Shown: in pieces, positions 1 to 64,000 of the stretch | How positions within the stretch are numbered: the first letter of the stretch is position 1 | Layout: each line of letters opens with the position of its first letter | NCBI GenBank assembly: GCA_963556145.1 | Contig: OY744470.1 | Span: forward strand, 4,650,001 to 4,714,000 | Reading direction: 5' to 3' | Source of the DNA: Hygrocybe punicea | Lineage: Eukaryota; Basidiomycota; Agaricomycetes; Agaricales; Hygrophoraceae | Length of the DNA: 64,000 nucleotides | The notes under the pieces: model-generated | Told to the model about the DNA's origin: nothing | Database searches by the model: none | The model's input: the letters and a program-made list of their open reading frames with translations, nothing else | Position numbers and translations under genes: made by a program

Positions 1-483
1 CATTTCCTCCAATGTAAAGGTCCTATTGTACCCATCCGCGTTGACCATGGTGTAGCCGATTTTTGTAACTGATACTGCATCAACGTCAAGGTTGAGTTGG
101 GCAGTGACTTTGTTGGCCTCCTTGACGTGTTTTTTGGTGGTGGAAGGACGGACAGTGTAATCACCAAAGGAACGACTACTCCGTTCTTGCTGCCGTTTCA
201 TTTGTCGTTTTTGTTTACTTCTCAGCTTTCGATATTCGTTTACGGATTTCGCAGGTGGCTGACGAGAAATGGGGGTCGCAGTGGATGATGTGGGTGTCTG
301 ATGTTCATCGGAGTTGATATCAACATCGGAATCATGATCAGAAGGTGCAGGGGTGTCAGGTTGGTCAGTTTGACATATGGATTGGAAGGGGTAGTCCTCT
401 GTGTCGTCCTCCTGGTTGCTGATTTCAGATTGGACCGCATTGCCCAGTAATTGTTCAAAATTAAAAGAATTATTATTCGCCAT
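1..483 (-). CDS. Hypothetical protein, 5' part (runs off the window)
   Basis: An open frame of 161 codons starts at the ATG read from 483 to 481 and runs off the left edge without a stop. The protein begins MANNNSFNFEQLLGNAV, passes through an acidic Ser/Thr/Pro/Asp-rich stretch, then a basic stretch containing KLRSKQKRQMKRQQER, then a more ordered part with NKVTAQLNLDVDAVSV. The basic block could be a nuclear localisation or DNA-contact segment (inference). I recognise no family. No intron is needed over the visible part. A gene is supported by codon-like composition and the absence of stops over 483 bases in one frame. It is transcribed away from the repeat-rich block to its right. Confidence 0.55.
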   Translation of the reverse strand, partial: MANNNSFNFEQLLGNAVQSEISNQEDDTEDYPFQSICQTDQPDTPAPSDHDSDVDINSDEHQTPTSSTATPISRQPPAKSVNEYRKLRSKQKRQMKRQQERSSRSFGDYTVRPSTTKKHVKEANKVTAQLNLDVDAVSVTKIGYTMVNADGYNRTFTLEEM

Positions 484-1097
484 GATGGCCTGAGTCTGAC
501 AGATCAAATTCAGCAACTAGCTAGCTAACCCCACTGAAATATATATTAATGTTTACCATTGAACGGGTTTGCATGGTGTTAGTTCAGCGGTCCAGCTTGA
601 ACACTCGAAAAATATATATGTCACATGACCATCAATTGGTGACGTGTTGACGGTTGACTCGTGCCCACTATCGCGACCATGAAATGACGATAACAGTAAC
701 GACGATGATGCCGAGGACAATGAGGGCAAGCACAACAGTGACAACGACGACCACCACTACCTCAAAATGCTACGACACCATGGCCACCACAAAAACGATG
801 ACTCTCCTTCCTCTACCCCCTCCCCTCGCCCTCTCTCCCTCGCCCTCCATCTCCCTCTCCCTCTCCCTCTCCCTCTCCCTCTCCCTCTCCCTCTCCCTTC
901 TCCCTTTCCCTCTCCATCTTTCTCCCACTCTCCCACTCTCCCACTCTCTTCTTTTGCTAATCTCATTCACCATCTCCTTAATTTTTATTATGTTTTAATA
1001 CTTAATTATCAATTTGTACACGAAAAAAATGACATGGACGATGACTGTGACTAAGAACTCACCATCGATATTCCGAGTCAGACTGCACCCTCTGTAA
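484..1097. other. Intergenic stretch with no supported gene
   Basis: This interval holds the presumed promoter of the leftmost minus-strand gene, dinucleotide-poor AT stretches, and the CTCCCT microsatellite described separately. Overlapping frames here are products of the simple repeat. I see no conserved motif. Confidence 0.5.
846..902. repeat. CTCCCT hexamer microsatellite
   Basis: About eight tandem copies of the hexamer CTCCCT, flanked by degenerate pyrimidine-rich sequence to about 960. The strand is strongly pyrimidine/purine biased. It creates open frames in several phases that should not be annotated as genes. Confidence 0.85.
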
Positions 1098-1150
1098 CCT
1101 CACGAACACAGCGCCAATGTCAATCGACATGGCTGTGCACATTCGCGAGG
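1098..1150. repeat. 53 bp imperfect palindrome, family member 1
   Basis: The sequence starts CCTCACG, has the centre ATGTCAATCGACAT and ends CGCGAGG, so it folds back on itself. The same layout (CCTCGC arm, a TGAC-centred core, GCGAGG arm) recurs at 41437-41487 and 62176-62228. It could be the end or core of a small mobile element; its function is unknown. Confidence 0.5.
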
Positions 1151-1410
1151 ATAGATGGGTTGCAAGCTGGCATTACAGTTCTCAGCGTGACTCCCTGTCA
1201 TCGGCGCGTTGACATTGGCAAGGGCGTGGTGTGTGTGCCACAGCTGTGCAGGGTTAGGCCTGCACCCCAAGACACCTGTTGCATCAACATTGATGAGGTC
1301 CGATGACAACCCGGGCTGAAGTCTTTGATGGGTCCAGTGAGACTGCGTTCAAAATTAAGTTCACTTTCACTGGGTGCCCCATTTTCAGTTTGCGGACAAG
1401 TCTCAAGGAA

Positions 1411-1975
1411 GATCCGACAAAGTCCCGGTCTCGAGTCTTCGAAGGGTTCAGAGAGACTGCCCTATTGTTTTTTGGGTGCCCATCTGCAGTCTACCGACAG
1501 TTCTCAAGGGAGGTCCGACAAAGTCCCGGTCTCGAGTCTTCGAAGGGTCCAGAAAGACTGTCCGCAACAGCAGACATTCAAAGGGTGGAAGCGAACCGTG
1601 CACAGACTGCACGATTACGACTCCCGTGGCGCAGATCGCCCCCTCCGGTGAAAAACGTTGGGGACTGGAGGAGGGCCGTGCACAGACTGCATGTCCACGC
1701 CCTCCGTGGCCCAGACGGCCATTCCCCACTTCAATTTGACAGGGTGGAAGCGAATCGTGCACAGATTGCACGATTACGACTCCCGCGGCGCAGATCGCCC
1801 CCTCCAGTGGAAACGCTGGGGACTGGAGGAGGGCCGTGCACAGACTGCACATCCACGCCCTCCATGGCCCAGATGGCCAATCCCCCGGTCAGAAGGGTGG
1901 AAGCGGATTGCACACAGACTGCGCAATCACGACTTCCACGGCCCAGACGGCCACCCTTCTATGCTACAAAGCTAG
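1411..1975. repeat. Two interleaved tandem repeat families (about 103 bp and about 155 bp)
   Basis: A block beginning CCGACAAAGTCCCGGTCTCG occurs at about 1416 and again at about 1519, a period near 103 bp. It is followed by a second unit that starts AGGGTGGAAGCG at about 1583, 1740 and 1893 and contains GTGCACAGACTGCA and GCGCAGATCGCCCCCTCC. Copies differ at several positions. Open frames across this block on both strands are side effects of the repeat. Confidence 0.75.
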
Positions 1976-2315
1976 GAAACATATTAAAACTATCAAAACT
2001 ACATGTAAAGTACTGGGACTGACCTTTGTGGTGGGGTTAAAAGAGCAACCAAAGCGCATCAACCAAAGCGCGTCGACGCGTCAAACAATGATTAGTAATA
2101 TTTTCCCATGGTTAAAACAAAATTCGTAAACATAAACAATTACTTCTTGTGGTGGGGGCTGGACTAAAATGATTATAATTAGCACTGGATTAGTAGTAAT
2201 ATTTTCCCTCGGTTCAAAAAAGTTTTTTAAAGAATTAAATTATTACAATTAAAGATCATTAAACCGATCCCATTTGATAACTCATTGTTCTGTTCACCAA
2301 AATTGATACTTGAGA
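1976..2315. other. AT-rich stretch upstream of the histone-mimic gene
   Basis: AT-rich DNA without a supported gene. It includes AAAGAATTAAATTATTAC and similar runs. It must contain the promoter of the gene at 2316, but I cannot point to a convincing TATA box or initiator. Confidence 0.4.
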
Positions 2316-3798
2316 ATGCCTCGTACTAAACAAACCGCCAAGTTGTCAGTCGGTGGTATTGCACCCCGAAGAACTGCTCAAACCAAATTGGTGTCGACCC
2401 CTGCAACGCCGGCGGTGCGTCTGATCGTGTCCTCCGATGCCTCAACTCCGTTGCCTCCCCCACCGTCTGACGACAAAAATGATGTCCATACTCACTTTTG
2501 GCGTTTTTTATGTGGAAGCTGACCTCGTAATAGTTTTGTTACATTTGCCTGAATGGCGGATGCCTCCCGGTCTGTGATTACTGCCCACGTTCGGTTTGCG
2601 ACGGATGTCTTTCCATCCCCACCTATTTGGATACCGCGTCCACAGTCTTTATCTGCCCAACGTGTCATGAGTTGAATTTCAAAGGCCCTCATCATCACCC
2701 GTACTATGTAGGTGTGTCAATAATTCTCGACGACTTCAACTCTAATCATGATTCATTACTGACTTAGGCAATGTACACGTTGAATGGCCCAGCATACGTC
2801 GGTAATTCCCTCAACCCCACCACCCATGTACCTGCCACGACATCTCCGGCTCAAATTGCCCATTCCTTTCAAATGCACGCCCATTCCCAAGTCTCCAACG
2901 ATACCGTCCTGATCCTGCACTTTGTGCTGTCCGGGACGTCTCACGCTGGTACACCCGCTAACGTTCTTGCTGCGTACATGTCAAGCTTTCTGGGAGAGTC
3001 AACTCTCGAGTTCGCCGAGGTTGAGTTTGATCTTTCGGACGACTCCAACTTTGAGCCGCATGCGAAACAAGTTTCCAGCCTTTGTCGCAAGTACCTGTAT
3101 GTTTATAATTATCACATACTATACTGCTTCATCTGCTGAATTAAATACCAGACACCGTGCATCTCGACTTGTTGTTTTTATAACGACTCATTCCCATGAC
3201 AACACCGGTGATCTGTTCATTGGTCCAAATCTGTGTGCCTCCGTAACTGAAGTGATTTTTTTTTTTTGTGCTCCATTTTTCTAATTACTTGCATTAAACG
3301 TTAGTTTTTCAATCTCCTGATCCCCCGGAGGGTCGTAGGCTTTTTTCGTGAGCGGGATGTCACCGTTTGGGTGATGTCATGTGGTGCTTTGGTCAAAATG
3401 CCTGAGAGCTACCAGGACTTGGCTGGGGTGGTGAAACAGTACGTTTTTTCATCTTCGGTTTCAACTAAACTAAGTGCTTTATTTTAAGTTTTAAATTTAA
3501 CAATTTGGTTGCCTTCACGGCAACCAAATTTCAACCAATTCTCACCATCAACTTGATCATCAGCGTGGCGCAAAGGAACCTTGTGGAGCAGTTCTCATTT
3601 GAACGTGCGATTCAGGACACGGTGCCGACAGTTTTTTCAATTGGCCGCCATACGGATATCGTATATATTCAATATTCCGGCGACGTTCTCAAGGGTACTC
3701 GTTATACCTGGTGCCACCCCAAAATCTGCCCATGGGGACAACAACTCCCCACTCAATGCTCCAAATGTGGCCGAATTCGATCTTGGTCTTTTTCTTGA
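2316..3798 (+). CDS. Histone H3-tail mimic with PHD-like zinc finger and caspase/CHAT-like core, six exons
   Basis: Exons are 2316-2483, 2534-2707, 2768-3096, 3152-3251, 3305-3438 and 3489-3798; the introns are 50-60 bp and all phases agree, giving 404 residues. The N-terminus MPRTKQTAKLSVGGIAPRR copies the histone H3 tail (ARTKQTARKSTGGKAPRK). Residues 57-102 hold four CxxC pairs (C58/C61, C70/C73, C78/C81, C97/C100), as in a PHD-like finger. Then come a variable region, FITTHSHDNTGDLF (H237, H239) and VWVMSCGALV (C283). The order strand-His, then strand-Cys, is that of caspase/CHAT proteases. The C-terminus has CSKCG, then a TGA at 3796. I recall similar predicted proteins in mushroom genomes but no assigned function. 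Binding to H3-tail readers or writers and proteolysis are inferences. The ATG at 2316 is preferred because it gives exact register with H3 once Met is removed. Confidence 0.75.
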
Positions 3799-3939
3799 CA
3801 ACGGTCGGATATAGTGGTGACGTGTGATAGGTGTCGATATCATTTAACTTTTGAACACCCAGGGGGTGAGCTTAACTGGTTGGGGGGCGAATTCTTCGGT
3901 GGACGTTGGTTGATACGTGATATCCCATTTACCACGTAG
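3796..3939 (+). other. In-frame extension after the TGA of the histone-mimic gene
   Basis: After the TGA the same frame stays open for 46 more codons, to a TAG at 3937-3939. It encodes VVTCDRC, a second CxxC that would complete a zinc ribbon with CSKCG just upstream, then a Gly/Phe/Trp-rich tail. The simplest reading is a single nonsense mutation; stop-codon readthrough is the alternative. Confidence 0.6.
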
Positions 3940-4500
3940 TTATATTTTTACCTTTCATGTGCATTTGTTTGTCTCAGCAACTTTGATAGTTGCTATGCCC
4001 AAATCCCAGATTCAAGCAAGTCAAGCAGAACTTCAGACAGGTGAGCCAGGTTCTGGGACTAAAAAAAAATTGTATGCATGTATGAAGAAATGAATCATTT
4101 CCACCCTATATACCTATTCTAGTAGTACGTTAATTCCATATTATACTTCACTGCATGACCCGAACAAGCAAGAGATATCGGATAGAACCAAAGATATTTC
4201 ATCACGTGATGTTCAAATTCTTTTTCTCTCCAAACCAAATTCTGATGCTGTCCAAACGCCTCATCTCAACATCACTGCTGCTGCTTCTTGCACTAACCAT
4301 TCTATTCCAAATGAATAATCTAGAGGTCCTATTTGACTTGTATTCAACACATCTGAATTACTAAACTACTAAATTATGTTAGTTCTCGACCGCCGAAGTT
4401 CATACAGATGGAAAATTCGGTAAAATCTTGGCTGGAACTAGCCAATTGCTTTGGAAGGGTTTCGGTAAGTAAAGCCAACTACTTCTACATCTATTCAATC
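3940..4500 (+). pseudogene. Possible 5' exons of a hypothetical gene cut off by Helitron H1
   Basis: Behind a splice-acceptor-like TCTCAG, an ATG at 3995 opens MPKSQIQASQAELQT and runs to a donor GTGAGC at 4041. A second coding-like block (about 4157-4317) reads DPNKQEISDRTKDISSRDVQ before a stop. A third (4383 to about 4468) reads FSTAEVHTDGKFGKILAGTS and ends at a donor GTAAGT. Phases between the blocks could not be fully reconciled. H1 begins just downstream, and exons of a gene in the same orientation reappear after H1 at 13976 and 20277. One host gene split by H1 is therefore plausible but unproved. Confidence 0.3.
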
Positions 4501-4519
4501 AATTGAGGCCTTTCATCCT

Positions 4520-6856
4520 ATGGAATGGTTAGGTATTACTTGTCAGGGTTGGAGCGGATTCAGCCTGTTCAAACCATTGGGTTTGTCCTTCTCTCAGCCC
4601 AGCCAGTTGGGTTTGTATTTTTCTCCGCCCAGACAGTTGGGTTTGTGTTTATCTCCACCCAGACAGTTGGGTTTGTATTTTTCTCCGCCCAGACAGCTGG
4701 GTTTGTATTTTTCTCCACCCAGACAGTTGGGTTTGTATTTTTCTCTGCCCAGGCAGTTGGGTTTGTTATTATCTCAGCATGAAATATTCTGTGCATTGTT
4801 CTCTTTACCCAGACCATCTAGTGTATTGTCTTCTCTGCCTCAACAGTTGAATCAATCTCCATACGTCTTGTTATGGATCTGCACAGGTATCCTAACCTGG
4901 CATTTTCCTACATTGATAATATTCCATCTCAGGAAGATGGTAATGTCATACAAGTTCCATGCTACAGCAGTATTACCACAAAATATTGATATAATCAAGG
5001 CTATGTATAGCACATGTGTAGGAGGTGGCAAGAAACCTATCTTTACTTTATCTGAACTTATCTCAAAAGATTCCCAATACAAACCAGGAAACTACACATT
5101 TAAATCATATGTATCTGAAAGGAATTTAATTCATCTGGATTTTTCAAACCCGTTTCTTGTGGCATTAGATGTCCCACTTCAAACCTTAGTAAGTAAATTA
5201 ACCATTGCAGATCTAAAAATTATTGCCAGTTATCATTCTATTTATTTACCTGCAAAGATGAAGTATACCAATATTCAAACAAAAATTGTCAATCACAAAT
5301 GCATTGATTGTTCCTCTTATCTTTCTATCTTTGAATTTATTGACGATATAGAAATAGCAAATAAAAAGAGAATGGCTAACATTGAGGCTGTAAAGCTGTC
5401 ACACAATAAAAATATAGACAAATACTGTAAAGAACATCTCCATGCAGTTAAAAAATACAATCAAAATAATATTGATAAACATCAGCAGACAAATCAAGCT
5501 GCTGTAAAAAGATATAATTTCCAACATCCACAGATTCGTCAGCAGCAAAATTTGACTGCTGTTAAAATTTATCATTCAAGACATACAGAGCAGCATAAGC
5601 AGCAAAATTTAGCTGCAGTTAAAAATTATCACTTGAAACATCTAGAAAGACATCAACACCAAAATTTAGCCACTGTTGAAAGAGATTTTTCTGATGATTC
5701 AGAGAACCATAAAATGTTTAATCAAAAAGCAGTTCAATCTTTTCATATCAGTAATCCAGACCAATGTAAACAGCAAAATCAAATTGCAGCACAGTCTTAT
5801 AGGGACAACATAAAATTTCCGCCTATACCTCCTTCTCAATCCTTGCAACATACCATTATTTCAAATTTTTGCATGGAAAGTAGTCCTAATAAATTTTCAG
5901 AAGCTGGTTGTGCAGTTTGTGGACGACTAACAGCAATTCAAGGTTTATCACAACTATCTTCACTTGATTTGGATTTAACTCTGTTACTACAAGCTTCTGC
6001 CACACAACAAGAACGTTTTTCATCTGATGATCCAGTTCAAAGCATGGATAAGCCCATTTTGATTGAAAACTTAGACAATATATGCAAAACATGTCACAAG
6101 TCATTAACCAAAGGAAAACAACCCCTGCATGCATTGGCAAATGGTCTGTGGATTGGTGATGTGCCAACAGCTTTACAAAACCTATCATATGCTGAACAGT
6201 TGATGATTGCAAGGGTTAGACACAATAGATGCATTGTCAGAGTCTCTTCAGGCATGCACAAGATGAGAGCCAATGTAATTACATTTGCAAATCCAGTTCC
6301 CAAACTATATGATATTTTGCCACCTCCAGCTGATGAATTAGATGAAGTTCTTGCCTTTATTTACACAGGTCCATGCAAACCAACCAAGTCTGACTTTGAA
6401 AGAACACCTCTGCTTGTTAGGAGAAACAAAGTAGCAATAGCGTTGAATTGGCTAAAGTTAAACCACTGTGATTACTTTGACTTGGAAATATCACAAGAGA
6501 ATTTGAATCAATATCCTGAAAATGATATACCAGTGGTTGTTGATTACCGCCAGTCATTCACCAACAAAAGTCAAGAATCAACTGCAGTACATGATATGGA
6601 AACTGAAGAAGGAACGGAGACTGGCAAATGTCCATTTGTTGTTCACGGCTTGACTGGTGAGGAATATTCAACTAAGAGTGTCAAAGCATTAAAGGCTATT
6701 GCTTTGAAACATTTAAAGAGCAACCGCATGGTGCTTGCTATCGGACATGACAAAGATCCACAATCAATCTATGGCAACCCACAGTTATTTCCACAAATGA
6801 TGCCTTGGCTGTTTCCATATGGACTTGGTGGTATTGGAAATTACAAGTTCTTTTAA
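4520..6856 (+). CDS. H1 Helitron replicase, N-terminal part
   Basis: About 770 residues up to the insertion of copy A at 6842. The start is uncertain. It opens with about six copies of a ten-residue QLGLYFSPPR repeat (4590-4770). The middle has seven 19-residue repeats with a QNLAAVKxYH core (about 5406-5805). A Cys-rich part follows (GCAVCG, CKTCHKS). The DUF6570-like block contains ALANGLWIGDVP, YAEQLMIARVRHNRCIVRVS and MHKMRANVITF, and the part ends in PWLFPYGLGGIGN. H2 at 27924-30118 carries the same order without the repeats. In Helitron replicases this region precedes the Helitron_like_N/Rep domain. The last codons of the frame belong to the inserted repeat, not to the protein. Confidence 0.8.
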   Translation: MEWLGITCQGWSGFSLFKPLGLSFSQPSQLGLYFSPPRQLGLCLSPPRQLGLYFSPPRQLGLYFSPPRQLGLYFSLPRQLGLLLSQHEIFCALFSLPRPSSVLSSLPQQLNQSPYVLLWICTGILTWHFPTLIIFHLRKMVMSYKFHATAVLPQNIDIIKAMYSTCVGGGKKPIFTLSELISKDSQYKPGNYTFKSYVSERNLIHLDFSNPFLVALDVPLQTLVSKLTIADLKIIASYHSIYLPAKMKYTNIQTKIVNHKCIDCSSYLSIFEFIDDIEIANKKRMANIEAVKLSHNKNIDKYCKEHLHAVKKYNQNNIDKHQQTNQAAVKRYNFQHPQIRQQQNLTAVKIYHSRHTEQHKQQNLAAVKNYHLKHLERHQHQNLATVERDFSDDSENHKMFNQKAVQSFHISNPDQCKQQNQIAAQSYRDNIKFPPIPPSQSLQHTIISNFCMESSPNKFSEAGCAVCGRLTAIQGLSQLSSLDLDLTLLLQASATQQERFSSDDPVQSMDKPILIENLDNICKTCHKSLTKGKQPLHALANGLWIGDVPTALQNLSYAEQLMIARVRHNRCIVRVSSGMHKMRANVITFANPVPKLYDILPPPADELDEVLAFIYTGPCKPTKSDFERTPLLVRRNKVAIALNWLKLNHCDYFDLEISQENLNQYPENDIPVVVDYRQSFTNKSQESTAVHDMETEEGTETGKCPFVVHGLTGEEYSTKSVKALKAIALKHLKSNRMVLAIGHDKDPQSIYGNPQLFPQMMPWLFPYGLGGIGNYKFF
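4590..4770 (+). repeat. 30 bp in-frame minisatellite in the H1 replicase
   Basis: About six units of roughly CCCAGACAGTTGGGTTTGTA plus ten bases, encoding QLGLYFSPPR. The unit length is a multiple of three, so the frame is kept. It also opens shadow frames on the minus strand. Confidence 0.85.
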
Positions 6857-8177
6857 TTTATTAAAAGACTCGTTCTTTATCAGACCTGGTTCAGTGAAGG
6901 TTCGTAATTAATTAATTAATTCATTAATGTTTTTGCATCGCCTATAGAGAATTTTTTTTTGGGCAAGAGATATGATTCTACTTCTTATGTTGGAATGTAA
7001 CATAAAATCTGGGCCATGTTTGGGGTGGCTTACATAAGCATCCAAATATGGGATGTCTTACACAAGACAAATTACCTCCCAATTATATTCAAAATATTCA
7101 TACACCCTTCAGTTCTCATCGGAATTAGCTGAAAATTGAACTGCTGACTAATATAAACATTTCGGGCAAGATGTGACAGTCACATGTGACCGGTCTAACC
7201 ATATAAGGTACTTTTTGATATTATATACCAAATTTTTTGCTGATCGCAATGGTAATAGTCACATGTGACCAGTCTAACCATATATGGTAATTTTGCATAA
7301 TATATGCTAAATCACATACTGCTCATCATATTCATTACACAAATACAATTATATTCAAAATATTTATCCTGGCCTTAATTCTTATCAGATTCAGCTGAAA
7401 ATTGAACTGCTGCCTAATATTATCATTTCGGGTCACATGTGACAGTCACATGTGACCACTCTAACCATATAAGGCAATTTCTGATATTGTATAGCAAATT
7501 TTTTGCTGATCGCAATGGTGATAGTCACATGTGACCAGTCTAACCATATAAGGCAATTTTACACCATATATCCTAAATTTCAAGGTGATCACAGGAGTCA
7601 TAGTCACATGTGACCACTGTTACTATATATAGAAATATCAGCCATATAAGCAGAAATTAGTGTAACTCAGATGATATAATGATATTTTTACTTAAAACAT
7701 ATAATTCAATGTGATATCGCTGTATATATTATATACTAATTATATATTTCAAGCAAAATCACTTATTGATGTTTGTAATAATCATACAAATAAAAATTCA
7801 ATAATAGAAACAAGACTTTGTTCATGCCATATGCAACATTGGTCCACTCAAGTACAGCTGTCTTCATGTTATCATCTGTTGTGCAGCAAAGTTATAGAGA
7901 AGTAGAGTTTAGCAAATGTAAGTCAATTGTTATCATACTGTTTAAAGACAGTTGTATTTGACAGTTGATGTATTGTGTTGCTCTCTTTTTTGGCTGAGAG
8001 TATTGCATAATGATGAAGCAAAGAAGACATGACAGTGGGAGAGGAAGTTGAGACATGCTATGCAGGTTTTTTCTTCTATTTTTATGTTGCTATGGTGAGA
8101 GGTTGCTATGATGAAAGTGAGGAGGGGGAAAAAAGAACTCGTTCATGCCATGCGCAGCACTGGCCCACTAAACAAGT
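6842..8177 (+). mobile_element. Non-autonomous Helitron-like element, copy A
   Basis: It starts TACAAGTTCTTTTAATTTAT (other copies start TACGAG), carries a short palindrome ending ACTCGTT, and ends CACTGGCCCACTAAACAAGT. The inverted partner of the 5' end, AAAAGAACTCGT, lies about 35 bp inside the 3' end, so the terminal inverted repeats are asymmetric. The interior is AT-rich, with five copies of GTCACATGTGAC, most followed by CTAACCATATA-like sequence. There is no protein-coding frame. Inserted between H1 codons, it separates GLGGIGN from the Rep domain; taking it out restores an open frame. At 1336 bp it is the longest of the set. Confidence 0.85.
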
Positions 8178-8222
8178 AATATAAAGCAAGGATCTTTATC
8201 TGATATTGCACATAAAAGACAT

Positions 8223-11200
8223 TTGTTAATGTATTATGACAAGCGCTTTCAGAGAGACCCACACTTTCCATTGATTGCATTTAATCATGAACAAATCAAA
8301 CAGGCAACTACAGGAGGGTACTTGTTGGCTGATAAAGCAAAATTTGATCAGATATCTCAGAGACTAATGGATCTTGATGTTGGTGTTCTTAATTACATAT
8401 CCAGAAAGATGGAAGAGGGTGAACATGTCAAACCTGACACCGATGAGGAAAAGCTTTGTTTCCAGGTGATCAAGGACATTGACCATGTTGGAAGTCATGT
8501 ACAAGGATCATTGACAAATAAGAAATATATGAGAAATGAAATCTGGGCACTGATGTCATTCTTTGGGGCCCCATCTTGGTTTATCACCTTTTCACCTGCA
8601 GATATCATGCATCCACTATGTTTATATTTTGCTGACACCAAAGAGAAGTTTTCCCCAAACTTGCAAGACTATGATGAGAGATACAGACTTATTGCCCAAA
8701 ATCCTGTGGCTGGTGCAAGATTCTTTCATTTTATGGTCAAGTTGTTTATCAAACATGTACTTGGAGTTGGCTCAAATCACTCTGGATTTTATGGAGATAC
8801 AAATGCATATTATGGTGCTGTTGAACAGCAAGGACGATTAACTCTTCATATGCATATGATGTTATGGCTCAAAGCATGCTTGTCGCCACAAGAGATCAGA
8901 GATAGAATCATGGATCCCAACTCAGACTTCCAAAAAAGATTTGTTGAATGTCTTGAAAGTGTTCATATTGGTGAATTTATGACTGGCACAATGGATGAAG
9001 TAACAGCCAAAGTCAATGCTCAATCCATGCAAAAAGGTTATAAAGATCCAACTCAAACCTTGCCTGAAACACCACCACCTCTGTGCAATGACAAACATAA
9101 AGACATGGATGATCAATCTGAATGCATTGAATGCAAGAATGTTGAGTCATGGTGGAATCGATTCAGAAACACTGTGGATGATTTGATACTTCACTCCAAT
9201 GTTCATAATTGTGGCAGATACAAGTCTAATGCTGAGAAAGTAAATAGAAAAGACAGACCCACCTGCATGAACAAACATGGAAAATGCAAAGCTAGATTTC
9301 CAAGACCATTGTTTGATTCCACTCAAGTTGATCCAAAGACTGGTGCACTGAATGTGAAAAAGGGTGAAGCATGGATTAACACATTAACCCCACTTGTAAC
9401 ATATCTATTACGCTGCAACACTGATATCACAAGTCTTCTATCTGGCACAGCAATCAAGGCGATTGTAGCATACATATCTGACTATATAACTAAACCAGGA
9501 CTAAAAACTTATAGCATATTTGATACTATCAGAAGTGTATTTGACAGAAATTCTGAGATGCTTGGTGGATCAATGCAGAGAAAAGAAAAAGCTAGAAAAT
9601 TAATCACACAAATTATCAATACATTAACAGTCAAACTGGAAATAGGTGGACCCATGTCAGCTCTATATTTGCTGGGCAATCCTGATCATTACACTAGCCA
9701 CAAGTTTATTCCTGTGTATTGGAAAAATTATGTCAGAGAAGTGTTAAATGCTTGGAAAACAGATGGTGATACAGAAATGTCAAGTGAGCCAGACAAAGTA
9801 GTCCTCCGAAATCAGCAAGGCACTTTTGTTGGAACATCAATAGTGCATGATTACGTTTATAGACCTCAAAGGTTTCAGGATGTCAATCTATATGAATGGA
9901 TTCAATGTGCCAAAAAAGTTAAAATCCATAGAAAAACAGTTCATGATGAAATTCACAGTGAAGATGAATTACTTTTAGAGCCAACATTACAAGATTCAGG
10001 TAATAATTGTGGTGTCAGAGCATCACCTGCTAATCACTGTGAAACTGATGTTGATTCTGATGATCTCAACATTGATAAGGATAACACATTATTTGATCAT
10101 GACAATGATTACACAGATGAAACAGACAGTATGCATTCTGACAATGTAGAACACATATTGTTCCTGCAAGGTCATCCACTTTATGAAACACATTGCATTG
10201 ACTTCAACGAACAATATCATTTGGTTCCAAATTTCATTGGTGGTTCACTTCCCAGACGTGACAGAGGAGATAGAGAATATTATTGTACAACCATGTTAAC
10301 TTTGTTCAAACCATGGAGATCTGGTCATGACCTGAAATTAGGGGACCAATCTTGGGATGAAGCTTTTGACACTCATGAATTTACAAAAAGACAAATACAA
10401 ATAATAGACCATTTTAATTTGAGATATAAATGCAATGATGCCAGAGATGACTTTTCAGCACAACTCAAGAAGGGTGAAATGTTACCAGATGGCACATGCC
10501 CACAGTTTATGACTGGAGACATGATCTCACATCTCGATGATGACTACAGTCAAAATGGTGAAGACATAGATTATGCAGCAGATGGTCAAGATGGTCAAGA
10601 TGGAGAATATCATCTAAACAAATACACTGACCTTGGAAGTCATGGCAGATTGATCAAAGCACAAATGGAATCTACAGAAAATGTTGTTAGAAATGTGGGT
10701 TGGTTGGATGCCTGTCCAGAAGGCAATGTAGCAGTGAACATAAATCCACTTGATGTGGAAGTGCATAAGTCAGCATCTCAATGGAAATCTGCAGTTCAAG
10801 ACAAAAGACAACAAATTCTTGAAGAACATAACCAGAATATTCCTTCAAAGTCACATAAACATGGCAAACAATATTCAGACCCCAATGAAAATAATGTGAT
10901 GGTTGTTGACCAATCATACTTTATGCACAATTTCAAGGCAGAGAATGCACACAGACAGGTGTTGATTGACACTACTGTTCAAACATTTCACTTGAATACA
11001 GAACAAGATAGGGCATTTAGAATTATTGCAAACCATGCTTCATCATGTAGTGAACAACTAAAAATGCATATTGGAGGCATGGCTGGTACTGGAAAATCAC
11101 AAGTGATCAAAGCTGTTGTTGATTTTTTTAAAGCTGCAAATGAGTCTTACAAATTTGTTATCCTTGGTTCAACTGGAACATCAGCTGCATTACAGAATGG

Positions 11201-12638
11201 TTCCACATACCATTACTTCTTAGGCATTAATCCAAACTCGTCTGGCAAAAATGAAGCCACCAACATTGCTCAGCTCAAGGCCAGATTAGAAGGAGTTGAC
11301 TACATATTCATTGATGAGGTTTCAATGATATCTTGCCATGACTTGTATAAAATCAGTGCTAAACTTGCTAAAGCAACAAACATTCATGACCTGCCATTTG
11401 GTGGGATAAACATGATATTTGCTGGAGACTTTGCACAATTGCCACCTGTTGGAGGATCAGCATTATATAGTGGAACAGTTGGCACACAAGCACACTCTGG
11501 ATTAACACCATATGCTCAGGAAACCGCTGTTGGCAAAGTACTTTGGCATCAGGTAACCACAGTTGTTATTCTCAGAGAAAACATGAGACAAAAGACTCAA
11601 ACTCCCCAAGATGCAAAGTTCAGAACTGCATTGGTCAATATGCGATATGGAAAGTGTACTCCAAATGACATTATATTTTTGAGAAGCCGGATTGCAGGAA
11701 AAAGACCTGATCAACCTAATGTTGCCTCTAAGAATTTCAGAAATGTCCCAATCATCTGCGGCATTCACTCTCAAAAGGATCAGATCAATTTGCTTGGCTG
11801 TGAAAGATTTGCAAAAGACACAAACCAGAAATTAATCAACTTTTATTCCATTGATAGATGGGGAAAGGAAAAGGATGCATCTATAAGAAATAAATCAAAA
11901 GGTAAATCAAAAGTACTTCATGAATCTGGTGAGATAGACTTTGATACTCAAAGAGAAATATGGAAGGTGCACCATGGTGGAACAGAAAACTTTGCTGGTA
12001 AATTATCCTTGTGTGTTGGAATGCCAGTCATGCTTAGAAACAATGATGCAACTGAACTTTGCATTACCAAGGGACAAGAAGGATTTGTTGTCGGTTGGCA
12101 GTCATCAAAAGGAGATCATGGAAAGCGTATACTGGACACATTGTTTGTTGAGCTTCTGAATCCACCAAAGCTTGTGCAGATTCCTTCTCTGCCAGACAAT
12201 GTTGTTCCGATTGTGAAAAACACCAAGACAGTTCAGTGTGTATTTCCAAGTGATTTAAAAGAAAGGATAGAAAGACAACAGGTTTGGGTTTTGCCAAACT
12301 TTGCAATGACTGCACATGCCGCTCAAGGCAAGACAAGACCATACAATGTTGTGCATCTAAACAGCTGCTTTTCACACATGGCATATTATTCATCATTGTC
12401 TAGAAGCGCTACTGCAGCTGGCACTGTAATAATACAAGGATTTGACAATAGAATGATCACAAGAGGATGCTCTGGATATCTTAGACAAGAGTTTAGGGAA
12501 CAAGAACTGCTTGATGACATCACTAGAATGAGATATGAAGGCACATTGCCAGAACATATTGTACAAGATGTCCGGTCATCAATGATTCAAAAGTTTCAAC
12601 AATGGAAAGGCACTGGATATAAACTGATGCAGCTTTGA
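8223..12638 (+). CDS. H1 Helitron replicase: HUH Rep and PIF1-like helicase
   Basis: 1471 residues continuing the N-terminal part across copy A; upstream codons from 8178 are also in frame, so the listed ATG is not the native start. The Rep HUH motif is LTLHMHMML (H209, H211). The paired tyrosines are in AIVAYISDYITK (about residues 416 and 420). An acidic linker follows. The helicase has Walker A GGMAGTGKSQ (about residue 951), Walker B YIFIDEVSMIS, NMIFAGDFAQLPP and a late HAAQGKTRP motif. The Rep nicks DNA and forms the Tyr link; the helicase unwinds for rolling-circle transfer (established for the family). No internal stop is present. It ends KLMQL after a frameshift that detaches the USP-like domain. 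Confidence 0.92.
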   Translation: MLMYYDKRFQRDPHFPLIAFNHEQIKQATTGGYLLADKAKFDQISQRLMDLDVGVLNYISRKMEEGEHVKPDTDEEKLCFQVIKDIDHVGSHVQGSLTNKKYMRNEIWALMSFFGAPSWFITFSPADIMHPLCLYFADTKEKFSPNLQDYDERYRLIAQNPVAGARFFHFMVKLFIKHVLGVGSNHSGFYGDTNAYYGAVEQQGRLTLHMHMMLWLKACLSPQEIRDRIMDPNSDFQKRFVECLESVHIGEFMTGTMDEVTAKVNAQSMQKGYKDPTQTLPETPPPLCNDKHKDMDDQSECIECKNVESWWNRFRNTVDDLILHSNVHNCGRYKSNAEKVNRKDRPTCMNKHGKCKARFPRPLFDSTQVDPKTGALNVKKGEAWINTLTPLVTYLLRCNTDITSLLSGTAIKAIVAYISDYITKPGLKTYSIFDTIRSVFDRNSEMLGGSMQRKEKARKLITQIINTLTVKLEIGGPMSALYLLGNPDHYTSHKFIPVYWKNYVREVLNAWKTDGDTEMSSEPDKVVLRNQQGTFVGTSIVHDYVYRPQRFQDVNLYEWIQCAKKVKIHRKTVHDEIHSEDELLLEPTLQDSGNNCGVRASPANHCETDVDSDDLNIDKDNTLFDHDNDYTDETDSMHSDNVEHILFLQGHPLYETHCIDFNEQYHLVPNFIGGSLPRRDRGDREYYCTTMLTLFKPWRSGHDLKLGDQSWDEAFDTHEFTKRQIQIIDHFNLRYKCNDARDDFSAQLKKGEMLPDGTCPQFMTGDMISHLDDDYSQNGEDIDYAADGQDGQDGEYHLNKYTDLGSHGRLIKAQMESTENVVRNVGWLDACPEGNVAVNINPLDVEVHKSASQWKSAVQDKRQQILEEHNQNIPSKSHKHGKQYSDPNENNVMVVDQSYFMHNFKAENAHRQVLIDTTVQTFHLNTEQDRAFRIIANHASSCSEQLKMHIGGMAGTGKSQVIKAVVDFFKAANESYKFVILGSTGTSAALQNGSTYHYFLGINPNSSGKNEATNIAQLKARLEGVDYIFIDEVSMISCHDLYKISAKLAKATNIHDLPFGGINMIFAGDFAQLPPVGGSALYSGTVGTQAHSGLTPYAQETAVGKVLWHQVTTVVILRENMRQKTQTPQDAKFRTALVNMRYGKCTPNDIIFLRSRIAGKRPDQPNVASKNFRNVPIICGIHSQKDQINLLGCERFAKDTNQKLINFYSIDRWGKEKDASIRNKSKGKSKVLHESGEIDFDTQREIWKVHHGGTENFAGKLSLCVGMPVMLRNNDATELCITKGQEGFVVGWQSSKGDHGKRILDTLFVELLNPPKLVQIPSLPDNVVPIVKNTKTVQCVFPSDLKERIERQQVWVLPNFAMTAHAAQGKTRPYNVVHLNSCFSHMAYYSSLSRSATAAGTVIIQGFDNRMITRGCSGYLRQEFREQELLDDITRMRYEGTLPEHIVQDVRSSMIQKFQQWKGTGYKLMQL

Positions 12639-13642
12639 AGTGGTCAGAAAGTGATCCCCTGGTGATTGCTCCTGTGGAAGTCAGTCCATGGCACATCATT
12701 GAGAAGAACAAAAATAAGCAAGCAACAATGTCAATTTCTACTCCTTTTATCCCTGCCAAAGGATCTGTTCCAATTTTGTCCAGGAAGCATTTGATTGAAC
12801 CTTGTGAACTGCCAGCAGCTAAGAGACAACGAACAGATATGTCAGCTTCCCCAGCAGGTTTGCCATGGGATGAAAACAATTACAGTTGTGCATATGATTC
12901 TATCCTGGTTATATTGTTTGATCTCTGGAAGGAAAACCATATAGCATGGTCTGAAGTATTTCATGATATGAATGATTATCTGGCTACTTTATCTGATGGC
13001 TTCTCAGATATATTGAAAGGCAATATGACATTTGTGCAACTCAGAAATGAATTAAGGGCTATTTTGCATGATAAGCATCCTGAGACATATCTAATGGGAC
13101 CTGTTGGAATTAGTGTTACAACTCTAGCCATGGAGTTTTTACACGTAGACACTGCAGTCACATCTTCTCAGCATCAATGTACAAGGTGTAAATTTGCTGA
13201 AAAACCAGTGGATAATCAACTTGGTTATGTTTTACATGGAGAAACTTCAGTTCAAGGGTCTACTATGAATTGGATTGAAACATTGTCCCAACAAACACAT
13301 CGAAGGTGTTCTAAGTGTCAATCGGCTATGCAACAAATCTTATTCTACAATGAAGTGCCACCTGTGCTTGTTTTGGAATATCCACTCATGGACATTGAGA
13401 CCAGTCATACACTTGAGTTTGAAACTGACAAAGGCATCAAGTTATTGAGGTTGAAAGGAATTGTTTATCATGGCCAATATCATTTCACCAGTAGAATCAT
13501 AAGTGTAGACAGGAAGGTTTGGTTTCATGATGGTATGACTACTGGAAATACTTGTTCATATGACGGTAGGCTTGATAAATTATCAGATGCTGATGTTAGA
13601 CAATGCAGAGACAAGAATCTTGTGCTGGCAATATATGCTTAA
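12635..13642 (+). CDS. H1 USP-like cysteine protease domain, formerly fused to the helicase
   Basis: About 335 residues. Alignment with H2 shows that codons from about 12624 (DAALKWSESD) belong to the helicase frame, so one lost base (or two gained) near 12622 created this separate frame. The Cys box is NNYSCAYDS (C85). Two CxxC pairs follow (QCTRC, RCSKC), as in the zinc ribbon of ubiquitin-specific proteases. The His box is GQYHFTSRI (H283), with a VWFHDG Asp shortly after, the usual USP order. Removal of ubiquitin or a ubiquitin-like modifier is inferred from this layout only. An OTU-type protease is known in some Helentrons, but the CxxC pairs fit USP better. It ends LVLAIYA. Confidence 0.7.
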   Translation: MKWSESDPLVIAPVEVSPWHIIEKNKNKQATMSISTPFIPAKGSVPILSRKHLIEPCELPAAKRQRTDMSASPAGLPWDENNYSCAYDSILVILFDLWKENHIAWSEVFHDMNDYLATLSDGFSDILKGNMTFVQLRNELRAILHDKHPETYLMGPVGISVTTLAMEFLHVDTAVTSSQHQCTRCKFAEKPVDNQLGYVLHGETSVQGSTMNWIETLSQQTHRRCSKCQSAMQQILFYNEVPPVLVLEYPLMDIETSHTLEFETDKGIKLLRLKGIVYHGQYHFTSRIISVDRKVWFHDGMTTGNTCSYDGRLDKLSDADVRQCRDKNLVLAIYA

Positions 13643-13840
13643 AGTGTTTCATGGGTGGGTGGGTGGGTGGCCAAATTTAATTTGCATGAGATATATAAAA
13701 TAAAAAGTGGTTGGGCTCAGCAAGTCTACATCAACAACTTTTGCACTATAATAATGGGTGGGTGTGGCGGGCTTAGTCTTGCTCAATATGATTTATGAGG
13801 TAGCAGTGAATCAATTCAGAGCAAAGATTGGAACTTTAGG
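13643..13840. other. H1 3' untranslated stretch with a GGGT tract
   Basis: Noncoding sequence between the H1 stop and its 3' terminus. At 13653-13670 it holds four and a half GGGT units, a canonical G-quadruplex pattern. No other structure was recognised. Confidence 0.6.
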
Positions 13841-13885
13841 AAGAACTCGTTCATGCCATGCGAAGCACTGGCCCTCTAAACAAGT
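13841..13885 (+). other. 3' terminus of Helitron H1
   Basis: AAGAACTCGTTCATGCCATG followed by CGAAGCACTGGCCCTCTAAACAAGT. It matches the ends of copies A, C, D, E and H with two or three substitutions. Because it sits about 200 bp after the H1 stop, it ties the non-autonomous copies to an H1-type replicase. Confidence 0.85.
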
Positions 13886-13975
13886 AATATAGGCGGTCCA
13901 GGAAGACCACCAATAGAGCAAGGTTTGCAAGTTCAATTTATACTGTTCATGCAAACTAATATTCTTTATATTCAG

Positions 13976-14014
13976 CGGTAAAAGGCGGCATGCTTCAGAG
14001 GAAGACGAAGACAG
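13976..14014 (+). CDS. Candidate small exon of the interrupted host gene
   Basis: Between a TTCAG acceptor and a GTCAGT donor lie 39 bp reading SGKRRHASEEDED in one phase, a basic-acidic nuclear-type segment. It lies between H1 and copy C and points the same way as the exons at 20277 onward. The assignment rests on splice-like edges and composition only. Confidence 0.35.
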
Positions 14015-14079
14015 GTCAGTAGCTCTAAATAATGTCTTTTACTTGTTTAGTGGGCCAGTGCTGCGCATGGCATGAACGA

Positions 14080-14692
14080 TGTAGAGGCCCCGGGCCCTCT
14101 GGACCCGAATCCTCTTCATATCCCACTTCGTCCTCGTCCATTCCCATTCACGTATCATCGATTCCGCCCGTTTCCGGTCTTTTCCGTCGATTCCGCTCCG
14201 GATTCCGCCTCCGGAATCGTTCATACTCAAGATGCGATGTCTCTAACGACCCGGAATCAGTACGTATATAGTTACATATGATATATCTTCATTTCCCGTT
14301 ACTTAGTACATAGCACCATTCCCCCTATACTCCGCTCCACCTCTCTACCATCAGTTACAGCCTTTGCTTGTAGTACATAGTTACTACAGCACAGGATCTC
14401 TCCCAGTAGTATAAAAGATGTACCCTTATACTACAACATATATATTATCATATCCCACCATATCATATTACATCCTATCATATTGCATCCCTTCAGTTCT
14501 ATTTCTTAGTCCTCGCTTCGTATCATCTCATTAGTCTTCGTACTCCACTCCCTTCACTTCCCCTCTGACCCAGAACCCTGGATTCGGGTTGGATTGACTA
14601 GACTATAGACACTAAACTCCTCTGATCACTTCTTAGCTGATCACCACTTTCGTAGATTCCCATTCGGGTCTACAACCTCACTCGCCGTCACA
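14080..14692 (+). repeat. 5' long terminal repeat
   Basis: 613 bp, TG...CA ends. It contains ATATCTTCATTTCCC where the other LTR has ATATCTTCGTTTCCC, the one difference seen. A GTATAAAAGATG stretch (about 14409) could be the TATA box of the element promoter. Confidence 0.9.
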
Positions 14693-14694
14693 AC

Positions 14695-14711
14695 TGGAGC
14701 CCACCGCGAGG
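14695..14711 (+). promoter_or_regulatory. tRNA primer binding site
   Basis: TGGAGCCCACCGCGAGG begins two bases after the LTR. It has the TGG start expected for a sequence complementary to the CCA end of a tRNA. Which tRNA it matches was not determined. Confidence 0.7.
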
Positions 14712-14886
14712 AGTTTATTTCTTTTGTCTTTTCATACCCTCCCCACGGTCGGCTTTGACTTTCATGACGTTTCCCTCTTCTACCCGACTCTAGTTATTTA
14801 GTTCCGCTTACGCCTTCGACCTCGACCTCGAACCTCCTCGACCTGACCCGCTTTCCGACCCGCATCCCGATTTAGACATTCCCGAT

Positions 14887-16548
14887 ATGACGTACGGATT
14901 GATGCCTCTCCGAGGTGATCGTTCAGCCCCGACGTTTCATGGTGACGAACACGACCTTCCCCGCTTCTTTGACGAAATTGACATGCTCGGCTCCGACTGT
15001 GGACTCACGGACGCTATGAAGATTCGCTACACGCTCCGGTACCTCGATAACGACAATTACGAACTTTGGTCTACCCTACCCGCCGCTTCAGCAAAGGACT
15101 TCATTGCTTTCCGACGTGCCGTCTTCGACTTTTATCCCGGTGCTACGAATTCCATCCGGTATACGATCTCGGATCTCAATCAACTTACGCGACGACAATC
15201 AGCTTATGGTATAGAGAACAAAGCGGACTTAGGACAATATTTCCGGGATTTCATACGCATTTCCGGTGTCTTGTTTGACAACGGCCGTCTAACGGATAAG
15301 CAACAGAACACATACTTCGCCAACGGATTCGACTCAGACCTTCGTCTACGTATTGAAGAACGCCTCCATTACCTTCTTCCCGACCATTACCACGACGATC
15401 CGTACCCGCTCGATGTTTTCCACGATGCCGCCTTATTCCTACTTTCCGGTTATCGCTCCGTTCCGAAATCCCCTTCCCTTGCCGTTACCATCTCTAGTCC
15501 CGATTCCGGTCCCAGTCCCCCACCCGTCATAGCTTTGTCATCTCCGGTCCCGATTCTGACCTCGATCCCGCCCACCGTCGTTCGTTCCGTCGCCCACGTT
15601 CATTCCGGTCCTACGTATACTCCGTCCTCTTTATCGCATATTCCGTCCCTGTCCATTCCGGTGCCCGTCGAGACCGTCATTTGTTTACAGGTATTGTCGT
15701 CCAGTCCCGTGTCGTCCCCGTCCGATCCCATTCCCGATTTATCGATGCCAGTCACCGATTTATCCAATTCATTTCCTATTTCGTCCACGTCGTCTCCGGA
15801 TTCGACCCCTCCGCTTTCCGTCCATGAACTCGTACCGGACCCGCTCCCATTGTCCTCGGACTCTCCAGAAATAGACATTCCGTCCCCGATATCGCCGCCA
15901 TATTGTCCTCCGTCACCGTCTATCGAGATTCCGTTGACTTTGGTTGAGTATTCCGTACCCGTTCCCATTCCGGACTCCATTCCACCCCTTTTATTTGATT
16001 TCGATTCCGGTTCCGATTCCGTTATGTCGACCCCTTCGTTCCCGGTTCCCCTCATCGTTTCCGCTCCCGTATCGTTGTCGGTTCTGTCTTCACCCGCTTG
16101 GAGCACCCCGTCGTCTTTAGACCCGTCACGCGGCACACCCGTTATATGGGATCATGTTGGTGTCAGCACTCCGGTTCTCAAATTTTTATTATTCCTCGTT
16201 TCTATTTTCATTCTACTTTGTCATTGCATTCTGGACCTCCGCCCCCTCGATGCCTCGCTCGAATATTTGCAAGAAGTTCTCCGCCTCCGACCTTCTTTCA
16301 GAAACTCTTGTGGGGATATAGACCCGTTTCCGTCTCCTATTTTCGCGTTTTCGTCTTCCGTTCCGCTTTCCGTTCCCGTTCCCGTTCCTCATTTATTTAT
16401 ATTTTCATTTCCGTTTCTAGTTCTCTTTGTTTCCCGTCCTTTCCGGTCCCTTTTTGTTTCCGTTGTATTCCGGTGCCGTCCTCCTCCTCGACCCCCAGAT
16501 TCCGGTTATCTTATCTCGTCGTTCCGTTTCCCTCTTTTCCGTTTATAG
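14887..16548 (+). CDS. Gag-like protein of the LTR element
   Basis: 553 codons from the ATG at 14887. Residues 1-200 form the gag-like part: APTFHGDEHDLPRFFDEIDM, KIRYTLRYLDNDNYELWSTL, AFRRAVFDFYPGATNSIRY and DLGQYFRDFIRISGVLF. This pattern resembles the retrotransposon gag/capsid region of Ty3-like elements. Residues from about 205 are Ser/Pro/Val-rich and low in complexity, and the tail from about 430 looks like out-of-frame sequence, so the native end may be earlier. No zinc knuckle is visible. The product would form the particle that packages element RNA (family knowledge). Confidence 0.65.
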   Translation: MTYGLMPLRGDRSAPTFHGDEHDLPRFFDEIDMLGSDCGLTDAMKIRYTLRYLDNDNYELWSTLPAASAKDFIAFRRAVFDFYPGATNSIRYTISDLNQLTRRQSAYGIENKADLGQYFRDFIRISGVLFDNGRLTDKQQNTYFANGFDSDLRLRIEERLHYLLPDHYHDDPYPLDVFHDAALFLLSGYRSVPKSPSLAVTISSPDSGPSPPPVIALSSPVPILTSIPPTVVRSVAHVHSGPTYTPSSLSHIPSLSIPVPVETVICLQVLSSSPVSSPSDPIPDLSMPVTDLSNSFPISSTSSPDSTPPLSVHELVPDPLPLSSDSPEIDIPSPISPPYCPPSPSIEIPLTLVEYSVPVPIPDSIPPLLFDFDSGSDSVMSTPSFPVPLIVSAPVSLSVLSSPAWSTPSSLDPSRGTPVIWDHVGVSTPVLKFLLFLVSIFILLCHCILDLRPLDASLEYLQEVLRLRPSFRNSCGDIDPFPSPIFAFSSSVPLSVPVPVPHLFIFSFPFLVLFVSRPFRSLFVSVVFRCRPPPRPPDSGYLISSFRFPLFRL

Positions 16549-16627
16549 TTTTATTATATACTCTATTTTTATTTTATATACATTGTTCGATGTTCCGCTT
16601 TCCCTTCCCTTTTCGTCCATTCCCCTT

Positions 16628-18093
16628 TTACTCCCTTCTCCTTTCGTCGAGTTTCGTGTCGATTAGGTCGAGTTGACCCAGGATATGGGCCTGGTTCGCG
16701 TGTAGTCGATTTAGCTCCTGCGTCCAACGGGTTAGCTTGGTGTGGACCTCCGCGACGTATTCAGAGAGGCCGTCCGCGATCGTCGATATCTCCCTTTGCG
16801 TTTCCGTCGCCATCTTGCGTACTGCCCGGACGTGGTCGTTGATTCCGGCTCCGATCCGCGGGTGCTTGAACGGATTTCCTCGTCTCCCTTCGTCCTGCTC
16901 CGATTCCGTATCCGGTTCGACGTTGGTCAACGTCCGCTTACTCGTCGACGCCTCTCCGGTCCGCAACCTAGGCTTCCTCACGGGCTTTGATATCTTCTTC
17001 GCGACAACCTTTCTCTTCGGACTACCCGCCTTCGCCTTCCCTTTCCTTTCTGCTTTTCCAGATCCGGTGGCCGGTCCCTTCGTCGACAATCCGCAACGTC
17101 GCTTAAGTCTTTTGCACCGATCGCACGCGTACCCCTCGATTCCGCGACAAACTGCATTGGCGGTCACGCACGCATCGCATTGCCGGATCCGGAACGACTG
17201 CATGTACTACGGATTAGTTAGGCACAATGGATATACGAGTCCGCGAGATATCACTTACCCCCGGAATCTTTCCCTTCGGTTCCGCGTCCTCGTTCCCACT
17301 CGCATTCGAGAAATCGTTGCCGCTGTTGTAGTCCCCGTGAACGGTTTCGTCGTCCTGGGTGACCCTCTTATCCCGGTTGAGCTTTTTGTTTTTGATTGCG
17401 TTCAGTACTTGAAGCCACTCGTATTTTCATAGTTGTTGGTTGGACCAGGTGTCCTCCTCGTCCTCGCTTCCGTGATCGCTGGTTTGTGCAGTCTCCTCCT
17501 GGTCCCTTTCCGCGGCTGCATTATCCCTTTTTGCTGCCTCTGCCGCCTTCGCCCTTTCCGCCTCCTCGATCCGCTTCTCCGCCTCCGCCCTCCTATTCAT
17601 CTCCTCTTCGTATTGGCGCGATTCCTCCACCCGTTGCCGCTCGATCCTTTCCGCCTCCTCAACCCGTTGCCTCCTCGCTTCCTCCTCCTTTTCCTCCTGC
17701 AACCGTACAGCTTCCCAACGCCTCGCCTCTTTCCGTTCCCGTTCGTAGTCCTCCCAGCTCCGCAACCACTCCTCGACCTCCACCACCATCTCTCCGCCCA
17801 TCGAGAAATCCTTCGGTTCCGTCACGTCGATTCCGTTGTCCCGGATTTCCGCCAAGATTCCTCTGTAGTTCTGCTGCCGGGTATCGTTAGTCCGTGCCGT
17901 TTACGGGAACGGGAACTCTTACCATGGCCCGTCGTCGTCTCACCACCCATTGCCGTGCTTCGTTCTCGAATCCGTCGCGTACGATATCGAATCCGGCCGC
18001 GTCGACTTCTAGTAACTCAGCTACGGCGCTCTCAAAATCTTGCCGCGTTTCCGCATCGAGAGTATTGAGGAATTTGTTGTATTCCGTCGACAT
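16628..18093 (-). CDS. Antisense three-exon gene in the LTR element: coiled coil plus Cys-rich motif
   Basis: Exons 18093-17923, 17873-17259 and 17206-16628; introns of 49 and 52 bp have GTAAG donors and CTAAC branch motifs, and both are phase 0. The ATG at 18093 opens MSTEYNKFLNTLDAETRQDF. Exon 2 holds a long charged coiled coil (WLRSWEDYERERKEARRWEA ...). Exon 3 holds CDACVTANAVC and CDRCKRLKRRC, a binuclear-cluster-like Cys pattern, then basic and coiled-coil parts. One in-frame TGA at 17427-17429 interrupts exon 2. The frame continues beyond it for 56 codons to a good donor, so it looks like a single nonsense change. A nucleic-acid-binding accessory protein is plausible. Gag and this gene converge at about 16.55-16.63 kb. 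Confidence 0.7.
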
Positions 18094-18425
18094 TTGGTGT
18101 TGGTGTTTGTTGGGTTTGTTGGGCTCGTTGAGGTTGTTGTCGAGATTGTTGAAAGTCGCGTTGAAAAGTTTTCTTGTTTGTATTTGTTGCCCCGTCACGT
18201 GACCGTTGTTCCTTTATCCAGCCGTTTCGCCCCACCCTCTTTTAGTAGCTCCGGACCACTGCTTCCCGACGCTTCGATACCCGCCGGCTTCGACTCCGCT
18301 CACGTTGTACTCTCGTTTCCGCCCATTTTCGACATCGCCTCCGCTCATTTATTCCCACGACCCCGGTATCTTCGTTATTTTGTATGGATCGACCAGGGAT
18401 GGTCTCTATCTGAGTCCTGACCGGA

Positions 18426-19038
18426 TGTAGAGGCCCCGGGCCCTCTGGACCCGAATCCTCTTCATATCCCACTTCGTCCTCGTCCATTCCCATTCACGTA
18501 TCATCGATTCCGCCCGTTTCCGGTCTTTTCCGTCGATTCCGCTCCGGATTCCGCCTCCGGAATCGTTCATACTCAAGATGCGATGTCTCTAACGACCCGG
18601 AATCAGTACGTATATAGTTACATATGATATATCTTCGTTTCCCGTTACTTAGTACATAGCACCATTCCCCCTATACTCCGCTCCACCTCTCTACCATCAG
18701 TTACAGCCTTTGCTTGTAGTACATAGTTACTACAGCACAGGATCTCTCCCAGTAGTATAAAAGATGTACCCTTATACTACAACATATATATTATCATATC
18801 CCACCATATCATATTACATCCTATCATATTGCATCCCTTCAGTTCTATTTCTTAGTCCTCGCTTCGTATCATCTCATTAGTCTTCGTACTCCACTCCCTT
18901 CACTTCCCCTCTGACCCAGAACCCTGGATTCGGGTTGGATTGACTAGACTATAGACACTAAACTCCTCTGATCACTTCTTAGCTGATCACCACTTTCGTA
19001 GATTCCCATTCGGGTCTACAACCTCACTCGCCGTCACA
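18426..19038 (+). repeat. 3' long terminal repeat
   Basis: 613 bp, nearly identical to the 5' LTR. The sequence just upstream (CTGAGTCCTGACCGGA) is not a convincing polypurine tract. Confidence 0.9.
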
Positions 19039-20002
19039 ACGAGCTCTTTTTTTCCCCTCCTCACTTTCATCATAGCAACCTCTCACCATAGCAACATAAA
19101 AATAGAAGAAAAAACCTGCATAGCATGTCTCAACTTCCTCTCCCACTGTCATGTCTTCTTTACTTCATCATTATGCAATACTCTCAGCCAAAAAAGAGAG
19201 CAACACAATACATCAACTGTCAAATACAACTGTCTTTAAACAGTATGATAACAATTGACTTACATTTGCTAAACTCTACTTCTCTATAACTTTGCTGCAC
19301 AACAGATGATAACATGAAGACAGCTGTACTTGAGTGGACCAATGTTGCATATGGCATGAACAAAGTCTTGTTTCTATTATTGAAATTTTATTTGTATGAT
19401 TATTACAAACATTAATAAGTGATTTTGCTTGAAATATATAATTAGTATATAATATATACAGCGATATCATATTGAATTATATTTTTTAAGTAAAAATATC
19501 ATTATATCATCTGAGTTACACTAATTTCTGCTTATATGGCTGATATTTCTATATATAGTAACAGTGGTCACATGTGACTATGACTCCTGTGATCACCTTG
19601 AAATTTAGGATATATGGTGTAAAATTGCCTTATATGGTTAGACTGGTCACATGTGACTGTCACACCTTGCCCGAAATGTTTATATTAGTCAGCAGTTCAA
19701 TTTTCAGCTAATTCCGATGAGAACTGAAGGGTGTATGAATATTTTGAATATAATTGGGAGGTAATTTGTCTTGTGTAAGACATCCCATATTTGGATGCTT
19801 ATGTAAGCCACTCCAAACATGGCCCAGATTTTATGTTACATTCCAACATAAGAAGTAGAATCATATCTCTTGCCCAAAAAAAATTTCTATATAGGCGATG
19901 CAAAAACATTAATGAATTAATTAATTAATTAATTAATTACGAACCTTCACTGAACCAGGTCTGATAAAGAACGAGTCTTTTAATAAATTAAAAGAACTCG
20001 TA

Positions 20003-20276
20003 ATATTTGTGTATTCTTTAATCGCTTTACATAGTAAATTCTCTTCTCCATCGAAGAAGACAAAAGTCAAACCAGCATCAATTACATGATGAGGATGACG
20101 ACAGCGACGAAACATTCATGTGAGTTGGAAATTGAATAATTGGTCATATGTTAGACATGTCGTAGGCCTATCGCAAAACTCGAATTCGGTTCTAAGAAAT
20201 CAAATGCAGATAATGGTCTTCGGTATGATACTTCACATATATGATTCTTGTCCTTCATATATTAATAAATGATCAG
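20003..20276 (+). other. Stretch between copy C and the first supported exon
   Basis: It contains a possible exon ending GATGAGGATGACGACAGCGA at a GTGAGT donor (about 20112) that would encode DEDDDSDETF, like the acidic segment at 13976. No acceptor could be fixed. Confidence 0.3.
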
Positions 20277-21523
20277 CAACTCTGATACATCCATCAAAAC
20301 CATGAAGGCGATTTCCTCCAAAGTCACAAAGACTACCTGTCTTCATGATATCAGTGACGACAATGTTTCCAGTAGCGATGATGGAGCTGTGACATATGCA
20401 CAAAACCAAATCACCAGGTACATTACATCTGTCTATTATTTTTTTAATTGATGTCCTTGCTTTAGCATACGCTCTCCAAACACGGATGAGTCCGACATTG
20501 GTACAAGAGACCCTCAGTTGGTCGATACATATAAGGACTGTGTCAACATTAAGTAACTATTCGGTTTTATCTTCTTAAGCAATGCTTAATATTGAATAGG
20601 GCAGTGGCCATGGTATCTTGGTCTAGTGCCATAGGGAATGGAAATCCTCAATATAGCGATGTCATCAGCAACATTCGCAAGATCACCCAAAAGTAAGCTG
20701 TCAGCTAGGACTTTATGGTTAAAGACAATTCACATCGCATAACAGTTTGCTGTTTTCCACAGTGACCTTTGTTCGATCTGGCAAGTACTCGAATCTTTCT
20801 CGTGACGATCCCGCCAATATCTCTACTGGAGCATTTGGGCGTAGTTTCTTCCACTCCGTTGCTGGTGCCATCCCAACGATCTTCACTTCTGTCATTCTAG
20901 TCGATTCATGCTTCCTTGATGAGCCAAAAGTTGGTGGGAACACGAAACCGATCAAAGTCATCCAAGGGGCTTTACTCTCAGGAGAATGGGAGCGGTATGT
21001 TGGCGCCATTGGAATGGTCACTGGTGAGGCGGAATTTCGTGCACAACTATATAAGGACTTTCTGTCCTTCTCGACGACAGCGGCAAGTGGGATGGATGCA
21101 TCTCCTAGCAGTGAGTATACATTCAATGCTCTGTTATCAATCCTTACTCATATTCAATAGAAGCTTCCTCTTCGAAATTCGTGCAGTCTAGTCCTTTTAC
21201 TCGACGTCCCGCTCCATCTTACCAAAAGACTGCGCTGTCATTCCATGACATTGGTTAGTTTTATTCTCTCTCACACAATGTCCTTGGTTTCGTTTTTGAT
21301 GCCTGTATTCATAGTCCCAATCTATGATGCCTGGAAAGTTAAAACGGACTTTACCGACACCCTCAAAATACTTCAGAAACTCCCCCACTTTCCAGGCGAT
21401 GTTCCTGCAGAATCGTGCGTTGTGGTCGGCCACACGATCAATACCTTCAAACGCTCTGATGATTTGTTGAAGAGTATTTCCCTAAATGTGCAGTGGGTGA
21501 TGGTATTGGGCATCTCTCATTAA
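20277..21523 (+). CDS. Hypothetical mushroom-type protein, 3' six exons (5' end disrupted)
   Basis: Exons 20277-20417, 20466-20552, 20600-20692, 20746-21110, 21161-21253 and 21315-21523 join with consistent phases (2,2,2,1,1). They read through SSDDGAVTYAQ, SPNTDESDIGTRDPQLVDTY, LFSTVTFVRSGKYSNLSRDD, WERYVGAIGMVTGEAEFRAQ and end CVVVGHTINTFKRSDDLL ... NVQWVMVLGISH. I recall similar predicted proteins across mushroom genomes without a known function. The acidic Ser-rich start followed by a compact fold suggests a nuclear or regulatory protein (weak inference). Upstream exons may lie at 13976 and before H1. The product is probably lost because H1 and copy C sit in the 5' half. Confidence 0.7.
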
Positions 21524-21706
21524 CTTGTCGTCTTTCTCGTCATGAAACTAGTGTGCCATGCAGCGTGGCCTATTGCCAATTCTCTTTATGTTGCCTTGAA
21601 TTTGTAATGTACCTACCATTGAAATCAAAGCGTTTCGTGCCTCTCAGACATGAGATCCGATTTGTGACATTTAAAGTTGACTAATGTACAAGTGAAGTTC
21701 AAAAAT

Positions 21707-21898
21707 ATGAGTATACATTTGTAATGTCTACAAGCCATTTATAAAATACCGCAACTACCCATCTTCCTGCACAATATCCCTGCAGGATCCTGTGTCGTTG
21801 TTGGACACACCATCAATACATTCAAGCGTGTAGATGACATGATGAAGAGCATTTCACTCAATGTGCAATGGGTCATGGTCTTGGGAGTGCCGAAATGA
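21707..21898. pseudogene. Relic of a second convergent gene pair
   Basis: The plus strand from about 21747 to the TGA at 21896-21898 repeats the end of the upstream gene: GSCVVVGHTINTFKRVDDMM and SLNVQWVMVLGVPK. Just left of it, 21707-21745 read on the minus strand resembles the C-terminal end of the ATP-grasp-like gene (YKWL, then a YSY-type end). The two pieces sit back to back, as expected if a duplicated pair lost its middle. Confidence 0.6.
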
Positions 21899-21985
21899 TT
21901 GCTCCACTTAGCATCATTTATATTTGTATCTTATGTCTGTTTTGTGAAATAAACGCGAACCAATCCATTGACTGTACAGATAATA

Positions 21986-23805
21986 TTACAAATATGAGTA
22001 TGGACCTTTGATGTCAATCAACCATTTATAGAAAACCCCTGCAAAAGTGTCTGCTAATGAGCCAATGGGTGCTCGAACGGATTTCGGACCTGACTTCATG
22101 TTCGACCAGAGGCTGCATGTGTGATAACGTTCCACCTCGTTCACGAAATAGGACACAGTATCCGTTTTGGAATCCACAATGAGCGATATGTCCATACGGC
22201 AAAAAACACTCATCGATGGTTTTCCACCAACCATATTGGACTCTATCGCATAAAGCCCTTCGTAGGTCTTTTAGACAAAGTCGAAGAACTCGTTTCTGCC
22301 TTGCTCTCGAATAGAAATGACGCCCCTGTCCGGATTGCATGCCACCATCTTCAATAGAGTCCCCTGCGTTTGAAATATTCTGACAAAGTTAAGACAATCA
22401 TGCATATGATATGACAAGTGAAAATGAAGGGCACTCACCTTAACTCATCCAAGGTATAGAAACTTGAGACGATATCCCACTTCCAGGACTTGCTTTCCTT
22501 GTTGTACAGGGTGTGCACCGTATACACGACCTTTCCACCAACTAGAAACACACGCCATTCGCCCATCTTACTCAGTGGTTCGATGTACGTTTGCCCAAAC
22601 CAACGTGAACCTGGAACCTCACAGTTATTGCGCATGTATTCCCAATTTCGCTTGGCGTCGCCAGGTAATAGGACGTGATGACCGGTGTCGCTGTGTGTCC
22701 ATTTCAAGACAATATTCGGTGGGAATTGGTCGCCATCATTTAATAATTTTGCTTGAGGGCGTATCGTATGCATTACATTCAAAGCGACATGAAGCAAGTT
22801 TTGATTTTGTATCCATTTTGAATGGACCGTGTTCATCTGCTTCGGAGGCGGCCAGATGTGTGCCGTTCGACAGAGTTCGTCCATGCCAGTCATGAAAATC
22901 GACACATTTTCCAGTGTCAATCCGTATTGGTTACCGCTGTCAAGACATCAGTATAATGCAGCGAAAACGGAGCAGAATTAATTAAAGCGATGTCAATCTT
23001 ACATGTATGACATTCCCATATCCACACCACCAAATACACAATCTGCCGATGCGAACTTTTGCCACGTATCGCCTTTGTCTTGATGGCGAAGTATTGCATG
23101 AAGGAACTCGGGCCAAAATATGTATTTGACATTGAAGCGCCGGGCTCCATCCTCATGATGTAGTCGCATTCCGATATAAACCTGTTTGTTGTGAAATACA
23201 TTTCAGTATCAACAATCCACAAATTAAACAATAGACATTACCCATTCTTGAATACATGCTGAATAGCGACTCTTGTATGACTTGATGATATGGACGTAAC
23301 CAAGATGGGCAATGGTATCGAGTTTGATGTCGGATATGGTCGTGGTGATGAATGCAAGATCGTTAATGGCTGCGGCTTTGCTCGCGATACGAGTTGTTGG
23401 GTCAAGGATAAAAAGGATTTTGAAAACACGGCTGTCATTGTTGCTTAATGTGGTTATACGGCGTTCATTGTTGCTTACAGTGGTTGGCGGTTCCGTTTCA
23501 CAGTCAGATGATGTTTCCATCTCAGAGTCGGATGATAGCCTTTTGCGTGGAAGGAGATCGAGTTCCGCGGCCATCGCATTGCGGACACCCTGCGAATTTT
23601 CACGTATGTTGCGACCAAGACATACCGACTGCGGACAAATTCCAGACGAAACGCATTTGGGATGTTGGTGTGCGGATCCGACATGTCTTTGGCAGGAGTT
23701 GCCTTCCTTCTTCCACAAAAGACATTTCGTTTTTGGAGAGTCGCATTTTCGACCAGGGCAGATGTGCATGCAAAGTTCATAACCAAGTTCCTTCTTATAT
23801 GGCAT
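21986..23805 (-). CDS. ATP-grasp-like protein with Cys-rich N-terminus (one nonsense codon)
   Basis: Exons 23805-23242, 23181-23003, 22936-22439 and 22379-21986 join with consistent phases (0,2,2) into 545 codons. The N-terminus MPYKKELGYELCMHICPGRK has several Cys/His pairs (CxH, CPGRKC, KCLLW). The core has VLKWTHSDTGHHVLLPG, GEWRVFLVGGKVVYTVHT and VFCRMDISLIVDSKTDTVSY followed by FVNEVER. These resemble the nucleotide-binding lysine strand and the Asp...Asn-Glu metal site of ATP-grasp ligases; the substrate is unknown. A TAA at 22271-22273 in exon 4 lies between FFDFV and KTYEGL, before the NEVE motif, so the present allele would make a truncated product. Neighbour: convergent with the gene ending at 21523. 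Confidence 0.65.
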
Positions 23806-24057
23806 ATTTGTGGACCTAGGCAGGATTTCAGATGGGTGGTATGAGGAACAGACACAGATATCATTAATACATCAATACCTTAATGATTGATTACTTTCAG
23901 GGTGGTTGATAGCGGGTGGTGACGATTCCACAAACCTTCTAATTATAAGACGTCAGAATTATGTCACCTGACAAGAGTGGCAAGGCAATGATAAAACAAC
24001 GAACACGTGCCAAACACGTTGATCAGCAATGGAATCATTTAAATGTCTTGAAAGAGC
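23806..24057. other. Intergenic stretch
   Basis: No gene or repeat recognised. It contains the 5' flank of the minus-strand ATP-grasp-like gene. Confidence 0.4.
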
Positions 24058-24640
24058 AATATCCACCGAACAGATCGGACGTGTTCGGTGTGTTCGGTGG
24101 AGATGTTCGGTGGATGTCAACCAACCATTATGAGGAGATATACTACACCGAACACATCGAACATGTTCGGTGGATGTCAACCAACCATTATGAGGAGATA
24201 TACTACACCGAACACATCGAACATGTTCGGTGGAGATGTTCGGTGGATGTCAACCAACGGTTGTGACCGGATATACCACACCGAACACATCGAACATGTT
24301 CGGTGTGTTCGGTGGAGATGTTCGGTGGATGTCAACCAACGGTTGTGACTAGATATATCACACCAAACACATCGAACATGTTCGGTGTGTTCAGTGGACA
24401 TGTTCAGTCAACGTTGGTGAACCAATATTACTAGATATACCACACCGAACATGTTCGATGTGTTCGGTGTGGTATATCTAGTCACAACCGTTGGTTGACA
24501 TCCACCGAACATCTCCACCGAACACACCGAACATGTTCGATGTGTTCGGTGTAGTATATCTAGTCGTACATTGACATCCACCAAACATGTCCGGTGACCG
24601 AACACACCAAACAACATGTTTGTTGTAGTATATCTAGTCC
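24058..24640. repeat. TGTTCGGTG satellite that reverses orientation at its centre
   Basis: Units of about 60-110 bp built from GTTCGGTGGATGTCAACCAA and ACACCGAACACATCGAACAT run in one orientation to about 24440, then continue as their reverse complement (CCACCGAACATCTCCACCGA ...). The dense CCGAACA/TGTTCGG words are themselves near-palindromic. The array can fold into a hairpin of about 200 bp per arm, with smaller ones inside. Confidence 0.8.
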
Positions 24641-25022
24641 TTCTACATCCATCCAACAAGTCAGACTTGTTGTGCTTTTCCGTCAACGGACCAGTCCGTG
24701 AATATTCATTGAACGAATTAACTCGATTTATCGCCTTACCAACTGGAAAATATTCCATATGCTGCACATGTCGGTTTTCTGCGTGCAATTACTAGCTTTG
24801 GACAACTTCTAAGCTCGAGCCACATCAAAAACATAAATAAATAGATCTGTTGTTTATGCATGCAAAGAAGCCGAACATGAGGTCGAACATGTGGCGATTG
24901 ATCTGGTCACGTCGTCGTGACATCTGTATTCATAGTCTGGAGCGTTGAGTAATAAATCCGACCTTTTCTTTTGCTCTCAAATCGCCTCACATGTCGACCA
25001 AAAAACTTTTATTTCATCTACC
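24641..25022. other. Upstream region of the seven-exon gene
   Basis: No gene recognised. A possible exon-like or promoter segment cannot be separated by eye. Confidence 0.35.
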
Positions 25023-26944
25023 ATGTCCTTGCCAGTCGTCAAAACCTCGACTCCTGCTGTCAATCCCGCCACCTTCAAGTACTGGCCTGATGCGCCGCCC
25101 AAAAAGCTGCAGGAGCTACATCGCATCTTCCAAATCCAGTACATGGTCCCGCCCAAGATTCCGGCACCCAACAAGGAATCCGGCACCATTCCTGTATTTT
25201 CTCGTAATCTCTATGTACTGAAGACACACCCCCACGATGCCACCGCCCAAGGTGAGTTATGGCGCGAAATCCCCGAACGATACGAGGAACCTCTCCGTCG
25301 CTTGATTTATCAAATGGATATGTACATCTACGCGACAGCAGCCATCGCATACAACAAGGCACCCAACTACTCGCCGGACTACGTCAAAAACGATAAGGAA
25401 GGGACTGATTTACTTCGGGATTACCTCAAGTATACCGACACCGTCATGGACGAAATTTGGGCAGAGGTTTTGGTCGCAAAACGGGCCAACGAGGTTACCC
25501 GTGACTGGCGAAGCACGATCTTCGACGATTGGCTCCTCAAAGAGTTTTATGTTGGCAAGCATTCTCCATCGGCATTAATTCAACATGGCACTGTTAGCAC
25601 CGAGACCATGCCAGAGGACCTCGGTGAGTATATATACGCATTGGCAGACAAATGGATTATGACGTCTGGCATCATAGATTGGGCGAAATACGACGAATCT
25701 GTGCCAGCATGGCACAGCGGAACCTCTGCAAATTGGTTGTTCGGTGGGCTTCCGGACGCCACAAAGCTCGAAATAATCGGTCAGGTTATTGCTTGGTGTA
25801 AAGGACATAGTGTCCTCGTCAATGCCGATGTGGCGGACGATGATGAAGGTATGATCTAGAATTACATATGTGATTGTGCTAATGATATAATACATTTGCA
25901 GAGGAACTGGTTCCCGAGGGCAAGGGCAAGGGCAAAGCCAAGTCAAAATCGGTCAAAAAACAGAAGACATCTTCTGCTGGTTTGTACAAATTTTCTACCA
26001 TACCGGTGTATAGATGTACTGAATATTCAGGTGGCGCAGACAATTTGTCCGAGAAGGACAAAAAGAAGCCCAAGCCCAAACCCAAGTCCAGTAAGTACTT
26101 TCATTGTCTGTGATTGTCATACATGAAAACCCTTCTTCATGACAGAACGCACAATCAAGTCCAAAGCCGAGGACGATGATGACGGTGAGTTATTGAATTC
26201 CGAATATCAAAACGATAATCCAACACATTTATTCATGTATAGACGACGTAAAGATGGAGGAAGACTTAGCCCCGGTAAAGAAGAAGCGGTCCAAGGCTCA
26301 AATGCGTACGTTGCTCACGTTGCTATGATTAATGCACTGACATATCGCAGTCGCTGTCGAAATTGGGCTGTCGCGCGGATCCAAGAAATCGGAATCCGAA
26401 AAATTGACAGTGGAAGTTAAACCACCCATCTCCTCCGAGCCGGTTGATGTTCCACTGGAATCCCCGAAGTTTGACGCTGTAGGAACAGAGTGGGTCGGGT
26501 TGTTGGATGTCGATCACGATGCAATCATGCACAACGACGATGGACCTCCCGAACCAAAACAAGAGTCTCTCAGCAGTGATCACGAGGACGGCGAGATAAC
26601 AAAGAGGAGGAAGCTAGATGTCGCTTTGGAGCAAGCGGGCATTATTGCAGAGAAGCTCAAACTGGTGAAGCCACCGAAGAAGTCACCGACTCCGGGTATG
26701 TGTTTCAACATCACATGTCTGTATCTATTCCAATTCTGATCTTCTTAACGTCCTAGGATTCCGTCCCAATACACGTGCATCGTCACGCCACCAATCATCG
26801 ACCCCTGCGGAGCCCAGCGCTTCATCGATGGACGTGGATTGGAGCAACATTGTTCCACCCGAAATCCTACTCTCGATTCCTCCGAGCCAAACGAGGCCTT
26901 CATCTCCCAAGCCGTCGACATCCAAACTGGATCCCGGGCCTTAA
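25023..26944 (+). CDS. Intact seven-exon hypothetical protein, 532 residues
   Basis: Exons 25023-25848, 25902-25979, 26031-26090, 26146-26184, 26243-26305, 26351-26695 and 26757-26944. All six introns are phase 1 and about 50-60 bp. No stop interrupts the 533 codons. Residues 1-275 form a folded, aromatic-rich domain (KYWPDAPPKKLQELHRIFQI, WREIPERYEEPLRRLIYQMD, EYIYALADKWIMTSGIIDWA). Exons 2-5 encode short charged pieces (KGKGKAKSKSVKKQK, KDKKKPKPKPKS, KAEDDDDD, PVKKKRSKAQM) that look like nuclear localisation and linker segments. The C-terminus is Pro/Ser/Asp-rich. I do not recognise a domain. The first ATG in a suitable context was chosen; an in-frame TTG farther upstream was ignored. Confidence 0.8.
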
Positions 26945-27923
26945 TTTCGGAGGAGTAAGTCCTTCTTTTTGTGGAGTATTCATTATATTTGACTAAAAAG
27001 ACTTTATCCCAGTCGTTGATTTCTGGAAACGTGTGCCCTCAAATGTCCTCCTCATACATCGCTACAGTGTCTATATATGTACTTCTTTTTGCTCTGTTAA
27101 AAATGACTTGTGTTACTGTATGACCATAAGAATTGAGCATGATAGTAAGCATAGATACAACGTAAGGCATCAATCTTGTTGACTGAAAATCTGTTTGTCT
27201 AAAATATATCCTGGTGAATGCATTACTTTCAGTTCAGTTCATAGTACAACTACCGACTCACTCAACCTGAGAAGGACAACCTGAGATGACTTAGGTTCGG
27301 GCTAACGAAAATTAAAATTGAATATATGTAAGAAACCAGAATCGCGAACTTTATGGACCTATTAAATGAGGATACAATGATACAAGAGTAACAAAACCCC
27401 CTCTTGTAGTGGAAGATATAGCTGTCACTCCAAGGGGAGCTATGACTATTTGGTACCGGAATAATACAGTATACTTGTGTGGGAATGATACGTACAGCTC
27501 CATAAAAATGACAATGTATTTCTGACAAGGATGAAGAGCAATGATAATTTCCACGAATTACCAAGTAATTGTCAAATATGCACAGTTGTCAAACAGCCTG
27601 GTTGTTCAACTTCAATACCTGTTTTGTCTCAGTTGGTTGGATCAATGTCTTGTCAGCCAGACCCCTAATAAGATCGTAAGGCAGCTATTCATGATACAGA
27701 TGCATTTTTGGCCTGTATCAAGGCATGTCACAGGAACATAGAATGGAATAAAAAAAGTAAACACAGATTTCTAAAGATTCAGGCACGCCTTATGGTGTTT
27801 TGGGAAAAGCTTACAAATAATATAATGTCATATGATCAATCCCATTGTGTTAATTGTTATTCATGATCTGAACCACTTGACTAGTTAAATGGGCGGTGTT
27901 TCCTCTTACTGTCACAAATCCTC
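26945..27923. other. Stretch between the seven-exon gene and H2
   Basis: Mostly AT-rich. From about 27564 to 27867 one plus frame reads NCQICTVVKQPGC ... ACHRNIEWNKKSKHRFLKIQ ... DQSHCVNC with a double stop (TAATAA) near 27669. This Cys/His-containing block looks like decayed coding sequence, possibly an N-terminal part of H2 or another element. The left end of H2 was not found. Confidence 0.35.
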
Positions 27924-30269
27924 ATGAATCCCCACAACATCATCCGTGTCTGCATTGCATGTTTGACTTATCTATATTTCCTTGCAAATGCAACATTATT
28001 TCCACAACTATGCCAAGACAAACTTATGTATATCTCTCCTGAACCAATTTCCTGTCCTGTGATATCGACCTTGACCCAAGAATTGGGTGTTTTTCAAAGA
28101 AAACTCATAGAACATGAGTTGGCCCCAGATCAGGGCGATGCAACAATATTGATGCAAATAAATGCAACACTATATGTAAAGATCATTGGAATAACAAAAG
28201 AAACAAAAGATAACTTGACAGTCGATCCATTATTCGTTTGGACTACATTTAAAAATAGCGCCTTCAAAATGCGAATACGTTCTATTCAATATGCCAGAAC
28301 ATATTTCTTACCTCCTAAATATCTCTTTGCTTTGTATTGTCTTCTCAAACCTATCACTGTCCAATGTCGTTGTAAAATGATCAAAGCATTGCTCATGCGA
28401 TCACTATTGAGACGACATGATTTCAAAACATATTTATTTCATTGTATTACTAGTTCTCTATCACATGCAACGTTGCTGTGGACCACACTATGTTTCATAA
28501 TACGGCATAGCTGTTCAAACATAATTGTGTTCAATTTGAATTTATTCGGACACTTGTTTAAATCTTTATATATAAATTTCGTTCATAGATATGACTACAT
28601 TGGTGGTGGTAAACGAATACCAACATTCAAGTTTAGCTTTCTTCAATCTTTTATGCTACCGTCTAATAATATCAACCATGATTCTGACATATTATTCGAA
28701 TATGTGGGGCATATTGATGAACAAACAGCCAACACTTTATATGAAGATAGAAAAACATATGCATGTGTTAAAATGCCTTTACATGAACTTCTGCCAAATT
28801 TGACAGTGAAGGATATTGGTGAAATAACAACAATACATGGTATATATTTGTCAAAGACATTACGAAGATTACATGGACAAGATCTATCTGTGGCATTAAT
28901 GGGGCATAATTGTTCAGCTTGTGATGCTCATGTTTCTATTTTTCATGTGCATGATATTAAATCACATAAAGACCTGTGTAAACAGTGGTACAGAAGACAA
29001 AAAATGACAGAAACATATGAGTGCGGCAAAGAAGAAACTCAGGCTCAAATGAAAGAAGAATTGGACAAGTCAGATGAGCAATTATTTCCTCCTCCTCCTC
29101 CATCTATTGAATTGAAGGAAACCATAATCAGCAACTGGTGCAGAGATACATCACCTGAATGTTTCCAAGAAAGTGGGTGTGCTGTATGTGGTCAATTGGT
29201 TGCATTGAAAAACATGTCTTTATTGTCAAAGACGAAGGTTAATCTGAAAATATTAACTAGAGACAATATGGGAATCACAAGATGTGAACGATATCATTGT
29301 TCTGATCCAATAGAGGATATCAAAGGTCCAGTGCTAGATGACACATGTAAATGGATATGCAAACCATGTGTGCTCAGTCTGAATAAAGGCCAAACTCCCA
29401 AATATGCTTTGGCGAATGGACTTTGGATGGGAAGAATTCCTGCACAACTTCAAAATCTAACATTTGCTGAACAACTTTTGATTGCCCGTGTTCGTCACAA
29501 CAAATGTATTGTTCGTGTCTCCTCTGGGATGCATAAAATGAAAGCAAATGCCATCATGTTTCAAAACCCAACACCAAAGATATATCAACGGTTGCCTCCA
29601 ACAATTAAAGAACTTGATGAAGTGCTAGCGTTTATTTTCACTGGTCCTGCCAGACCAACTCCAGAAGACATGGAGCGAACGCCTTTATTGGTTCGCCGAA
29701 GGCGAGTTTCTGCAGCTTTAGAATGGCTGAAATTGAATCACATGGATTACTATGATTTAGATATCTCCTATGAAAATCTAGCACAATATCCAGATCATGA
29801 AATTCCTGTTGTGGTTGCATATCGACCAGCAGACACAAATAAGGAACCAGAAGCCACTAGTGCATTTGACAATGAAGTGGAAGATGGTGTGGAAGATGGG
29901 CCTTGTCCCTTTGTTGTTAGTGGAGTAACTGGCGAAAATCTAGATATTACAAGTCCAAAGGCATTAATAGCTAGAGCGACCAAGCACTTGATAGATGACC
30001 ATGGTGGTGTTCTTGCCATAAGCCATGCTAGAAATCCAGAATCGTTCTTTAATAATCCTCAGTTATATCCTATGATGTTTCCCTGCCTATTTCCATATGG
30101 CTTGGGTGGTATTAGCAGCATAGACAATGATGTTTTAAGCATCAGTGATATGATGCACAAAAGACATCTCCTGATGTACCATGACAAAAGATTTCAAACC
30201 GATCCCTATTTTCCATTGCATTCAATCAAGAACAAATCAAGGACAGTACAACCGGAGGATATTTGTTGA
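27924..30269 (+). pseudogene. H2 replicase, N-terminal part
   Basis: An open frame of 781 codons from an ATG. Aligned with H1 from about residue 225 (YIGGGKRIPTFKFS, LPNLTVKDIGEITTIHGIYL, NCSACDAH, SGCAVCGQLVALKN, ALANGLWMGRIPAQLQNLTF, FPYGLGGI), then MHKRHLLMYHDKRF at the start of the Rep region. It lacks the 19-residue repeats of H1. The frame leaves the replicase at about 30217: compared with H1, four bases are missing after FPL, probably by slippage between two TTG copies. The final HSIKNKSRTVQPEDIC is out of frame. Confidence 0.75.
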
Positions 30270-30961
30270 CTAATAAACATAATTTCAACGATATTGCAGA
30301 TCGCCTGATGAATATCAATACAGCTGTTTTGGATGACCTCTCTAAGAGATTATCTAGAGGTGATAGAGTCAAACCAGATACATCAAAAGAGAAAGCATGC
30401 TATAAACTCATTTCTGATCTGGATCACGTAGCTGGTCAGGTCAAAGGTTCAATTACTAACAAGAAATACATGCGAAATGAGATTTGGTCTCTGATATCCT
30501 ATATTGGTGCTCCGACTTGGTTTATCACTTTTGCACCTGCAGACATCAATCACCCACTATGCTTATATTATGCTGACAACAAAGAAAAGTTTTATCCTAA
30601 ACTACGTCTACCCCAGGATTGTTACAAACTAATTGCAAACAATCCAGTTGCTGGAGCCCGCTTTTTTCACTTTACTACTGAAATGTTCATCAAACATATA
30701 TTAGGAATAAATGAATCTCATCCTGGCCTGTATGGAAACACATCAGGTTATTATGCAACGATAGAGGAACAAGGACGTCTTACCTTGCATCTTCATATGC
30801 TGTTGTAGATAAAGGGATGCTTTACACCTCAGGAAATACGTGACAAAATTATGGGTGAAAATTCTGACTTTCAGAAAAGATTAGTGGAATATTTGGAAAG
30901 TTTGTGTGTAGGACAATTCATGACAGGTTCTAAAGATGAGGTATCACAGAAAATGGAACAG
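30218..30961 (+). pseudogene. H2 replicase, Rep HUH region
   Basis: After the deletion the replicase continues in the frame of TTGGYLLTNKHNFNDIADRL, SITNKKYMRNEIWSLISYIG, APADINHPLCLYYAD and LTLHLHMLL (the HUH site). A TAG at 30806-30808 replaces the Trp that H1 has just after the HUH site. The frame stays open beyond it (FTPQEIRDKI, GQFMTGSKDEVSQKMEQ) up to copy D. Confidence 0.75.
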
Positions 30962-32082
30962 ACTTGTTTAGTGGGCCAGTGCTGCGCATGGCATGAACGA
31001 GTTCTTTTTTTCTCCTCTCCACTTCCATGATGAAGTAAACAATTGCATAAAGCATGTTACATATGGTATAAGATACATAGCATATGTTGTATACTGCCAA
31101 TTGTTCTAATAAGCCCATCTCTCACCTCAGCAACATGAAAAGTAGAAAAAATAAAACTATATAAAGTGTCTTGAGTGTTCATCAACCTCCTCTCTTACTG
31201 TCATGTCTTCTGTGTTGTATCATTATATAATATTCTCAGCCATAAAAGAAATGTTGAGGAAGCAATAGCTCAACTGTCAAATACAACTGTCTCCTAAACA
31301 TTATGATAATAATTGACTTATGAATACAGCTGTGCTTGGTGATTGGGCTAATGTTACATATGACATGAACAAAGTCTTTTTTCTTTTATTAGATTTTTGT
31401 TTGTATGATTATTATGAACACCATAATTTTATTTGAAATATATAATTAGCATATAAGATAATGTATATATACAGCAATATCACATTGAATTTTATGTTTT
31501 AAGTAAAAATATCAGTATATTATCTGAGTTAAGCTCATTTCTGCTTATATGGCTGATATTTCCATATATAGTAATAGTGGTCACATGTGACTATGACTCC
31601 TGTGATCAGCTCAAAATTTAGCATTTATAGTGTAAAATTACCTTATATGGTTAGACTGGTCACATGTGACTGTCACCATTGTGATCAGTAAAAAATTTGC
31701 TATACAATGTCAGAAATTGCCTTATATGGTTAGAATGGTCACATGTGACTGTCACACCTTGCCCAAAATGGTTATATTAGTCAGCAGTTCAATTTTCAGC
31801 TGATTCCGATAAGAATTGAAGTCAGTATGAATATTTTGAATATAATTTGAAGGTAATGTGTCTTTTCTAAGGCAACCCATATTTGAATGCTTATGTAAGC
31901 TTGTCCACACATGGCTAGGACCACATGTTATTTTTCAGTATAGCAACTAGAATCATATCTTTTACCAAAAAAAAAAGTCCCCTACATACGATCAACTTCA
32001 TTAATTAATTAATTAATTATGAACCCTCACTGAACCAGGTCTGATAAAGAACGAGTCTTTTAATAAATTAAAAGAACTCGTA
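30962..32082 (-). mobile_element. Non-autonomous Helitron-like element, copy D
   Basis: 1121 bp, complete, inverted relative to H2. Minus strand: TACGAGTTCTTTT at 32082 to CTAAACAAGT at 30962. H2 reads EQ before it and TMSK after it; joining the flanks directly gives EQTMSK, which aligns with QSMQK of H1 with no extra or missing base. No target-site duplication is therefore present. Confidence 0.88.
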
Positions 32083-33417
32083 ACAATGTCGAAACCTGAA
32101 TATCAACCACCAACATGTGTCATGCCAGATCCACCATCATATAATTGTTCCATGAATTGTCAATATCACAACAAAAGATCAACATGGTGGCAAAGGTTTC
32201 AAGATGTTGTAGATGATCTTTTATTGTGATTAAATGTACATAACAGGCATGATGGCAAAAAAAAGCCATACTGTCTTAATTCGAAAGGTGAATGTAAACG
32301 ACGATTTCCCCGTGATATCTTTCAACAAACCTTTGTAGAACCTAATACTGGTGCTCTCAACCTCAAGCATGGTGAACCTTGGATGAACACGGTGACACCT
32401 GAAGTTACATATATGCTACGATGCAATTCTGATGTGACCAGCTTATTATCAGGTACTGCTATAAAGGCCATAGTTGCATACATAACAGATTATATTACAA
32501 AATTCTCCTTGAAGACCTATAGCATTTTTGAAGTGATAAAAAGTATTTTTGATAAGAATTCCGAAATGATTGGTGGCGACCTGAAAAGAAAAGACAAAGT
32601 CAGAAAGCTGTTTACACAAATAGTCAATTCACTCACCTCCAAAATGGAAATTGGTGCTCCAATGGCTTCATTATATGTCCTTGGAAATCCTGATCACTAC
32701 ACCAGTCATAAATTCGTGCCATTCTTTTGGAGATCTTATGTTAAAGAGGTTATCAGTGCATGGTCTGATGAAGAAATTCCTAATATATGTGAAGACCAAA
32801 ATAATGCACAAAAGGTTGTTATTGGTAAGAATAATGGCGCATACATTGGACTTTCCAAAGTAAATAATTATATGTTCAGACCCGCCTTGTATGATAATGT
32901 ATCACTGTATGACTGGATACGTCTTGCCACTATGGAACCAAAGAAAAGACGCACCAAAACAAAGACCAAAAGGGCCAGAAAAGAACCAGTGCAAAACCAA
33001 ATTTTTGACAATCTAGGCTGTGATGATTTGTCTGACTCTTGCACTGAACCTACTAATGTTGACTATTCCAGTGATGACAACTTGTCTGATGTCGTTGATA
33101 ATGATATACTCATGGAGATAGATGAAATTCCAAAACCTGATAGTTTGAATAGACATGCAGGCACAGAAATAGCTGATAAAACAAATGAAGTTGATCTTAA
33201 TAAATTGACAAAATTTGAAAATGATTATACTTTACATCCCAATCATCCACAATATCTTACCCACCATGCCAAAATGAAAGGGAATGATCCTTTCATAGTT
33301 CCTAATTTTATTCCAAACACTTTGCCAAGGGCTGACCGTGGTAATCGAGAATATTATTGTTGTACAATGTTAACGTTTTTTCAAGCTATGGAGAAGTGGC
33401 AAAGAACTCAAAAGTAA
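32083..33417 (+). pseudogene. H2 replicase, Rep tyrosine region
   Basis: It resumes with MSKPEYQPPTCVMPDPPSYN, has a TGA at 32227-32229 (after VVDDLLL), then runs through CKRRFPRDIF, TSLLSGTAIKAIVAYITDYI (paired Tyr), MEIGAPMASLYVLGNPDHYT and an acidic linker. The frame is lost at about 33390 in the stretch that corresponds to H1 LFKPWRSG. Confidence 0.75.
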
Positions 33418-35901
33418 ATTACAAACATGGGATAATGCTTTTATAGACCACGAGTTTTCTAAAAGAGAACTAGAGATCATGAAATACTTTGGTCTGCGGT
33501 ATGAATGTTTGGATGCAAGAGATGATTTCTCTGCTAAACGTCAGAAGAATAATACTGCAAATATAAGGTATTCATGGGCGACCTCAAACGGTCTTGATGA
33601 ACTGGATGACATGCACAATGCTGAATTTGCATTTAATGGCGACGACTTCAACAACAATATTGATGAAGACAATAATGACACGGAAATACTCCTGAAACTT
33701 GGTCAAAAAGGACAAAAGAGGAAAGATCAAATGCTGATAGCTGAAAGAACTTTGAAAAGGTCAGGGTGGCTCGATGATTGTATTGATGGTACCCCAGATA
33801 TAGGACCGTTGATACCTATAGAACCACCTGTAGTACAATCAGCAAAATTGTGGAGAACTGCAGTCCTTGCAAAGAAAAAGGAAATCATCGATGACAGAAA
33901 TAAAAATTTACCAACAAACACAGCAACCATAAATAAATTGGGAAATTTTCAATATAATGATGTCAAGATAGTGGATGCAGCATACATCAACCATATGTTT
34001 ATTCCTGCAAACAGAGCTGATCGTCATCTTATTGATGTAACTATCAATGATTACAAGTTGAACACTGACCAAAAGAGAGCATTTCATATCATTGCGAATC
34101 ACTCTACCTTGATTAATGGTTCTGATAAGCTACGCATGTATCTTGGTGGGATGGCAGGCACAGGGAAATCACAAGTCATCAAAGCATTGACTAGTTTTTT
34201 TGGTAAACACAACGAAAATCATCGATTTGTGGTTCTTGCACCAACCGGTGGTGCTGCTGCCCTTGTAAATGGATCCACATATCACTCCATCCTTGGAATT
34301 AATCAGGGAGGATCATCTCGTTCCCTTGCACAAGTACGTGCCAATCTTGATGGTGTGGATTACATTTTCATTGATGAGGTGTCAATGTTATCTTGCAGAG
34401 ATATGTATAAAATCAGTGCTCAGTGTGCAAAAGCACGTGGTGTTTATGATGAACCCTTTGGTGGCATTAATATGATATTTGCAGGAGATTTTGGCCAACT
34501 TCCACCAGCTATGAGTGGTGCTCCTTTGTACTCTGGAACTGTTGGTGTCCAAATCAATTCCAGTCAAACTATACCAAATCAGGAAGCTGCTATAGGCAAA
34601 GCTCTTTGGCATCAGATTACAACGGTTGTTATATTATGTGAAAATATGAGACAAACCAATCAGTCAAAAGATGATGTCCAACTGAGACAGGTGTTGGATA
34701 CAAAGCATGTACTGAAGAAGATATTGCATTCCTTCACACTTGCATCGCAGGAAAAGGTCCAAATGATCCAAAATTAGCCCAAAAGAAATTCAGGAATGTA
34801 TCAGTTGTAACTGCATTGAATGCACAAAAAGACAAAATCAATGAACTTGGTATTCAACGTTTTGCTGCTGAAAATAAAAGACCATTAACATCATTTTATT
34901 CTATAGATAGATGGAATGATACTACTAGTTCCAATAGCAAAAGAAAATCTCATCACATGTCAACAATTTTGGATCCTATTCGACACACAAAGATATTGGA
35001 ACCTTCACTCCAAAAGCTACTTTGGAGCCAACCACATGCATCATCCTCTGATCATATACCAGGAAGATTGGACTTATGTGTAGGCATGCCAGTGATGCTG
35101 AGGAACAATGATGCAACAGAGTGCTGCATTACCAAAGGAGCAGAGGGCATAGTTGTGGGTTGGCAGAGTGCAATAGGTCCTGAGCAACAAACTGTACTGG
35201 ACACTTTATTTGTCAGATTATTGAATCCTCCAAAAAAAATTAACATAGAAGGACTTCCTGAAAATGTTGTGCCGATTACAAAACATGTCACTTCCACCAT
35301 GTGCTCATTACCCAATGATGATGTGATATCTTTGTCAAGAGAACAAGTGTTGGTACTACCTAATTTTGCAATGACTGATTATGCATGTCAAGGACGTACT
35401 CGTCCTAACAATGTAGTTGACCTCAGTAGTTGTAGAAACCACCAATCCTATTATACTTGCTTATCAAGAAGTGCTTCTGCAGCAGGAACTATCATCATGC
35501 AAGGCTTTGATCCTAAAGTAATTACTGGGGGTGTTTCTGGATATCTCCGGCAAGAATTCAGAGAATTGGAACTACTTGATGAGATTACCAAACTGAAATA
35601 TCAAGGACTCTTACCAGACCATGTCAAGGGAGATCAGCGAAATTCTATCATTGATCAATTTAGAAAATGGAAAGGAAAGTCATATATTCCAAAAAACATT
35701 CATCATGCTATCGCATGGAAAGCCACGGAGCAACTAAATCAATACACAACACAGCCCTCTCCATGGCAATTAATTAAACCTATGAACAAAAATCAAAAGG
35801 CAGATTTCAGAAACCTCAACTTTGTTCCTGCAAAAGGAACTGTTCCAGTCACTGTTGCTCATAAAAATTCCACAGCCAAGGTATTGCAAAATAAAAAATG
35901 A
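33390..35901 (+). pseudogene. H2 PIF1-like helicase
   Basis: In pieces: WRSGKELKSKLQTWDNAFID, then the frame at 33479 with Walker A YLGGMAGTGKSQ (about 34140) and Walker B YIFIDEVSMLS. A second frameshift at about 34695 follows. The frame then reads YKACTEEDIAFLHTCIAGKG and continues at 34816 (QKDKINELGIQRFA, CVGMPVMLRNNDAT, NFAMTDYACQGRTRP, YTCLSRSASAAGTIIMQGFD). TGA at 35899-35901. All helicase motifs are still readable, so decay is recent relative to the other relics. Confidence 0.75.
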
Positions 35902-36152
35902 AAATTAGAACATCTTGTAAGTTCATCTTCCATAGTGAAAAAAAGACAAAAAACAAGTACTATTGAATTAAATGAACCAAAAGGGTTTATATGGGATGCG
36001 CAAGATTGGAGCTGTGCTTACGATTCACTCTTTACAATACTACTAGCAATATGGAATGAAGATCCATCAAGTTGGAATAAAAGATTCAATAGCATTACGA
36101 GTTCTTTTAATTTATTAAAAGACTCGTTCTTTGTCAGACCTGGTTCAGTGAG

Positions 36153-39100
36153 TAGGGTATAACATGGGTTCGGGTTTACCCGAGGGTTCCCTATAATGGG
36201 TGCCGCGGTTCCGGGTATGGGTTGCCGATTCAGCACCCCAGGCAATACCGTACCCGAAATCGCGGTTCTCCGGGTTTCACGGGTTCCCACGCCTGACTTC
36301 GACAATTCCCCGTGTTTCATTGCTCTCCGTTGATGGGTCCAATTCATTCAGCATCGTCGACCATGCTGCCCTCCCACTTCTCGAAATCCCGTCTGCAAAT
36401 CCCGTTCAGTATTTGCTTCGATGTTGTTAGTCGTTGCAACACACTCATGGATCCATCGGGCAGTATTTTTTTTGATCTGCGGATCAGTCCAATCTCTGTG
36501 CGTATAAAGTCTCCTCCTTTTTCTCTCTCCCATATCTCTTACCCACCATGCCCACCGCCAAAAAGACCCCTTCCGAATCCACGTCTGCTAAACGCGCTCA
36601 AAAGAGCGTTACTACTACTTCGCTTCACAGGACTCCCTCAACTCACTCGATCTTGTCTACCACATCCCAGCCTCCCGATGATCCGATCGAGGTCGATTCC
36701 GATACTGAGAAGTCTGACAGTGAGAAGCCCGATAGCCCGGAAGAAGAACTCGGTAAGTGCTCACCTTCTGCTGATTAGAGTCTTACGAGCTTCGGATTCA
36801 GCTAAAGCAAAACTAACATGGCGCTCGCCAATCTATCAATTCTTCAAAACCGATGTCACCATCAAATACGACGACCAGAAACGTCTCTACCATTGGTTCC
36901 GCTGCGCAGCCCGGGTCTGTAAAGGTGGTGGAGGCGTACGGCGTTATCAGGACAAGAAGGACAAGTCCTCCACCGGAAACCTCAGACATCACGCCGAAAG
37001 GTGCTGGGGTCTAGAGGCTGTCCAGAATGTTTCCACTCTGGGTGCAAAGGAAACGTCCTCGAATGGTTCCATCTTCGCCTCGTTTGCCAGACAAGGCCAG
37101 AAGCCTGTGAACGTCTCTCATCGCTCTCACACGAATGCTGAAGCACGGTACGTTATATTTGTGGCATATGGGTATCTAACAATTTCCTCTTTAGTGCTCA
37201 TCTCGTCAAGTGGGTCACGGAGAGCAGGCGTCCTGCAAACATTGTGAACGACCCTGAACTCCAGGAACTCCTTACGGCTGGTCGACCCAAGCTCGAGCTT
37301 CCCTCACCGATCACTGTCGCACGCGATGTCAAGGCTGCTTTCGAGAGGTGCAAAGATCGCGTTGCCAAATTACTACAGGTAAAACATCCGTTCAGACATA
37401 TCGCAGCTCACGAATTTCTCAAACAGGACCACCCTGGACGCTTGCATTTTGCCACCGATGCCTGGACGTCACCGAATCACCGTGCTTTCGTTGCGTGGAC
37501 CGTCCACCTTGAGCATCAAGGCCACATGCTCGGATTTCTGTTGGACACCGTCGAGGTGCCTGAGTCTCACACTGGAGCGACATTGGCACGGGAATTCCAC
37601 AATATGTTGGTTCGTTTTGGGTTGGAGAACAAAGTACGAGCAATAGATGAACTTTCTGCTAACCCGCTGATTTATCATTGCTAGATCCTGACATTCAACG
37701 GCGACAATGCCTCCTGCAACGACAAGCAGACCACCTGTCTTGCTGCCAAAGCCAACTCTTTCGAGGAGTACAATCGAGTTCGCTGTTTTAACCATACAGT
37801 GCAACTTTCGGCCAAAACACTCATCAAACCTTTCAACGCGGGCCTGGGTGCCGCATCGCCTCTGGCTTCTGATGAGGAGGGTGAAGATGTTGATGTTCTT
37901 GATGTCTACGCAGCCGTGAATGAGGACGAGGAAGGAGAATCTGATGAAATCCGCGAAGACGAAGACGATGATGGGGTGGATGAGTTGCAGGAATTGACTG
38001 AGCGCGAGCGTGAACAGTTGTTGGAGGACACGGCTGCAGTCCGTGAAACCGTTACCAAGGTATGTTACCTGCATTTCCAACAAGGACATCACTAACGCCC
38101 AGCAGATCCGGAACCTGTCCTTCGCTATCATTCATTCAACTACCATCGCTCTTCCGGCCTGGCGATCCATCTGCACCGCCAAAGGGCTCAAACCCAATCT
38201 CATTCCACGTGATGTCGTCACACGCTGGAACTCGACATATGATATGATGTGCTTTGCCCTGAGGTATCGCATTGCCATTGACGCTATCACTGCCGACAAG
38301 GCACTTAAGCTGCGCAAATATGAGCTTGTGGACGATGATTGGGCAATCATTCAGGATCTTGTGGCCGTCCTCGAGGTGAGGCATTTATCTTATCTATGTA
38401 GCGATGTACTCTAATGGTATACAGCTTTACAAAAAGGCGACAATATTCTTCTCAAGTGATGTAGCTAGCGTTGCTGCTGTGATTCCGGCCATAGACAAGC
38501 TCGAAAGTAATCTCAATGCACACACGGGGAAAACATACCATCCGGCAATCCTCGCTGCCATGAAGTTGGCTCGCAAGAAGATCAATCGGTACTACTCTCT
38601 CACAGATCTTTCCAGCGTCTACAGGATCTCTATGGGTGAGTGTTTGGCCTGTTTCTTTACTGCTGACTACAATTTCCTTCTCAGTGCTTCATCCTGGTCT
38701 AAAGCTCGAGTATTTCCGTCAGCAAGAGTGGGAGGAGGAGTGGATCGAGACTGCCAAAAACTTAGTTCGAGACGAGTTCAACCGCAATTATTTGAAGAAC
38801 GTTGGTGATCCCAACTCGGCATCCGAGACCGGTGATGTATGTTTGTCACCATTTTATCGGTCAAGGCTAATGTGTGACGATGTCAGGGCTCTGGCGGTGA
38901 TAACGATTTCAGCAATATCTCTGTTAAGAATGTCGCAAGGGCTCGGGATGAGTATGAGGAATACTTGCGTCATCCGGTTGAGAATGTCAAAGACCCACTT
39001 GCATGGTGGTATGACAATCGTTTCATTTACCCTAACTTATCTAGGATGGCTCTCGACTATCTCAGCGCCCCTGCCACATCAACAGCGGTTGAGCGAGTTT

Positions 39101-39512
39101 TTTCACAGGGTCGTGGTCTTCTCAATTTCACGCGAAACCGACTCACCCCTGCATCCATTCGTGCTAACCTCTGCCTCGGCGACTGGTGCCGCAAAGGCCT
39201 TGTGGAGATGGCGGATCTACTGGCAGCAGTCAGGGAGAAGAAGAGGAAACGGGCTGAGTCTGATGTTGAAGAGACCGAAGAACCCCCCCCCGTAGCATAG
39301 ATATATTGTCCCGCCCCCCGTCTTGCAATGAAAACCCGCGGTAATGTCTGCAGTTACCGAGTTTGATGCGGTTACCGAATTGGAACCGGTTACCTTGAGA
39401 ACCCATGCTAAACGGGTAAGGTTCGGGTTGAGACCCGTTCTGGGTGCGGTTTCAAAGGGTTCGGGTCCGGTGTTCTAAAAAGTGACCCGGGGGTTACCCG
39501 TGTTATACCCTA
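36153..39512 (+). mobile_element. Complete hAT DNA transposon
   Basis: 3360 bp. Ends TAGGGTATAACATGGGT and ACCCGTGTTATACCCTA form near-perfect terminal inverted repeats. The flanking TCAGTGAG (36145-36152 and 39513-39520) is the 8 bp target duplication typical of hAT. Subterminal regions are rich in GGGTT/AACCC words, likely transposase binding sites (inference). The transposase gene inside shows no disabling change. Confidence 0.93.
36548..39300 (+). CDS. hAT transposase, intact nine-exon gene
   Basis: Exons 36548-36752, 36802-37147, 37195-37378, 37427-37633, 37685-38059, 38103-38375, 38425-38635, 38685-38836 and 38887-39300 give 788 residues with consistent phases and no stop. The intron at 37379-37426 is itself open, so it could be retained, and the acceptor at 38102 has a CAGCAG alternative. 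A BED-type zinc finger spans FRCAARVCKG ... STGNLRHHAERCW. The catalytic core shows FATDAWTSPNHRAF, LTFNGDNASC, CFNHTVQLSAK and VTRWNSTYDM. An acidic insert lies between. The C-terminal hAT dimerisation region is YPNLSRMALDYLSAPATSTA followed by VERVFSQGRGLLN. The basic C-terminal EKKRKRAE is a likely nuclear signal. Confidence 0.92.
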
Positions 39513-41331
39513 TCAGTGAGGGTTCGTAATTAATTAATTAATGAAGTTGATCGTATGTAGGGGACTTTTTTTTGGGGCAAAAGATATGATTCTACTTGTT
39601 ATACTGAAAAATAACATGTGGTCCAAGCCATGTGTGGACAAGCTTACATAAGCATCCAAATATGGGTTGCCTCAGAAAAGACACATTACCTTCAAATTAT
39701 ATTCAAAATATTCATACTGACTTCAATTCTTATCGGAATCAGCTGAAAATTGAACTGCTAACTAATATAACCATTTCGGGCAAAGTGTGACAGTCACATG
39801 TGACCAATCTAACCATATAAGGCAATTTCTGATATTGTATAGCAAATTTTTTACTGATCACAATGGTAATAGTCACATGTGACCAGTCTAACCATATAAG
39901 GCAATTTTACACTATATATGCAAAATTTTTAGCTGATCACAGGAGTTATAGTCACATGTGACCACTATTACTATATATGGAAATATCAGCCATATAAGCA
40001 GAAATGAGCTTAACTCAGATAATATACTGATATTTTTACTTAAAACATAAAATTCAATGTGATATTGCTGTATATATACATTATCTTATATGCTAATTAT
40101 ATATTTCAAATAAAATTATGGTGTTCATAATAATCATACAAACAAAAATCCAATAAAAGAAAAAAGACTTTGTTCATGTCATATGTAACATTAGCCCAAT
40201 CACCAAGCACAGCTGTATTCATAAGTCAATTATTATCATAATGTTTAGGAGACAGTTGTATTTGACAGTTGACCTATTGCTTCCTCAACATTTCTTTTAT
40301 GGCTGAGAATATTATATAATGATACAACACAGAAGACATGACAGTAAGAGAGGAGGTTGATGAACAGTCAAGACACTTTATGTAGTTTATTTTTTCTACT
40401 TTTCATGTTGCTGAGGTGAGAGATGGGCTTATTAGAACAATTGGCAGTATACAAAATATGATATATATCTTATACCATATGTAACATGCTTTATGCAATT
40501 GTTTACTTCATCATGGAAGTGGAGAGGAGAAAAAAAGAACTCGTTCATGCCATGCGCAGCACTGGCCCACTAAACAAGTCAATGAAATATTAAAGATTTT
40601 GGGCTTAGGATTCAAACAATCAAAGAATAACAGAACAGATTCAGAAACAGTTAGAAATACAATCAGATACTTATTGCATCAAGATAAACCCGAAATATTT
40701 CCTTATGGTCAAGTTGGCATTGCCATAAGTGATTTGGCCCATTATATAATGAAAGCAAATGAACCAATGACTTCAACTTGTCTTAAATGTATCAATTGTG
40801 AAAACATAACCATTCTGGAAAATGATAGATGTGACGCCATCTTTCATTGTTCATATTCATTTTCTGGAACAATCTCAACATGTCTTGCTCAAATCATAGT
40901 TAATAGACAACGGCACAAATGTCAATTGTGTTGGGGAGAGATTACTAAATTTATTGCATTTAACAAAATTCCACCTCTAATCATGTTTACAGTTGACTCT
41001 ATTGAGAATTTAATAATTAGTCAAGTTATAAACTTGTCAATTGATGACATATCCACTGCTTACACATTGAGAGGAATTGTGTACTTTGGTGATGCACATT
41101 TTACTGCCCGCATATTCATCAACAGTATGGTATGGTTTCATGATGGTATATCAACCAGATCAATTTGTATTAATGAAGGTGATATAGATGACTTTTCAAA
41201 TATTAATTTATTGTCATGTAATGGTAATAATGCTGTACTGTTTATATATGCTCAATCTTAATATGTGTTCTCTTGCTAAAAGAAGGGACGAGTAACATGC
41301 CATGCAAAGCAATGGCCCACACCCCACTAGT

Positions 41332-41671
41332 TTATCTATACTTACCCCCCACAGCTCCATGACGCCCGTGAGCGTGGACGTGGCAGCAGCCCCACGGCAG
41401 CGGGTGGTCCCCCCCTTCCTCCCCACCCTCCCAACTCCTCGCAACCCCAGGCCCACGTCAATTGACGTGGTGCTGTGGCTTGCGAGGAAATTTGAGGGTG
41501 AAGGAAGGTGGTTTGTGGTTCAAACCGCATTGGAACGCAGACCGGATCACATGGAACGGTTCCATGTGGTTCCGGTTCTGGTTCAGCGGGGGGGCCGAAC
41601 TGAACCAAGGGTCCGGTTTTTGGTTCAGCCAAAAAGGCCAAAAACTGGACCAAACCGGACTTCGGCAACAC
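41332..41671. other. Stretch with a palindrome, no supported gene
   Basis: GC-rich DNA holding the palindrome 41437-41487 and simple GGTTC-rich sequence. Frames on both strands are low in complexity. Confidence 0.4.
41437..41487. repeat. 51 bp imperfect palindrome, family member 2
   Basis: CCTCGCAA at the left, TTGCGAGG at the right, and a perfect 18 bp palindrome CCACGTCAATTGACGTGG at 41453-41470 in the middle. Same layout as 1098-1150 and 62176-62228. Confidence 0.6.
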
Positions 41672-42813
41672 TAGGTCATCCTCAAGCCGCCGGCGACACT
41701 GTTGTTGCATTGCATCCGACGACGAAGGACCCTGGTTTGTGGATGATAAGGACCCAGGTAAAGATTGGTTTCATCCTTTGAATACTTTGGTTTACACCTA
41801 CATCATCAGTCTAGATCGGAGGCCCGACGGAGGGTAACTGACGTAGTGACAGAAACTGGTACGGGATGAGATGAACAAGCTCTTGGGTGTTGAAACAGAC
41901 CTCCAAGCGTTGGAGTGCCATCATGTCTCACTTGAAGAACTCCAGGCATTCGAGGAGGATGGTTACGGTCCAAGCCTAAAGCCTATGACGATTGACTGGG
42001 AGTTTCCTATGAGCAATCCGCTAAGATCGCAATGGAATCAAGAGCTCACCGAAATGTTCATGGAGCACTTCAACGAGGTCGTGAACGAAAAATACGACTT
42101 GCAATTGACTGACGATGAAATTTTGGGGATGTTCTGCTCTCGACTCTCACGTCTCAAGCGGCGCATCAACAAAAATGAGACCCTCGCCGCCGAGGATGGT
42201 ATTGAGTCTGCTCGGGAAGCTGAGGAAAGGGTGAGGTCGCATCACCTCAGGACGCTGGGCCGTCAACGACCTAACACGAGGAGGCAACAGGTAAGAATCC
42301 ATTGCAAAGATGCATCCAAAGGGAGGGAAAAAAAATACTCACGAAGATCCTCGGCAGCTCTACCTCACGAGAGAAGAGATTGCGTTGAACAACAGAGAGA
42401 ATCCAGATGGAACGATTATTCAGATATGGGATGATCTTCATAGCGTTATCAATACGCTTGGACGAGATGGGATGAGCTCTGACGAAAGTGAGGTTGAAAC
42501 CGATGGGAGGAGGCAAAGCAAAGTCTTTCAAGTGAAATGGCTGGAATGGCGCTCGCTGATCATTGGGGTGTGTTTAGCCCGTGTGGACAGGGACTACAAC
42601 GTTACGAATGGATACGGGAACACTCAAGCCGGAAATCCTCCCCGATGTCACAAACGAGTTGGCGGAAGAGACAGCATCAGGGACGCTATCCCAAAGCTAC
42701 CCGTCAACTTTTATAGCGCAAAGTGGTATCAGGAGCTATCGACGTGGGACAAGAGATGCCTTGATGCCGGAGAAGAATTCGATTTAGAGGCGGTGATGTC
42801 TGCACTTGACTGA
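41672..42813 (+). CDS. Hypothetical mushroom-type protein, 3' exons intact, 5' part damaged
   Basis: Two exons, 41871-42290 and 42358-42813 (67 bp intron, phase 0), give 291 residues from MNKLLGVETDLQALECHHVS. Typical parts are YDLQLTDDEILGMFCSRLSR, LYLTREEIALNNRENPDG, SSDESEVETDGRR and FYSAKWYQELSTWDKR. The same frame extends upstream to about 41672 with SRRRHCCCIASDDEGPWFVD and DWFHPLNTLVYTYII, interrupted by TAA, TAG and TGA in quick succession just before KLVRDEMNK. The native gene was thus longer, and either the ATG at 41871 is a rescue start or the gene is dead. I recall similar predicted proteins in mushrooms, function unknown. Confidence 0.6.
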
Positions 42814-43193
42814 TAGGAATGAGAGGCAAATGGTGATGGCCAGATTTGGCAGGAAATCAATACTATGGTGAATGAAAGCTTGTGTATGTTACAGTAGAAG
42901 CGGGAAATGCAAGGGGTACGCAGAGTTGAGTTGAGTGATGCCAAAGCGGGAACACAGCACACTAGAGTGAGGATCGAGCGAGCGGCAAGACACCACGACA
43001 TCCCACGCGCGAAGCCGACAACGAGGAGGAAGTGATCAGACCGAAAGGAATTGGAGTCTGCACGGGAAACCCAGTGCACATATGACGGTAGAAGTGGACG
43101 AACTTTTCCACTGAGACTTGAACTTGTCACATGTCACCTGTCACCGCCACGGTGATGGTCACAGTCACAGTACGCATCTTTTCTTCATCCGTG
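42814..43193. other. Intergenic stretch
   Basis: No gene recognised. GTCACATGTCACCTGTCACC (about 43126) is a small cluster of GTCAC words unrelated to the Helitron copies. Confidence 0.4.
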
Positions 43194-43492
43194 CTTCAGT
43201 GGTTTCTACCCTGAAGACTCCCCACTCCATTCTTCAGTGGTTTCTACCCTGAAGACTCCTCTATTTGCTTCATCGTGAACCCCTTCTTTGCCGGTTTTCA
43301 CGTAACCCTAACATTTGCCCTGTCGCTTCACTCAGTGGTTTCTACCTTGAAGAATCCTATTTGCTTCAACTCGGTTCTTCAGTCGTTTCTCTACTTTGCA
43401 TCGGCGCTTCAGTGGTTTCTACCCTGAAGACTTCCACTCCGCGCTTCAGTGGTTTCTACCCTGCAGACTCCCACTCCATTCTTCAGTGATTG
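43194..43492. repeat. CTTCAGTGGTTTCTACCCTG minisatellite
   Basis: Six to seven dispersed or tandem copies of a 28-30 bp unit CTTCAGTGGTTTCTACCCTG plus AAGACTCC, with irregular spacers. The unit is flanked by CTTCAG/CTGAAG, so each copy can fold into a small hairpin. Confidence 0.75.
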
Positions 43493-43654
43493 TGACTTCC
43501 AACTGTCCAATCCATTACATTCGTTGCGCTGTCTGCCACCCATTGTCTTTGTCAATCCTTCCCCGCACTTTCTTTCGTGACCTCATCTCTGCTCCTCATG
43601 ACGTCAGGTTCGTTCACCGTGAACCTCGCTTGTTCTGAATACTGACCTCTGTCC

Positions 43655-45430
43655 TCGAATCGATTCAGGTTCTTTGAGCAACATTGATGGCGTGCTATGG
43701 TATTCTCTCAACTCCTCTCGAACCATTTCCACCATTCCTCTTCCCAACCCGACCACTTCGAATCTTGAAACCGATCTGTTCACCAACTGTACCCTACTTC
43801 ATAATTACATGAACCCTCGTTGGTGGGATACAAACTATGGCTGGTTAACCTTTATACCAGTGAACCCGGTCTTCATTGTTGTCTTTGAGTGCCTAACTCA
43901 CATTCCTTCGGAGCGTGACCTAGAACCACTGAATCCTGGCCTGTTCACATTAAAATTGTCCATTCGACAGAAATGGCGTGACGTCGAGGTGCTTCTACAA
44001 TACGCATCCGAACAGTTGGAATCACGTTCTCATCTTGACGAAGTCTGGGCAGTGGCCCGCCCCACGGCCGCCCGAGCTTGGCTACACTAGAGCCCACAGA
44101 ACCAAACAAACTGCCGTGCGAAAGGCCAAGATTTCTCGTTGCGGAGGCTTCGTCAAAATAAGAACATCTTACCAAGCAGGAACGTCCTGGACGGTCAGCG
44201 GCATCTGTATTGCTGCCATCTGGCAGGAGACGAAACCCATCCAAACGATGAACCAATCTCGAGAAGTTTCTTCAACGTCAAATACAGCAACACTTCTGTT
44301 GTTTCTGAAGCGCTGTACAAATCCTGAATGGTCATTGACAATTCAACTTGCCGAAACGAGTTTTCACGTACCTTCTACGTTTTTCATTGTGGAGTCAACC
44401 CATTTATTATGGAAGAATTCAACAACTTTGATGATGAAAAATATTATGTTAATTTTGGGCACCAAGGCTACCATTGTTGATCCAGCTCAATTCCCAGACG
44501 AGGATCATATTTCTATCTCTGAATTTCACGAGGTTTGGCAGATCCAGCTCTTCGAGAGACAAGCCCTTTCCGACAGGCAAGAATGGCACACCCGCCGCTG
44601 TTACTTGCCTCATCTGTGGTCAGGTCGGCCACAGGTTACTGTTCCGACATTTTGAATCTTCTTACTTCGCTACTTTCGTCTTTTTCACCGGATACTCCCC
44701 GCATCGGCACGATCACTACTCTCGGGGATCGCTCACAACAGGACAAAGTTACCTTATTCCTAGCACATGATATCCCTGCCCCATTCACATGGGATCACAC
44801 TGCATGGGATTTTTTCCAGAATATTCCCAAGCCATTCACCCCCTTCAGACCGATTGAGGAGGATACACAGGCGGCAATTGGCATTGAAGACAGTAAGTGC
44901 AGGACCTTCTCAGCGAAGTCACACACAAGCTCACTTTCAGCTTGCAATAGTGTAACAGTCCGCTTTCGATGTTTAAGCGGAGATTTTTTCTCGCCCGATG
45001 TCTCACTGCGCCGATGGTCACCCAACAGTTGCCACCGAAACAACACGCAAAGCTTCCACCACAAGAGAGCACGAACGGAGAATAATGTGCAGCAATCTGC
45101 CTCGTCGATTGCTGAAAACAGTCTAGGCCACTCATCTCCGTTACCCGTTCCAGCAGCAGGTCCATTCGGGCTAAGTGTCTCTGCAGCAGCTGTGCCTGTG
45201 GTTGCACCAGCTGGTGCCCCCACCACTTCTTTACCACAGCCCAAGCCATCCCACTCTCAAAAACTGGAGGCAAGCTGTTCATTCCCTGCTACTGGTTTAT
45301 GGCTCACGATTTATCAGTCTGCGATGGCTTATGTGTTTTCTTGTTCCTGTGTTTTCTTGTTCATTTGTCAGACGTGTTATCTTGTCAAAACTTACATAGG
45401 CATAGAAATAATATGGCGGTTGTTGTGAAA
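43655..45430 (+). pseudogene. Decayed hypothetical gene region
   Basis: After an acceptor-like ATTCAG, a frame from about 43674 reads DGVLWYSLNSSRTISTIPLP, NPRWWDTNYGWLTFIPVNPV and RQKWRDVEVLLQYASEQL, ending in a TAG near 44090. Coding sense continues in the next frame (PPELGYTRAHRTKQTAVRKA) and later in a third (AHDIPAPFTWDHTAWDFFQN), so at least two frame breaks exist unless short introns explain them. The C-terminal part is Ser/Pro-rich. I do not recognise the family. Borders and exon count are uncertain. Confidence 0.35.
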
Positions 45431-46043
45431 CACTTGGTTGTATTTCAGTGTCCAGTGGGCATCCAGCAGGCATCTAGTGGGCAGCGGGCACTCAGTGGGC
45501 ACTCAGCGGACCGCTTGAGCGGGCAATGAATTTAGCACACCAGCAAAATTCATCATTTTGACTTGTTTGCAATTGTTTAGAAATGATAAATTTGGTCAGT
45601 TGTACATGGAAAAAAAAAACTTGGAATTAATACATTAATACATGATCCTTTTGCACGCAAGACAGGCTATAAATTGGTAGGCTGTCTAAATTTAAATTTT
45701 GACAAAGCCACAAATAAATCATTCTGTTTGTTGCAAAAATTTTATTTTAAGGCCTAATGGACATAACATTTGTGAGGTTGTTAATTAGGTTTGTGAATGA
45801 TTCAATGACATCTATAATAAATTGAAGGCAAATCTATGATTTTGTCACTCTTAAAAGAACATGTAATTTGCATTTAGTGTGTGCAAAATCTCAATCAAAA
45901 TGATTAATCTTTATAGATATAAATGAATCCAAATTCAGCATTTATCAAGAACTAAATGGGCTAAAATAGATGTGCAAAATCCAAACAACTTGCAAAAGAT
46001 TTAGCACTGATTTAGCAGCCTGCAAAATAGTCGGAGGTCAGGT
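45431..46043. other. AT-rich stretch with short GTGGGCACTCAG repeats
   Basis: At about 45454-45530 a run of GTGGGCA and CAGCGGGCA words forms an irregular tandem repeat. The rest is AT-rich and I see no gene. Confidence 0.5.
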
Positions 46044-46350
46044 GTGCTAGCAGCAGTGCAGAAATTTCACAATGAACACCCTGATAAGCATGCCAAACAA
46101 AATCTCACAGCTGTGCAGAAATTTCAGTTTGAAAATCCAGAGAAACATGGCAAACAAAATCTGGCAGCTGTACAAAGATTTCAGAGTGAAAATCCTGACA
46201 AGCACGCAAAGCAAAATCTGGCAGCTGTACAGAAATATCACAGTGAAAATCCTGACAAGCATGCCAAACAACATTTAGCAGCTGTACAGAAATTTCAGAG
46301 TGAAAATCCAGAGAAATATAGCAAACAAAATTTGACAGCTGTCCAGATAT
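46044..46350 (+). pseudogene. Helitron N-terminal fragment with 57 bp repeats (H3)
   Basis: About five and a half tandem copies of a 57 bp unit encode a 19-residue repeat, AVQKFHNEHPDKHAKQNLT and variants. Its period and core (QNLxAVQxF) match the seven 19-residue repeats of H1 (about 5406-5805), so this is a piece of a third replicase. The 5' end of copy F begins right after it and the rest of the gene is missing. Confidence 0.75.
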
Positions 46351-46505
46351 TACGAGTTCTTTTAATTTATTAAAAGACTCGTTCTTTATCAGACCTGGTT
46401 CAGTGAGGGTGCATAATTAATTAATTGATTAATTGATTAATTAATTGATAAAGTTGATCGTATGTAGGGAACTTTTTTTTTGGTGAGAGATATGATTCTA
46501 CTTGG
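46351..46505 (+). mobile_element. Non-autonomous Helitron-like element, copy F, 5' end only
   Basis: TACGAGTTCTTTTAATTTAT start through GATATGATTCTACTTG; similarity to the other copies stops at about 46505. The 3' end is absent, so this is a truncated or recombined copy. Confidence 0.85.
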
Positions 46506-46830
46506 GATAGTTCTATATGGCTCCCCAGGGAGCTGCTTAGTCATCTAGGCACAATCGGAGATTGGGGGCGCTTTTTGTGTCATAGCGCCCCCAATCACAT
46601 CAATCTAGATCTAGCATTATCACATGTATTACCAAAGGTGTTTCATTGCCTGATGCTAAGTTGATGACGGGATAGAGTGGGAGTGTAGAAGATCAGACAC
46701 AAGTCCAGGCGCAGGAGGTGCAATGTTTGTGCGCAAATGACAAAAGCTTTGATTGCTCGCAAATTCAATACATGGCGCTTTGTTGTACACTAAGGATAAC
46801 CTAGGATCAAACACATCGGAGTGGACTATC
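46506..46830. other. Stretch with strong hairpins between copy F and the MULE
   Basis: GGCTCCCCAGGGAGC at about 46519 is a near-palindrome. A perfect 13 bp inverted repeat GATTGGGGGCGCT / AGCGCCCCCAATC lies at 46560-46572 and 46584-46596 with an 11-base loop. No gene is seen; one possibility is a transposon end. Confidence 0.55.
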
Positions 46831-46834
46831 TCTT

Positions 46835-46895
46835 TGCACATGTAGACACATAATGGCCTCGTACGCCACATTTCGAGCACTTACGGCGACCAGGA
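46835..46895 (-). pseudogene. MULE C-terminal CCHC zinc knuckle
   Basis: Minus strand reads CSKCGVRGHYVSTC, the C-x2-C-x4-H-x4-C spacing of a zinc knuckle, preceded by basic sequence (RKKRL, GNKRQK). Zinc knuckles follow SWIM fingers in many MULE proteins. Confidence 0.75.
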
Positions 46896-47375
46896 CCATC
46901 ACCTCCACCATCATCAATCTTTTGCCTCTTATTACCCTGCTCTTTTTCGACTGCTGAGGTCAGTCGTTTCTTCCGAGGACGACCTTTGGTACGAATTGGA
47001 CGAGGAGGGAGAATTGAAGGTCCAGCTTGTGCATCACGTCGTGCACTGGATATGACAGGTCAATTTTCGCACTGAGTCGAGCATGAGAGGGACTTACATC
47101 AGATCCTCAATATCCTTGTTCAGGTCCATCAGCTCTGCCTCGGTGTGGACATGGCGAAGGACATCCTGGAACTTTGTCACCGCTTGGTGGTGAATCACCT
47201 TAGGTGGTAAGGCTCGTGAAGTAGGCGGAGGCGACGGGCATTTGTGAAAGGGTGGTAATCAGGCAGGGATGGGTGGTGCCATTGCTGATTCGTTGTTTTG
47301 CAGGTTATCGTGCCCAATTTTCACAGCAGGAATGGTCGAGATGTCGAGATTGGGCTCCGTGAGCCATCTTTTGAG

Positions 47376-47726
47376 TTAGGTGAGTCTCATTGTGTTATAC
47401 AATACTGCTATGACGAACCTCTGATTGAGAAGACCAAGATGGAACTGTCCTGGAGACCTTGACATCCGAAGGACAGCATAATAATGTCGGCAGGGAATCC
47501 CAAGATTGGTCCCCATCATACAGTCACATACAAAATGACCGTTGGGAAGAATCGCGACATGATGAGAGGACTGAGACGAGTAATGACTAACATGGCAGAG
47601 TGCAGTACATTCCCAACCACGTCCTGTGATCAGACTGATGAGATATTGTGCCGAAATGTGGATCGCGTCTTCAGAAAAGTTATTGAGAAGAGTCTGAATG
47701 GCAAATTTCGTTAGCTGAGTCTCCAC
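47376..47726 (-). pseudogene. MULE SWIM zinc finger exon
   Basis: Open frame with HVAILPNGHFVCDCMMGTNL followed by GIPCRHYYAVL, the CxC...CxH pattern of SWIM fingers, preceded by LISLITGRGWECTALCHVSH. SWIM fingers sit downstream of the catalytic core in MULE transposases and bind DNA or protein. Confidence 0.8.
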
Positions 47727-48101
47727 AATGATTGACTAGACATGACCTCAGATGTGACATTTCCTCTTTCTGCCTCATCAGCGGGAACGTTGCTTTGGCA
47801 AGGTTCCTGAGAATTGACGACATCAGTCTGCCAACAAGTCAGCCCACGATGGCGCATTCTGTGCACATGGAGCTTACCCAGTTATCTGATCCTTCTGGGA
47901 GGCAAAGGAGCTTTGCCCTATAATACACTGATGCTTTCCTCTGTTCATATGACTTCTGGACAGCATATGGGACAGTGTGGGAATGTAGGAGTTCGAGAGG
48001 TTTGGCGAAAAGAAGGTCAGTTTGCCCCAGATGATGTTGGCGAGCCAACTGAAGAAATGGCGTCACGATGCTTCATAAATCCAGGTAAGTTTACTTACCC
48101 T

Positions 48102-48461
48102 TCAAATGTGAAGAGCTTCATGATCTTTCTGAAACTCTGCATGTTTAATCAAGCCCTTCGCCAACTCGTACGCTGACGTTTTGGAGTTGCCGAGACGTTT
48201 GTTGATCCGGTTTTCTCCTTCAACGCGCCCAGATGTATGGACTCTGCAAGTGAATCGTGGCGCAACATGAGCCCAGGCCCAGCGCTCTCGATCAGGCCAA
48301 AGTTCGTTGTCGAGGTAGTTTCGCGCAGCTGGAAACTTGTCTAGGAGGTCTGCCCAAGCGATCTCGAGGGCAGCCGGAGAGATTGAGAAATATACAGACC
48401 AGAAAGCTTCACGAAATGACTGAAATAGTGGCCCTAGGATTGGCGCCATTTTCTTCACCAC
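48102..48461 (-). pseudogene. MULE transposase, post-catalytic part
   Basis: Reads SFREAFWSVYFSISPAALEI, FPAARNYLDNELWPDRERWA, then APRFTCRVHTSGRVEGENRI, the conserved region that follows the third catalytic residue in MULE transposases. It ends at a possible donor near 48100. Confidence 0.8.
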
Positions 48462-48515
48462 GTTTGTGTCAAGGTGGTTCAGACAGCGGCCGTGGAACGC
48501 TATCTCCGATGTGTG

Positions 48516-49202
48516 TCACCTAGAAATGGCCAAGTCGAGCCCCTTGTCTGCGTCAGAGAAGAAGACGCGTTCAGGGTGGTCTGGAAGCACTGAAAACAGG
48601 CAGTCGAGAGCCCACTGGTGTTCATTGGCTGTCTCACTTGTATGGAGTGAGTATGCAATGTTTCGAGAGCAGTAGAACTGGTCAATGACAATGAAGACGT
48701 TAAGAGGTAAGCCATATTGATTTTGGAGCATGGCAATGTCATTGATGATGACATCGCTGAACCGAATGGAGAGGGTTACTTGGTCGGGAGACATCCAGAA
48801 TAAACGCAGGAAACGGCGGGTGCCCTCCTCAAGTTGGAATTGGAAGACCCACCGATTGTCGACATTCTTCAGCTGTGTGAGCAACTCGACGAGGGCAACT
48901 AGATCACCACCTAGGTCTTGCACCGCATGGCAAGCCGTCCTCCGTGCATTATCCAGGATATTCGAGACTTGACGGAGTGTGAGGGGAGGGTCAGGAAATT
49001 GTGCCATTAGGAAGGTATGCATTTCTGCCCTCCCCAATGCTTTGATAGGTGCGAGCTCATGGATCAACTCCTTTTGCTGTTCGGACAGTGGGTTGAATTC
49101 AGGGAGATGATCATCATGTGGGGCAGGATGGTTGTGGACGAGATCAACGGTCGCAAAGTGATAGAGTTCTGACAGAGAGGCCCGCACATTGATACGAGCC
49201 AT
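48516..49202 (-). pseudogene. MULE transposase catalytic core
   Basis: 229 codons. Key parts are NRWVFQFQLEEGTRRFLRLF, FSDVIINDIAMLQNQYGLPL (first Asp region), FIVIDQFYCSRNIAYSL and RVFFSDADKGLDLAISR (second Asp region). TGA at 48516-48518 follows, while coding sense continues (VTHIGDSVPRPLSEPP), so the stop is a lesion. Confidence 0.82.
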
Positions 49203-49211
49203 GCATCCACA

Positions 49212-49806
49212 TCACCTCGTTTTTCTGCGTCGATGATCTGCTGGGTCAATGGTCTTGTCATGTTTGAAATTGCGCTCGGAGGCACTGGAACATCGAAGGC
49301 GAAGGCGTTTGATTCTCCCTGCTAACAGGTAAGTACCTTTAATGGACATCCTTGCGCCACTCTCACCTTCTTTATCACACTCGCTTTCTCCCCGCTTCCA
49401 TTTGTATCTGCGGCGGCGCTCATATTCATATGCAAAATGAAGAGCCTCCTCCAGCGTGCTGAATGCCATGCCCATTTGAGGGCACTGAGGGTCCAGCGGG
49501 GCATCTACTGACTTCGTAGGTGAACCACTTTCGGCTCGAGGAACGGTTGGCCCAAATTTAGCAGGTTGAATCGATGTTTCATCTGCGGTGTCGGAATCGG
49601 ACCCAGACTCTGCTTCTTGTTCACCGGCAGGGGCATGGGTGGTGGCTTGGGTAGGTGTTGTGAAGATGTCAGCAGAAGTACTGACATTGGCACGAGTAGG
49701 TGTTATGAATGAAACAGAGTGGACAGTGGCAATGGCGCGAATAGGTATGGTTAAGATGTTGGGTGCAGGGGTGGAGGTGAATTCGTTGGTGTTGCCAGAC
49801 AACTGA
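49212..49806 (-). pseudogene. MULE spacer and FAR1-like DNA-binding region
   Basis: Joined to the Ulp1 exon by an intron of about 53 bp (GTAAGTCATC ... ACTTCAG). A Ser/Thr/Ala/Pro-rich spacer is followed by MAFSTLEEALHFAYEYERRR and a basic stretch, the layout of the FAR1/WRKY-type DNA-binding part before a MULE core. Confidence 0.6.
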
Positions 49807-49858
49807 AGTTCAACCAAAATGTAAGCTAGCTTCGCTTTGATGTGCTGATTCGGATGAC

Positions 49859-51426
49859 TTACTTGATTTCGAGCTGCCAAATGATGCTGTAGAATGTCTG
49901 CCAACCATTTCCTACGAAATTCTGTTGATCCAGCCACACTCCATGAAGGTGCTCTGTCGTCAATGAAACAGTGAATGACATTAGCGCAATGATCCCGCAC
50001 GACCCGCTGCCCGATCCCTGGAAAGGAACAAGTAGGGATTCCTCTTTCCATTCCCCCTGCGCATCAGCAATGTCGCTGAGAAACCATGTTAACTTAGCGA
50101 ACAGGTCCTCATCTGGTGACCACCGCAGAGAATCCCCTTGCCGAACAATGTGATCCTTCATGGACACGATGCAGGGTGCCCAATGCAACATGTTTTTGTT
50201 GAAAACGAATGCAAGATAGACAGGCAGGTTGGTGAGAAGACCTTCTCTGAGAGCCTTCAGGGCCTTCGTCATACAGTTGGAACGATAAGCGTTGGAAAGC
50301 TGCACATAAAAAAAGCACGAAAGGATGACGACGGCAGGGTTATTGGTCTGTGATTTAATCTCCTGGGAGATTTGATAAGCACGGGTGTCAAGAATGCGGT
50401 CACTGATCCAGTTCTCTCCAAGCAGCTCATGCAGGCAAGCAATGTCTGGAACGTCCACTTCCCTCGGAAATCCCTCCAGTTCTGTGCTAATAGGGCATTG
50501 AAGGAAGGTCTTGATGTCGTCAGGGTCCAGTAGATTGTGAGTACGAACAGCGTCCAGAATGGCATTCACTTTCACCATTCGATCTTGAAATAGCAAGATG
50601 TTCGACCATATTCGTGCATCTCGGAAATGAACAGAAATAGGTCCCCTGTATGCAGAATGTTTGAGAGGGCAACAGGTGCACAAATGAAAACTCTCTGTAC
50701 TGTGTGCCTCAATAATCACGCTCCGATAGCCCTCAGCAAACTTTTCAGGCTGATCACCTAGAAAGATGCGAATGTCTTTGAGAGATGGCATTGATCCCAC
50801 TAGAAGAAAAGTGCCGGTTTTAGGTTTCGGTACAGTCTGCGACCAGCCGACGACTTGCAGAGTGCCATTAGCTAGGGTGAGTGGAATCTGTTTCTCTGCT
50901 TCGGCACATTGTTCAATCGTAAGATTCTCAAGATACCCAGACGAGAAGGGGACGTCTGGTGGATATGACTCGTATGAAGAGTAGGTCAGCTTGCGCTCTA
51001 GTGGAAGAAACTCGGGGAAGGGTTTTTCTTCACCAGGGCTGTCACTGGCGACACCACCATCAGCTGAGCGTCCTGAAACAAGCCACACTAAAGTGAGCGT
51101 CACTCTCTAAGACGCAATGTGTACTTACTGCATGTAGTGTCTTGAGATCCATGGTCGTATGTATCAGAACAAGAGCGGAGTGATTTGTTGAGCATATTCA
51201 AAGGCAGATAAGAGCAGAAAAAGTAGTCGAGCGTATTTGAAGGCAGGGATCTCAAATATTTTCTAACGGCGGATACTGGACATAGATTGGATTGCAGGGA
51301 ACTCAGAGTATATATACACGGTGCATCACTTTGTGCGCAATCACGAAATACAGTACCTGACATCCCCATCTGAGTGCCCCAGCTGAAATGTCCATCATGG
51401 GCTTTAGAGTTCTTCCGGGCAAGCAT
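49859..51426 (-). pseudogene. MULE N-terminal region with Ulp1/C48-like protease
   Basis: First exon MLARKNSKAHDGHFSWGTQM to about 51119, then an intron to about 51087, then a long exon. The protease-like segment shows MLHWAPCIVSMKDHIVRQGD (His and Asp) and VPFQGSGSGSCGIIALMSF (Gln and Cys): the H-D-Q-C order of Ulp1/SENP SUMO proteases. Upstream, CTCCPLK and REVDVPDIACLHELLGENWI resemble parts seen in Ulp1-carrying transposons. Ulp1 domains are known from several MULE groups; the role in transposition is not established. The ATG at 51426 may be preceded by another exon. Confidence 0.72.
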
Positions 51427-51429
51427 CAC

Positions 51430-52727
51430 AATGGAAATTTCATTGAATTGAGGCAGGGCTGCAGAAACAGCGAAGTCAGAAGGGTCACCAGTTCAATTGC
51501 AATCTCTAGGGGTGAAATGAGAGATTAATTGTTCTCTTAGTTCGGCGCATATCCACGAAATACGGTACCTGACTACTCGGATTCGAGACTCAGCCGATCC
51601 GACGATATTGGCAAGCTTGAGTGCCCTGGGCCCCTGGCTGGAGTTCCCATCAAGGTTGGAGCATCCATTGAGGCTGGAGGGGCATCAGAGCTCATCCAAG
51701 CGGCTGCATTTCGTGAAAAACTACTCACCAGTGCTTGACCCCTCAGGCCTCAGATTTGGGAACTGGAATGCCTATTCTGACAGCATTGGCCACGTGTGCC
51801 CTGTCATTACTGAGAGAGTGGCGGTAGGATAAACCTGTTAACAGTACAGATGATCAGCGAGATCAAAAAAGAAGCAGAAAAGAAGCAGAAAAAAAAAAAA
51901 GGGCTCGGCGGCAGTGGAATGAACAAGCGCAGTGGTTTTTTGGGCTTCGGGATATAACGTGCTATGACCAAAGCACAGTAGATGTGTGTGTGAGATGGTG
52001 ATGAAATGGAATGATTCGTCTACTTACAGGCTTCCAGCTTTGCCCGACAACCATTCTCCGGTAGCCTGCGGCGAACTTCACATCTTGATCATCGAGACGT
52101 GAATGTCCTTGAGAGACAGCATGAAACGGCGAAGTCAGAAAGGTCGCCAGTTCAATTTGTGATCGCTAGGGGGTGAGATGAGAGATTGAGTGCCTGACTA
52201 CTCGGATTTGGGCCTTGGCTGATCCGATGATATTGGCAAGCTTGGGTCCCTGGCTGGAGTGCCCGTTGAGGTTGGAGTGTCTGTCAAGGCTGGAGTATCC
52301 CTCGAAAGCATCAGAGCTCATCTTAGCGGCTGCATTTCGTGAAAAACCGCTCATCAGTACTAGTGCTTGATTGGCTTTAGATTTAGAAACTGGAATGACT
52401 ATTCCGACAGCATTGGCCGCGTGTGCCCACTGTCATTACTGAGAGAGTGGCGGTAGGGTAAACCTGTTAACAGTACAGATGATCAGCGAGATCGAAAAAA
52501 GATGCAAAAAAAAGAAGAAAAGAAGAAAAAAAAGCGGCTCGGCGGCAGTGGAATGAACAAGCGCAGTGGTTTTTTGGGCTTTGGGATAATGTGCTATGAC
52601 CAAAGCACAGTAGATGTGCGTGTGAGATGGTGATGAAATCGAGTCTAGTTCTCCGCTTGAATCGTGAATATGTCTTGGGACACTCCATGGCTGCCGTGCT
52701 GGTCAATAGTTACCTTCGTATTCCATT
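51430..52727. repeat. Direct duplication of about 0.5 kb flanking the MULE
   Basis: 51462-52010 and 52121-52641 are near copies, sharing CGAAGTCAGAAGGGTC-type starts, GATATTGGCAAGCTTG, AACCTGTTAACAGTACAGAT and GTGTGAGATGGTGATGAAAT ends. The 110 bp between them resembles the Ulp1 exon at about 50715-50790, so the duplication involved the MULE edge. No gene is supported. Confidence 0.7.
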
Positions 52728-53702
52728 ATGAAAACCCTGCCACCGTCCTCAGTATCCTCCATCCTCTTCTCATCCGCCTCTCCATCTATAACGTTGTCAG
52801 ACCCTTTCGAAATGGCAACACAGCGGGCAACACAGCGGGCAATTCGACGTGGTCCCATCACACTGACAGGACTTGACAGCCACAAGCCCAGTAAGAACGC
52901 AGTGTATGTGGTTTTCAATGGAAGGGAGACAGGTGTTTTTCATTCCTGGTGAGTTCGAGTTATTGACATGGGTACTTTGCTAATGATGAATAAAGGCCCG
53001 CTGCCTCTGCAGCAACGCAGGGCTTTTCTAATGCCAGTTACCTTGGGTATCGTACCATCGATGCTGCGCAAGAAGCATGGGATACTGCTGTTGCTAATGG
53101 AACGACAGGTAATACTTACCCTCAGGCTCCTCGCACACCCCAACGCACTTCAGCTCCTCGCACTCCCCAACACATTCCAGCTCCTCGCACACCCCACCAA
53201 CCTGTCCAGGCCGTGGTGACACCAACACCGCCTTTGGCAGGGCCGAGCCTCCACGCAGGTGGGCAAACCGACGAAGAGTCATATTGGGTGGTTCTCCAAG
53301 GCACCTCTCCCGGCGTCTATTTTGGAATGTAAGCAAAAAATGAAGCAGCCGATTTCACATTAACATAACAGCACCTGCAGGAGACATGCTCGTTCTGCCC
53401 TTGGTCACATCTCCAACCCTCTAGTTGAGTGTGCTTGCAACCTCGCCGAGGCTGACCGCTTGTTCGTCTGTGGGTGCATGAATGGTATTGTGAAAGATGA
53501 GATGGTTGTGGCAGACATAGATTCCACCTATGACAGCCTCCACAGCCTCGCCACACATGTTGAACATGCCAGAGATGAGAAGGACAGCATTGATGGGGCG
53601 CTCCACATGAGTCGTGTCCGCGGTGGTGAGAGGGATGAGACGAGAGGCAGGGATGGGCGAGGTCCAGCGAACGACACAGGCGCAATCATGAGAGGGTCGT
53701 AG
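52728..53702 (+). CDS. Protein with two RNase H1 N-terminal (viroplasmin-like) domains
   Basis: Exons 52728-52948, 52996-53328 and 53372-53702; both introns are phase 2 (47 and 43 bp); 294 residues, no internal stop. The first domain is NAVYVVFNGRETGVFHSWPA then ATQGFSNASYLGYRTIDAAQ, matching the RNase H1 N-terminal hybrid-binding motif (YxVxxGxxxGxYxxW ... GxxxxxYxTxxxA). A Pro-rich linker with repeated APRTPQ follows. The second domain, SYWVVLQGTSPGVYFG and later SNPLVECACNLAEADRLFV, is more divergent. This domain binds RNA:DNA hybrids or dsRNA in RNase H1. No catalytic RNase H part is present. An alternative start is the ATG at 52812. Confidence 0.68.
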
Positions 53703-54297
53703 AGCAGAACTCGACTGGAGAAAGAGCCCTTGAGAACACACGGCAATATGTTCTATGTACTAGAATGGTTAGTTGCTGTATCCGATAGAGAATGGTGGTT
53801 ATAGGAAAAACACACCGATGAAGACAAAACGTTGTGACCATAGGAATGAAGCGGGCTTTGAGAAGGACATGACAAATGTCTTAGCGTAGTCTTAGCATTT
53901 GGGCGACCCCGCAAATGTATTCAGCTACCCCAATTAGAGTTAATTGATCATCTAGATATAATAGTAAGGAGATCGTCGTGCGATAGTGTTGCCACGGCTC
54001 GGCTCGTAAGCCGCGAGCCGCTCGAGCCGAGCCGTATGTAAGCTGAGCCGAGCCGTAGAAATGGCTCATGGCTTGTAGTAGCTTCGCTTAATGAGCTTAT
54101 GGCTCGCTCATGGCTCGAGCGGCTCAAGCCGCTGGAGCCATTCCCGATTTGGAAATAAATGTCTCCTGGATCTCCAGTGCATTCCTCCTTGCTCCCTGGA
54201 CCAGCCAAGCCCCTTGAAGTACAAAGCATGCCGAGATGACACAGCGGCGGGCTGCGCGAAACCCACACCGGTCCACGGGCACTAAATATGACCATGG
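53703..54297. repeat. GAGCC/GGCTC palindrome-rich stretch
   Basis: Between about 53990 and 54135 many GAGCC and GGCTC words alternate (CGGCTCGGCTCGTAAGCC, GCTCGAGCCGAGCC, TGGCTCGAGCGGCTC), giving several nested hairpins. The rest of the interval is noncoding to my eye. Confidence 0.65.
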
Positions 54298-55490
54298 TTG
54301 GTAAGTATTCAATTTCTTTTACTCAAATACTTGACTGCAACGACAACGACGGGCTACAACGAACCCGACGGGGGGAACAGGAACAGGAACAGGAACAGGA
54401 ACGGCAACGGCAACAGCACCAACAGAAACAGCAACTTCACTACCCGGATGAACACAGGCGGCTATGGAGGGGTGGTGATGTGCCCACCCCGCATCAGTAT
54501 GTTTTTTTATTGCTGTTTTTGTTTTTATGTTGTGTTACTGACTATTTCCTACGACGCCCACGCCCACACCCACGCCCACGCTCTCAACATTCACAATGAA
54601 GAGGACGCGGCCGAAAGCGGCGTAGACGGGGAGGGAAACCCAATGGCCAGCAATGGCCCCCAGACGACCGCGATCCGACCAAACGGGGAGGAGACGGGAA
54701 CGACAGGAAAGGTAGTAAAACGGATGCAGCGGGATGGTGGCGCACCCACCCCCGCTGCCCAGGTATGGAATTTTGTTTTGTTTTCATTCTTTTCTTCTAA
54801 TCTTGTACCACAGTCCACGTCAACGCCAACGCCAAATGAGGACCCCCCGCCTCCAAACACCCTGCACCCAGGAAGGAGGCCAGACCCCAACAGCAACGCC
54901 CAGCGCAACAGCGGCAACAGCAGCAGCAGCAGCGGTGCGGCTGCAACGGCTGCAACGACGATAGCGGCAGCAGCAATGCGGCTGCAACGGCTGCAACGGC
55001 AATAGCGGCAGCAGCAACGGTGGCAACAGCAATGGCAACAACAGCAGCCATGACAGCTGGCAGCGGCTACCGGCGGCAACAGCAGCAACGAATGGCGACG
55101 CGCCCAGGAAGGTCAAAGCAGAGAAACGAGGCTAGGACAGGCAGGTGAGTGTCCACCCTCTCCTCTTGCCAGCACGACACTGATGACTGGTCGTACACCT
55201 GTCGGCTTGCGGACAATGACCACGGTGACGGCAGACACGGAGAGAAGGTAAGGGGCAACAGATGAGGGGACAAGTACTCCAGTGCGCCGAGGACACCAGG
55301 ACGATGCATGCCAGCGGCCTTGAACCTCTCGCAAATGAGAAGGAGATGCCAGGGGGGAAAGGCTTCCTAGTGCATTGTGGACACAACACAGATGCCCAGG
55401 ATGGCCCACTCCAACACCTCACAAGCGTGCACCCACGTCGATCAGGGCATTCAGCAAGATATTACCAACTGACTTGGGATGCCTGAAAAT
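54298..55490 (+). other. Low-complexity region, coding status uncertain
   Basis: Contains GGAACA repeats (about 54376-54400, Asn/Arg runs in one frame), a possible intron (GTATGG ... TACCACAG, about 54762-54812) between PTPAAQ and STSTPTPNEDPPPPNTLHPG, and CAGCAG/CGGCTGCAACGG repeats at 54900-55080. Frames on both strands are open only because of the repeats. A Pro/Thr/Ala-rich host gene is possible but not demonstrated. Confidence 0.25.
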
Positions 55491-55509
55491 GAGATTGCCC
55501 AACTGACTT

Positions 55510-56440
55510 GGGGATAGCTGAATCAGGCTGAGATATATCCTGGCCCAACTGAACTGGTCCAGGCTGATGTTCCCAGGATATATTCTGGGCCAACTAGGAT
55601 GGTCCAGGCTGATGTTCCCTGGATATATCCTGGCCCATCTGGGATGGTCCAGGCTGATGTTCTTGGGATATATCCTGGGCCAATTGACATGGTCCAGGCT
55701 GATGTTTCCCGGATATATCCTGTGCCAACTGACATGGTCCAGGCTGATTTTCTCAGGATATATCCTGGGCCAATTGACATGGTCCAGGCTGATGTTCCCA
55801 GGATATATTCCTGGCTCAACTGGGATGGTCCAGGCTGATGTTCTTGGGATATATCCTGGGCCAATTGACATGGTCCAGGCTGATGTTTCCCAGATATATC
55901 CTGTGCCAACTGACATGGTCCAGGCTGATTTTCTCAGGATATATCCTGGGCCAATTGACATGGTCCAGGCTGATGTTCCCAGGATATATTCTGGGCCAAC
56001 TGAGATGGTCCAGGCTGATGTTCTTGGGATATATCCTGGCCCATCTGGGATGGTTGAGGCTGATGTCCCCAGGATATATCCTGGGCCAACTGGGATGGTC
56101 CAGGCTGATGTTCCCAGGATATATCCTGGCCCAACTGAGATGGTCCAGGCTGATGTTCTTGGGATATATCCTGGGCCAATTGACATGGTCCAGGCTGATG
56201 TTCCCAGGATATATCCTGGCCCAACTGAGATGGTCCAGGCTGATGTTCTTGGGATATATCCTGGGCCAATTGACATGGTCCAGGCTGATGTTTCCTGGAT
56301 ATATCCTGTGCCAACTGATATGGTCCAGGCTGATTTTCTCAGGATATATCCTGGGCCAATTGACATGGTTTATGCTGATGCTGTCATGATGTCTCCTGGC
56401 TCATCTTGGATTGTTCAGGATAATGTTCTTAGGTTATGTT
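55510..56440. repeat. 45 bp minisatellite with a palindrome in each unit
   Basis: About 19-20 units starting GGTCCAGGCTGATGTTCC. Most contain the perfect palindrome CAGGATATATCCTG or a close variant. The unit is 15 codons long, so frames stay open on both strands (about 300 residues each). Variants recur in the order CTTGGG, TTTCCC, TTTTCTC, TTCCCA, a four-unit higher-order repeat of about 180 bp. The last two units are degenerate. Confidence 0.9.
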
Positions 56441-56696
56441 TTCAGGATATGTCCACAAGACATCTGTTTTGTTGCTAGAGCTCATAATCATGTGCCACAA
56501 TAACTTGATTGATTCATTATAGTCAACTCCTGGTAGCTGCAACTACCCATAAAGCCCTGATACATGTCAGCCCTTCTTGTATTTTTTCTTTTCAGGTCCC
56601 TGCTCAGTTTCTTCCTCTGGATCTATATGACGTTTGGACCGTTGCCTATTATTGTTGAATTAGTATCCTTTTCACAACTTATCCCACAATCATGAC
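56441..56696. other. Stretch downstream of the minisatellite
   Basis: No gene or repeat recognised. Confidence 0.4.
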
Positions 56697-59294
56697 TTAC
56701 AATCTGTCAGCAGATGGAATCTGCTCAAATACTGACTTCACCTCAAGCATGACTTTCATCCACCTTTCATGTTCTGCTTGTCCCCCAATCCGACTTCCCC
56801 ATTCCTTTAGTCCCACCAAGAACAGAACAAGTCCTCCAAGTCCTCTTCTACACCATGTTTTCTCCAGAACACTATTTGCAGATATACCACCCAAGGTACA
56901 CCGTTGCCACCACTTTTCCATCTGTTTTTCAATTCTATCAAAGTCCATGATATCATCCTGTTTCTTTGATCGACTCAAGCTCCAGTTCACTAAGGATCGA
57001 GGGGGCTTGAATTCCAAAGCAGGTGGTGTGGTGGGACCACCCAAGCAAACCAGGGCCAATTCAGCACCTACCCAAGCCTCACAAAGATGACTCCAATCTT
57101 GACCCAGCTTGGAGATTGTATTCTCATCAAGACCAATTTCCAGACCCAGACGCTGTATTTCTCTTGGAATACCTGTTGTCTTGATAATAATTTTTGGAGG
57201 AGCTGGTAATTTTTTTAGCCTGTAGTTTTCATGATCAGTTATGCATGAGAGTATATATAAATGTTCAACCTTTCAATATCCTCTAGCACAACTTCAATAG
57301 CCCTCATAATGGAATTGTATCCCACAAGTGTTGTTTGGTGAGTGTAGTCTGGAAAATCACTTGGTATATCATCATCTCAAATAAAGTGTGCCTGAGTATA
57401 TGCCCGCAATGCTAATCCAAGGCCAAGAAGGATCTGCTCAATGGATGAAGTACAATGGGGTTTTCCAGAGGAAGCATCAATCCATGGTTGTGTTGCAATC
57501 CAAGCAACAAAGCTCTTGCAGTTGTCTGGGTGATCACTATCTGCAAAGAATTCGGCTGGAAGATATTTGTGGGCAAAGTTCCAGCTTGCCCATGAAGCAG
57601 GAACTTCAGCATGGCTTGAACCATGCTTATCCTGTGATAAAATGAGATTTAAAGAGTGATGAGAGGAAAATATAACAAACTGCATATTTTATCAGTGCCA
57701 AGGCATCCTGATATTCCTTTATGGATGATAACATCTTGAGAAATGCTTGATTGCTGTATAAGGTGCCTGCTGGTGATTGTTTATGAGCTGCTCCTGCAGC
57801 TGGGGCACTTTCTACTTCTTCTCCCTCAGCGCTGTCCACCTCAACATACAACCTTTTTGCCTGTTTTACAGGAACTACTTTTTTCTTTTCCACAGCACGT
57901 AACTCTTGTTTCACTTGCAGTGGTCATTTTCCAGCTGCTTGCCTCATATACCAGAAGTGATATAGCCCATTTGCACATCGATTTGTCATGCGTGATGGCT
58001 CTTTGATGGTAATGTCATTGTCATGAGGAATGGATGTGGACTTGAAAAAACCCTGGGGATTGGCCTCAATTTCCTTCCAGTGTACAGTGGAGGATCGAGT
58101 GTAAAATGCTGTACACACATTAACAATAAATACACATCAATGGTATTGTGAGGACATACCCATCACTAATTTCACAAAGTTGCGAAGCACCATCCGCACA
58201 ACCAAAGGGTCAGCATCGACTGGCTTTTCAGGCAGATATGGATATTTGTCATCATCAAATGTTGTGATGGCCCAAGGTGAAAGCTTGGAATTGTCTTCCT
58301 CATTCTCTACAATGTCATTTGAATTAATCATCACATGTGAAACATGATTGTCAATTACCTTTGCAGAAAGATTGTGCAAATTTACACCACTCATCATAGA
58401 AATCACTATCCTTCCATTTGGAAAAATGCCTGGAGAATTTAGCCGTAGGATCATTGGTCTCAAATCTTGTTGCATTTCAGTTGATGTTTAACTTCTTGAA
58501 AATGAAAACTTACTTGGATACAGAAGCTTGATCATTCTCATTCACATGTGTGGTTAAGATGACAACATGAACCCCCATTTTGCGATGGAGATCATTCATG
58601 AAGCTCGTTACTGTTCTATGGAGTTGTGTCCTGGCCTCTCTGCTGGAATAGTCAATCACATATTCACTTTCCCACAGTATGATTACATACTCCATTTGTT
58701 GTTCACGTGGCCAAGCTTCTGTATGCCACTTTCTAGCCTCATCATCACAACGTGCTTGATCCTCCTCTGATAGGCCATTCCAGACATTCGAGAGTGCAGG
58801 CTGATAAGCACTCATATGAGTGTGACTGCCAGCATTAATCAAATTTTGCATTTCTTCCTCCACTTCCCTCTTGAATAAATATCCTGCTGCTGTTCTCCGT
58901 GTCCATCGTTTACCCCACATATCATTTCCTTTTCCAACACCACTATCCTTCTCAACATGATTTTCCGACTCGTGAGTATCACCTCTAGCCTTTTTCTTGT
59001 TCTGTTGGGATTGTCGCTCATTCTTAAACCAATTGGCAATTTTCTACTCAAGGTTAATATGTTTAAAATGAAGAGAAGTATAATTAAAATGGTATTAACC
59101 TTGTGAAGAATGTCTTTATCATCAGGCAGAACAAGTGGTGTTTTGTTGGCTCCCTTCCTCTGCTTTTGAAGCTGATGCAACTCTTTGATGATCTCAGTTT
59201 GAATTTTTTTCTTATTTTCATTGTTGGTGGTGGAAACATATTTGTTGTAGTGAGACTTGAGAATTGCCTGGATTTCTTCAGTAGCCCAAGCCAT
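56697..59294 (-). CDS. Multi-exon hypothetical protein with a WFKNER motif (probable pseudogene)
   Basis: Exon 1 (59294-59100) MAWATEEIQAILKSHYNKYV joins in phase 0 to exon 2 (59043-58514) KIANWFKNERQSQQNKKKAR. That stretch resembles the WFxNxR helix of homeodomain-like proteins. It then reads WTRRTAAGYLFKREVEEEMQ, SAYQPALSNVWNGLSEEDQA and GVHVVILTTHVNEN. Later exons give KFETNDPTAKFSRHFSKWKD, SPWAITTFDDDKYPYLPEKP, DNDITIKEPSRMTNRCANGL, an in-frame TGA near 57924 (after RQAAGK), DKHGSSHAEVPASWASWNFA and the C-terminal DFDRIEKQMEKWWQRCTLGG. I recall comparable predicted proteins in mushrooms; no function is known. DNA binding by exon 1-2 is an inference. Confidence 0.55.
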
Positions 59295-59804
59295 TTGTAG
59301 TTCAGTATGAGGTAGACTGGAGGATGAGTGAAATAGAAGTGGTAAGGGAAGTTAGGATGAACTCTGGAAGCTAAAACAGATTTTCCTTGCAAATTGGAGC
59401 AGTAGTAACTCAGAAATCGGAGCAAACTTGAGTTGCTGTGGCAAATTCCCACGTCAACAATCACATGTGCAAATTGCCACGTCAACAATCACATGTTCAA
59501 AATATCACGCGATGGTTCAATTGTATTTAAAAACTCCGAAACCTTCGTTTTCACCCCTTGAGTGCTTTTCTCCCACTCCCACTCCCCCGGCAGAGAGAGC
59601 CGAATCTCTCTGCTTGATGCCAGGGCACTGAAGTCCTGGTGAGGGTGCAGCCTGTGGTGTGATCTGCACTCCATTTCGTAGACCTGGATATGTTACCAGC
59701 AGAGAGGGTGGCCTCTCTGCTATTCCCTGGGCATGGGTCCAGGGTAGGTAACTTAAAAGGTTCCCATTTATTTATACATAGTAGTAGTAACGAGTTATGA
59801 TAAT
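59295..59804. other. Intergenic stretch with small inverted repeats
   Basis: Upstream flank of the minus-strand gene. The 59588-59735 part has GAGAGAGCCGAATCTCTCTG and GAGAGGGTGGCCTCTC, two short hairpins of similar style. Nothing else was recognised. Confidence 0.45.
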
Positions 59805-60861
59805 TACGAGTTCTTTTAATTTATTAAAAGACTCGTTCTTTATCAGACCTGGTTCAGTGAGGGTTCGTAATTAATTAATTAATTGATTAATTGATAAAGT
59901 TGATCGCCTACTGACAAAATTTTTTTAGGTAACAGATATGATTCTACTTCTGATACTGGAAAATCAGATACAGTTGGGGCCATGTGTGGACAAGCTTACA
60001 TAAGCATCCCAATATGGGTTGGTGCAAAAAAGACAAATTACCTTCCAATTATATGCAAAATATTCGTACTGGTCTCAATTCTTATCAGAATCAGCTGAAA
60101 ATTGAACTGCTGACTAAGATTATCATTTCGGGTCAGGTGTGACAGTGACATGTGACCAATCTAACCATATAAGGCAAATTTTGATATTATATAGCAAATT
60201 TTCTACTGATCACAATGGTGACAGTCACATATGACCAGTCTAACCATATATGGTAATTTTGTGTAATATATGCTAAATCACATACTGCTCATCATATTTA
60301 TTACATAAATGCAATTATATTCAAAATATTTATACTGACCTCAATTCTTATCAGATTCAGCTGAAAATTAAACTCTTGACTAATATAACCATTTCGGTCA
60401 AGGTGTGACAGTTACATGTGACCGCTCTAACTATATAAGGCAATTTTTGATATTGTATAGCAAATTTTTTACTGATCATAACGATGACAGTCACATGTGA
60501 CCAGTCTAACCATATAAGGCAATTTTACATCAAATATGCTAAATTTTGAGGTGATCACAGGAGTTATAGTCACATGTGACCACTGTTACTATATATGGAA
60601 ATATCAGCCATATAAGCAGAAATTAGTGTAATTCAGATGATATAATGATATTTTTACTTAAAACATATAATTCAATGTGATATCACTGTATATATTATAT
60701 GCTAATTATATATTTCTAGTAAAATCACTTATCGATATTCGTAACAATCATCCAAATAAAAATCCAATGACAGAAACAAGACTTTGTTCATGCCATATGC
60801 AACATTGGCCCACTCAAGCACAGTTATCTTCATGTCATCATCTGTTGTACAGCAATGTTAT
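59805..60861 (+). mobile_element. Non-autonomous Helitron-like element, copy G, 3' end missing
   Basis: TACGAGTTC start and the usual interior with GTCACATGTGAC-type sites (one reads GTGACATGTGAC, one GTCACATATGAC). It stops at CAGCAATGTTAT where copy H begins; the last ~300 bp of the element are absent on the far side of H. Confidence 0.85.
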
Positions 60862-62014
60862 TACGAGTTCTTTTAATTTATTAAAAGACTCGTTCTTTAT
60901 CAGACCTGGTTCAGTGAGGGTTCGTAATTAATTAATTAATTAATTGATTAATTGATAAAGTTGATCGCCTATAGACAAAATTTTTTTAGGTAACAGATAT
61001 GATTCTACTTCTGATCCTGGAAAATCAGATACAGTTGGGGCTATGTGTGGACAAGCTTACATAAGCATCCCAATATGGGTTGGTGCAAAAAAGACAAATT
61101 ACCTTCCAATTATATTCAAAATATTCGTACTGGTCTCAATTCTTATCAGAATCAGCTGAAAATTGAACTGCTGACTAATATTATCATTTCGGATCAGGTG
61201 TGACTGTGACATGTGACCAATCTAACTATATAAGGCAATTTTTGATATTATATAGCAAATTTTCTGCTGATCACAATGGTGACAGTCACATGTGACCAGT
61301 CTAACCATATAAGGCAATTTTACACCATATATGCTAAATTTTGAGGTGATCACAGGAGTCATAATCACATGTGACCACTGTTACTATATAGGGAAATTTC
61401 AGCCATATAAGCAGAAATAAGTGTAACTCAGATGATATAATGATATTTTTTCTTAAAACATACAATTCAATATGATATTGCTGTATATATTATATGCTAA
61501 TCATATATTTCAAGCAAAATTATGTATTGATGTTCGAAATAATCATACAAATAAAAATCCAGTGACAGAAACAAGACTTTGTTCGTGCTATATGCAACAT
61601 TGGCCCACTCAAGCACAGCTGTCTTCATGTTATCATCTGTTGTGCAGCAAGATTATGGAGAAGTGAGATTAGGCAAATGTAAGTCAATTGTTATCATACT
61701 GTTTAAAGGTAGTTGTATTTGACAGTTGATGTGTTACTCTCTCTTTTGGCTGAGAATATTGCATAATAACGAAGCAAAGAAGACATGACAGTGGGAGAGG
61801 AGGTCAAGACATGTTATGCAGTTTTATTTTTTCTACTTTTTATGTTGCTATGGTGAGAGGTGGGCTTATTAATATATAATATATGCTATATGTCTTATAT
61901 CACATGTAACATGCTTTATGCAATTTAATATTATTATTTACTTCATCATGAAAGTGAGGAGGGGAAAAAAAGAACTCGTTCATGCCATGCGCAGCACTGG
62001 CCCACTAAACAAGT
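60862..62014 (+). mobile_element. Non-autonomous Helitron-like element, copy H
   Basis: 1153 bp, complete: TACGAGTTC at 60862, CTAAACAAGT ending at 62014. It is joined head to tail with the broken copy G. Confidence 0.88.
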
Positions 62015-62227
62015 AAAATCTAAGCTTATTTTCTGTGTGTACTTAGTTTTGCTGGCATGCCTATAGACAGGGCAGCGGCGGTTTCGCGAGTTCGCGAGTA
62101 TTTGGGTGGTGGGGTTGGGGCCACCATCACTGGATGAGGCATCATGCCCCCCAACTGTTCTCTGGTCCCTGGAGACCTCGCGGACACAGCGCCGACGTCC
62201 ATTGACGTCGCGGTGCATGTACGCGAG
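62015..62227. repeat. Stretch with the 53 bp palindrome, family member 3
   Basis: At 62176-62228: CCTCGCG arm, CGACGTCCATTGACGTCG centre, CGCGAGG arm. It shares the layout of 1098-1150 and 41437-41487. No gene is seen. Confidence 0.6.
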
Positions 62228-63250
62228 GTCAGTTGGGATGGGGTGTTGGGCGCCGGACGTGGTGGGGCCGTTGGGCGTTGGGCGTTGGGGTTGGGCCGTC
62301 GTCGTTGTTGCCGGTTTTGATGGGCCGTTGGGCGTTGGCGTTGGGCGTTGGGCGTTGGGCGGGGTTGAGCCGTCGTTGTTGCTGGTTGTGGTGGGGCCGT
62401 TGGGTGTTGGGGTTGGGCGTTGGGCGTTGGGGTTTGGCGTTGGGCATTGGGGTTGAGCGGGGTTGGGCTGTCGTCATTGCCGGTTGTGGTGGGCCGTTGG
62501 GCGTTGGGGTTGGGCGTTGGGGTTGGGCGTTGGGCGTTGGGGTAAGGGCCGTCGTCGTCGTTGCCGGTTGTGGTGGGGCCATTGGGCGTTGGGGTTGGGC
62601 GTTGGGCGTTGGGTGGGGTTGGGCCATCGTTGTTGCCGGTTGTGGTGGGGCCGTTGGGCGTTGGGGTTGGGCGTTGGGCGTTGGGGTTGGGCGTTGGGCG
62701 TTGGGGTTGAGCGGGGTTGGGCTGTCGTCATTGCCGGTTGTGGTGGGCCGTTGGGCGTTGGGGTTGGGCGTTGGGGTTGGGCGTTGGGCGTTGGGGTAAG
62801 GGCCGTCGTCGTCGTTGCCGGTTGTGGTGGGGCCGTTGGGTGTTGGGCGTTGGGGTAGGGTCCGTCGTCGTCGTTGCCGGTTGTGGTGGGGCCGTTGGGT
62901 GTTGGGGTTGGGCCGTCGTCGTCGTTACCGCATGTGGTGGGCCGTTGGGCGTTGGGGTTGGGCATTGGGCATTGGGGTAAGGGCCGTCGTCGTCGTTGCC
63001 GGACGTGGTGGGACCGTTGGGCGTTGGGCGTTGGGGTAGGGGCCGTCGTCGTCGTCGTGGGGCCGTCGTTGCCGGATGTGGGGCGTTGGGCGTTGTTGGG
63101 GTAGGGGCCATTGAGCGTTTGGGTCGTCGTTGGGCGGATGTGGTGGGGTCGTTGGGCGTTGGGGTTGGGTTCATGAGGGGCCGTTGTGGCCGTCGTCGTC
63201 ATGGGGCCGTCGTCGTCGTGGGGCCGTTGGGCGTTGGGAGTTGGGGTCGT
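62228..63250. repeat. GGGCGTT G-rich minisatellite
   Basis: Irregular mixture of GTTGGGCGTTGGG, GTTGGGGTTGGGC and GCCGTCGTCGTCGTTGCCGG blocks, with longer repeats of about 115-250 bp. One strand carries many closely spaced GGG and GGGG runs, a G-quadruplex pattern. Long frames on both strands (up to about 300 residues, NAQRPTPTPN type) are by-products. Confidence 0.9.
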
Positions 63251-64000
63251 CGTTCCCGGATGTGGTGTCGGTTGTGGATGGACGTTGGGCATCGTTGTTG
63301 GCAGCTTTGGTGTGCCGTCTCTGTGGGATGTGGAGCCGCAACTTGGTGGAGCCATTGTCGGCGTCATTGTAGTGGTTGTGACTAGAATTTGGCGCAGACC
63401 TGTGAGTCAGTCAGACGAAGTCAGTAAGTCAGACGAAGTCAGTAAGTCAGACGAAGTCAGAGTTTCGGAGTTTGATGTGAGCATTGCTGCCTCATTGCAA
63501 GTTTGCATTGTTCTTGCACTCGAACTTCATTCTCTCTCATTTTTTCAGCCATTCTATTACCACAAATATGCCCATAATTACTGCTACTACTGCCAGTAAA
63601 AAAGCTGGTGCACCAGCTCCTCAATCTCAGCTTGCGAAAGATCTGGATCTTGATCACTTCAGGCTACCCCCAAACCTGAACAACTAGTTACAACTCACCT
63701 CTAGTACTGAACCATCTACATGTTGGTAAAAGTACTGGGCAGCCCTGGGACGAAACCATCGTCCCTGGGACGATACGTTGGGACGTCCCATTGTCCCTGG
63801 TCCGGTGTATGGGATGGCCCATGGGACGACATTTGGTGTTGTGGGGGTGTCTGGGGGCATTTGGGACGTCCCTTCTCTAGATATTTAATAGAAACCTCAG
63901 GATGATGATAGCATCTAGTTGTAAATTTCAAGGCCTTGTCATGGCCACTATGGGTACCGTGGGTGCTATAGCATAGTATAAGATTGTACATACTTATTCT
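63251..64000. other. Right edge: short repeats, no supported gene
   Basis: An 18 bp tandem repeat GTCAGTAAGTCAGACGAA runs three times at about 63409-63465. GGGACG words cluster at 63735-63875, including TTGGGACGTCCCA. A short frame from 63567 (MPIITATTASKKAGAPAPQS) could be the start of a small protein but is not supported further. Confidence 0.45.

Follow-up and report, generated by a model that had tools for sequence, protein, structure and literature searches.

Histone mimics include the SNAG domain (MPR...) of vertebrate repressors and influenza NS1. We know of no such mimic that sits on a transposon or is linked with a TET gene, and to our knowledge the PHD proteins PHF21A, AIRE, CHD4 and TRIM24/33 have no H3 tail of their own. 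Fungal DNA transposons bearing TET/JBP genes were reportedly described by Iyer et al. in 2014. DNA transposons of mushrooms and their relatives, Helitrons included, bear TET/JBP dioxygenases for which methylation escape has been proposed (Kojima 2025, PMC12730594). These elements share with the one described here the transposon-borne TET/JBP dioxygenase, with a Helitron among the carriers, whereas the PE type of that paper is marked by HxE and the dioxygenase family here by HxD. As far as its main text goes, 'PHD' does not occur and 'histone' occurs four times, as background or reference (12 of 14 places), and no histone-like or PHD protein is described. On the side of the readers, BHC80, AIRE-PHD1, CHD4, TRIM24 and BRPF2 are named as H3K4me0 readers in passages of PMC3471955, one table of which has an Asp297Ala entry. 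Passages of PMC5663869 describe how a histone-like segment of BAZ2B competes with H3 for the PHD finger of the same chain and name G9a and Snail1 as further histone mimics, and SNAG domains are said to imitate H3 and to recruit LSD1 in a part of PMC12612597. From these accounts, the BAZ2B mimic is a Lys-rich likeness inside a linker and the SNAG, G9a and Snail1 mimics, although likewise H3-like peptides that bind H3 enzymes or readers, are short stretches within proteins of hosts or viruses; the present case is a true N-terminal, RTKQTA-like tail. Histone mimicry by viruses and by host regulators is already known, as is the carriage of TET genes by transposons of fungi; what appears to be new is that one element has both, together with a reader finger. 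No transposon-encoded H3 mimic was found among the titles and abstract starts listed from the open-access literature, a corpus that misses most subscription papers.

We analysed a window of 64,000 nucleotides of Hygrocybe punicea (G000:C36:4650001-4714000) and searched the genome to which it belongs (92 Mb, 42 contigs). Our reading, to which we give about even odds (roughly 0.5) on the basis of sequence comparison, is that a mobile element encodes a two-protein anti-silencing module, in which a TET/JBP-fold dioxygenase would be partnered by an H3-tailed PHD chromatin adaptor gated by H3K4. The tail gene begins at 2316-2390 on the + strand (MPRTKQTAKLSVGGIAPRRTAQTKL) with the N-terminal tail MPRTKQTAKLSVGGIAPRR, which aligns without gaps with histone H3 (ARTKQTARKSTGGKAPRK) at 12 of 18 identical positions. 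The residues listed for this alignment in a sequence-only reading of the window were correct; in addition, A1 of H3 is replaced by P and T11 by V. The start codon at 2316 is the first ATG past an in-frame stop four codons upstream and has an A at -3. With residue frequencies taken from the linker of one B copy, the chance of 12 identities in 18 is ~2.7e-10 per N-terminus, which comes to ~4e-6 if 15,000 genes are assumed. Identity of the tail with H3 ranges from 11 to 15 of 18, and a PDB search with the subfamily C tail (15 of 18) finds chains of histone H3 at E ~1e-4. The tail protein is nevertheless not a histone, because among the PDB matches listed only residues ~1-35 align with H3 chains, with no histone fold; what comes after the tail is a PHD finger and then a different core. 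The premature TGA at 3796-3798 makes the window copy a late-truncated one.

Searched in six frames with exon 1, the genome yielded 32 matches at E <= 1, of which 29 reached E <= 3e-8. Among the 30 matches for which loci were given the tail is visible in 29 and lost in one (L026), which is the only locus without a tail among L001-L030, L061 and L062. Together with two copies located via the core, 31 tails can be read. Other copies that looked tail-less were explained otherwise: the tail of L030 is present but severed from the remaining gene by an insertion; two D copies (C39, C41) both have a tail followed by a frameshift, one with a stop at R2 in addition; and a copy of the core away from the clusters (C39:4261294), considered as a domesticated tail-less relative, is a 5'-truncated type A-like pseudogene. 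The DNA pattern for M-x-R-T-K-Q-T-A occurs at 20 places in the genome, namely four host H3 genes and 16 members of the tail family, and the reversed control pattern at none. One host H3 gene (L053, C35:4036764) diverges from the others in that it reads KAPRKQL, then GIKTSSKQVEKQIGYKG, then VKKPH.

The tail gene forms a dispersed family of four subfamilies: A with 10 tails, as in the window, B with 12 (MPRTKQTAKNSTGGVVPRK), C with 4 (MPRTKQTAQKSTGGVAPRK) and D with 5 (e.g. MARMKATAKKVTGGITPRR). K4 and T6 are retained in 31/31 tails and K14 is Ile or Val in 31/31, which extends to all four subfamilies what had been noticed in the window copy, that the K4 context is kept and the K14 equivalent lost. 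T3 is retained in 27 tails (Met in 4, including 2 of the 5 D copies), Q5 in 26 (Ala in all five D copies) and R2 in 24 (otherwise Cys 3, His 2, Gln 1, stop 1); the R2 changes and several other tail changes resemble CpG decay. In two B copies (L018, L024) the tail begins with a frame shift. The K9 position carries Leu in 10 tails, Asn in 12 and Lys in 9. The idea that the mimic has lost K9 and so escapes H3K9 silencing therefore fits subfamily A (Leu, 10 of 31) but does not carry over to B, with Asn, or to C and D, which keep Lys; loss of K9 is thus confined to A and B (22/31). Four relatives of the tail protein were found on other contigs, of 1.2-5.4 kb, by a search limited by word-sharing and gene prediction: P0001 (B type), P0002 (MPRTKQTSKKSTGGIAPRK), P0003 (A type) and P0004 (MPRTKVTAKKITGGIAPRR). 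Since P0002 and P0004 retain Lys as C and D do, K9 loss is neither a general feature nor what selection keeps. This pattern bears on an explanation in which the tail is a mock substrate, methylated as a false H3K4 (in C and D also at K9) so that the protein's own mark regulates the protein. Invariant K4 and replaced K14, with K9 kept in 9/31 tails, would agree with it, but the variation of K9 between subfamilies leaves K4 as the sole possible general site, and we regard this explanation as improbable.

In the anti-silencing reading, the tail belongs to a chromatin adaptor whose gene has short introns (Table 1). Its exon 1 donor is atypical: GTCCAT in the window, GTCCAT, GTCCGT, GTCTGT or GTGTGT across copies and ATCTGT in two B copies. 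Left unspliced, exon 1 may give a free tail of ~56-87 residues in A, B and C. When copies were projected onto the B copy L040, a procedure that masks insertions, 18 of 28 rows had a stop, gap or other loss, and ten (L032, L033, L034, L035, L010, L046, L040, L039, L043 and L044) were without in-frame stop or loss past subfamily length differences.

Table 1. Features of the window copy, in window coordinates; the six-exon model of the tail gene is inferred from reading frames and from splice signals conserved among subfamilies.
Feature	Position	Strand	Description
Tail gene, exon 1	2316..2483	+	H3-like tail, residues 1-20, then a Pro-rich linker; MPRTKQTAKLSVGGIAPRR...SDDKND
Tail gene, exon 2	2534..2707	+	putative PHD-type zinc finger, FCYIC...CDYC...CDGC...CPTC (Cys8)
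Tail gene, exon 3	2768..3096	+	first portion of core domain
Tail gene, exon 4	3152..3251	+	core with THSHD..GDLFIG
Tail gene, exon 5	3305..3438	+	core with MSCGAL
Tail gene, exon 6 to premature TGA	3489..3798	+	core end and partial zinc ribbon
Dioxygenase, N-terminal exon (part)	1..483	-	catalytic exon left of window, C36:4646394-4647020
Intergenic direct repeats (divergent gene pair)	1310-1462/1424-1563, 1582-1802/1741-1955 (span 1310..1955)	.	
Helitron ORF	4469..6856	+	DUF6570
Helitron ORF	8172..12638	+	Helitron_like_N and PIF1-like helicase
Last ORF of Helitron unit	12623..13642	+	no Pfam match at E 0.01
Right end of repeated unit	13840..13886	+	most listed copies lose similarity at ~13885-13890

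Exon 2 had been read as a zinc finger of the type that often reads H3 tails, and its comparison with PDB sequences bears this out: by similarity it is a PHD finger, putatively of the H3K4me0-reading type. Among the best 60 of 185 PDB matches to the exon 2 profile, CHD4 ranks first (E 5e-7), followed by ZMYND8, PHF21A, CHD5, TRIM66, TRIM33, AIRE, TRIM24 and ATRX. Single-sequence PDB matches include the DNMT3A ADD-H3 crystallography fusion (3a1b), in which an H3 tail and a reader finger lie on one chain as they do here, although 3a1b is man-made. The Pfam PHD score of a B copy, 16.4 bits, is below the gathering cut-off of 24. In the B copy the ligands are spaced C-x2-C-x8-C-x2-C-x4-C-x2-C-x15-C-x2-C, each being kept in 24-26 of 27 rows (L031, unalignable past the PHD finger, is left out of these rows). 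The finger resembles those of PHF21A/BHC80, AIRE, CHD4 and TRIM24/33 in having an acidic residue (Asp/Glu) two residues ahead of the first Cys, in 25 of the 27 rows, the two misses (L047 and L048) being interrupted by insertions; it differs from them at ligand five, where Cys replaces the PHD His. The acidic residue may play the role that it has in AIRE (Asp297) and BHC80, and the cage Trp is, by eye, missing at its usual place. The finger sits ~40 residues from the H3-like tail.

The core (residues ~113-360) gave no convincing sequence match in Pfam, NCBIfam or the PDB; those to VPS3 (E 0.1), a ribose isomerase (0.24) and the NCBIfam model NGO1151_fam (0.0034, one of four members) were taken as chance. 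The zinc ribbon matches Zn_ribbon_IS1595 below cut-off. His237, His239 and Cys283 of the core are present in 27/27 rows, with His239 and Cys283 44 apart, and by eye the core may have a caspase-like strand order with a His-Cys pair. Neither Pfam nor the PDB returned a clan CD (caspase-like) match for the core, and we think it very unlikely that the core is a caspase-like peptidase with the tail as its pseudosubstrate, by which the element could clip real H3 tails.

We then turn to selection on the tail. Pairwise dN/dS values, calculated from one member per subfamily as single estimates over short stretches (19 codons for the tail), were 0.17-0.33 for the tail at dS of 0.6-1.6 between subfamilies, against 0.10-0.36 for the linker, 0.14-0.33 for the PHD finger, 0.07-0.19 for the core and 0.11-0.30 for the ribbon. 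The tail is thus not below linker or PHD finger and is mostly above the core. Within it, RTKQTA shows no amino-acid change and 2-4 synonymous changes among A, B and C, and 3.5 changes of each kind between these and D. The codon comparison suggested with the original observation consequently has a divided outcome: special constraint is limited to the RTKQTA core, and the tail overall is not uniquely constrained but, since linker, PHD finger, core and ribbon are constrained likewise, is conserved as a piece of a functional protein. These values also bear on the tail being a relic, captured from a host H3 messenger or arrived at by drift and passively kept with a young transposon family. The mimic is without the intron that follows Gly13 in four host H3 genes, as capture of a cDNA predicts, and the A copies are young, being 91-98% identical in DNA. 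On the other hand, A, B and C have the same RTKQTA despite the tail dS of 0.6-1.6, the tail is kept in the relatives on other contigs, and third-base identity with the four host H3 genes reaches 4-9 of 12-13 shared codons (raw identity, without codon-usage expectation), so no recent capture is visible. We judge a relic highly unlikely.

The second gene of the proposed module encodes a TET/JBP-fold dioxygenase and lies divergently, at most 6 kb from the tail gene, in 24 of 30 copies; this pairing, like the copy family, was absent from the sequence-only reading. The second pair of direct repeats between both genes has matches in copies from all four subfamilies. The catalytic exon matched nothing in Pfam at E 1, a longer dioxygenase sequence matched only 2OG-FeII_Oxy_3 (E 0.19, below cut-off), and a PDB sequence search gave no match. 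The TET proteins were closest in a fold search, which was made with the relative P0009 and not with the element's own protein. The 2OG-Fe core HxD...H...R is invariant in 30 aligned relatives (H177, D179, H230, R241), and the element's own catalytic exon has the same motifs. Many mushroom proteins in the database that yielded the four tail-protein relatives matched the dioxygenase. The dioxygenase gene of the window copy is interrupted by an insertion of ~2.45 kb with a short flanking duplication (L051, C36:4647.3-4649.8 kb). A second dioxygenase clade, ~50% identical, occurs genome-wide and partly outside the clusters, for example at C41:2486141, C35:3862981 and C36:5555186; at these three places core-search matches placed no tail gene beside it.

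Both genes lie beside a Helitron, perhaps as its cargo, perhaps with mobility of their own, and the tail gene, which had been placed in a transposon-rich locus, turns out to be itself part of a repeated mobile unit. Helitron protein matches (E 1e-5) were found to the right of the tail gene in 14 of 20 loci (9 kb each, window apart), with 5/8 for A, 6/6 for B, 1/4 for C and 2/2 for D. Three of the four C loci had no Helitron match within 9 kb; C as a Helitron-free subfamily was rejected, L048 having a 104-residue match at 69% identity. At the right end, where 40 of 1286 candidates were scored, most listed copies stop at ~13886, and the Helitron end therefore seems commoner than the tail gene. 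From there similarity of the unit extends at least 22.4 kb leftward, and no left end was found. Sequence left of the window (C36:4641501-4646400, up to 8.5 kb out) is 98-99% alike at six other places and 90-96% in C39, and the left matches of the C6, C8 and C35 copies lie ~19-25 kb from their right-end matches, which puts the length of the repeated unit at ~20 kb or more, and at 22.4 kb in the window copy including inserts.

Further parts of the unit and its surroundings were noticed. A third conserved gene, convergent with the dioxygenase (L051 1683-2470, C36:4645183-4645970), is 86% identical to its counterpart in a subfamily C copy across 116 amino acids, against 74% in DNA. The Helitron ORF is split by a 1.33-kb insert (6842-8173), which several other copies are without; its end repeats the Helitron right-end sequence (GTTCATGCCATGCG...CTAAACAAGT), it has relatives at 19038-20004, 31119-32083, 39513-40422 and 59802-61861, and it is probably a non-autonomous Helitron relative. 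A second, broken Helitron (27885-35901) has an open DUF6570 ORF and a helicase part ~65-70% like the first, and no tail-gene match lies beside it within the window. An ORF at 49859-51106 (-) has a weak match to an Ulp1-type peptidase (Peptidase_C48, E 0.0043, below cut-off).

We examined where the copies reside. Twelve large contigs hold the 32 exon 1 matches, with one cluster of at most 360 kb on each, two of the 12 having a single match; the spans add up to 1.83 Mb, whereas none of 20,000 random draws gave less than 14.3 Mb. Beyond the clusters lie a single truncated copy and a small number of core fragments. One tight cluster per contig is the pattern of centromere-resident elements, which these copies may be. 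In six A copies, counting two-state columns only, 122 of 165 transitional differences lie at CpG (61 C/T before G, 61 G/A after C), with 44 transversions; such concentration is characteristic of decay through CpG methylation. Five matches to the DNA methylase family pass the cut-off in the genome, as do two SWIRM matches, one of the latter perhaps in an LSD1 homologue.

A simple scheme of action can be drawn. The transposon TET precedent, the cis competition in BAZ2B and the mimicry of SNAG domains suggest to us that the tail serves the PHD finger as a tethered ligand and is possibly also a decoy for H3K4 enzymes of the host. The dioxygenase is predicted to oxidise 5-methylcytosine, and the PHD finger would bind unmethylated H3 tails on silenced copies. 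The protein's own tail (P/A-R-T-K) would fill the same groove in cis until real H3 displaced it or K4 modification acted, and the H3K4 state would thus gate binding or release of the dioxygenase partner. Alternatively, the tail would act in trans, its targets being readers and K4 demethylases of the host. Evidence against the module comes from the PHD score below cut-off, the Cys in place of His, the changes in subfamily D, the lack of special constraint on the tail, the many broken copies and the atypical donor.

Taken by itself, the action in trans makes the tail a decoy or recruiter that binds host LSD1-type demethylases, Set1/COMPASS or PHD/ADD readers, with the PHD finger as a separate chromatin anchor. 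The N-terminus P-R-T-K starts SNAG-like and goes on H3-like, and the host has the SWIRM matches mentioned above. SNAG domains, by the part of PMC12612597 cited, imitate the H3 tail to recruit LSD1. The likeness to H3 extends here to residue 18, which would exceed the need of LSD1. A SNAG domain, by contrast, departs from H3 past the Arg. We find this explanation doubtful. Returning to the two-protein module, we hold its fullest version only tentatively, as a possibility short of even odds: the transposon would have evolved its own H3 tail as a self-carried ligand and as a decoy for H3K4me0 readers, together with a TET-type demethylase that opens silenced, probably centromeric chromatin.

If so, one unit would join chromatin and DNA-methylation counter-defence by means of an H3 mimic, an H3-reading finger and a TET gene. 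The four subfamilies amount to a natural experiment on the residues of the H3 tail, with K4 kept always, K9 optionally and K14 never, and the protein offers a testable model of intramolecular reader gating. The module is also a candidate explanation for the persistence of these elements in methylated, centromere-like regions.
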